Origin: Amycolatopsis thailandensis
GTDB taxonomy: Bacteria; Actinomycetota; Actinomycetes; Mycobacteriales; Pseudonocardiaceae
DNA length: 36,761 nt
NCBI RefSeq assembly: GCF_002234405.1
Contig: NZ_NMQT01000010.1
Coordinates: forward strand, 1-36,761
Direction of reading: 5' to 3'
The notes below the pieces were generated by a model. That model was not told the origin of the DNA and searched no databases. It was given only the letters and a program-made list of their open reading frames with translations. A program made the position numbers and the translations under genes. Numbering within the stretch: position 1 is the stretch's first letter; the number at the start of each line of letters is the position of its first letter. Below are positions 1-36,761 of the stretch, in pieces.

Positions 1-621
1 GGGGGCCTTCATGTACTTAGGAGGAGGCCTTCACGGACCGTCTGGCTCGCCCCCTCGTCGCATCCAGGAGCGTTCTCGGGGTGCCCGGGGGCGGTGCTTA
101 AGTCCGTGAAGGGGCCCTTCACGGAACCTGGGTCCCTCAAGGAGTCCTTCACGGACCACCGAATCGCCTCAGGAACCCCAGTCGCCACAGTGATCTCATT
201 CGTCACGCCCAGGCGCACGTGAAGGGGGCTTCGCGACGGTCCAAGTACATGAAGGGGTCCTTCACGGAGCTGGGCGCAAGGATGGGGGCCTTCATGTACT
301 TGGGTGGGTCGTGAAGGCCTCCTTGCCTACTTTGAGGGTAGGAAAGGAGGCCTTCACGGACAGCCCGGGCCGCATCTAGAGGACTAAATGCGTTCTCGGC
401 GTGATCCCGGGGCAAGTCCGTGAAGGGGCCCTTCACGGACCCTGGGTCCCTCAAGGAGTCCTTCACGGACCATCGAATCGCCTCAGGAACCTCAGTCGTC
501 ACAGCGATGTCACGCGTCCCGCCAGGCGCACGTGAAGGGGGCTTCGCGACGGTCCAAGTACATGAAGGTGTCCTTCACGGAGCCAGACGCAAGGAAGGGG
601 GCCTTCATGTACTTGGACCGC
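1..621. repeat. Noncoding palindromic repeat tract, two ~314-bp units
   Basis: I see no credible gene here. A segment of about 200 bp at 100-303 recurs at 414-616 with only scattered mismatches, and 1-99 looks like a partial earlier copy of 283-413. Each unit has a near-palindrome centred on GAAGGGGCCCTTC (about 102-125 and 416-439), a second TCCTTCACGG element and a copy of CCAAGTACATGAAGG. Short open frames on both strands only translate the repeats. The same elements reappear inverted at the right edge (36712-36741). The tract lies just past the end of the biosynthetic operon and could help end its transcription, but that is an inference. Confidence 0.85.
311..357. terminator. Nested long hairpin in the repeat tract
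   Basis: The arms 311-324 (GTGAAGGCCTCCTT) and 344-357 are perfect reverse complements. A second stem, CCTAC (326-330) with GTAGG (338-342), nests inside, leaving a loop of seven bases. It lies about 265 bp downstream of the last gene of the leftward operon and could work as a terminator. It has no U-tract. Confidence 0.5.
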
Positions 622-1209
622 CTAGGCCGAGCGGCCGAGGAAAGCCAGGAACCGGGTCTGCTGGTCCGCGCCCGGCTCGGGCTTCACCTTGGGCCCGAAG
701 GTGCCCGGCGTCCGGCTGATGATCAGCCGCGCGAGGGAGAACGACGGCTTGACGATGTCGGGCTCCATCCGTACCTCGATACCGAGCGCGGAGCCCACGT
801 CCCACGTGTGGACCAAGGTGTCGAACGTCAGCAGCGCCAGGTAGTCCGTGACAGTCGCATCAGGACGGTTGGCCGCGTACCACGCCGGGGCGGGCCGGTC
901 GAGGACGTCGCCGGTGAGGAGAGCCGCCGCCGCTTCGCGCGTCTCGCGCCATGCGACCACCGGGTCATCGCCGGCCAGTTCGCCGGGTTTCTCGGAGCCC
1001 GCCGGCCCGTTCAGCACCGTGTACTCCCGACCTGCCAGATGGTGACACAGGACTTCAAGGCTCCAGATGACGTGACCCGCCACGTCACGCACCGTCCAGT
1101 ATTCGCACGCCGACGCCGCGTCCCACCGCTCCGGTGACACCGCGGCGAGCACGGCCTCGAAGCCGTCTTGTGTCCGCTGGTAGCGGTCCAAGGTCTCGTT
1201 GGTTTCCAT
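622..1209 (-). CDS. DinB/maleylpyruvate isomerase-like protein (TIGR03086-type)
   Basis: 195 aa. The N-terminal helix carries WTVRDVAGHV (His46), followed by CHHLAG. A later helix carries DTLVHTWDVG (His134). This is the spacing of actinobacterial DinB-like four-helix-bundle proteins of the TIGR03086/mycothiol-dependent maleylpyruvate isomerase N-terminal group, in which such histidines bind a metal. These proteins are thought to be metal- and thiol-dependent transferases or isomerases, but most have no known substrate. The ATG lies 7 nt after the stop of the E1 beta gene, with AAGGA just upstream, so it is the last gene of the NRPS operon. A tailoring or self-protection role is inferred from position only. 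The family call is fairly secure; the function is not. Confidence 0.75.
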   Translation of the reverse strand: METNETLDRYQRTQDGFEAVLAAVSPERWDAASACEYWTVRDVAGHVIWSLEVLCHHLAGREYTVLNGPAGSEKPGELAGDDPVVAWRETREAAAALLTGDVLDRPAPAWYAANRPDATVTDYLALLTFDTLVHTWDVGSALGIEVRMEPDIVKPSFSLARLIISRTPGTFGPKVKPEPGADQQTRFLAFLGRSA

Positions 1210-1216
1210 GGGTTCC

Positions 1217-2200
1217 TTACTTCAACGTCGCTTTGATGGCGTCCGTCAGCTGTTCGGCACCCGGCACCAGGGCCGTGTCGAGAGCGAGGGCATACGGGAT
1301 GACGGTGCCGTCGGGACGGCAAACCCGCCTCGGCGGGGCCACCAGGTCGAACTCCTCGGCCGCCGTCGCGATGATCTCCGCTCCCAGCCCGCACATGCGG
1401 TTCGAGTCGTCGATCACGACCAGGCGCCCGGTCTTGTTCACCGATTCGCGGAGACAGTCCCAGTCGAAGGGGTAGACCGTCCTCGGGTCGACGACCTCGA
1501 TGTCGGCCCGGTCGCTGAGACTTTCGGCGACCTCCAGCGCCACGCCGACGTGCTGGCCCACCGCCACCACCGTCAGGTCGTTGCCCTCGCGGACGACGTT
1601 CGCCTCTCCCAGCGGGACGATCTCTTCTTCGCCCGCGTACGCCACATCTGTCGCGCCCAGCAAGGCCGAAGGCGCGAAGAAGGCCACCGGGTCGGGATCC
1701 TGGATCGCCGACCGCAGCAGTCCGTACGCGTCCGCGGGCAGCCCCGGGACCACCGTCTTGATCCCCGCGTGGGCGAGCAGGCTGTACGGGTTGTCCGAAT
1801 GCTGGCCCGCCCAGCCGAACCTCGACCCCGAACCCGAGATGAGATAGGTGACGGGGATCTGAACCTGCCCGCCGGTCATCAAGGAGAACTTGTGGGCCTG
1901 GTTCACGATCTGCTCGAAGACCAGGTAGATCAGCGAAGAGATCTGGTATTCGATCACGGGCTTCTTGCCGGCCATCGCCGCGCCGGTCCCGAAACTGGTG
2001 AAGGCCTGTTCCGACAGAGGCGTGTCCAGCACCCGTTCCGGGCCGAAGCTGTCCAGCAGCCCCGAGGTGACGCCACTCGCGCCGACACCGACGTCCTCGC
2101 CGAGCAGGAAGACGTCTTCGTCCGCCTTCATTTCGGCGTGCAGGGCGAGGTTCATCGCGTGCATGTAACCGAAGTTCTCCGGTGAAGGCAGCCCGCTCAC
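1217..2200 (-). CDS. 2-oxo acid dehydrogenase E1 component, beta subunit
   Basis: 327 aa, the usual length for E1 beta of pyruvate, acetoin or branched-chain 2-oxo acid dehydrogenases. Recognisable parts are FLLGEDVG, RVLDTPLSEQAFTSFGTGAA, the Gly/Ser-rich segment before AGQHSDNPYSLLAH, and the C-terminal domain with DPRTVYPFDW and VVIDDSNRMCGLGAEI. E1 alpha and beta pair to decarboxylate a 2-oxo acid on thiamine diphosphate. I chose the GTG at 2200 because it overlaps the TGA of the alpha gene (GTGA) and because FGYMHAMNLAL is the normal N-terminus. A longer frame up to 2797 only reads antiparallel into the alpha gene. No lipoyl E2 or E3 gene follows, which suggests that the acyl acceptor is not the usual one. 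Confidence 0.9.
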   Translation of the reverse strand: MSGLPSPENFGYMHAMNLALHAEMKADEDVFLLGEDVGVGASGVTSGLLDSFGPERVLDTPLSEQAFTSFGTGAAMAGKKPVIEYQISSLIYLVFEQIVNQAHKFSLMTGGQVQIPVTYLISGSGSRFGWAGQHSDNPYSLLAHAGIKTVVPGLPADAYGLLRSAIQDPDPVAFFAPSALLGATDVAYAGEEEIVPLGEANVVREGNDLTVVAVGQHVGVALEVAESLSDRADIEVVDPRTVYPFDWDCLRESVNKTGRLVVIDDSNRMCGLGAEIIATAAEEFDLVAPPRRVCRPDGTVIPYALALDTALVPGAEQLTDAIKATLK

Positions 2201-3171
2201 AGGATCACCCCCGGCCGGACAGCGGCGGTTCCCGCGTACAGGTACATGAGTGCGTCCTCCGGCTCGGGTGACGCGGCGTTCGTCGCGAACTCGACCGCCT
2301 CGTCGATGGTTTCCTTGACAGCCGCGTCGATCTCGGCGACGACGTCGGCACCCAATCGCGCGCCCAGCAACGGAATCGGGTCCCGCTCGCGCCACTGCGC
2401 CACTTCGTCGCGGTCGCGGAACTCGACCCCCAGCAGTTCGAGCACGGAGTGGTGCCCGAAGAACCGGTAGGTCCGGCATTCCAGGAACGCCGGGCCCCGG
2501 CCCGCGCGACAGCCTTCGATCAGTTCCGCCGCGGCGCCCGCCACGGCCTCGACGTCCATGCCGTCGACCGTGCGCGCGACCATCCCGAAGCCTTCGGCGC
2601 GCCGTGCCGCGCCGCCCGCGAGCCCCGATTCGAGCTTGAGGCTGGTCGCGTACATGTTGTTCTCGCAGACGAAGAGGACCGGCAGGGACCAGATCGAGGC
2701 CAGGTTGAAGGCCTCCAGCAGCACACCCTGGCTCATCGCGCCGTCGCCGAAGAAGCTGACGACGACTTCCGAGTTCCCTCGCGCCTTGGCGGCCCAAGCC
2801 GCGCCGGAGGCGATCGCGCCACCGGCCCCGACGATCCCGTTGGCGCCCAGGATGCCGAGCTTCATGTCCGCCGCGTGCATCGATCCGCCGCGGCCCTTGT
2901 TGAACCCTTCGAGGGTGCCGAGGAGTTCGGCCAGCAGACGGCGCGGGTCCGCGCCCTTCGCCAGCACGTGGCCGTGCCCCCGGTGGGTGCTGGTGATGAA
3001 GTCCCGGTCCGTCAGGTTCGAGCAGATGCCGACGGCGACGGCTTCCTGCCCGATGTACGGGTGGATCCCGCCGTTGATCTCGCCGTCGATCGCCATCGCC
3101 AGACAGCGTTCTTCGAACTCCCGGATCAGTTTCATGGACCGGTACAGGTCCCTCTGACGTTCACGGCTCAT
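2197..3171 (-). CDS. Thiamine-dependent 2-oxo acid dehydrogenase E1, alpha subunit
   Basis: 324 aa, full length. The ThDP/Mg motif starts with GDG at residues 142-144 and ends with ENN at 170-172, the correct spacing. THRGHGHVLAKG (62-73), the GRGGSMH motif (93-99) and GANGIVGAG are conserved E1 alpha segments. It supplies most of the cofactor site of an alpha2beta2 enzyme that decarboxylates a 2-oxo acid. The ATG at 3171 overlaps the TGA of the NRPS gene (ATGA), so the two are probably translationally coupled. The subfamily is closest by eye to acetoin/pyruvate E1 alpha; substrate cannot be read from sequence. Placement inside an NRPS operon suggests that it feeds an acyl unit to the pathway. 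Confidence 0.9.
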   Translation of the reverse strand: MSRERQRDLYRSMKLIREFEERCLAMAIDGEINGGIHPYIGQEAVAVGICSNLTDRDFITSTHRGHGHVLAKGADPRRLLAELLGTLEGFNKGRGGSMHAADMKLGILGANGIVGAGGAIASGAAWAAKARGNSEVVVSFFGDGAMSQGVLLEAFNLASIWSLPVLFVCENNMYATSLKLESGLAGGAARRAEGFGMVARTVDGMDVEAVAGAAAELIEGCRAGRGPAFLECRTYRFFGHHSVLELLGVEFRDRDEVAQWRERDPIPLLGARLGADVVAEIDAAVKETIDEAVEFATNAASPEPEDALMYLYAGTAAVRPGVIL

Positions 3172-6100
3172 TTCCGCAGCAGCCCTTCGTGTTCGGCGGT
3201 GGGACGGGACCGGACGAGCATTCTGTCGACGTACCGGAGCAGGGCTCCGTCGTCGGGGCTCGGCACGACGATCGGGGTGAACTCGCTGCTCGGCAGGCCG
3301 TCGCCGGAAGTGCCCGAAGTGGACTCGAAGAGCAGCTTCAGGATCGCGTGCTCCTCGGGGGAGTGCGCGTCGAGCGACGCGAGCCACTCGGCCACCGGCA
3401 GGGTGGCGAGCTCCGTCCCGGCGCTGCGCACGAGCCGCACCAGATGCGTGAGCCGGACCGGCCTGCTGCTCGCCAGCACGAACCGGCTGCCGTCCGGCTG
3501 CCGCTCGGTGCCGAGCCGGGCGAGCGCGCCCGCCGTCTCGTCCACCGCGATCCACGGTTCCTCGATCTCGGTGTCGGGCGCGGAGCCGAGTTCGAGGATG
3601 ACCCGCAGCACCCGCAGCATGATGTCCCGCGTGTTCCCCTGTCCGGTGCGCGAATCCCCGACGATCCGGGGCAGCCGGTAGATCGCGGCGGGCAGTCCGC
3701 GTTCGTACGCGGTGGTGATCAGCCGCTCGGCGTGCGACTTGGTCTCCGCGTATCCGCTGCGGGAACCGTTCTCCTCACCGGCGGAAATGGTCGACACGAA
3801 CTGCACCCGCTTGAGCCGGGTGGTGGCCGCCAGCCGGATGAGCTCGGCCGTGCCGCCCACGTTGGCGTCCGCCAACTGGTCGTAGCTGGAGAGCGCGTCG
3901 ACCCAGGCTCCGTTGTGGCAGATCAGGTCGATCTCGCCCGCGAGCCGCTCGAAGGTCTCACTGGTGAGCCCGAGGCCCGGTGCCGCGAGATCACCGACCA
4001 CTACCGTGATCCGTTCGTGGTCGACCTCGTCGGACAGGCCGTAGCGGTCGAGGTTCTCGCGCAGTCGCCGCCATCCCGCGTCTTCGTCCGCCGCCCGGAC
4101 GAGGCACTGCACGCGGCCGCCGGTCCGGGCCAGCAACTCGCGGACCAGGTACGCGCCGACGAAGCCGGTGGCGCCGGTGAGCAGGACGTCGGAGATCCCG
4201 CCGGAACCCCGAGGTGGCAACGGATCCGGGAGGACACCGCGCAGCATCGCCTCGGGATCGAACGAGCGGACGCCGGTCGTCCGCCGCTCGCCGTTGATCT
4301 CTTCCGCCAGCTTCGCGATCGTCGGCCGTTCGAACAGGGTCCGCAACGGCAGCTCGATCTGGAGTGTCTCCCCGATCCGGACGGCCAGTTGGGCGGCCTT
4401 CAGCGAATGCCCGCCGACGTCGAAGAAGCTTTCGTCCCTGCCGACGGTGTCCCGGTCGAGGACCTGGGCCCAGATCGCGGCCAAGGCCTCCTCGGTCGGG
4501 TTCCGAGGTGGGGCGAGTTCGTCCACACGGGATTCTTCGGGTTCCGGAAGCGCCTGGGTGTCCAGCTTTCCGTTGATGGTCAACGGAAGTTCGGGGAGGG
4601 ACACGAAGGCCGCGGGCACCATGTACTCGGGCAGCTCGCGTCGCAGGCGGGCACGCAGAGCGGTCTCGTCGAGAACACCCGAGACCTTGAGGTAGGCGAC
4701 AAGGCTCTTCTGCCCGGACGAGTCTTCGCGGACGACGACGGCGGCCTGCGAAATGTCCTCAGTGGACAGAAGGGTCGCCTCGATCTCCCGGGGTTCGATG
4801 CGGAAACCCCGGATCTTGACCTGGTCGTCGACGCGTCCGAGGTACTCGATGTCGCCCTGGGCGTTGTGACGGACGATGTCCCCGGTCCGATACAGCCGGT
4901 CGCTGGTGGTGTCGAAGCGGTTGGGGACGAACTGTTCCTCGGTGAGTCCCGGTTGCCTTCGATAGCCTCGCGCGACACCGGCCCCGGCCACGTGCAGTTC
5001 CCCCGGCACTCCCGTCGGGGCGAGCCTGCCCTCCTCGTCGAGGACGTACACGCGGGTGTTGCCGAGCGGGCGGCCGATGGGGATACCGGTGAGCCCGGCC
5101 GGAACCGGGGCGGGGATGGGGTGGCAGGTCGCGAACGTGGTGCATTCGGTGGGCCCGTAGCCGTTGAAGAACCGAGTACCCGGTAGAGCGTCGACGGCGC
5201 GCCGGACATGGGTGACGGACAGCGCTTCGCCGCCGACGAGCAGCTTGCGGAGTCCGGTCAGCGCCGTGACGTCCTCGTCGACGATGTGGTTGAACAACGA
5301 CGACGTCAGCCAGGCCGTGCCGATGCCGTGCCGGGTGATCGCGTTCGCCAGCGGCCGGGCCGTGAGGACCCGCTCGGTGGAGATCACGCAGGTGGCGCCG
5401 GTCAGGAGGGCGCCCCAGATCTCGAAAGTGGCGGCGTCGAAGGAGATCGCCGAGGCGTGCAGCACCACTTCGTCCGGGCCGAGGACGCCTTCCGGCAGCC
5501 CGGTGACGAGCCGGACGATCGACCGGTGCTCGATCTCGACGCCCTTGGGACGTCCGGTCGAGCCCGAGGTGTAGATGACGTAGGCCAGATCCCGCGGCCC
5601 CATCCTGGGTTCGAGCGCGGTCGACGGTTCCTCGTCGAGGGTGGGATCGCCGGTCAGATCGGTGGTGATCACCAGTTTGGCCCCGGCGTCGGCGAGCAGG
5701 AGCCGTTGGCGCTCCTCGGGGTACTCGGGATCGATCGGCAAGTACGCGGCGCCGGTCTTGAGGATCGCGAGCAAAGCGGTGATCACGCCGGCCGAACGCG
5801 GCAGGCACACTCCGATGACGGCGCCGGGACCGGCGTCCAGCGAGCGCAACCGGTGCGCGAGCCGGTTGGACCGGATGTCGAGTTCCGCGTACGTCAGGGC
5901 GTCCTCGCCGCAGACCAGGGCCGTCGCTCGCGGACGACGGCGGACCTGTTCGGCGAACAGCGCGGGCACCGTCGCCGGGGAAGGCAACGTCGTGGTCGTG
6001 TCGTTCCAGTCTTCCGTCAGCATCCGGATTTCCGGGTCGCTCATCATCGGCAACGCGGACAGTGACCGCTCCGCGTCGGCCGCGACGGACGCGAGCAGGT

Positions 6101-8000
6101 GCCGGAGGTGCCCGGTGAACCGTTCGATCGTGACCCGGTCGAACAAGGCGGCGTTGTAGTCGATCCGCGCTTCCACCACGCCGTCGCGGTCCGACACCAG
6201 GCATTCGAGGTCGAGCGGTTCCGCTTCCGTGCCGGACGGCGGAACCTCCGGCAGCGGCACGTCCACCAGCCGGAAGGCGACCTGGGTGAGGGGGTTGCGG
6301 CTGAAGTCCCGGCGGGGCACCAGTTCCTCGACGAGCCGTTCGAAGGGGACGTCCTGGTTCGCGTACGCGCCGAGCGTCGTCTCCCGCACGCGGCCCAGCA
6401 GTTCCGGGAAGGTGGGGTCGCCGGACAGATCGGTGCGCAGCACCAGCGTCTTCGCGTCGAACCCGATCGGCCCCTCCGGGCGGGTCGTGGGCGTCCCGAC
6501 CAGCACGTCGGTGGTGCGCGCGTAGCGGGACAGGACCACGTCGAAGGTCGCCAGCAGCGTCGTGAACAGGGAGACGCCGTGGCGCTCGCTCACACCGCGG
6601 AGGTCGTCGGCGACACCGGGATCCACGGTGAAGGACAGCGAATCGCCGCGGTAGGACGCCACCGGCGGGCGGGCGCGGTCCGTGGCCAGCTCCAGCGCGG
6701 CGGGCGCGTCGTCGAGCTGCTTCCGCCAGTAGTCGACCTGCCCGCGCAGGGCTTCGAAGATCGGCTCGTCGGGGTGCTGGAGCGTGTGCTCGACGAGCCG
6801 GACGAGACGGCTGACGAGCCGGGTGGCGGTGGAGCGGTCGAAGAGGCTGGACCGGAAGACCAGCGAGCCGTGCAGTTTGCCGTCCTGGACGTGGGTGACG
6901 AGCTCCAGATCGAACCGGGTGGCCACGCCCGCCCACGGCACGCTGGAGATCTCGCTTTCGCCGGAAGGCGGGATCTCTCCATTGTGGACGACCACGACGT
7001 CGAAGATCGCGTTGCGCCCGGCGTCCCGTTCGGGCCGGACCTCCGCGACCACCTGGTCGAACGGCGCCTGCTGATGCGCGTAGGCGTCGACCATCTTCGT
7101 GCGGGCCACCTTCAGCAGCTCGCGGAACGTCATCGACGGGGTGATGTGCGCGCGCAGCACCACGGTGTTCACGAAGAAGCCGAGGACGTCGGCGAACCGG
7201 CGGTCGTCGCGACCGGCCAGCACCGTGCCGATCGTGATGTCCTCCTGTCCCGAATGGAGGGACAACAGCGCCTGGAACACCGCGGCCACCGCGCTGGAGA
7301 GCGCGCACCGGTTCCGCAGGGCGAACGCGGAGAAGGCCTTGGTGAGCTCGGCGGGGAGCTCGAAATCGACGTGGTCGCCCGCGAAACCGGGATTGCCCGA
7401 ACGCGGCCTGTCCGTCGGCAGCCGCAGCGGCTGGAAACCGTCGAGCTCCCGCCGCCAGTAGTCGAGGTGGTCCGCCACGGAGCCGGTGCCGGCGCGCTGC
7501 GCCGCGACGAACTCCTCGTACGTCACATCGAGCGCCGCGGGCGTCTCCGACCGGTACAGCGTGACGACGTCCTCGGTCACGATCTGGATGGACCGGCCGT
7601 CGGTGATGATGTGGTGGTTCACCAGGCACAGCACCGCCGAACCGTCGGCGCATTCGACGACCATCGCGCGGATGGGCGGCGCGGCCGCGAGATCGAACGG
7701 TTCGCTGACCAGGTCGGCCGTGTGCTTCTGCCACTCGTGCTCGCCGGGGCCCGCGGTCCGCCGCGCCACCGGGATCCGGAAGTCCGGCGCCGGCACGGCG
7801 GTGGGGGTGCCCGATCCGTCCACGACGAACCGCCACCGGAGCACCGGGTGACGCTCGACGAGCGCGCCGAGCGCCCGGTCGAGGGCCTCGAAGTCGACGC
7901 CGTCGTGGAACCGGAAGACGATCGGAATGTTGTACGCGGCGCTGGTCCGGTCGAGTTGCTGCACCAGCCAGAGCCGCTCCTGCCCGAGCGACAACCTCAT
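3168..8000 (-). CDS. NRPS: C - partial C - A(Val-like) - T - reductase
   Basis: 1610 aa. A complete condensation domain (about 1-415, HHIITDG at 129-135) is followed by a second, incomplete one (about 420-655) that starts at the DYWRKQL region and has only the C-terminal lobe with no HHxxxDG. Then come an adenylation domain (about 675-1150; YTSGSTGRPKG 810-820, NGYGPTE 946-952, Lys1145 in NGKLD), a carrier domain (Ser1199 in GGHSL) and a terminal NAD(P)H thioester reductase (about 1268-1605; GATGFVG, STIS, YAETK). The ten pocket residues (855, 856, 859, 897, 921, 923, 947, 955, 956, 1145) read DAFWLGGTFK, close to published valine codes. The enzyme should join an incoming acyl or aminoacyl group to an aliphatic residue and release it as an aldehyde or alcohol. 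Start ATG at 8000 has AAAGGAG 7-13 nt upstream; the reading frame extending to 8126 overlaps the upstream gene and is not used. Confidence 0.93.
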   Translation of the reverse strand: MRLSLGQERLWLVQQLDRTSAAYNIPIVFRFHDGVDFEALDRALGALVERHPVLRWRFVVDGSGTPTAVPAPDFRIPVARRTAGPGEHEWQKHTADLVSEPFDLAAAPPIRAMVVECADGSAVLCLVNHHIITDGRSIQIVTEDVVTLYRSETPAALDVTYEEFVAAQRAGTGSVADHLDYWRRELDGFQPLRLPTDRPRSGNPGFAGDHVDFELPAELTKAFSAFALRNRCALSSAVAAVFQALLSLHSGQEDITIGTVLAGRDDRRFADVLGFFVNTVVLRAHITPSMTFRELLKVARTKMVDAYAHQQAPFDQVVAEVRPERDAGRNAIFDVVVVHNGEIPPSGESEISSVPWAGVATRFDLELVTHVQDGKLHGSLVFRSSLFDRSTATRLVSRLVRLVEHTLQHPDEPIFEALRGQVDYWRKQLDDAPAALELATDRARPPVASYRGDSLSFTVDPGVADDLRGVSERHGVSLFTTLLATFDVVLSRYARTTDVLVGTPTTRPEGPIGFDAKTLVLRTDLSGDPTFPELLGRVRETTLGAYANQDVPFERLVEELVPRRDFSRNPLTQVAFRLVDVPLPEVPPSGTEAEPLDLECLVSDRDGVVEARIDYNAALFDRVTIERFTGHLRHLLASVAADAERSLSALPMMSDPEIRMLTEDWNDTTTTLPSPATVPALFAEQVRRRPRATALVCGEDALTYAELDIRSNRLAHRLRSLDAGPGAVIGVCLPRSAGVITALLAILKTGAAYLPIDPEYPEERQRLLLADAGAKLVITTDLTGDPTLDEEPSTALEPRMGPRDLAYVIYTSGSTGRPKGVEIEHRSIVRLVTGLPEGVLGPDEVVLHASAISFDAATFEIWGALLTGATCVISTERVLTARPLANAITRHGIGTAWLTSSLFNHIVDEDVTALTGLRKLLVGGEALSVTHVRRAVDALPGTRFFNGYGPTECTTFATCHPIPAPVPAGLTGIPIGRPLGNTRVYVLDEEGRLAPTGVPGELHVAGAGVARGYRRQPGLTEEQFVPNRFDTTSDRLYRTGDIVRHNAQGDIEYLGRVDDQVKIRGFRIEPREIEATLLSTEDISQAAVVVREDSSGQKSLVAYLKVSGVLDETALRARLRRELPEYMVPAAFVSLPELPLTINGKLDTQALPEPEESRVDELAPPRNPTEEALAAIWAQVLDRDTVGRDESFFDVGGHSLKAAQLAVRIGETLQIELPLRTLFERPTIAKLAEEINGERRTTGVRSFDPEAMLRGVLPDPLPPRGSGGISDVLLTGATGFVGAYLVRELLARTGGRVQCLVRAADEDAGWRRLRENLDRYGLSDEVDHERITVVVGDLAAPGLGLTSETFERLAGEIDLICHNGAWVDALSSYDQLADANVGGTAELIRLAATTRLKRVQFVSTISAGEENGSRSGYAETKSHAERLITTAYERGLPAAIYRLPRIVGDSRTGQGNTRDIMLRVLRVILELGSAPDTEIEEPWIAVDETAGALARLGTERQPDGSRFVLASSRPVRLTHLVRLVRSAGTELATLPVAEWLASLDAHSPEEHAILKLLFESTSGTSGDGLPSSEFTPIVVPSPDDGALLRYVDRMLVRSRPTAEHEGLLRK

Positions 8001-8011
8001 CGATTTCTCCT

Positions 8012-9997
8012 TTATCCGGCGTTCGCTCGTCGGGCGGCGGCCTCGCGGTCCGTCGCGGCTTCGATCAGGGCCTTTTCGTCGGCTTTCCCGTTGCGGGTGA
8101 GCGGGATCTCGTCGACGACCACCCACAGGGCGGGTAACGCGTAGCTCGGGAGCTGCTGTGCCAGGAACGCCCGCAGGGAACGGGGTTCCGTGTCCTCGCC
8201 GGGGTTCACCACGATGGCCGCCACGAGCTGGGGGCTTTGGCCCGGTTGCCTGGCGACCACGATCACGGCGTCGCGGATGCCTGGGTGACGGGCGAGGATG
8301 GCGCCGATCTCCTCGGTTTCAATGCGATGGCCGTCGAGTTTGATCTGCTTGTCCGCGCGGCCGAGGAAGAGCACGTCGCCGTTCGGGTCGAGCCGGACCA
8401 GATCGCCGGTGCGGTACAGGCGTTCGTCCACGTCCGGCGAGAAGTGGCCGAACCGTTCGTTCGTTTCGGCCTCGTCGTCGAGATAGCCGTCGGCCAGCCC
8501 CGATCCGGACGTGTACAGCTCACCGATCGCGCCCGGCGGGACGAGCCGGGCGTTCCGGTCGAGCACGAAGACCTTGGTGCCCGCGATCGGCTTGCCGATG
8601 GGGAGCGGGCCGGTGATCTCCGTGCTGTCCCGCACGGTGTGCGTGGTGGTGAACGTGGTGTTCTCGGTGGGCCCGTAGCCGTTCGTGATCACCAGCCCGG
8701 GGTAGGACCCGAGCACCCGCGCCGCCGCGTCGTGGGGGACGACCTCACCGCCGCTCAGGAGCCAGCGGAGCCCGGCGAGGGTCTGCGGCCGGGACTTGAC
8801 GACCAGCCGGAACAGGCTGGCGGTCAGCCAGGCGACCGAGATCTTCCGCTCGGTGAAGAACTTTTCGAGCTTCCTCACCGACGGGAGCCGTCCGGGGAAG
8901 GCCTCCAGCGTCCCGCCGTTGAGCAACGTCACCCAGATCTCGTACGTCGACGCGTCGAACGCCAGCGGCGCCATCCGCAGCACGTGGTCACCGGGACGCG
9001 TGCGGAGTTCCGTCGTCCGCGCGAGCCGCGTCACCGCGCGATGCGGGACGACGACACCCTTCGGTTCACCGGTGGATCCGGAGGTGAACGCGACGTACGC
9101 GGTCCTTTGTGGATCGTCGTGGCCGGGAGACGGCGGCTCCGCGTCCGCGTCGATTTCTTCCCCGGGGAGCCAGGAATCGACACGGGCGAGGTCACTCAAG
9201 GTGGGATGGCCCGCCGCGGCGGCGTCGACCACGGCGGCCGCGGGGGCCAGCTTGCCGATGATCCTCGCCAACCGGGCTTCGGGCGCGTCGTCGTCGAATC
9301 CCGCGTAGGCGGCGCCCGCCCGGATGATCCCGAGCAGCGCCACGATCTCGCCGACGGACCTCCGGGTCGCGACGAGCACCGTGTCACCGGGCCGCACCCC
9401 GGCACGCCGCAGCACCTCGGCGTACCGATCGGCGGCCGACGCGAGCTGCCCGTAGGTCAGCTCGGCGCCCGCGTCACGGACCGCGACCTCCCTCGGGCGG
9501 AGCCGCACCTGCTCCAGGAACAGGGTTTCGATGTCGGCGTCAGGGGTGTCTTCGCCTGCCAGCGCGTCGAGGATCCGGCGGCGTTCCGGCGCGATGCAGC
9601 GCACGTCTTCGAGGAGACCGTCGAAGGAGAGCAGCTCGTCCACCGCGGTGGCGACGTCGGCGACGAACCCGTGCGCGGCGTCCGGCACCTCGGTGACGAA
9701 GCGGACCTCCCCGGACCGCAGATCCTTGTGCAGGGAGGACAGCACGAGATCCACCGGCCCGTCTTCGATGACGCCGATCGGATGGACCGACTCCAGGAAG
9801 CCGCCGACGAGCGCCCGGTCGTCGACCCGGACCCGGATCACCCTGCCCGCGACCGAGATCGCGGCCTCGTCCGCCGCGGTCCACCGGCACAGCGTGACCG
9901 CGAAGGCGGCCAGCACCAGCTTCGCGCGGTTGTACTCGGAGGTCTCGGCCGCGAGCCCGGTCTTCAGGTCGTAGGGGGCCGTGAGTGCGTCATGCAT
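8012..9997 (-). CDS. Stand-alone NRPS adenylation protein (Val-like)
   Basis: 661 aa, longer than a bare adenylation domain. Residues about 150-650 form a full A domain: FTSGSTGEPKG (304-314), NGYGPTENTTF (439-449), YRTGDLV (528-534), GRADKQIKLDGHR (546-558) and Lys638 in NGKAD. Pocket residues 348, 349, 352, 390, 414, 416, 440, 448, 449 and 638 read DAYWLGGTFK, again a small aliphatic, valine-like code. Residues 1-150 resemble a shrunken condensation-domain C-lobe: AKLVLAAFAVTLCRW looks like the core helix, and ERRRILDAL like the usual C-A linker. It has no carrier domain, so it must load one in trans, most simply the discrete carrier protein at 12399-12662. The ATG at 9997 overlaps the P450 stop by 8 nt; the NRPS gene starts 11 nt after its stop. 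Confidence 0.92.
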   Translation of the reverse strand: MHDALTAPYDLKTGLAAETSEYNRAKLVLAAFAVTLCRWTAADEAAISVAGRVIRVRVDDRALVGGFLESVHPIGVIEDGPVDLVLSSLHKDLRSGEVRFVTEVPDAAHGFVADVATAVDELLSFDGLLEDVRCIAPERRRILDALAGEDTPDADIETLFLEQVRLRPREVAVRDAGAELTYGQLASAADRYAEVLRRAGVRPGDTVLVATRRSVGEIVALLGIIRAGAAYAGFDDDAPEARLARIIGKLAPAAAVVDAAAAGHPTLSDLARVDSWLPGEEIDADAEPPSPGHDDPQRTAYVAFTSGSTGEPKGVVVPHRAVTRLARTTELRTRPGDHVLRMAPLAFDASTYEIWVTLLNGGTLEAFPGRLPSVRKLEKFFTERKISVAWLTASLFRLVVKSRPQTLAGLRWLLSGGEVVPHDAAARVLGSYPGLVITNGYGPTENTTFTTTHTVRDSTEITGPLPIGKPIAGTKVFVLDRNARLVPPGAIGELYTSGSGLADGYLDDEAETNERFGHFSPDVDERLYRTGDLVRLDPNGDVLFLGRADKQIKLDGHRIETEEIGAILARHPGIRDAVIVVARQPGQSPQLVAAIVVNPGEDTEPRSLRAFLAQQLPSYALPALWVVVDEIPLTRNGKADEKALIEAATDREAAARRANAG

Positions 9998-11201
9998 CGG
10001 CCTTGCGCTCCAGCCGGACGTGAAGGTGATCGGGGCGCCGGAAGATGTGGCCCCGCTCCCGCAGCCGCCAGAAACCCTGCCGGATGCCGTCGAGCGAACC
10101 GCCGAGCCGGACGCCGCCGAACCGGTGCGACAACCGCTCGAACAGCGTGTCGAACTCCGCCAGAGCCAGCTGGATGCCCAGGCAGGTGTGCGGGCCCGCC
10201 GAGAACGCCAGCAGGCGCTGGTCGGTGCGGTCCGGGCGCCAGCTGTCCGGGTCCTCGAACGCGTTCTCGTCGCGGCTGGCGCTGCCCAGGGACAGCAGCA
10301 GCGCGGACCGGCGCGGGATGTCCACCCCGTGGAGGTTCAGGTCGGTGGTCGCGTACCTGAGGATGGTGTGGCTCGGCGGTTCCCACCGCAGCGTCTCGCG
10401 GACGACCTGGGTCCGGTAGTCCTTGTCCGCCAGCGTCGACAGCTCGACGTCGTGCGCCAGGACGGCGTACATGATCTTGCCGATGGTGGCGACGCTCGTC
10501 TCGGTGCCGGCCAGCAGGAATAGCGTGGCCGTGCCCAGCATGGACTCGTCGACCGGTTCGCCCGGCGGGAAGACGAGGTCGAGGAACGGCATCCGGTCGC
10601 CGTCGGCGCGGGCGGCGAGCTTGTCCTTCAGGTACTCGATCAGCTCCGCCTTGGCCGTGAGCGCCGAGTCCAGCGAGGTCGCCGGGAACTCGATCGCGCC
10701 CGCCAGCGGGAGGACCCGGGGACGCAGCCACGCCGCGTCTTCCGGCGGCAGGCCGAACAGCCGGGTGACCATCGCGTAGGGCACCCCGACGGCGACCCGC
10801 TCCATGAACTCGACGTCGACCTCGTCCCGGGACCCCATCTCGGCCTCGATCGAGTCGAGCACCTGGTCCACCGCGGGGACGAGGATCTCGGTGCGCAGCC
10901 GTTTCACCGAACCGCCCGCGAACAGCGGCATGAACAGCTTGCGCAGATCACGGTGCCGCGGGCCGTCGGTGTCGAGCAGCGTCCGGCCGAACAACCGGCG
11001 GCTGCTGCGCATCGGGAACCCGCTGCCGACCTGCCGGTCCGACAGCAGCTCCTGGACGTCCTCGAACCGCGTGATCAGGAAGGCGTTGAAGGCCGACGAC
11101 CAGTGCACCGGGTCCGATCGCCGGAGTTCCTTGTAGATGTTCCAGGGGTCGGCGAGGAATTCGTCCGAACTGAAGTCGAGACTTACCTTCGTGGGACTCA
11201 T
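9990..11201 (-). CDS. Cytochrome P450 monooxygenase
   Basis: 403 aa, a soluble bacterial class I P450. The I-helix oxygen-activation motif is AGTETS (231-236), the K-helix ExxR is ETLR (269-272), and the heme-ligand loop is FSAGPHTCLG with Cys340 as the thiolate ligand. It needs ferredoxin and ferredoxin reductase, which are not encoded in the window. The ATG at 11201 overlaps the stop of the preceding monooxygenase (ATGA). Much longer frames extending to 12257 run over that gene in another frame and are artefacts. In this operon it probably hydroxylates or further oxidises the NRPS product or a carrier-bound aminoacyl group; the two cannot be told apart from sequence. Confidence 0.95.
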   Translation of the reverse strand: MSPTKVSLDFSSDEFLADPWNIYKELRRSDPVHWSSAFNAFLITRFEDVQELLSDRQVGSGFPMRSSRRLFGRTLLDTDGPRHRDLRKLFMPLFAGGSVKRLRTEILVPAVDQVLDSIEAEMGSRDEVDVEFMERVAVGVPYAMVTRLFGLPPEDAAWLRPRVLPLAGAIEFPATSLDSALTAKAELIEYLKDKLAARADGDRMPFLDLVFPPGEPVDESMLGTATLFLLAGTETSVATIGKIMYAVLAHDVELSTLADKDYRTQVVRETLRWEPPSHTILRYATTDLNLHGVDIPRRSALLLSLGSASRDENAFEDPDSWRPDRTDQRLLAFSAGPHTCLGIQLALAEFDTLFERLSHRFGGVRLGGSLDGIRQGFWRLRERGHIFRRPDHLHVRLERKADA

Positions 11202-12346
11202 TTGTCGCCTCCGTTGCCGACCAGCTCGGTCCGGGACTTCAATTGGCGGGCGGCTTCTTCGGAAGTGAGCCGGATGGACTCCGCGGTGCCCTCGAACCCG
11301 CCGACGAGGGTGGGCACGATCTCGTGCGCGATCGTCGTCAGCTGATCGAGGGTCGCTCGGTGCGAGACCCACCGGGGGACGAAGAAGTTCAGCGAGACCG
11401 GGTCGCCGACACGATCCATCAGGTCGCGGATCCGCTCGGCGCAGGTCGCGGCGTCCCCGACGATGAACCCGCCCGTGTCGACGAGGTTCTGCAGGGTCTT
11501 GCGGTGCGCGACCGGGGAGTCCGGGATGGGCATGCCCAGGGTGTTCCGGTACAGGCCGCGGCGCAGCGCTGAGAAACCCTCCAGCAGTTCTTCGACACCG
11601 GCGGCGGGGGAGTCGGCGACGTGGACGAAGACGTTGCACCGGATCCGGGTGCCGCCCGCGGATTTGTTCCGGTAGGACTCGACCCGCTCGATCAGCGCGC
11701 CGACCGGATCCGGGTCCATCCCGGGCCGGATGGAACCCCACGGCGGTGCCACGTGGACGGTCGGGGTCGTCGCGGTGTCCGTCAGGAGTTCGATACCGGC
11801 AGGGCTCAGCGAAGACGCGACAACGGTTTCGATGGCGCCGGGGCCCCTGAGCGGCTGGAGCTGAAGCACGGCCTTTTTCACGCTGAACCACGGAGTCGTG
11901 GTGTTGACCGTCTCGCCGTTGAGGAGCGCTTGCACCGTGCCCAGCGCGGCGCGGAAATGATCGCGGACCGAGGCCGGATCCACCCCGATCATCTCCATGT
12001 CGTGCACGTAGGTGCCCGTTCCGACGCCCAGGATCGCCCGGCCCGCGCTGAGGTGATCGAGCAGCACGATCCGCTCCGCGACATGCAGGGGGTGGTGATA
12101 GGGCAGCGGGATCACGCCGGTGGCGAACCGGATGCGGCGGGTTTCCCGCGCCAGCGCCGCCATCAGCATTTCCGGGGAGCTGAGCGTGCTCCAGCCGCTG
12201 GAGTGGTGCTCGCCGAGCCAGATCTCGTCGAAACCCAGGTCGTCGGCGACGCCGCACACTTCGATGTCGCGGTGCAGCGACGCGTGGGGGCTGACCGAGG
12301 GGTCGTGGAACGGGGGCAGGAAGAGGCCGAATGCCTTGGTGTCCAT
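11198..12346 (-). CDS. Luciferase-like flavin monooxygenase (LLM family)
   Basis: 382 aa, single (beta/alpha)8 barrel of the bacterial luciferase/F420-or-FMN family. Diagnostic parts are the N-terminal strand FGLFLPPFHDP, LGFDEIWLGEHH (about 38-49), RIRFATGVIPLPYHHPLHVAERI and the phosphate-binding region LSAGRAILGVGTG. Several NRPS clusters use such proteins as MupA- or SnaA-like hydroxylases acting on carrier-bound substrates; whether this one uses FMNH2 or F420 cannot be seen. ATG at 12346 has AAAGGA about 9 nt upstream. It starts 52 nt after the carrier-protein gene and overlaps the P450 by 4 nt. Two oxygenases in one operon imply at least one N- or C-oxidation or an oxidative aromatisation. 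Confidence 0.9.
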   Translation of the reverse strand: MDTKAFGLFLPPFHDPSVSPHASLHRDIEVCGVADDLGFDEIWLGEHHSSGWSTLSSPEMLMAALARETRRIRFATGVIPLPYHHPLHVAERIVLLDHLSAGRAILGVGTGTYVHDMEMIGVDPASVRDHFRAALGTVQALLNGETVNTTTPWFSVKKAVLQLQPLRGPGAIETVVASSLSPAGIELLTDTATTPTVHVAPPWGSIRPGMDPDPVGALIERVESYRNKSAGGTRIRCNVFVHVADSPAAGVEELLEGFSALRRGLYRNTLGMPIPDSPVAHRKTLQNLVDTGGFIVGDAATCAERIRDLMDRVGDPVSLNFFVPRWVSHRATLDQLTTIAHEIVPTLVGGFEGTAESIRLTSEEAARQLKSRTELVGNGGDK

Positions 12347-12398
12347 GGTGATCCTTTGTCTGTGGAGGAATTCGCTGTCGGCGGACGACGGTGCCGGC

Positions 12399-12662
12399 TC
12401 AGGCCGAAGGCACCTGTTCCAGCAGGTAGTCGCAGAACTTGTCCACAGTGGTCAGATCCTCGTTCTCTTCGAGGTCGATGAACACGTCGAGCTTCGTTTC
12501 GATCTTCTCGATGAGCGCCAGGTACTCGATCGAGCTCATGCCCGTCTCGGGAAACTCGGTGTCCGCCTCGATGGTCTGGTTTTCCAGAACGCCGCCTGCG
12601 ACTTCGGACAGGAGGGAGAAGATCTGCTGACGTAGTTCCGCCCGCGCGTCTACCGCGTTCAT
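12399..12662 (-). CDS. Discrete acyl/peptidyl carrier protein
   Basis: 87 aa, the size of a free carrier protein. The phosphopantetheine attachment sequence is ETGMSSIEYL with Ser44 as the likely modified residue; Ser43 takes the place of the common Asp of the GxDSL motif. The C-terminal half is acidic (EKIETKLDVFIDLEENEDL), typical of carrier proteins. ATG at 12662 follows AAAGGGG with good spacing, so the longer frame to 12728 is not needed. It is the first gene of the operon. It is probably charged by the stand-alone adenylation protein, or possibly by the E1 pair, and is the natural donor to the first condensation domain of the NRPS. Confidence 0.9.
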   Translation of the reverse strand: MNAVDARAELRQQIFSLLSEVAGGVLENQTIEADTEFPETGMSSIEYLALIEKIETKLDVFIDLEENEDLTTVDKFCDYLLEQVPSA

Positions 12663-12979
12663 GTTTCCCCTTTGATCGAATCTGCGCCGGATGAGGGCAT
12701 GCAGACGAGTCCGGAATAGTGTTTTCACTGCGGGTGAGGTCGGCGAAAAGTGGATCAGCGGTTTCCGGTGATTCCTGCCGACGTGCCCCAGATGCCCGTC
12801 AGTGCGGGCGAGTTCGCACTATTCTGACCCGAGCCGCCTACGGTTCGCAACAGTCCGCGTCACCGGTTTTTCCGGATTCCCCGGCCGTTCGCGGCACAGG
12901 GAACACGCACAAAAGAAGGGGACTTTCCTCATGCGGAAAGTCCCCTTCAGGTCAAGAGATCCGGTGGTGCCCGGTCGGT
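12663..12979. promoter_or_regulatory. Leader/promoter region of the NRPS operon
   Basis: 317 bp without a gene, between the start of the carrier-protein gene and the end of the StrR-like gene. It holds a hairpin near its right end (12915-12948) and must hold the operon promoter. I could not find a convincing -35/-10 pair. GTTCGC occurs at 12812, 12843 and 12887, resembling a StrR half-site, but no full StrR inverted repeat is visible. Confidence 0.5.
12915..12948. terminator. Perfect 14-bp hairpin after the StrR-like gene
   Basis: Arms GAAGGGGACTTTCC (12915-12928) and 12935-12948 pair without mismatch around a 6-nt loop. It lies about 30 bp past the stop of the StrR-like gene. It should form in RNA from either strand, followed by TTTTG on the minus strand, so it is a likely terminator separating regulator and operon. 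Confidence 0.7.
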
Positions 12980-13987
12980 TCAGCGACGGCGCTTCTGCAG
13001 CAGTTCCACGAACTGCCGCCAATCCTCCGCTCGCGCCTTGGCGAGTTCGGAGATCAACTCCAGCCGGTGTTCGGGGATGTTCCTGGCGACCTGATCCCAC
13101 TGATCACGATCGTTCAGATGCCCGTCCAGCAACCGAACCAGGGTCCGTCCCGATTCGGTGTAGCGGATGGTGGGGTCGGAGCGGAGCCGTTCCACCGCCG
13201 CTTGGTTGTCGGCGATCTGCGCGCTCGCGAGGTCGACGGCGTCGGCCTGCCGGGGGCGCGGCCTCGTCACCGTGCGTGCCGGTTCCTCGCGGCGGCCATG
13301 CCGGTGCCGGACGTCGTGCGCGGTCGCGACGGAAACGCCCGCGCCGCGCGCGATTTCGCGGATCGAGGCGGTGGGGTTGCTCGCGATCAATTCGTGGGCG
13401 CGCCGCCTGCCCTGGGCCGGATCCAGCGCACGGACGCGTCCGTCGCGGCCGATGTGGGCGTTCGGCTGGGGAACTTCCCCAGTCGAACGGCGTACCTTGC
13501 CGACCGTCTTGTGGGACAGGCCGGTGACCGCGGCGATGGCGCGATCGGACCACTGGGGGCGGACTTCGAGGATCCGGCGGGCGGCGGTCTTGCGGTCGGC
13601 GAGGGAGAGCGGCAGGCCATGGGTGATGTTCGACTTCACCGCGAGGATGAAGGCGGCCTGGTCGTCCCCGTCGAAGAACCGCGCGTCGATCGCGACGGCG
13701 TTCTTCAGCTTGGCCGCCTGGAGCCGGTGCAGCCCGTCGATCACCCGCATCGTGGGACGGTGCACCAGGATCGGCGGCAGCGGGGCGTCCGTTTCGGCGA
13801 GCATCCGGGCGTGGGCGGGATCGACTCCCGCCGCCCTCGGGGAGTCTTCGGCGCACAGCGTGTCGAGCGGTACCTCGACGACCTCGCCCAACGGCGGATC
13901 CGAGCCGGCCGCCACCCAGTCACTTTCCCGTCTGGCCACGGGTATCTGTGCGTCGTCCACCTGTTTTTCCTTGTGCCAGTTCAACAT
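12980..13987 (-). CDS. StrR/Bbr-like pathway-specific transcriptional activator
   Basis: 335 aa, the normal length for StrR, Bbr and Tei15*-type activators. Residues about 35-110 form a ParB/Srx-like domain (VPLDTL, LPPILVHRPTMRVIDGLHR, LKNAVAIDARFFDGDDQAAF). SNITHGLPLSLADRKTAA leads into a first helix-turn-helix (SDRAIAAVTGLSHKTVGKVR), and a second helix-turn-helix-like segment follows (SIREIARGAGVSVATAHDV). StrR proteins bind GTTCGActG-N11-CagTCGAAC and switch on antibiotic clusters. A matching site lies 114 nt upstream of its own start, so it is probably autoregulated. It reads in the same direction as the NRPS operon and is its likely activator. Family call firm; the target is inferred from proximity. 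Confidence 0.9.
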   Translation of the reverse strand: MLNWHKEKQVDDAQIPVARRESDWVAAGSDPPLGEVVEVPLDTLCAEDSPRAAGVDPAHARMLAETDAPLPPILVHRPTMRVIDGLHRLQAAKLKNAVAIDARFFDGDDQAAFILAVKSNITHGLPLSLADRKTAARRILEVRPQWSDRAIAAVTGLSHKTVGKVRRSTGEVPQPNAHIGRDGRVRALDPAQGRRRAHELIASNPTASIREIARGAGVSVATAHDVRHRHGRREEPARTVTRPRPRQADAVDLASAQIADNQAAVERLRSDPTIRYTESGRTLVRLLDGHLNDRDQWDQVARNIPEHRLELISELAKARAEDWRQFVELLQKRRR

Positions 13988-14049
13988 CTTCTAGCCCCCA
14001 GAGCACTTCGGATCATGTCAAACCTTTTCCACTATTCAATCCAGTGTGT

Positions 14050-14064
14050 GAACTTGTCAAGTTC
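14050..14064. promoter_or_regulatory. Perfect 15-bp palindrome over the -35 element
   Basis: GAACTTGTCAAGTTC has 7-bp arms and a single central base. It overlaps the TTGACA (14055-14060, minus strand) of the putative StrR-like gene promoter. A bound protein here would block RNA polymerase, so it looks like a repressor site. No candidate repressor is evident nearby. Confidence 0.55.
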
Positions 14065-14100
14065 GACGAGTCGCAATCGGGGGCTCCCGCTCGCTGGGGT

Positions 14101-14129
14101 GTTCGACTGCCGACTCGGTGAACTCGAAT
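14101..14129. promoter_or_regulatory. StrR-type binding site
   Basis: GTTCGACTG (14101-14109), 11 nt, then AACTCGAAT (14121-14129). Against the known StrR/Bbr consensus GTTCGActG-N11-CagTCGAAC the left half matches fully and the right half 6 of 9, with exact spacing. It lies about 41 nt upstream of the -35 of the StrR-like gene, a normal activator position. A further half-site GTTCGAC is at 14061. Confidence 0.65.
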
Positions 14130-14542
14130 ACCGTCACCGTTCGGGTCACGGCGGTGTCCAAGGGCTCTTCTTGACGGGACTGAGCTCTCCGGGCAGCCTG
14201 GTCGAAGAGCTACCGCGCGCCGGGATCGCAGGATGGAGGATGATGACGGCAGGGTGAACACGATGTTGTCCATCCGCGGTAAAGGGCGGTAAAAGAGCGC
14301 CGCGTGAAAACGGTGTGAAACCACGTTTCGGACCCGGCGATTAATCGGCATCGGGCACCGCAATTCTTCGGGCTCGGAAGAATCTCCTTTTGCGACCCTT
14401 CGGCCTCGCGTGGCTCGGCCGGTCGGGCCAAACCCGGCTGCTCCGCCTGAGCGCGCGGGCGCCCTCCCCGGTGTAACGGCCAAGGGTCGACCGTCGACTG
14501 TCAGCAGGATCGACGACGGTGGTGCCGGGTCTGGGAGGGCGT

Positions 14543-15439
14543 GTGGCTGGTAGGAAACCCGCGAACCGTCGCAAGAAGACGTCGAAGTCGCGGCAAACCG
14601 GGCTGGGCAAGGTCATGAAGAGCCCGGCGGCGGCCGTCGCGAGTCTGGCGGTCGCGGGCGCGAGCCTGGCCGTGGCGGTGACCGGCCCGGCTCCCGACCT
14701 CTTCAAGAGCGAGACCAAACCCGCCAGCCTCACCATGGAGCCGATCAACAAACGCGGCGTCACCGAATACGTCCTGCCGCTGGACGCGCGCTTCGAGGAG
14801 ATGCCGGCGGGGGTCAACGGCTATTGCTCGGAGCCGGTGATCGAGTGGCTTCGCAAGACCGGCAAGGAGGTTCCCCCGTATCAACGGGTTTCCCTCAGGA
14901 ACACCGCGCAGGACGGCGCGATGCTCGCGGTCAGCAACGTGCGGGCCGCGGACCTGCGCAAGTACGATCCCCAGCCGGTCATCCGGTTCGTGTGTCCCGA
15001 CGGCGGCAACGCGGACACGGCGGTCCTCCACCTGAAACTCGATCAAGATCCGCAGGCCCAACAGGTGGACAACGACTCCCACGGCACGAAGCCGTTCGCC
15101 TTCAACCTGGCGCCCGGCGAACAAGGGAACATCGAACTGCATCTGCTCGGCGACCTCGGGCATAGCTACTCGGGCCGGATCGTCGCCGACGTCGCCACCG
15201 GTGCTCAGGTGGAGACCGTTTCCCTGCCACTCAACGGAAACCGCGACGGCTTCGACCGGGTGAGCGCCGGGAAGTTCGCGCGCCTCGCGGTTTCGCCGAG
15301 TATGCGGCCAGGATCCTTTTCGTGCTCGACGTCGCCACCGGGCACGGTGATCGACGAATCGTCCTCCAACTCCGGCCTGAGCGAATGCTCTCCCGGCGAC
15401 ATCCGGGCGCTGGTCGCGGAGATCGCGAAGACGCCATGA
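14543..15439 (+). CDS. Exported or membrane-anchored protein of unknown function
   Basis: 298 aa. I do not recognise the family. The first 20 residues are very basic (AGRKPANRRKKTSKSR), followed by a hydrophobic Ala/Val stretch (AAAVASLAVAGASLAVAV) that would act as a signal anchor or long signal peptide. The rest is a soluble mixed domain with a few cysteines. GTG at 14543 was chosen for GGGAGGG 5-11 nt upstream; the frame opens slightly earlier, at 14519. Its stop overlaps the start of the next gene (ATGA at 15436-15439), so the two are coupled and probably act together at the cell surface. Confidence 0.7.
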   Translation: MAGRKPANRRKKTSKSRQTGLGKVMKSPAAAVASLAVAGASLAVAVTGPAPDLFKSETKPASLTMEPINKRGVTEYVLPLDARFEEMPAGVNGYCSEPVIEWLRKTGKEVPPYQRVSLRNTAQDGAMLAVSNVRAADLRKYDPQPVIRFVCPDGGNADTAVLHLKLDQDPQAQQVDNDSHGTKPFAFNLAPGEQGNIELHLLGDLGHSYSGRIVADVATGAQVETVSLPLNGNRDGFDRVSAGKFARLAVSPSMRPGSFSCSTSPPGTVIDESSSNSGLSECSPGDIRALVAEIAKTP

Positions 15440-16170
15440 ACGTTCGAGCGCTGTGGATCGTCGTGATCGTGGTCCTGCTCGCGGCGGCGGGGATCTTCGT
15501 GTTCCGGTCGCTGAGCGGTGAGGAACCGGCAGCCACCGGGACCTCCGCGCCGCCCGCCACCTCCGCGCCGCCCAGTTCCGCCGGTGCGGACTTCGTCGAC
15601 CCGCGACCACAAACCCCGACGACGGTGGTGAACGTCGTGGGAGTGACTGCCTCGGGTGACCCGGCCCCGGGCTTCACCGTCACGGAAGATTCAGGCGATG
15701 TCGAGATCACCGGCTGTTTCGCTTCGCGCGCTTCCGTGTCACCGGGGGTGGTCAGTTGCGGCTCGACCGCCGCGGGCGCGGACGTCTGCTGGACCACCCC
15801 GAACCGCGCCACTCTGCTCTGTGGGACCACACCGTGGGAAAAGTCGCTCAGGCGGATGAAGACCTCGGAGAAGGTCGGCGCCATCGCCGCGGAGGCGGAA
15901 CCCTTGCCTTGGGGACTGGAGCTGGCCACCGGCGCGCGGTGCCGGCTCCGCAACGGCGGATCATGGCCAGGACGTGCGGACGACTACGTCGGCTACTACG
16001 ACTGCGGCAGCGAGTCGTTCTACGTCGTGGGAAAACAGGACGACGGACCCGTCCAGCGGTCGGGCCCCGTGTGGACCGCGCTGGTCGGAGGCCTCAGCGG
16101 CGACAACGCCGAGTTCCCTCCGCCGACTAAGATCAGGATCGTCACCGCGTACTTCGCCGCGCGGGCCTGA
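15436..16170 (+). CDS. Membrane-anchored extracytoplasmic protein, function unknown
   Basis: 244 aa. One N-terminal membrane segment (about 7-22, LWIVVIVVLLAAAGIF) is followed by a Pro/Ser/Thr/Ala-rich linker (about 30-55) and an extracellular domain with six or more cysteines (GCFAS, VSCGS, DVCWTT, LLCGTT, ARCRLR, YDCGS) that could form disulfides. The end of the domain, with YVVGKQDDGPVQRSGPVW, recalls other actinobacterial surface proteins that I cannot name. ATG at 15436 overlaps the upstream stop. No enzymatic motif is visible. Confidence 0.75.
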   Translation: MNVRALWIVVIVVLLAAAGIFVFRSLSGEEPAATGTSAPPATSAPPSSAGADFVDPRPQTPTTVVNVVGVTASGDPAPGFTVTEDSGDVEITGCFASRASVSPGVVSCGSTAAGADVCWTTPNRATLLCGTTPWEKSLRRMKTSEKVGAIAAEAEPLPWGLELATGARCRLRNGGSWPGRADDYVGYYDCGSESFYVVGKQDDGPVQRSGPVWTALVGGLSGDNAEFPPPTKIRIVTAYFAARA

Positions 16171-16190
16171 CCCCGGTGGAGGTGTGCTCC

Positions 16191-16400
16191 GTGATGAAGC
16201 GATTCGCGGAGACCCTGGGGGTGCTGGCGATCATCTGGGGCACCTGGTTCGCGACGACTTTGCCGTTCGGCGTCAGCGACCTTCACTTCTCTCTCGTTTT
16301 CGCCACCGTCTTGACCGCGGTCACGGTGATCAGCGCCGGGATGGGCAAGCTGGTGAAACGGGCCGCGGAAGGGTGGAAGAGGAGCAGGCGGAGACGCTGA
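16191..16400 (+). CDS. Small two-helix membrane protein
   Basis: 69 aa. Two hydrophobic segments (TLGVLAIIWGTWFATTLPFG and FSLVFATVLTAVTVISAG) and a very basic C-terminus (KRAAEGWKRSRRRR), predicting a cytoplasmic tail. GTG at 16191 has GGAGG 8 nt upstream; ATG at 16194 is an equally possible start. It begins 20 nt after the preceding gene, so it is the third gene of the same unit. Function unknown. Confidence 0.6.
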   Translation: MMKRFAETLGVLAIIWGTWFATTLPFGVSDLHFSLVFATVLTAVTVISAGMGKLVKRAAEGWKRSRRRR

Positions 16401-16427
16401 CACGGAACCGTGGGCGATCCTCGCGGG

Positions 16428-16464
16428 GCCGGCCCGCCCCGGCGAGAAGCCGGGACGGGCCGGC
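16428..16464. terminator. Bidirectional GC-rich terminator hairpin
   Basis: Arms 16428-16443 (GCCGGCCCGCCCCGGC) and 16449-16464 pair with one mismatch around GAGAA. It lies between two convergent genes ending at 16400 and 16470, as expected for a shared terminator. Confidence 0.75.
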
Positions 16465-16469
16465 GGGTG

Positions 16470-18029
16470 TCACGAGTGCTGCGAAACGACGCCAGGCCGC
16501 GCGGCCGCCGAGGTTCCCGCCGTCGGCACCGGCAGCGGATGCGGCGCGATGTCGAGATCACCGTTCGGGAGCAGGCCGTCGACGAGGTATTCCTTGCCGA
16601 TCCGCTGCGCCTCCCGGTTGACCATCGCCGGATGGCTGCCGAACACGCAGTGGGTGCCCGCGCCGCGTTCGGTCACCAGCACCGAACTGGGCAGTCGCTC
16701 GTGCATCGCGACCGTGTTCGCGTACGGCGTCGCGGAGTCCCCTTCGACGCCGAAAACCAGGATCGGCGGCAGGTTCTTCCCCGACGGCACGATCCGCTGG
16801 TCATGCACCGGCCAGTTGGCGCACGCGGACGGGATCGACACGTTGTACCAGGCGAAATCGCTGGTCTTGGCCAGCTCGCCGAAGTCGCGTTCGATCTTCG
16901 TCCGGTCCGTGGGCGCGTCGGAGTCGACGCAGGCGATCGAGATCATGCCCGCGATGAAGCTCTCGCCCGCCGCTCCACCCGACGGCGTCGCCCAGTCCAG
17001 CACGGCGCGATCGTCACCGCGCAGGACGTAGTCGGCCATCGCCTTCGCGAGGGGCTCCCAGTAGAGCTCGTGCGAGAGGTTGGCGATGTAGACGTCCAAC
17101 AGCTCCACCGCGCCGACGTTCTTCAACGGCCCGCGCGGCGCCTTCCGGAAGTCGCCGAGCAGCTTCTGCCAGGCCGCGTTCACCTCGGCGTGGGTCTTGC
17201 CGAGGTGGAACACGTTGTCGTACTGGGCGATCCAGCTCAGGTAGGCGTGTTCGCGGGCCACTCCGGCGGTGACCTGACCGGTCGAGTTCCCGTACCACAT
17301 CTGCGGTTCCACCGGGTTCATCGAGCTGTCGAGGACCATCCGGTCGATCCGGTCCGGATACCGCTCGGCGTACGCGCTGCCGAGGTAGGTGCCGTAGGAA
17401 TAACCCAGGTAGCTGATCTTCTCCTCGCCGAGCAGCGTGCGGACGCGGTCCATGTCCTGGATGACGTTGCGGCTGCCGGTGGACTTCAGCTGGTCGCCGT
17501 TCTTCTCCGCGCACGAGCGGGCGAACGCCTTCCAGCGCTCCCAGCTCTTGTCCCGCTCCTCGGGCCGGTCGGGGTCGGGCTGAAGCTGACGCCAGTAGTC
17601 CTCGCCGACGCAGCTGAGCGGCCGGCTGTGGCCGGTGCCGCGGGAATCGAGGCCGACGACGTCGTAGGCCTCGAGCACTTCCTTGGGCAGCCGGGTGTAC
17701 CCGGTCGCGTCCGGAAGGGACAACTTGCCCGCCTGCATCACCGCCGAACCCGCCGGGCCGCCGGGATTGACGAACAGCACGCCCCGTCGCTTCGCCGGGT
17801 CGGTGCTGGTGTGTTTCGAGACGAGCACGTCCATCCGCGCGCCGAACGGCCGCGAATAGTCGAGCGGGACGTTGACCGTCGCGCATTTCAGTGCCGGATA
17901 CGCCTGAGCGACATCCGCCGGGCAAGCCCCGAAGTCGAGCTGCGAAGCGGCATGCGCCGGTGCACTGACGGCCGCCGCGGTGCTCATCGTGAGCAGCGCG
18001 GACAGACCGATGGTGAGGAATTTCCTCAT
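16470..18029 (-). CDS. Secreted alpha/beta hydrolase, TAP-like tripeptidyl aminopeptidase family
   Basis: 519 aa. An N-terminal signal peptide (MRKFLTIGLSALLTM, cleavage near AHA-AS, about residue 27) is followed by an alpha/beta hydrolase. NPGGPAGSA (88-96) forms the oxyanion region, GYSYGT holds nucleophile Ser211, the Asp lies in GVEGDSATP and the His in GAGTHCVFG. The C-terminal part matches TAP-like domains of Streptomyces tripeptidyl aminopeptidases (SlpD/Tap), which remove N-terminal tripeptides from secreted proteins; related members are esterases. The length is normal. A small inverted repeat overlaps its leader at 18035-18059. It stands alone, convergent with the upstream operon. 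Confidence 0.9.
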   Translation of the reverse strand: MRKFLTIGLSALLTMSTAAAVSAPAHAASQLDFGACPADVAQAYPALKCATVNVPLDYSRPFGARMDVLVSKHTSTDPAKRRGVLFVNPGGPAGSAVMQAGKLSLPDATGYTRLPKEVLEAYDVVGLDSRGTGHSRPLSCVGEDYWRQLQPDPDRPEERDKSWERWKAFARSCAEKNGDQLKSTGSRNVIQDMDRVRTLLGEEKISYLGYSYGTYLGSAYAERYPDRIDRMVLDSSMNPVEPQMWYGNSTGQVTAGVAREHAYLSWIAQYDNVFHLGKTHAEVNAAWQKLLGDFRKAPRGPLKNVGAVELLDVYIANLSHELYWEPLAKAMADYVLRGDDRAVLDWATPSGGAAGESFIAGMISIACVDSDAPTDRTKIERDFGELAKTSDFAWYNVSIPSACANWPVHDQRIVPSGKNLPPILVFGVEGDSATPYANTVAMHERLPSSVLVTERGAGTHCVFGSHPAMVNREAQRIGKEYLVDGLLPNGDLDIAPHPLPVPTAGTSAAARPGVVSQHS

Positions 18030-18034
18030 TCGAA

Positions 18035-18059
18035 CCCCCAGTTCGATCGGACCTGGGGG
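18035..18059 (-). promoter_or_regulatory. Stem-loop at the ribosome binding site of the hydrolase gene
   Basis: CCCCCAG (18035-18041) pairs with CTGGGGG (18053-18059). In the minus-strand transcript the GGGGG just upstream of the ATG at 18029 would be inside the stem, so folding could limit translation. Confidence 0.35.
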
Positions 18060-18183
18060 ACTGTAGCGACAAGTCCGACGTGCCGTCCGGGCATTCGCGA
18101 AGATCGCCCCTGGGATCCTCCGGCCTCCCCAGGATCACGGCGCACTTTCGATTGTGGCTGATGCTCTCCGTAGTGCAAGGCAG

Positions 18184-19485
18184 TCAGGTTGCCGGCTTCA
18201 TTCTGCTCAATGCATCGTTCAGGACGTTCGAAGGAGGCCTGAAGAAGTCGCCCAGTTCGGTGCGGCCCGCCGACTCGTCCGGCTCGGCCGCGATGTGGCC
18301 TGCCGCGCCATGCATGCTCCGGGCCATATATATGACCTTCTGGGCGCCATTGGCGGCTGGAGTGTCCTCCAGAGCGACCTCGTCACGGATGCCTTCGGCC
18401 TCCCTCTGGCAGTTCGCCGCCTCGGCTTCGCTCTTGGCGGCGTTGTCGGTGTACGTCGAGCTCTGTGAATCAAGATCCTGAACCATCTTGGTCAAGGCGT
18501 CGATCGTGCGAGTCTCCACGGAACCGGACCTCATTTCATCGATCACCACGAGCCACGGGGCGACGATGGCCGCGGCGGCGACGAGCAGCCCGAGCACCCA
18601 GCCGAGCAACGGCTGGTGGATCTTTTCCGCTTCCTCGACCACGCGGGTGAGAATCGAGAATCCGCTGAGGACGCTGACCACGCCGAGACTGACCATCTTG
18701 GCTTTCAGCATCAGTCGGGGCGCCGGGAACTCACCGTTCGTTGCGGTGAGAGCCTGCTGCTGTTCACCTTGTTCTCCTTCGTCCTGCCCAGGATCGTCCC
18801 GCTGAGGGGTGTCCAGCTCGTTCGTGGTGACTCTCGACTGCCACACCTGGTGGCCTGTCGAGTGCGCGAGCTGGCCGAGCACCAATGCTGCGATGGCGGA
18901 GAACCCGCCTGTGATCGCGAGGTCCTTGAGCTCCGGAGCGCTGAGGTCGACGTTGAAGACCGTGCTGAAGACGGAGAACAGAGCGATGATGTCCACCCCG
19001 AGCAGACCGTAGGCCGTCGCCCTACGAACCTTTGACGGCGAGTCGAGATGTCGGGTACCACCACGCTCGATGTCCGCCTTCACCTTGGCTCGCTGTTCGG
19101 CGAGAAGACTGCGTGCCTCGGCCAGGGGGAGCGGTGGGATCACGATCGAGTTCGTCCGTGTCGGTGGAGTGCACAGGCGGTCGTGCAGCTCTGTGGCCAG
19201 GCGCCGTTCGCGCTTCGCGGCGTCGAGCGCGGCCTGCTGCCGCTTGTGTAACAGGTTGATCTTTCGCAGTGCTTGTTTGGCTTGCTTTCTGCTCATTTCG
19301 ATAGCGCGGTTGCCCGCAGTTCTTTCCCCGTTCGTCAGCGAGTTCGGGTCCCGCTCGATCTGGTTCTGCCGAAACGCCTCGCGGACAAGGAACATGATCC
19401 AGTACGCCTGGATCGGGTGACGGATCCAGAACCACAGGCTCAACCGTGGGAGTTGGTTCATCTTGACGTTCAATGTCATGTTCAT
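18184..19485 (-). CDS. Multi-spanning membrane protein with coiled coils, function unknown
   Basis: 433 aa, no family recognised. Residues about 18-35 (LWFWIRHPIQAYWIMFLV) are hydrophobic, followed by a long charged helical region (about 40-145) that looks like a coiled coil (KQAKQALRKINLLHKRQQAALDAAKRERR). Two hydrophobic segments follow at about 160-205. An acidic Gln/Glu-rich linker (DDPGQDEGEQGEQQQ) leads to two more at about 262-315, then a second helical region with TRTIDALTKMVQDLDSQSS. ATG at 19485 overlaps the stop of the OmpA-domain lipoprotein gene by 4 nt, so the two products are likely partners at the membrane. GC content appears lower than in the flanking genes. Confidence 0.7.
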   Translation of the reverse strand: MNMTLNVKMNQLPRLSLWFWIRHPIQAYWIMFLVREAFRQNQIERDPNSLTNGERTAGNRAIEMSRKQAKQALRKINLLHKRQQAALDAAKRERRLATELHDRLCTPPTRTNSIVIPPLPLAEARSLLAEQRAKVKADIERGGTRHLDSPSKVRRATAYGLLGVDIIALFSVFSTVFNVDLSAPELKDLAITGGFSAIAALVLGQLAHSTGHQVWQSRVTTNELDTPQRDDPGQDEGEQGEQQQALTATNGEFPAPRLMLKAKMVSLGVVSVLSGFSILTRVVEEAEKIHQPLLGWVLGLLVAAAAIVAPWLVVIDEMRSGSVETRTIDALTKMVQDLDSQSSTYTDNAAKSEAEAANCQREAEGIRDEVALEDTPAANGAQKVIYMARSMHGAAGHIAAEPDESAGRTELGDFFRPPSNVLNDALSRMKPAT

Positions 19486-20648
19486 TTGGTCACCGGTCCG
19501 GTCAGTGTGAGCACGACAACTCTGTTTCGCTCGGCAGCGCCAGGGATCAACTGATTTGCGCTATCGACATCAGGCTCGATCGGGGCGTCATAGCCGACGC
19601 CTGTGACACCAGTGAAGGCGGAGCGCGTTACACCTAGCGCAACCAGTTCGCCGACGACTCGTTCAGCCCGAGCTTTCGACAGTTCGATTGCCGTGTCACG
19701 CGGTCCGTGGGTCGCGGTGTGCCCGACAGCGGTCGCTCGTGTTTCACGTGCGAATCTCGTTGCTATCTCCCGCAGCACGGTCTTCGCTCCGGGTACGAGT
19801 ACATCCGTGTCCGGCTCGAAGAGAACCGAACTGGGAACGGACACGATCTCGGTCGGTGGCGCTCCGCCTTCTCGGCTCGGGACCACGGTGGTTACGTCGC
19901 CGAATGCGACGACCGGCACGGCGGCGGTGGCGACCGGCGCCGTCGAAGTCGTCTGCTCGCCGTCGATGGAGCAGGTTTTCGCGTGAAAATTGGTGCACAC
20001 GCCCATCCACAGTTTTTCGAGCGCCCGCCGACGAGCCTCGGGTAGCTGACGCTGCGGGCCGGCTATTTGCCCGAGGCCCGAAAAGACAACGTCCTTGCCG
20101 CTGAGGTCCGGCAATGAGTCCGGCGGCAGGCTTCGGATCACGCGATCGATGTCGAAGTCCAAACTGGACTTGGTGAGATCGAGCTGCCCGATGGTCTGGA
20201 GACCGCTGCTGTGCACCACCACAAGACCAGGTCCAGGTGCTCGGCCCATGGTCGCTAACACCTCGAACGGGTCGAGCTGCCCGCCGTTGGAGGCCAGCCT
20301 GGCGAGCAATGCCTCAACACGTTTGCTGTTGCTGTCGAAGCCTTCTTTTCGAAGCTTCTTGTCGTTCTCCCGCTTCTGGTCCGGCCTGCGGACCGTGAAG
20401 TCCTCGTCGAAGACGGTGGAGACCTGTCTGCCGTCTGCGTGATAGATGACTAGTCGGACCTCGCCGCTGTCCACAGTCTCTTCCAGGCGCTTCACGATGG
20501 TGCGCGTGAGCTTGACCGCTGGCTCGTTGGAGGTGGCGGTGACGCCGATGCGTACAGTTGTTGCAGGGCTCGTATCGGCCCCGCACGCGACAGCAGGGAA
20601 CAGGAGCGCTGCTGCGAGCAGAAGGTGTCCGAAGTGGCGTCGATTCAT
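19482..20648 (-). CDS. Lipoprotein with C-terminal OmpA-like domain
   Basis: 388 aa. An N-terminal signal (MNRRHFGHLLLAAALLF) ends in PAVAC, a plausible but weak lipobox with Cys23. The middle has a conserved actinobacterial pattern: VVVHSSGLQTIGQLDL and LPDLSGKDVVFSGLGQIAGPQ. The last ~120 residues are OmpA/MotB-like: SSVLFEPDTDVLVPGAKTVL, then RATAVGHTATHGPRD, LSKARAERVVGELVALGV and AERNRVVVLTL. Such domains usually bind peptidoglycan. The ATG at 20648 was chosen for the signal peptide directly after it; the ribosome binding site is weak. The partner gene overlaps it at 19482-19485. The general class is clear; the role is not. Confidence 0.78.
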   Translation of the reverse strand: MNRRHFGHLLLAAALLFPAVACGADTSPATTVRIGVTATSNEPAVKLTRTIVKRLEETVDSGEVRLVIYHADGRQVSTVFDEDFTVRRPDQKRENDKKLRKEGFDSNSKRVEALLARLASNGGQLDPFEVLATMGRAPGPGLVVVHSSGLQTIGQLDLTKSSLDFDIDRVIRSLPPDSLPDLSGKDVVFSGLGQIAGPQRQLPEARRRALEKLWMGVCTNFHAKTCSIDGEQTTSTAPVATAAVPVVAFGDVTTVVPSREGGAPPTEIVSVPSSVLFEPDTDVLVPGAKTVLREIATRFARETRATAVGHTATHGPRDTAIELSKARAERVVGELVALGVTRSAFTGVTGVGYDAPIEPDVDSANQLIPGAAERNRVVVLTLTGPVTK

Positions 20649-21435
20649 GCCCCGAAAGGCGTATGGACATTGCTCAGCGTTACATTGTTCATCCTTATGG
20701 CCGACAGGTAGCGCATGACACAGACGATTTCCGTGCAAGGTGGAAGTCGCAGTGCTCCATTCGGGTTCCCGGCTGTCCTGCTCGAACGCGGATAGGGCGT
20801 GAACGTGCTGTGGTTCTTCGGGTTCTGGTCAGAACCAGTGTTGACGATGCTTCCAACTTGGACGAGCAACTGGCCGTTGTCTCGTCAAAGGAAACGATCT
20901 CGACGCGGTAGTCCTACATGGTGAAACCTTGTCGAGAAAACGGTAATTCGACCGGACTCGCACCTGTTTCTTGCTCTTGAGGGCACGAACGGGCGAACAG
21001 TTGATCGCCGCCCGTGACCAGCCAAGGGCATCCGCGACGATGAGTTCGGCGAGATAGTCTACTGCGAGTGCAGAAGCCTCTGTCAGGCGGTCTTATTCGA
21101 ACCGAAACCAAGTCCTGGTTAGGAAATCCCGCAGGATCTTGACGTAGAGTACCAATAGGACGCCGCACAACAACTTGCGGTCGCTCGGTCATTTACGGAT
21201 ACCGCCACGTCCTGGCGCCGCCGAGAGTGGCGGCTAGATCCGCGCCCACGGCTCGCCGGACACGATCCAGGAAACTGCTCAACAGTGTTCCAGGAGCATT
21301 CTGTTAGGATTCCAAACTCGACGTCGTCACCATCGGTATCGCGGCCCGTCGACCATACCAGCAGCTTCTGACAATTCATGCGCTACGGCATCGTTCAGCC
21401 TTACCAGTGCCACGATGGTGATCGTGCACCGAAGG
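20649..21435. other. Gene-poor region
   Basis: 787 bp with no gene I can support. Base composition is visibly less GC-rich than the rest. A small frame at 20914-21192 (minus) has no ribosome binding site and no recognisable content. A 7-bp stem, CCGCCAC (21202-21208) with GTGGCGG (21227-21233), is the only structure I noted. The promoter for the leftward OmpA-domain gene must lie in its left part. Confidence 0.5.
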
Positions 21436-22044
21436 CTAGTAGTTCCATTCCCAGCCACCTCCGGCGTTGGTCAGTCCGCCAGGAATCAGCGCGAGCACTC
21501 CATTCTTCGTCGCGACCTGGAGCTCCAACTGGCCTGTGTACTTCGAGTTTGACGCCCAGTTGTTAGGCAGTGCCTTCAGGCTGCTGCTCTTGCACATGCC
21601 GAGCTCGGCCGGGGTCGTGACGCCGTCTGGCGTGACGACTTGGAAGGCGAAGGGGTTGATCGTCCCGCCCAGCTGGATCGCGTCATCCGGGGAGAGTTGT
21701 TTCGTCGCGACCCGGATGTCCAGCAGTAGCGTGTGCTTTCCCGCCTCGGGCTTCATGTACGGGTCGCACTTCGGGTCGACGGTGATCTTGTCGATCGTGA
21801 AGGTGACCACCTGCGTTTTGCCGTCCTGGCTCGTGAACCCCGCAGTCTCGCCCAATTTCTTCGGCATCCTGCCTTGAGCGTTGGCCCCGGCGGGGGTGCT
21901 GTCGGTCGGCGCGGCGGCCTGGGGCGACGCGCTGGGGAGTGCGGCGGCGTCCGGAGCTGTCGGCGCGGGCCGGGTTCCACACGCACCCGTTGTGGCGAGT
22001 ACGGCGACGGTGCCGGCGAGGGCGATGAGTCGAGTGGTGCGCAC
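21436..22044 (-). CDS. Lipoprotein with DUF4352-like Ig-fold domain
   Basis: 202 aa. Signal peptide with lipobox-like ATTGAC (Cys22), then an Ala/Pro/Ser/Thr-rich linker (about 23-58) and a beta-rich domain (about 65-202) with KTQVVTFTIDKITVDPKC, HTLLLDIRVATKQL and a terminal YTGQLELQVATKNGVLALIP segment ending in WEWNY. This arrangement is typical of DUF4352/telokin-like extracellular lipoproteins of Gram-positive bacteria, whose role is generally unknown. GTG at 22044 has AAGGAG 7-12 nt upstream. It stands alone downstream of the tRNA gene. Confidence 0.8.
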   Translation of the reverse strand: MRTTRLIALAGTVAVLATTGACGTRPAPTAPDAAALPSASPQAAAPTDSTPAGANAQGRMPKKLGETAGFTSQDGKTQVVTFTIDKITVDPKCDPYMKPEAGKHTLLLDIRVATKQLSPDDAIQLGGTINPFAFQVVTPDGVTTPAELGMCKSSSLKALPNNWASNSKYTGQLELQVATKNGVLALIPGGLTNAGGGWEWNY

Positions 22045-22288
22045 TGTGGAGCTCCTTGATCAGGCAGAGGTGCCTGGAAAGGTCGCTCGACATGGCACGG
22101 GTGTTACGCGGGTAGATCGAGTCGGGAATCGGGAGGCGCAAGCTTTTGCCGACGCGGAGAAGATGATCTTGGAGATAGGCTGAGTTCTACTTTGGGAATT
22201 AGCACCAAGGTAGGCCTGCGTGCGGCGAATCGCTTAAGAGGAGGCCGATGGGTCGCAAGGATAGCGCGTTCAACCTGATCGAACTGTG

Positions 22289-22361
22289 TGCCCTCGGCAG
22301 GATTCGAACCTGCGACACCTGCCTCCGGAGGGCAGTGCTCTATCCCCTGAGCTACGAGGGC
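22289..22361 (-). tRNA. tRNA-Arg (anticodon CCG)
   Basis: 73 nt. Acceptor GCCCTCG (5', 22361-22355) pairs with CGAGGGC (3', 22296-22290), discriminator A. The anticodon stem CTGCC/GGCAG encloses the loop CTCCGGA, giving anticodon CCG, which reads the CGG codon that is common in this genome. The T arm is GCAGG-TTCGAAT-CCTGC. CCA is not encoded. I looked for a repeated 3' end as a sign of an integrated element and found none in the window. Confidence 0.95.
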
Positions 22362-22427
22362 GTAGCCGCCTGAGCGACTTCAAGAAGCTTAGCGCACCCC
22401 GTCAGGCCTCCTCTCGCGAGGTGGTCG

Positions 22428-22865
22428 TTAACCCTGGTGATGCTCGACGACGCGGGCCAAGAGTCGGGTCAGCTGCGCCCGTTCGGCGGGTTCGAGTGGC
22501 GCGAGGAAGACGTCTTGCGTGTCGCTGACCTGCTCTTCCAGGTGTTCCAGACGTCGTGCGCCCGTGTCGGTGAGGGTGATCAGGTTGCGCCGCCCGTCCG
22601 CCGGATCGGGCGCGCGTTCGACGTAGTCCGCGTCGGAGAGTTCGTTGATGACGGCGACGACGTCGCTGCGGTCGATGCCGGTGCAGCGGCTCAGGGTGGC
22701 TTGGCTCGACGGACCGTTCTCGTCGATGGCCGCGAGGATCCCGTAGTGGTATCGGCGGGCGCCGCTGCGGGCGAACTCGTTCAGGGCGAGCCGGTGGGCC
22801 ACGGTGGCGGCCTGGTTGACCAGCCAGCTGGCCTTGGTTCGGAGCCGGTCGGGGGCGGTGTTCAT
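22428..22865 (-). CDS. MarR-family transcriptional regulator
   Basis: 145 aa, standard MarR length. The winged helix is clear: ARRYHYGILAAIDENGPSSQ, LSRCTGIDRSDVVAVINEL (recognition helix region), then the wing DADYVERAPDPADGRRNLITLT, and C-terminal dimer helices. MarR proteins are usually ligand-released repressors. It is divergent from the epoxide hydrolase gene with 44 bp between the starts, and that gap holds a perfect 17-bp palindrome. It therefore probably represses both itself and the hydrolase. The ligand is unknown. Confidence 0.93.
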   Translation of the reverse strand: MNTAPDRLRTKASWLVNQAATVAHRLALNEFARSGARRYHYGILAAIDENGPSSQATLSRCTGIDRSDVVAVINELSDADYVERAPDPADGRRNLITLTDTGARRLEHLEEQVSDTQDVFLAPLEPAERAQLTRLLARVVEHHQG

Positions 22866-22878
22866 CGAATCAGCGTAG

Positions 22879-22895
22879 CGTTGGTGTCACCAACG
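22879..22895. promoter_or_regulatory. MarR operator palindrome
   Basis: CGTTGGTGTCACCAACG is a perfect palindrome with 8-bp arms and one central base, inside the 44-bp gap between the divergent MarR and hydrolase genes. Size and place fit a MarR dimer site blocking both promoters. Confidence 0.8.
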
Positions 22896-22909
22896 AACTG
22901 GAGGACGTC

Positions 22910-24034
22910 GTGATCGAGCCGTTCGAAGTCCGGATCCCCGAAGCCGACATCGCCGATCTGCGAGCCCGGCTGCGCGCCACGCGCTGGTCCGAGCCGGCCA
23001 CGGCGGACGGCTGGGAGCAGGGGGTCCCGCTGGAGTTCGCCCGCGAGATGTGCCGGTACTGGGCGGAGGACTACGACTTCGGCCTGGCCGATCGCGTCAA
23101 CGCTTTCCCGGGCTTCAAGACCACTGTGGACGGTCTCGGGATCCACTTCCTGCACGTCCGTTCGCCGGAGCCGGACGCGACGCCACTCGTGCTCACGCAC
23201 GGCTGGCCGGGATCGGTGGTCGAGTTCCTCGACGTGCTCGGCCCGCTGACCGATCCCGCCGCGCACGGCGGTGATCCGGCGGACGCGTTCCACGTCGTGG
23301 CGCCCTCGCTGCCGGGCTTCGGCTGGAGCGACAAGCCGACGTCGACGGGCTGGAACGTCGAGCGCATCGCCCGGGCCTGGGACGAGCTGATGGGACGGCT
23401 CGGTTACGAGCGCTACGCCGCCCAGGGCGGCGACTGGGGCGCCGGGGTGACGAACATGCTCGCCAAGGTCGCGCGGGAGCGGGTGATCGCCGTCCACGTG
23501 AACATGGCGGGTGTCCCGTACGACGCGGCCGAGCTGGGGGAGCCGACGGCGGAGGAGCGGGCGGCGATCGCCGATCTCGCGCGCTTCCGCGAGGTCGGGT
23601 CCGCGTACTCGCAGCAGCAGGCCACGCGCCCGCAGACGGTCGGCTACAGGCTCACCGACTCACCCGCGGCTCAGGCGGCGTGGATCGCCGAGAAGTTCTG
23701 GGAGTGGACCGACAACGACGGCTCGCCGGTGACCGCGCTGTCCTGGCGCCAGATGCTCGACGCGATCTCCGTCTACTGGTTCACCGGGACGGCTGCTTCG
23801 TCGGCGCGGATCTACTGGGAGAACAAGGAGCGGGACGTCTCGGCGGTTGAAGTTCCTTCGGGTATCTCGATCTTCCCGCGCGAGATCATCCGCCCATCGA
23901 GGCGCTGGGCGGAGCTGCGCTACACCGATCTTCGCTGGTACGAGGTGCTGGCCGAGGGCGGTCACTTCGCCGCGTTCGAGCAGCCGGAGATCTTCGTCGG
24001 CCAGTTGCGGGGGTTCTTCCGGTCACTTCGGTAG
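22910..24034 (+). CDS. Epoxide hydrolase (EHN-type alpha/beta hydrolase)
   Basis: 374 aa. An N-terminal EHN domain (FEVRIPEADIADLRARL to about residue 110) precedes the alpha/beta hydrolase core. HGWPGS (97-102) gives the oxyanion region, Asp175 in GGDWG is the nucleophile, His352 in GGHFAAFEQPE completes the catalytic set, and cap tyrosines lie in SVYWFTGT and RIYWEN. This is the soluble microsomal-type epoxide hydrolase family common in actinomycetes, which opens epoxides to diols. GTG at 22910 follows GGAGG at good spacing. The divergent MarR gene and the shared operator suggest induction by a small lipophilic compound. The natural substrate cannot be told. Confidence 0.92.
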   Translation: MIEPFEVRIPEADIADLRARLRATRWSEPATADGWEQGVPLEFAREMCRYWAEDYDFGLADRVNAFPGFKTTVDGLGIHFLHVRSPEPDATPLVLTHGWPGSVVEFLDVLGPLTDPAAHGGDPADAFHVVAPSLPGFGWSDKPTSTGWNVERIARAWDELMGRLGYERYAAQGGDWGAGVTNMLAKVARERVIAVHVNMAGVPYDAAELGEPTAEERAAIADLARFREVGSAYSQQQATRPQTVGYRLTDSPAAQAAWIAEKFWEWTDNDGSPVTALSWRQMLDAISVYWFTGTAASSARIYWENKERDVSAVEVPSGISIFPREIIRPSRRWAELRYTDLRWYEVLAEGGHFAAFEQPEIFVGQLRGFFRSLR

Positions 24035-24111
24035 CGGTGCGTGGCGGGTTCAGGTTTCGGGAAGGCCCTCCTGGGGGATGGTTTCCGTGTGTGGCTTAAG
24101 ACAAAGTGAAC

Positions 24112-24123
24112 TTAGGCTCACCT
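24112..24123. promoter_or_regulatory. DtxR/IdeR-like box
   Basis: TTAGGCTCACCT matches the core of the DtxR/IdeR consensus (TTAGGCTAACCT) at 11 of 12 positions; the outer bases match poorly. It sits just upstream of the -35 of the metal exporter gene, so an iron- or manganese-sensing regulator may act here. Confidence 0.4.
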
Positions 24124-24127
24124 GTAT

Positions 24128-24155
24128 TGCACATATGCGCATGTGACAATATATT
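24128..24155 (+). promoter_or_regulatory. Promoter with internal palindromic operator for the CDF exporter
   Basis: TTGCAC (24128-24133) and TATATT (24150-24155) are 16 nt apart, about 30 nt before the start codon. The spacer is almost filled by CATATGCGCATGTG (24132-24145), a 14-bp palindrome with one mismatch and a TGCGCA core, as seen in operators of ArsR/SmtB-type metal sensors. Binding there would block polymerase. Confidence 0.6.
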
Positions 24156-24185
24156 CGGCCTGTCGACTTCACGAGAGGCGGAGCA

Positions 24186-25103
24186 ATGGGTCACGGGCAC
24201 GGGCATGGGACAGCCTCGCCGTCGAGCGCGTCAGGCCGCTACCTCAAGAGCCTGACGATCGCCCTGGTCATCGGCGCCGGCTTCATGGTCATGGAGTTCA
24301 TCGTCGGGTTCGCCACGGGCTCGCTCGCGCTGATCTCCGACGCCGCGCACATGTTCACCGACGTACTCGGTGTCGGCATGGCGCTGGCGGCGATCATGCT
24401 CGCCCGGCGCAGCGGCCCGACGCTCACCCGCACCTTCGGGTTCTACCGGGCCGAAGTGCTCGCGGCGCTGGGCAACGCCATCCTGCTGTTCGGCGTCGCG
24501 GGTTACGTCCTGATCGAGGCCATCGGCCGGATCAGCGACCCGCCCGCCGTGCCCGGCCTGCCCGTCCTGCTGGCCGCCGCCGCGGGTCTCGTCGCGAACA
24601 TCGTCTCCTTCCTGATCCTGCGCAAGGGCGCGGAGGAGAGCATCAACGTCCGGGGCGCGTACCTCGAAGTCCTCGCCGACCTGATCGGCTCCGTCGGCGT
24701 GCTGCTGAGCGGCGCGATCACGCTGCTGACCGGCTGGCGCTACGCCGACCCGATCATCGGTGTCGCGATCGGCCTGTTCGTCCTGCCCCGCACGTACGCG
24801 CTCGCCCGGCGCGCGCTGCGGATCCTGTTCCAGCATGCGCCGAAGGGGGTCGACGTCGCCGGGATCCAGGCGGAGCTTGGCGGGCTGAAGGGTGTCGAGG
24901 ACGTCCACGACCTGCACGTCTGGACGCTGACGTCGGGGATGGAGGTCGCTTCGGCGCACCTCACCATCGCGCCGACCGTCGAGCAGGCGGCGGTGCTGAC
25001 CGAGGCGCAGAACCTCCTGGCGAACCGCTACTCGATCGAGCACGCGACCCTGCAGATAGAAGTGCCCCAGTGTGCGCAACGGTGCCGGGAACTCTCCTGG
25101 TGA
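24186..25103 (+). CDS. Cation diffusion facilitator (CDF) metal exporter
   Basis: 305 aa. A His-rich N-terminus (GHGHGHG) precedes six transmembrane helices and a C-terminal cytoplasmic domain (GVDVAGIQAELGGLKGVEDVHDLHVWTLTSGM). Helix 2 has SDAAHMFTD (Asp52, His55, Asp59). In helix 5 the usual HxxxD is ExxxD (Glu161, Asp165), a change that may shift metal choice away from zinc. CDF proteins exchange protons for divalent metals and export them. ATG at 24186 has GGCGGAG just upstream. The control region suggests metal-induced expression. Metal identity (Zn, Cd, Co, Mn or Fe) is not settled by sequence. Confidence 0.93.
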   Translation: MGHGHGHGTASPSSASGRYLKSLTIALVIGAGFMVMEFIVGFATGSLALISDAAHMFTDVLGVGMALAAIMLARRSGPTLTRTFGFYRAEVLAALGNAILLFGVAGYVLIEAIGRISDPPAVPGLPVLLAAAAGLVANIVSFLILRKGAEESINVRGAYLEVLADLIGSVGVLLSGAITLLTGWRYADPIIGVAIGLFVLPRTYALARRALRILFQHAPKGVDVAGIQAELGGLKGVEDVHDLHVWTLTSGMEVASAHLTIAPTVEQAAVLTEAQNLLANRYSIEHATLQIEVPQCAQRCRELSW

Positions 25104-25178
25104 CCTCACGCATTTCGTCCTCTGGATGCGGTAGTTCGCGTTGCCAACTACCGCATCCAGAGGACGAAATGCGTGAGG
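25104..25178. terminator. Perfect 33-bp inverted repeat between convergent genes
   Basis: Arms 25104-25136 and 25146-25178 are exact reverse complements around a 9-nt loop. It begins directly after the CDF stop codon and ends just before the DUF305 stop, so it should end transcription from both sides. Part of it (CCGCATCCAGAGGACG, 25150 onward) nearly repeats 370-392. Confidence 0.85.
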
Positions 25179-25189
25179 GGAAAAAGGCG

Positions 25190-25912
25190 TCAGGCGGGCA
25201 GAGGGGAGCCGCCGCGCTCCTGGAGAAGGCCCTTCATCAGGTCCATCTCCGCGCCCTGCGAGACGAGCATGCTCCGCGTCAGCGACTTCACGTCCGCGAT
25301 GGACGTGTGGTCGTTGCCGTACTGAGCCATCTCGGTCCCGCCCATGTGGTGCCGCAGCATCAGCTGCAGGAAGAAGACGTCCATCTCCTTGCCGGTCAGC
25401 GACCGCAGTTTGGCCAGCTCGGCCGAAGTCGCCATCCCCGGCATCGGAGCGCCGTTCGACGGCTTCATGTCGGCACCACCGTGTCCGCCGTGGCCTGAAG
25501 GCTCGGTCATCCAGGTCATGTAGGCGCCGGTCGTCTGCTCCGGCTGGCCCCACAGGCCCAGCCAGCCCTTCATCCGGCCGACCTGGCCGGTCTGCGTGCG
25601 CTCGATGTCGAACGCGAGGGTCTTGATCGCCGGATCGGCCGTGTGGTCCCGCGCCCAGCCCGCCATGGTGACGGCCTGGAGGTGGTGCACCGACATGTCC
25701 TGCGCGAAACCGACCTCGACCGAACCCGCGCCCGGAGTCGTCTGCTCCGGCTCGGAGTCGATCAGCCTGGTCGTCAGGGCGCCCAGGCCGAAGCCCAGGA
25801 TCAGCATGACGACCAGGGCGGCCCCGATCACCAGCCACCGGCTCTTGGCCGAGCGCGGCACTTCGTCGCCGGGTTCGTCGACGTACTGGAGATCGGGGTC
25901 CATCTGGCTCAC
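25190..25912 (-). CDS. DUF305 family membrane-anchored protein
   Basis: 240 aa. One N-terminal membrane segment (about 27-48, WLVIGAALVVMLILGFGLGAL) is followed by an extracytoplasmic ferritin-like helical domain: FAQDMSVHHLQAVTMA, then MDVFFLQLMLRHHMGGTEMA. The histidine-rich helix pairs are the DUF305 hallmark and suggest metal binding. A His/Met/Gly-rich insert (GHGGHGGADMKPSNGAPMPG) between them would suit copper or another soft metal. GTG at 25912 comes directly at the end of the DUF3105 gene, so the two are co-transcribed. Family call firm; metal role inferred. Confidence 0.9.
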   Translation of the reverse strand: MSQMDPDLQYVDEPGDEVPRSAKSRWLVIGAALVVMLILGFGLGALTTRLIDSEPEQTTPGAGSVEVGFAQDMSVHHLQAVTMAGWARDHTADPAIKTLAFDIERTQTGQVGRMKGWLGLWGQPEQTTGAYMTWMTEPSGHGGHGGADMKPSNGAPMPGMATSAELAKLRSLTGKEMDVFFLQLMLRHHMGGTEMAQYGNDHTSIADVKSLTRSMLVSQGAEMDLMKGLLQERGGSPLPA

Positions 25913-26761
25913 TTACTTGCTCGCGGGCGCCGAGGGCTGAGTGGCGGGAGCGGACGGCATGCCGCTCTGACCGGCGCCGGGCTGGTCCTGCTGAGTGCCC
26001 GCGGTGCCCTTGTAGTCCATCGGCTTCGCGTCCGGCCCCGGCGGGGTCGGGTCGAAGTCGCCCGGCTCGATCTGCGCGTCGCAGGTGGCGTCACGCTCGG
26101 GGTACGCGCCGTACGGGTTGGTGCGCAGCGCCGCGATGAACTGGTCGATCCGCTCGTCGTCGGCCTTGTCCAGCTTCAGCTGGTGGCCCCAGGACTGCAG
26201 CGAGATCGGCTTGTCGAGGTTCGGGTACGGCGACATCGTGGTGTACGGCTTGCCCTCGACGCGGACCCGCAGCAGCTCCAGCGCGTCGCCGGAGATCTGC
26301 GCCGGGTTGTAGGCGATCCAGACCGCGCCGTGCTCGAGACCGTGGACCATGTTCTCGTTGCGGACGGCCTTGTCGTAGACGACGCCGTTGCACGCGGCCC
26401 AGGCCTGGTCGTGCGGGCCGCCGAAGGGCGGGGTCTTGTCGTAGGCCACGCGCTCGGCCGCCGTGACGTGCACGGATCCCTCGTAGGTGGCCGTGGTCAC
26501 GCCGTTGATCCGCTTGGACGGATCCGGGTCCTGCTGCGAGGGCGCGAAGGCGGCAGCGGCCTCTTCGCGGGTCTTCTGCTCGCGCTTCGGCGCCGAGGCG
26601 ACCATGTAGTAGGTGACCACCGAGGCAGCCAGGGCGACGATCGCGACGACCGCGATGATCGTGCCCCAGGGCGTGCCCTTCTTGGACACGACGGAACTAC
26701 GGGCGGCCTTCATGGCGTTCTTCGACGACGCGCCCTTTTTTCTGGTTGTCCCGTTAGCCAT
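25913..26761 (-). CDS. DUF3105 family membrane protein
   Basis: 282 aa. A basic cytoplasmic N-terminus, one membrane segment (about 35-58, [22 protein letters not shown]) and an extracytoplasmic DUF3105 domain with the conserved [37 protein letters not shown] and TMSPYPNL motifs; the paired HxLEHG residues look like metal ligands. The C-terminal tail is rich in Pro, Gln and Ala. ATG at 26761 begins [10 protein letters not shown]; the frame open further upstream is not used. It pairs with DUF305 as in many actinomycetes. It is divergent from argS with 155 bp between starts. Biochemical function unknown. Confidence 0.9.
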
Positions 26762-26903
26762 GGCTCCTGCGTTCTCCAAAGGGGGTGGTCCCTGCGCGGG
26801 CCAGTGTAGAGACCGCACGTCTGATCACCGTGAACAGCTGGAAGATCAACCGCTTGGCTCACACCTTCCGGCGGTCGCTGCGTAGCCCGGACCAGGTCAC
26901 ACC

Positions 26904-26917
26904 TAGAATTCCGCGAG
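26904..26917 (+). promoter_or_regulatory. -10 element for leaderless argS transcript
   Basis: TAGAAT (26904-26909) ends 7 nt before the argS GTG (26917), the spacing expected when transcription starts at the start codon itself. No Shine-Dalgarno sequence precedes that codon. I see no clear -35. Confidence 0.55.
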
Positions 26918-28572
26918 TGACTCCCGCAGCTCTCGCCGACCTGGTCCGTAACTCAGCCGTGCAGGTTCTCACCGCGCGCGGCCTCGACGATTCCGTGCTG
27001 CCGGAGAAGGTGACGATCGAACGTCCCCGCAACCCCGAGCACGGCGATTACGCGACCAACCTGGCGCTGCAGGTGGCCAAGAAGGCGGGCATGAAGCCCC
27101 GCGACTTCGCCGACGCGCTGGCCGAGGCCCTCGCGGCCGCCGACGGCATCGACTCGGCCGAGGTCGCCGGGCCGGGCTTCCTCAACCTGCGGCTCGCCGC
27201 CGACGCGCAGGGCCAGATCGTCCGGCAGGTGCTCGACGCCGGGGAGAAGTACGGCCTCGGCGACGCGCTGGCCGGCCTCAAGATCAACCTGGAGTTCGTC
27301 TCGGCGAACCCCACCGGGCCGATCCACCTCGGCGGCACCCGCTGGGCCGCGGTCGGCGACGCGCTGGGCCGCGTGCTGTCCGCGCAGGGCGGCCTGGTCA
27401 CCCGGGAGTACTACTTCAACGACCACGGCGCGCAGATCGACCGTTTCGTACGGTCCCTGATCGCCGCCGCCAAGGGCGAGCCCGCTCCCGAGGACGGCTA
27501 CGCGGGCGGCTACATCAACGACATCGCCGCCGAGGTCATCCGCCAGGAGCCGAGCGCGCTTTCGCTGCCAGAGGACGAGCGGGCCGAGACGTTCCGCCGG
27601 GTCGGCATCGAGTTGATGTTCACCGAGATCAAGCAGAGCCTGCACGACTTCGGCACCGACTTCGACGTCTACTTCCACGAGAACTCGCTGCACGAGTCCG
27701 GCGCGGTCGCGACCTCTGTCCAGCAGCTGAAGGACTCCGGGAACCTGTACTTCGAGGACGGCGCCTGGTGGCTGAAGTCCAAGGAGCACGGCGACGACAA
27801 GGACCGCGTCGTCATCAAGAAGGACGGCAACCCGGCCTACATCGCCGGTGACCTCGCCTACTTCCAGGACAAGCGCAAGCGCGGCTTCGACCTCTGCATC
27901 TACATGCTCGGCGCGGACCACCACGGCTACATCGCCCGGCTCAAGGCCGCCGCGGCCGCGTTCGGTGACGACCCGGCCGTGGTCGAGGTGCTGATCGGCC
28001 AGATGGTCAACCTGGTCTCCGACGGCAAGCCGGTCCGGATGAGCAAGCGCGCCGGCACCGTGATCACCATGGAGGACCTGGTCGGCACCGTCGGGGTCGA
28101 CGCGGCCCGCTACGAGCTGATCCGCTACTCCGTCGATTCCACTTTGGACATCGACCTCGACCTGCTTCGCAAGCACTCGAACGACAACCCGGTCTACTAC
28201 GTCCAGTACGCCCACGCGCGGCTGGCCTCGTTGCAGCGCAACGCTTCCGACCTCGGGCTCAAATTCGATGGCGACGCCGACCTCGGACTGCTTACGCTGC
28301 CGGCGGAGGGCGACCTGATCCGCACACTCGGCGAATTCCCGACCGTCCTCCGCCGGGCCGCACAGCTGCGCGAACCGCACCGTGTCGCCCGGTACCTCGA
28401 AGAACTCGCCGGCGCCTACCACAAGTGGAACGCCGTCGGCCGGGTCCTGCCGAAGGGCGACGAGGAGACCACCCCCCTCACGTTCTCCCGCCTCGCGCTC
28501 AGTGAAGCGACTCGCCAGGTGCTGGCCAACGGCCTCACCGTGCTCGGTGTCTCTGCTCCGGAACGGATGTAA
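26917..28572 (+). CDS. argS: Arginyl-tRNA synthetase
   Basis: 551 aa, class I synthetase that charges tRNA-Arg. The N-terminal tRNA-recognition domain (about 1-90) is followed by the Rossmann fold with the HIGH equivalent [12 protein letters not shown], preceded by VSANPTGPI. The KMSKS equivalent is RMSKRAGT, and a C-terminal anticodon-binding helical domain ([11 protein letters not shown] to VSAPERM) ends the protein. GTG at 26917 gives the usual N-terminus; the open frame reaches 26785 but with no homologous content. lysA starts 3 nt after its stop, so it heads the argS-lysA-hom-thrC-thrB unit. Confidence 0.97.
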
Positions 28573-28575
28573 TCA

Positions 28576-30009
28576 ATGGCTCACCCCGCGGGCCCCCGCC
28601 ACGCCGACGTCTACCCCCACGCCGACGCCTCCGGTTTCCCGCCGTCGAGTCCTGAGGAACTCGACAGGCTGTACCCGAAAGTCTGGCCCCGCAACACTTT
28701 CCGCGGCGGAGACGGCGTCGTGCGCATCGCGGGCGTCGACGTCCGCGAACTCGCCGAGAAGTACGGCACGCCGCTGTTCGTCGTCGACGAGGCCGACTTC
28801 AAGTCCCGGTGCGCCGACTACGCCGAGGCGTTCGACGACCCGGCGCTCGTGCATTACGCGTCCAAGGCGTTCCTGTCCATCGAGATCGCCCGCTGGGTGG
28901 CCGAGCAGGGGCTGAGCCTGGACGTCTGCAGCGGTGGCGAACTCGCCGTCGCGCAGCGCGCGGACTTCCCGGCCGAGCGGATCACCTTCCACGGCAACAA
29001 CAAGTCGCTGCCCGAACTGGAAGCCGCGGTCGAGGCAGGCGTCGGCACGGTCGTGGTCGACTCCTACTTCGAGATCGCGCGGCTGGCCGATGTCGCCGCC
29101 CGGCACGACGTCGTGCAGAACGTGCTGATCCGGGTCACGGTCGGCGTCGAGGCGCACACCCACGAGTTCATCGCGACCGCGCACGAGGACCAGAAGTTCG
29201 GTTTCTCGCTGGCCTCCGGTGACGCGGCCGAGGCCGTGCGCCGGGTGCTCAACGCGCCGTCGCTCAAACTGATCGGCCTGCACAGCCACATCGGTTCGCA
29301 GATCTTCGACGCCGACGGCTTCGAGGTCGCCGCCCGCCGCGTGGTCGGCTTGCTGGCCGAATTGGCCAAGGAACACGGCACCGACCTGCTCGACCAAATG
29401 TCCATCGTCGACCTCGGCGGCGGTTTCGGTATCGCCTACACCGACAAGGACAACCCGCCGCCGCCCGCGCAGATGATCACGCAGATCCGCGAGATCGTCC
29501 GCAAGGAATGCGAGTACGCGGGCCTCCCGGTGCCGAAGATCGCAGGCGAGCCAGGCCGCGCCATCGCCGGTCCCGGCACGATCACGCTGTACGAGGTCGG
29601 CACCATCAAGGACGTTTCGCTCGGCGACAAGGCCGCCCGGCGCTACGTCAGCGTCGACGGCGGGATGAGCGACAACATCCGCACCGCGCTCTACGACGCG
29701 GTGTACGACTGCCGTCTCGTCTCCCGGACCTCCGACGACGACGGGGACGGCCAGGTCGCCGCCGCGCTGTCCCGGGTCGTGGGAAAACACTGTGAGTCCG
29801 GCGACATCGTCGTCCGCGACTGCTGGCTGCCCGACACCCTTGCTCCCGGCGACCTGCTCGCCGTGGCGGCCACCGGGGCGTACTGCTACTCGATGGCCAG
29901 CGGGTACAACCGGCAGCCGCGGCCCGCGGTGGTGGCCGTGCGCAACGGCAGCGCCCGCGTGCTGCTGCGGCGGGAGACGACGGACGACATGCTGCGCCTG
30001 GAGGTCTAG
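28576..30009 (+). CDS. lysA: Diaminopimelate decarboxylase
   Basis: 477 aa. PLP enzyme that makes L-lysine from meso-diaminopimelate, the last step of the pathway. The Schiff-base lysine is in [19 protein letters not shown] and LHSHIGSQI are conserved barrel segments, GGGFGIAY binds the PLP phosphate, and [11 protein letters not shown], with the cysteine of the dimer active site, and GAYCYSMAS close the domain. A ~35-residue N-terminal extension before the core is usual in actinomycetes. It begins 3 nt after argS and ends 3 nt before hom. Confidence 0.97.
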
Positions 30010-30012
30010 TAA

Positions 30013-31323
30013 GTGTCTACTGTGGACGGACGCGTGATCAGGGTCGCCCTGCTGGGCTGCGGAACGGTCGGTGGCGAGGTCGTCCGGCTGCTCACCGAGC
30101 AGGCCGAAGAGCTCGCCGCCAGGGCGGGCGCCCGGATGGAGCTGGCGGGCATCGCGGTGCGGCGCCCCGACAAGCACCCCGAGCTGCCGCCGGAACTGGT
30201 GACCTCCGACGTGACGAAGCTCGTCACGTCTCCGGACGTCGACGTCGTCGTCGAACTGGTCGGCGGCATCGAGCCGGTGCGGGAGTGGCTGCTCGACGCG
30301 CTCAAAGCCGGGAAATCCGTTGTCACGGCGAACAAAGCCCTGATGGCCGAGCACTCCGCGGAACTGTTCGAGGCCGCCGACGCGGCAGGCGTCGACCTGT
30401 ACTTCGAGGCGGCCGTGGCCGGGGCGATCCCGTTGCTGCGCCCGCTGCGCGAATCGCTGGCGGGCGACCGCATCACCCGCGTGATGGGCATCGTCAACGG
30501 CACCACCAACTACATCCTGTCCGCGATGGACTCGACAGGCGCCGGCTACGCGGAAACGCTGGAAGAAGCCAGCAGGCTCGGATACGCCGAAGCGGACCCG
30601 ACGGCCGACGTCGACGGCTACGACGCCGCGTCCAAGGCCGCGATCCTCGCCTCGCTCGCGTTCCACACCCGGGTGACGGCGTCCGAAGTGCACCGTGAAG
30701 GCATCGCCGACGTCACCGCGTCGGACCTCGCCGCGGCGAACGTGCTGGGCCGCACGGTGAAACTGCTCGCCATCTGCGAGCGCGTCACCTCCGACGACGG
30801 CACCGAATCCGTTTCGGCGCGCGTGCACCCGGTGATGATCCCGCGCGGGCACCAGCTCGCCGGGGTCGGCGGCGCGTACAACGCCGTCTACGTCGAGGCC
30901 GACGCCGCCGGTGAGCTGATGTTCTACGGTCAGGGCGCCGGTGGCGCGCCGACCGCGAGTGCCGTGCTCGGCGACCTCGTCGCGGTGGCTCGAAACCGGG
31001 TCGTCGGCGGCCGTGGCCCGCGCGAATCCGCGCACGCCGCGCTCCCGGTCAGGCCGATGGGCCAGACGCCGACGCGGTACCACGTCAGTCTCGACGTGGC
31101 CGATCGAGCGGGCGTGCTCGCCCAGGTGGCCCAGGCGTTCGCCGGGCACGGTGTCAGCATCGCCGCCGTGCGGCAGCGTGACGCCAACGACACGGCCAGC
31201 CTGGTCGTGGTCACCCACCTGGCGCCGGACGCGGCACTGCGGTCCACTGTGGACGACATTGCCGAGCTCGATGTGGTGAACCAGGTCGTCAGTGTGATGC
31301 GCGTGGAAGGCGAAGACCAGTGA
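30013..31323 (+). CDS. hom: Homoserine dehydrogenase
   Basis: 436 aa. It reduces aspartate semialdehyde to homoserine, the branch to threonine, methionine and isoleucine. The NAD(P)-binding start is [19 protein letters not shown] follows, then [11 protein letters not shown] and [19 protein letters not shown] of the catalytic domain. A C-terminal ACT domain (about 355-436, [21 protein letters not shown]) is present, indicating feedback control by threonine as in related enzymes. GTG at 30013 follows the lysA stop by 3 nt. Its TGA overlaps the GTG start of thrC (GTGA). Confidence 0.97.
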
Positions 31324-32381
31324 TTTCCCAACCGTGGCCAGGGATCATCCAGGCTTATCCCGACCGGATCCCGGTCCCGGCCGGCGCGAAGGTGATCACC
31401 CTCGGCGAGGGCAACACCCCGTTGCTGCCCGCTCCGCACCTCTCGGATCTGACCGGCTGCGAGGTCCACCTCAAGGTCGAGGGCGCGAACCCGACCGGGT
31501 CGTTCAAGGACCGCGGGATGACCGTGGCCATCACGCACGCGCTCGCCAGCGGCCTCAAGGCGGTCATCTGCGCCTCCACCGGCAACACCTCCGCGTCGGC
31601 CGCGGCGTACGCGGCCCGCGCCGGGCTCACCTGCGCCGTCCTCGTCCCGCAGGGCAAGATCGCGATGGGCAAACTCGCCCAGGCCGTCCTGCACGGCGCG
31701 CGGATCCTTCAGGTGGACGGCAACTTCGACGACTGTCTCGAACTGGCGCAGAAGACCGCGATCGACTACCCGGTGACCTTGGTCAACTCGGTCAACCCGG
31801 TGCGCATCGCCGGCCAGAAGTCGGCCGCGTTCGAGATCTGCGACGTCCTCGGCAAGGCGCCGGACATCCACTGCCTGCCGGTCGGCAACGCGGGCAACAT
31901 CACCGCCTACTGGGCGGGATATTCCGAATACGCCGGTGACGGTGTGGTGAAGAACACCCCGCGGATGTTCGGTTTCCAGGCGGCCGGTGCCGCGCCGCTC
32001 GTGCACGGCGAGCCGGTGGCCGATCCGGACACGATCGCGACCGCGATCCGCATCGGCAGCCCCGCGTCCTGGGACGGCGCGATGAAGGCGAAGAACGCGT
32101 CCGCCGGGCTGTTCGAAGCGATCACCGACGAGAAGATCCTCGAAGCGTACCGGCTGCTCGCCCGCAAGGAAGGCGTGTTCGTCGAGCCCGCTTCGGCGAC
32201 CAGTGTCGCGGGCCTGCTTGCGACGGCCGCCGACGGACGGCTGCCGAAGGGCTCCACCGTTGTGTGCACCGTCACCGGACACGGTCTGAAGGACCCGGCC
32301 ACGGCGCTGGAAGGCAACGTCGAGGTCGAGCCGCTCGCCGTCGACCCGACCGCCGTCGCCGCCGCGCTGGACCTGCGATGA
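31320..32381 (+). CDS. thrC: Threonine synthase
   Basis: 353 aa, short class threonine synthase (PLP fold type II) converting O-phosphohomoserine to threonine. [10 protein letters not shown] near the N-terminus, the PLP lysine in [29 protein letters not shown] and [12 protein letters not shown] (phosphate binding) are all in place. The length matches mycobacterial and corynebacterial relatives. Start GTG at 31320 overlaps the hom stop, and its own TGA overlaps the ATG of thrB, so the three genes are translationally coupled. Confidence 0.97.
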
Positions 32382-33259
32382 CGCTGCTCAAGGTCAAGGT
32401 CCCGGCCTCTTCGGCGAACCTCGGCCCGGGCTTCGACACGCTCGGCCTGGCGCTGGCCCTTTACGACCGCGTCGAACTGCTGGTCACCGACGCCGGGCTC
32501 AAGATCGAGGTGGTCGACGCCGGCGCCGGTGACGTCGACGACGTCCCGACCGACGAATCGCACCTGGTCGTCCGGGCCTTCCGGCGTGGCTGCGAGCACC
32601 TCGGCCTCCGGCCACCCGGCCTGCACCTGCGCTGCTTCAACGCGATCCCGCACGCCCGCGGCCTCGGCTCGTCCGCGGCCGCGGTCGTGACCGGCGTCGC
32701 GGCGGCGTACGCGCTGGCTGAGAAGGCCCTGGACGACGACGCGTTGCAGCTGGCCGCCGGGTTCGAAGGGCACGCCGACAACGCGGCGGCGAGCCTGCTG
32801 GGCGGCTTCGTGGTCGCCTGGAACGAGGGCGAGCGGTTCCGCGCCGAACGGCTCCAGCCGCATCACGACATCCGGCCCGTGGTCGCCGTCCCGGCGTTGC
32901 GCTCCTCGACCGACGCGACGCGCGGACTGCTTCCCGCCCAGGTCCCGCACGCCGACGCGGCGTTCACGGCCGGTCGCGCGGCGCTCTCAGTGCACGCGCT
33001 CACCGCGCGCCCCGACCTGTTGCTCTCCGCGACCGAAGATCGGCTTCACCAGCATTACCGGGCGCCCGCGTACCCGGCGAGCAGCGAACTGGTGCGCGCG
33101 CTGAGGGCCGAAGGGGTGGCCGCGGCCATCTCGGGAGCCGGTCCGACCGTGCTCGCGCTCACCACCGAGGGAATACTCCCGGCGGGTGTCGACGTTACAT
33201 CGTTCGACGTCACCGAGCTGCCGGTCGATCCGGGCGGCGTCCAGGTTGCGGCTCAGTAA
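32378..33259 (+). CDS. thrB: Homoserine kinase
   Basis: 293 aa, GHMP kinase that phosphorylates homoserine. [19 protein letters not shown] is the N-terminal substrate segment, [14 protein letters not shown] is the ATP-binding loop and [11 protein letters not shown] is the third GHMP motif. The ATG at 32378 overlaps the thrC stop (ATGA) and gives the typical start; the open frame continuing upstream to 32264 lies within thrC and is not used. Last gene of the unit, followed within 25 bp by a hairpin. Confidence 0.97.
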
Positions 33260-33280
33260 AGCCTCGGTCACATGCCGGAG

Positions 33281-33310
33281 CACCACCCCGCCACGCGGGG
33301 GGTGGTTGTT
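33281..33310 (+). terminator. Terminator of the argS-thrB unit
   Basis: ACCACCCCGC (33282-33291) pairs with GCGGGGGGTGGT (33295-33306) with a two-base bulge, followed by TGTT. It lies 22 nt after the thrB stop. Its 3' end touches the proposed -35 of rho. Confidence 0.7.
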
Positions 33311-33337
33311 GCACCCGGCCGTGGCGCGGTCTACCCT
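33309..33337 (+). promoter_or_regulatory. Likely rho promoter
   Basis: TTGCAC (33309-33314) and TACCCT (33332-33337) are separated by 17 nt. Transcription would start near 33344, giving a leader of about 350 nt before the rho start at 33695. Confidence 0.5.
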
Positions 33338-33694
33338 CGGGGGCGTTCGATCACCGTGCGTTTCCGCACCCGGTGCCGGTCCAGGTGACCAGTGTCATCC
33401 TTGGCCCGCATCCTTCGTTGATCCGCCAGTTCCGCAGAGGTCCGGCAACTAGCACAGCCTGGCAAGCGGGGGCTGGCAGATTGACACAGGCGGGTTCCCG
33501 GTTCCGGCGGTGCCGAATTCCGCTTCCTCCATTTGGAGGACGCAAATCCCTGTGCTGGAGGCCTTCTAGCTGTGTTCAACACGGCCGAGGAGCTGATCGC
33601 CCGTATCGGGGGCCAACTACGCCGTTTCGCAATCGGACGCGAGCGGCGGTCCGCTGATCCACCTGGAGGCGTGGATCGGTCAGGAAGGACATTT
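33338..33694 (+). promoter_or_regulatory. Long untranslated leader of rho
   Basis: About 350 bp with no convincing gene. It contains a 10-codon GTG frame rich in arginine (33356-33388), a second TTGACA (33481-33486) that may be another -35, and a small hairpin CCTCC-ATTT-GGAGG (33526-33539). Long leaders on rho genes are known to allow Rho to limit its own synthesis; that use here is an inference. Confidence 0.45.
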
Positions 33695-35677
33695 GTGAGC
33701 AACACCGATCTTTTGAGCGACGTCGAAGGTGGCGCCGCCGAGTCGAACGGCGCCGTCGCTCCCAAGCGCACGGTCGGCGGATTGACCGGCAAGACCGTCG
33801 CCGAGCTGCGCTCGATCGCTGGGGAACTCGGCATCGGCGAGACCACGGGGATGCGCAAGGGCGACCTGATCGCGGCCATCCGCGAGCGCCAGGGCAAGAC
33901 CAAGCGCAAGTCCCCCGCGGCGGCGAGCGAAACGCTTCCGCTCGAGGGGATCGACGCACCGCGCAAGGCCCCGAAGGCCGAAGCGCCCAAGCAGGAGGCC
34001 CCGAAGCAGGAGGCCCCGAAGGCCGAAGCGCCGAAGGCGGAAACAGCCCCGGCCGAGGCCCCGCGCGCCGAGAAGGCTGAAAAGTCTTCGGAGAACGGCT
34101 CCGCGCCCGCCACCGAGCGGCCCGCGCAGCAGGAGAACGGCCAGCAGGACGGCCAGTCGCAGCAGGACGAGGGCGGCCGCAGCCGTCGTCGCCGCGGCTC
34201 CAACCGCGCCGCGGGTTCGCCCGAGCAGGGTGGCCAGCAGCGTGAGCGTGGCGACCGGGGTGACCGCAACGAGCGCGGCGACCGCGGTGAGCAGGGCGGC
34301 AACCGTCAGGGCAACCGCGACGGCGGTCGTGACGGCAACCGCGGCCAGGACAACCGCCAGCGCAACCAGCAGGGCGGCGGCCAGGACAACAGCCAGCGCC
34401 AGGGCCAGGGCCCGCAGGGTGACGACGACGAGGAAGGCGGCCGTCGCGGCCGTCGTTTCCGCGACCGTCGCCGCCGGGGTTCCGGCGGTGGCCGTGAGCA
34501 GGGCGGTTCGCCCGACACCGAGATCCGCGAGGACGACGTCCTGCTGCCCGTCGCGGGCATCCTGGACGTGCTCGACAACTACGCGTTCGTGCGTACGTCG
34601 GGCTACCTCGCCGGGCCGAACGACGTGTACGTCTCGCTTTCGCTGGTCCGCAAGTACGGCCTGCGCCGCGGTGACGCCATCACCGGTGTCGTGCGCCAGC
34701 CGCGTGACGGCGAGCAGCAGCGGCAGAAGTTCAACCCGCTGGTGCGCGTCGACTCGATCAACGGCCTCGAGCCGGACGAGTCCAAGCGCCGTCCCGAGTT
34801 CACCAAGCTGACCCCGCTGTACCCGAACGAGCGACTGCGCCTCGAAACCGAGCCGCACAAGCTCACCACCCGCGTCATCGACCTGGTGATGCCGGTCGGC
34901 AAGGGCCAGCGCGCGCTGATCGTTTCGCCGCCGAAGGCGGGCAAGACGACGATCATGCAGGACATCGCGAACGCGATCTCGACGAACAACCCCGAGTGCC
35001 ACCTGATGGTCGTGCTCGTGGACGAGCGTCCGGAAGAGGTCACCGACATGCAGCGGTCGGTGAAGGGTGAGGTCATCGCCTCCACCTTCGACCGCCCGCC
35101 GTCCGACCACACCTCGGTCGCGGAGCTGGCCATCGAGCGGGCGAAGCGCCTGGTCGAGATGGGCCACGACGTCGTCGTGCTGCTCGACTCGATCACCCGT
35201 CTGGGCCGTGCCTACAACCTGGCGGCCCCGGCGTCCGGCCGGATCCTCTCCGGTGGTGTCGACTCGACGGCGCTGTTCCCGCCGAAGCGTTTCCTCGGCG
35301 CGGCGCGCAACATCGAGAACGGCGGTTCGCTGACGATCTTCGCCACGACGATGGTCGAGACCGGGTCCACCGGTGACACGGTCATCTTCGAAGAGTTCAA
35401 GGGCACCGCGAACGCGGACCTCAAGCTCGACCGGAAGATCGCCGAGCGGCGCGTGTTCCCCGCGGTGGACATCAACCCGTCCGGTACCCGCAAGGAAGAC
35501 CTGCTGCTTTCGCCGGACGAGCTCGCGGTCACCCACAAGCTGCACCGGGTGCTGCACGCGCTGGACTCGCAGCAGGCCATCGACCTGCTGATCTCGCGAC
35601 TGCGCAAGACGAAGACCAACATCGAGTTCCTCATGCAGGTCTCGAAGACGGCCCTCGGCTCGAACGACGACGACTGA
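33695..35677 (+). CDS. rho: Transcription termination factor Rho
   Basis: 660 aa, longer than the ~420 aa E. coli protein because of an insertion. The N-terminal Rho_N helices (about 28-70, TVAELRSIAGELGIGETTGM) are followed by ~200 residues very rich in Lys/Ala/Pro/Glu, then Arg/Gly/Asn/Gln, with no fixed fold expected. Next come the cold-shock-like RNA-binding domain (VLLPVAGILDVLDNYAFVR) and the hexameric ATPase: PPKAGKTTI (P-loop), VLVDERPEEVTDM, VVLLDSITRLGRAYN and the Q/R-loop region GGVDSTALFPPKR. Such insertions are known in actinobacterial Rho and add RNA affinity. GTG at 33695 has AGGAAGG 6-12 nt upstream; an in-frame extension from 33533 lacks conserved content. Confidence 0.97.
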   Translation: MSNTDLLSDVEGGAAESNGAVAPKRTVGGLTGKTVAELRSIAGELGIGETTGMRKGDLIAAIRERQGKTKRKSPAAASETLPLEGIDAPRKAPKAEAPKQEAPKQEAPKAEAPKAETAPAEAPRAEKAEKSSENGSAPATERPAQQENGQQDGQSQQDEGGRSRRRRGSNRAAGSPEQGGQQRERGDRGDRNERGDRGEQGGNRQGNRDGGRDGNRGQDNRQRNQQGGGQDNSQRQGQGPQGDDDEEGGRRGRRFRDRRRRGSGGGREQGGSPDTEIREDDVLLPVAGILDVLDNYAFVRTSGYLAGPNDVYVSLSLVRKYGLRRGDAITGVVRQPRDGEQQRQKFNPLVRVDSINGLEPDESKRRPEFTKLTPLYPNERLRLETEPHKLTTRVIDLVMPVGKGQRALIVSPPKAGKTTIMQDIANAISTNNPECHLMVVLVDERPEEVTDMQRSVKGEVIASTFDRPPSDHTSVAELAIERAKRLVEMGHDVVVLLDSITRLGRAYNLAAPASGRILSGGVDSTALFPPKRFLGAARNIENGGSLTIFATTMVETGSTGDTVIFEEFKGTANADLKLDRKIAERRVFPAVDINPSGTRKEDLLLSPDELAVTHKLHRVLHALDSQQAIDLLISRLRKTKTNIEFLMQVSKTALGSNDDD

Positions 35678-35698
35678 TCTTCAGGTCGCCTTCGGTAC

Positions 35699-35753
35699 TG
35701 CAATGAAGGGGCCTTTCATAGCAAAATTTGCTATGAAAGGCCCCTTCATTGCA
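35699..35753. terminator. Perfect 27-bp palindrome after rho
   Basis: Arms 35699-35725 and 35727-35753 are exact reverse complements around one base, built on ATGAAGGGGCCTTTCAT. It starts 22 nt after the rho stop, ends 15 nt before the next gene and probably terminates rho transcription. The same GAAGGGGCC core occurs in the other intergenic repeats. Confidence 0.75.
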
Positions 35754-35768
35754 TCGCGGGGAGGCTCA

Positions 35769-36308
35769 GTGGGTTCGGTGCCGGGGCGGATCGTCGTCTA
35801 CGGGGTCACGGGTTCGGGCAAGACGACACTGGCCGGGAAGCTGGCCGAGCGGACCGGCCTGTCGTGGCATTCCGTCGACGACGACCTCGCCTGGCAGCCG
35901 GGCTGGATCCCCGTCCCCGATGACGAGCAGCGGCGCCGGATCACCGCGCTGGTCGCCGACGATCGCTGGATCATCGACGGCATGTTCGCCAAATGGCGCG
36001 ACATCGCGTTGCCGCGCGCCGAGCTGATCGTCGCGCTGGACTATCCGCGCTGGGTCTCGCTGAGCCGTCTGCTGCGCCGGACCGTGGTGCGCTGCGTCAC
36101 GCGCCGCCGGATCTGCAACGGCAACGTCGAAACGCTGCGGGGCATGCTCTCCCGCGACTCGATCATCTTGTGGCACTTCCGGTCTTACGCGCGCAAACGG
36201 CGCACGATCCGCGACTGGGCCGCGGATCCGGCGGTGCCGGTGGTGCGGCTGACCTCGCCACGCGCGACGAAACGCTGGCTGGCCCTCGTGACCGGCAAGG
36301 CCACTTAA
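35769..36308 (+). CDS. Small P-loop nucleotide kinase-like protein
   Basis: 179 aa. The Walker A motif GVTGSGKTTLAGKLA lies near residues 12-26. SVDDDLAWQPGW follows, then DRWIIDGMFAKWRDIALPRAELIVALDYPRW, the layout of the adenylate-kinase-like FlaR/topology-modulation ATPase family. A basic helical region (LLRRTVVRCVTRRRICNGN) and a short C-terminal part (VVRLTSPRATKRWL) follow. I chose GTG at 35769 (GGGGAGG 5-11 nt upstream) because the open frame to 35703 runs through the palindrome. Substrate unknown; a nucleotide or small-molecule kinase is likely. It lies where rpmE follows rho in mycobacteria, as far as I recall. Confidence 0.8.
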   Translation: MGSVPGRIVVYGVTGSGKTTLAGKLAERTGLSWHSVDDDLAWQPGWIPVPDDEQRRRITALVADDRWIIDGMFAKWRDIALPRAELIVALDYPRWVSLSRLLRRTVVRCVTRRRICNGNVETLRGMLSRDSIILWHFRSYARKRRTIRDWAADPAVPVVRLTSPRATKRWLALVTGKAT

Positions 36309-36350
36309 GGCCAATGGCGTTTTCGATACCTACGGTTCCGGCGGTTACGC

Positions 36351-36473
36351 GTGATCAGACGGACGACACGTGTGATCAGACGGACGACACCCGGTGGGAC
36401 TCGGCCGCGAGCGTGTCGTCCGTCCAATCACGTGTGTCGTCCATCTGATCGCACGTGCCGTCCAGTCAGTCAC
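36351..36473. repeat. Cluster of five 19-bp direct/inverted repeats
   Basis: GTGATCAGACGGACGACAC occurs at 36351-36369 and 36372-36390. Inverted copies with a few changes are at 36413-36431, 36434-36454 (2 nt longer) and 36455-36473. The two direct and three inverted copies could fold into a long branched stem. Confidence 0.8.
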
Positions 36474-36546
36474 ACGAAAGTGCCGATTCGCCCCGCGGGA
36501 GTGGCGAGGAGGCAAGGGTGGCGGGCTCGTGATCTCGGCGGCGGAT

Positions 36547-36599
36547 GTTCCCAATGTCGCATTTGAGACGCTCAGCGTCTCAAATGCGACATTGGGAAC
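36547..36599. repeat. Perfect 26-bp inverted repeat
   Basis: Arms 36547-36572 (starting GTTCCCAATGTCGCATTTGA) and 36574-36599 are exact reverse complements around a single C. There is no gene on either side within 200 bp, so a terminator role is uncertain. Confidence 0.85.
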
Positions 36600-36761
36600 T
36601 AGGACCGAGACGCCGGCAAGCGAACAGGACACCCGAACCCCGGCAGGCGCGCGAGCTGTCGAGCACGACACTTTCGGCCCGATGAAACCGTCCGAGCCCC
36701 GGCACCCACCCAAGTCCAAGTACATAAAGGCCCCCTTCCTTGCGCCTGAGTTCGGAAGAGC

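Follow-up and report, generated by a model that had tools for sequence, protein, structure and literature searches.

A conserved eight-gene synthetase operon of Amycolatopsis thailandensis with a reductase domain and an orphan E1 pair: a candidate route to a peptidyl acyloin

What does a nonribosomal peptide synthetase that ends in a reductase domain make when its operon also encodes both subunits of a ThDP-dependent E1 enzyme? The question is raised by a locus in the window (i.e. the whole stretch of 36,761 nucleotides of A. thailandensis DNA that was analyzed). The answer we favor, at roughly 45% and thus a little short of an even chance, is a Val-Val dipeptide that, its first Val likely oxidized on a free carrier protein, is released as an aldehyde and then undergoes E1 carboligation to an acyloin.

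Gene content and conservation of the operon

Eight genes, all intact and open, occupy 622-12662 on the minus strand, where the initial annotation had placed them. They are given here with two features upstream of them.

622..1209, minus strand: DinB/MDMPI-like protein (PF11716, 47.9 bits; PF12867, 33.7 bits)
1217..2200, minus strand: ThDP-dependent E1 beta (PF02779 and PF02780)
2197..3171, minus strand: ThDP-dependent E1 alpha (PF00676, 220.8 bits)
3168..8000, minus strand: C-C'-A-T-R synthetase, 1610 aa, code DAFWLGGTFK; domains on the same strand at ~7994-6759 (C), ~6758-6051 (C', a half domain), ~5957-4566 (A), ~4487-4299 (T), and ~4187-3327 (R)
8012..9997, minus strand: stand-alone adenylation protein A (AMP-binding)
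9990..11201, minus strand: cytochrome P450, 403 aa (PF00067, 88.3 bits; FSAGPHTCLG, AGTET)
11198..12346, minus strand: LLM flavin monooxygenase, 382 aa (PF00296, 148.5 bits)
12399..12662, minus strand: free-standing carrier protein T, 87 aa (PF00550, 27.6 bits; Ser in TGMSSIEYLA)
12915..12948, minus strand: terminator-like hairpin of 14 pairs, between T and the regulator-like gene
12980..13987, minus strand: regulator-like gene upstream of T, outside the conserved eight; no Pfam match

In the same order, the Pfam assignments of the eight genes are MDMPI_N/DinB_2; Transket_pyr and Transketolase_C; E1_dh; Condensation(2)-AMP-binding-PP-binding-NAD_binding_4; AMP-binding; p450; Bac_luciferase; and PP-binding. 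The starts of E1 alpha (3171) and E1 beta (2200) are corrected coordinates, based on 4-nt overlaps and the first Met. Overlaps are present at four of the seven junctions (4 nt at LLM/P450, 8 nt at P450/A, and 4 nt each at C-C'-A-T-R/E1 alpha and E1 alpha/E1 beta), and at the remaining junctions the genes are separated by 52, 11, and 7 nt; the earlier wording that "nearly all" genes are joined by 4-8-nt overlaps is right for those four but too strong for the whole. The identical eight genes, in the same order and on the same strand, occur in all 12 other loci read, from soil bacteria (nine from Amycolatopsis, two from Allokutzneria, and one from Nocardia), indicating that this is not a chance set. 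None of the titles and abstract openings listed by PubMed Central searches, a scope without subscription papers, MIBiG, or antiSMASH, describes the gene set, and in a plasmid collection the best identities for LLM and E1 alpha were below 60%.

The gene at 12980..13987 looks like a regulator of the ParB/StrR type. Seven of the nine Amycolatopsis loci have a full-length relative and an eighth has a partial relative; no relative was found at the ninth, in either Allokutzneria, or in Nocardia panacis, where only 495 bases lie upstream. A search for a StrR-like site upstream of T gave a best match of 11/18, nothing notable. In the stricter of two flank comparisons, one Amycolatopsis locus (L122), both Allokutzneria loci, and the Nocardia locus had no flanking ORF common to at least two other loci. 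In the looser one, the two Allokutzneria loci had flanks in common with each other, as did L122 and N. panacis (rho on one side, rpmE and prfA on the other). Because the latter are housekeeping genes, they mark the place of insertion rather than additional pathway genes.

The proposal that the stand-alone A protein, the free carrier, and C-A-T-R form a single A-T-C-A-T-R line over three proteins is supported, and this line is spread over three separate genes, rather than carried on a single polypeptide, in all 13 clusters. We compared the condensation domains in 22 sequences, i.e. the window and P0001-P0021, a protein set that overlaps the cluster loci and in which P0001 is 99% identical to the window and the Rhodococcus orthologs P0019 and P0021 are known as proteins only. 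Among the proteins listed, no E1 was seen next to either Rhodococcus ortholog. The first C domain has HHxxxDG in 22/22; C', by contrast, corresponds to no more than a condensation domain's C-terminal lobe, and HHxxxD is missing from it in 22/22. The R domain scores above the TIGR01746 cut-off (272.3 versus 213.35 bits), as expected of a terminal thioester reductase, and has the Tyr and Lys of the SDR motif in 13/13 clusters.

The predicted valine starter and its probable oxidation

Pocket codes were extracted by alignment. The stand-alone A protein has DAYW[L/V]GGTFK in 13/13 clusters; the synthetase has DAFWLGGTFK in 13/13 clusters and in 19 of the 21 proteins P0001-P0021, the two Rhodococcus proteins having DAFWLGATFK. 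DAFWLGGTFK and DAYWWGGTFK are tabulated as Val in PMC9113097. Judged by these codes, both A domains carry predicted Val-type pockets. A fold search with a model of pLDDT 65.5 suggests that the first ~140 residues of A may resemble a shortened condensation C-terminal lobe; hhalign of this N terminus against condensation domains was not significant.

The Ser motif of T is found in all 13 clusters and in a sister cluster from another genome (G966), as are FSAGPHTCLG and AGTET of the P450. The best NCBIfam match of T is an acyl carrier protein, at 26.2 bits and thus under the cut-off of 66. LLM falls under the cut-off of every NCBIfam model among the 25 matches listed, and its identities, among the 120 matches listed, reach down to 50% and then fall to ~35%. 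LLM relatives of 51-53% identity in Nocardia occur together with a free carrier and an AMP-ligase at each of four loci. The G966 sister cluster has the order T-LLM-P450-A (57, 71, 75, and 66% identity, respectively; A code DAYWVGGTFK), followed by C-A-T-C-T-TE; its second A code differs, and the line ends in a thioesterase. Searched by tblastn, 39 kb of this locus gave no match to either E1 subunit, the DinB-like protein, or the R part, and the whole genome gave no E1 alpha at E <= 1e-105; across the order of G966, the count for E1 alpha was 0/35 in a search run without a positive control. Thus, A, the free T, and the oxygenases stand together independently of the remaining line in the one sister cluster read fully (1/1).

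In the initial annotation, both oxygenases act on the completed product. This view is not supported: T-LLM-P450-A recurs as a unit in a cluster whose second A code differs and whose line ends in a thioesterase. Because the unit recurs there without E1, R, or DinB, LLM and the P450 probably oxidize the carrier-bound first valine instead, a conclusion drawn from gene content; the exact role of each is a guess. In the route we propose, the stand-alone A protein would load Val onto free T, as its pocket code and the gene set suggest, and LLM and the P450 would act on Val-S-T. The T-LLM-P450-A cassette would then be a transferable module for an oxidized valine starter.

The E1 pair and the possible fate of the predicted aldehyde

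E1 alpha scores 306.8 bits against TIGR03182, under the equivalog cut-off of 393.85. Aligned to human E1 alpha (1ni4_A), it retains GDG...NN and the His of the GH loop, and E1 beta, aligned to 1ik6_A, retains a Glu and a His that we take to be catalytic; the ThDP/Mg motif and catalytic residues, as we assign these roles, are therefore present. No E2 gene was seen in any of the 13 clusters, compared with 58 of 75 loci of related E1 genes and 32 of the 36 related loci with at least 20 kb of sequence. The cluster flanks read for E2 span 3-5 kb, and the window ends 621 bases beyond the DinB gene, so an E2 gene farther away would be missed. In the A. thailandensis genome, the three other strong E1_dh matches each have an E2 match 0.5-1.8 kb off; in one case (C101), the two share one 1243-residue frame. 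A housekeeping E2 might still serve the cluster pair, since E1 beta retains, toward its C-terminal end, a PDG stretch that presumably lies in the region of E2 contact. The loop of E1 alpha is of the HHSVLE type in the clusters (one of the 13 rows is empty through a start-extension artefact), whereas the 12 commonest forms among the relatives at the loci are mostly GHxxGD-like, with some AHxEGM. However, 106 E1 alpha relatives of 58-67% identity, including ones from Streptomyces, Kitasatospora, and Nonomuraea, often have variants of the HH form as well, and the loop is thus no proof of a new acceptor. The pair looks to have been recruited from central metabolism.

That E1 alpha/beta acylates the free carrier or, via a housekeeping E2, CoA is distinctly unlikely. 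Glycolyl loading in the tetrahydroisoquinoline antibiotics would be the model, the E1 fold and cofactor residues are intact, and the free carrier resembles, under cut-off, acyl carrier proteins. However, the absence of E2 from 13/13 clusters speaks against it, as does the sister cluster, which shares the T-LLM-P450-A unit but has no E1 match, so that T seems to need no E1.

The two stand-alone E1 alpha proteins of the genome are 31% identical to cluster E1 alpha, a value that rules out a recent duplicate of the housekeeping E1. Highly improbable, too, is a role of the pair in self-resistance, as the copy of a 2-oxo acid dehydrogenase that the product inhibits. Such a copy would be expected to function with the housekeeping complex; the cluster pair is this distant and has no E2 partner gene. 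On the other side, clusters can hold resistance genes that are homologs of genes in the targeted pathway, as described in PMC12947280 for inhibitors of branched-chain amino acid biosynthesis.

We favor acyloin formation because the last domain of the synthetase, R, is of the kind that makes aldehydes and because E1 alone is known to couple pyruvate to aldehydes: according to PMC7696235, E. coli PDH E1 by itself forms acyloins, with pyruvate or 2-oxobutyrate as donor and with acceptor aldehydes of the linear, branched, or hydroxy type. Further, in azinomycin biosynthesis AziC5/C6 adds two carbons to an aldehyde (PMC9570651). In our scheme, the N-terminal C domain of C-C'-A-T-R would join the oxidized Val to the second Val, and the dipeptide would leave the R domain as an aldehyde. 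E1 alpha/beta would decarboxylate a 2-oxo acid, tentatively pyruvate, and transfer the resulting acyl anion to this aldehyde; Val*-Val-CH(OH)-CO-CH3 is the likely product. That an orphan PDH-type pair turns the R-domain aldehyde into a peptidyl alpha-hydroxyketone, and so couples release to C-C bond formation, we regard as possible rather than probable.

In the main rival, which we consider rather unlikely, the aldehyde closes on the N-terminal amine and, as for AusA, a pyrazinone or dihydropyrazinone of Val-Val results; the two oxygenases would act on either the starter or the product, and the E1 pair and the DinB-like protein would have minor tasks. The Val-type A domains, the C and T domains, and an R domain above cut-off are consistent with it. 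Of the NCBIfam models, that of AusA ranks first for the synthetase, but the score is far below the NF047350 cut-off (869.3 versus 2500 bits; 346.4 bits for stand-alone A). Further, oxidation of the first-Val amine, if it occurs, would hinder ring closure, and two ThDP genes kept in 13/13 clusters are left without a task. The original pyrazinone or peptide-aldehyde assignment thus stands as to the split line, the Val pockets, and the R domain, yet is incomplete, since a plain pyrazinone needs neither the E1 pair nor the DinB-like protein.

The DinB-like protein lies above the TIGR03086 cut-off (94.6 versus 83 bits). In the alignment, H46, D130, and H134 are invariant in 13/13, with a spacing that we take to be that of the metal triad of the DinB/MDMPI fold. 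It is possibly a metal or mycothiol enzyme; our guess is that it acts late, in tailoring or self-protection.

Overall, acyloin formation, if true, would be a new ending for peptide assembly lines, in which aldehyde release is followed by ThDP carboligation, and would yield an unfamiliar kind of peptide product. Peptidyl ketones are related to known protease-inhibitor warheads. PubMed Central searches found no instance of this release-and-extend logic, for the testing of which the compact eight-gene set, kept across genera, would serve.

Comparison with known systems

AusA (A-T-C-A-T-R) uses two amino acids, the first Val-type, and releases an aldehyde reductively on the way to the aureusimine pyrazinones. 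The cluster is predicted to have these features in common with it but differs in that the first module is divided between two free proteins, A and T, the second A is Val-type, and a half C domain, two oxygenases, the E1 pair, and the DinB gene are added. In NovH/NovI, a stand-alone A and a carrier serve amino acid oxidation by a P450. Likewise, an amino acid is likely oxidized on a carrier by a P450 in the cluster, which differs in its additional LLM oxygenase, its Val-type A, and its free, unfused carrier. With the E1 of pyruvate and acetoin dehydrogenases, the cluster pair shares fold, ThDP motif, and alpha/beta organization; unlike them, it has no E2 gene in the 13 stretches read, an E1 alpha under the TIGR03182 cut-off, and an altered loop. 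Finally, AziC5/C6 is also a two-component ThDP enzyme, and it extends an aldehyde that an earlier step of its pathway supplies (PMC9570651), but it is called a transketolase and acts on N-acetyl-glutamate semialdehyde, whereas in the cluster the subunits are of PDH type and accompany the R domain of an NRPS.

Gene content, distribution and borders of the cluster

The eight genes of the initial annotation lie on the minus strand, running from 12662 to 622; their positions were borne out, as were the domains named for them (Pfam and NCBIfam searches). They were also said to be joined almost throughout by short overlaps; four junctions do overlap by 4-8 nt, whereas 52, 11 and 7 nt separate the genes at the other three. 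The contig of 36761 bases is the entire window (genome of 9.35 Mb in 421 contigs), and the view past the DinB-like gene stops at the contig end at base 1. Positions 1-620 carry interspersed repeats with the core GTGAAGG...CCTTCAC, including a 29-nt unit in six copies and repeat pairs of 110 nt (92% identity) and 95 nt (95%), to which the assembly break is possibly due. Elsewhere in the window, 19482-20738 encodes a protein with an OmpA-type domain (PF00691, 31.3 versus 27.2 bits) in an actinomycete, adjoined by a 433-aa protein that has no Pfam match.

Of 390 genomes searched from the family, 12 (own genome counted) had a match to the LLM monooxygenase at E <= 1e-120, as did 4 of 397 from the order, none of them new. 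At E <= 1e-90 it was found in 2 of 394 genomes of the class (own genome counted) and in 5 of 150 genomes of the genus of G079. We read 11 other loci from the family and that of Nocardia panacis (L016, also numbered L139), and all 12 have the eight genes in identical order and strand. A protein search listed 21 synthetase orthologs, with identity falling from 99% to 66% and two in Rhodococcus; a protein deposited under Amycolatopsis thailandensis is 99% identical to the window's synthetase.

A flank comparison found no ORF common to two or more other loci for L122 (Amycolatopsis, genome G012), the two Allokutzneria loci or the Nocardia locus. In a looser, pairwise recheck, the Allokutzneria loci share flanks with each other, and L122 and Nocardia panacis likewise have flanks in common, namely rho beyond the DinB-like gene and, beyond T, rpmE and prfA. 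The interval between rho and rpmE-prfA thus looks like an insertion place common to both genera; a rho relative (65.5%) also lies in the window at 33683-35671, 21 kb from the cluster. Such neighbours aside, no ninth pathway gene was seen beside the cluster, and we take these eight genes as the unit.

The region upstream of the cluster

Features upstream of the cluster
12980-13987, minus strand: regulator-like gene
12915-12948, minus strand: terminator-like hairpin, AAGGGGACTTTCC, after the regulator-like gene
13460-13488, inside the regulator-like gene: StrR-like near-palindrome of 29 bp, 17 of 18 specified consensus positions

The regulator-like gene is full in seven of the nine other Amycolatopsis loci and partial in one. 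The palindrome was present in all eight sequences compared (the window and 7/7 other Amycolatopsis loci), matching the consensus at 16-18 of 18 positions; when the window was shuffled 40 times by mononucleotide, no match exceeded 14 of 18. This suggests an autoregulated, StrR-type regulator. Upstream of T, a six-sequence alignment shows a conserved TGTTGC followed about 20 nt on by ACAAT or AGAAT, at which a promoter scan gave no match.

Predicted valine activation and the starter cassette

In 13/13 clusters, residues taken from alignment give the pocket code DAYW[L/V]GGTFK for the stand-alone A protein and DAFWLGGTFK for the synthetase A domain. PMC9113097 assigns Val to DAFWLGGTFK and DAYWWGGTFK, and the assembly line is predicted from these codes to join Val to Val.

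Genome G966 contains a sister cassette of T, LLM, P450 and A genes (57%, 71%, 75% and 66% identity to those of the window), followed by a C-A-T-C-T-TE synthetase whose first C domain is 69% identical to the window's. The starter code recurs in the stand-alone A of G966 as DAYWVGGTFK, while the A domain downstream carries a different one, DAFWWGAAFK. No E1, R or DinB match was found in 39 kb of sequence at this locus, and no E1 alpha in the genome at E <= 1e-105. We read the sister cluster as a second product type from the same starter cassette. An aminotransferase-like gene also follows the C-A-T-C-T-TE synthetase there (L127/L128). Six further synthetases (P0058, P0068, P0088, P0097, P0101 and P0113) have a similar N-terminal C domain (66-71% over 26% of the window's protein); their first A varies, and their second A has a code that we take to be Ser-type. 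For four of the six, the longest contig listed is equal in length to that of an LLM protein of 71-74%, which suggests that the two may share a contig. These synthetases point in the same direction as G966. In four of four Nocardia loci (L135-L138), an LLM relative of 51-53% is likewise accompanied by an AMP-ligase and a free carrier; these loci also carry class II aldolase-like, nitroreductase-like and acyl-CoA dehydrogenase genes and represent another carrier-based pathway. For the cluster, the simplest reading is that carrier-bound Val would be oxidised ahead of condensation.

The E1 pair and the proposed product

Among the best 80 of 133 E1 relatives from a collection scan, 75 lie outside this cluster type, and an E2 gene was within the stretch read for 58 of these; among the 36 loci read over 20 kb or more, 32 had one. 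No E2 gene was found within the stretch read in any of the 13 cluster loci. In the window's own genome, an E2 match lies 0.5-1.8 kb from each of the three other strong E1_dh matches. The catalytic residues of the E1 pair are kept in alignments. The E1 alpha loop, whose counterpart in human E1 carries the phosphorylation site, reads TYRFFGHHSVLELLGVEFRD here (12 of the 13 clusters compared) versus mostly GHxxGD-like in the loci relatives, but HH-form variants are common among 106 E1 alpha relatives of 58-67%.

From its R domain, the gene directly upstream of the E1 pair is predicted to make an aldehyde. According to the main rival, a dipeptide aldehyde would close to a Val-Val pyrazinone, as with AusA, an outcome that we consider rather unlikely. 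We favour an acyloin, which would form if the E1 pair, without E2, passed an acyl anion to that aldehyde. We propose this because the R domain predicted to make the aldehyde is upstream and because E1 alone can acylate aldehydes: as described in PMC7696235, E. coli PDH E1 without E2 transfers the acyl anion to an aldehyde, with pyruvate or 2-oxobutyrate as donor.
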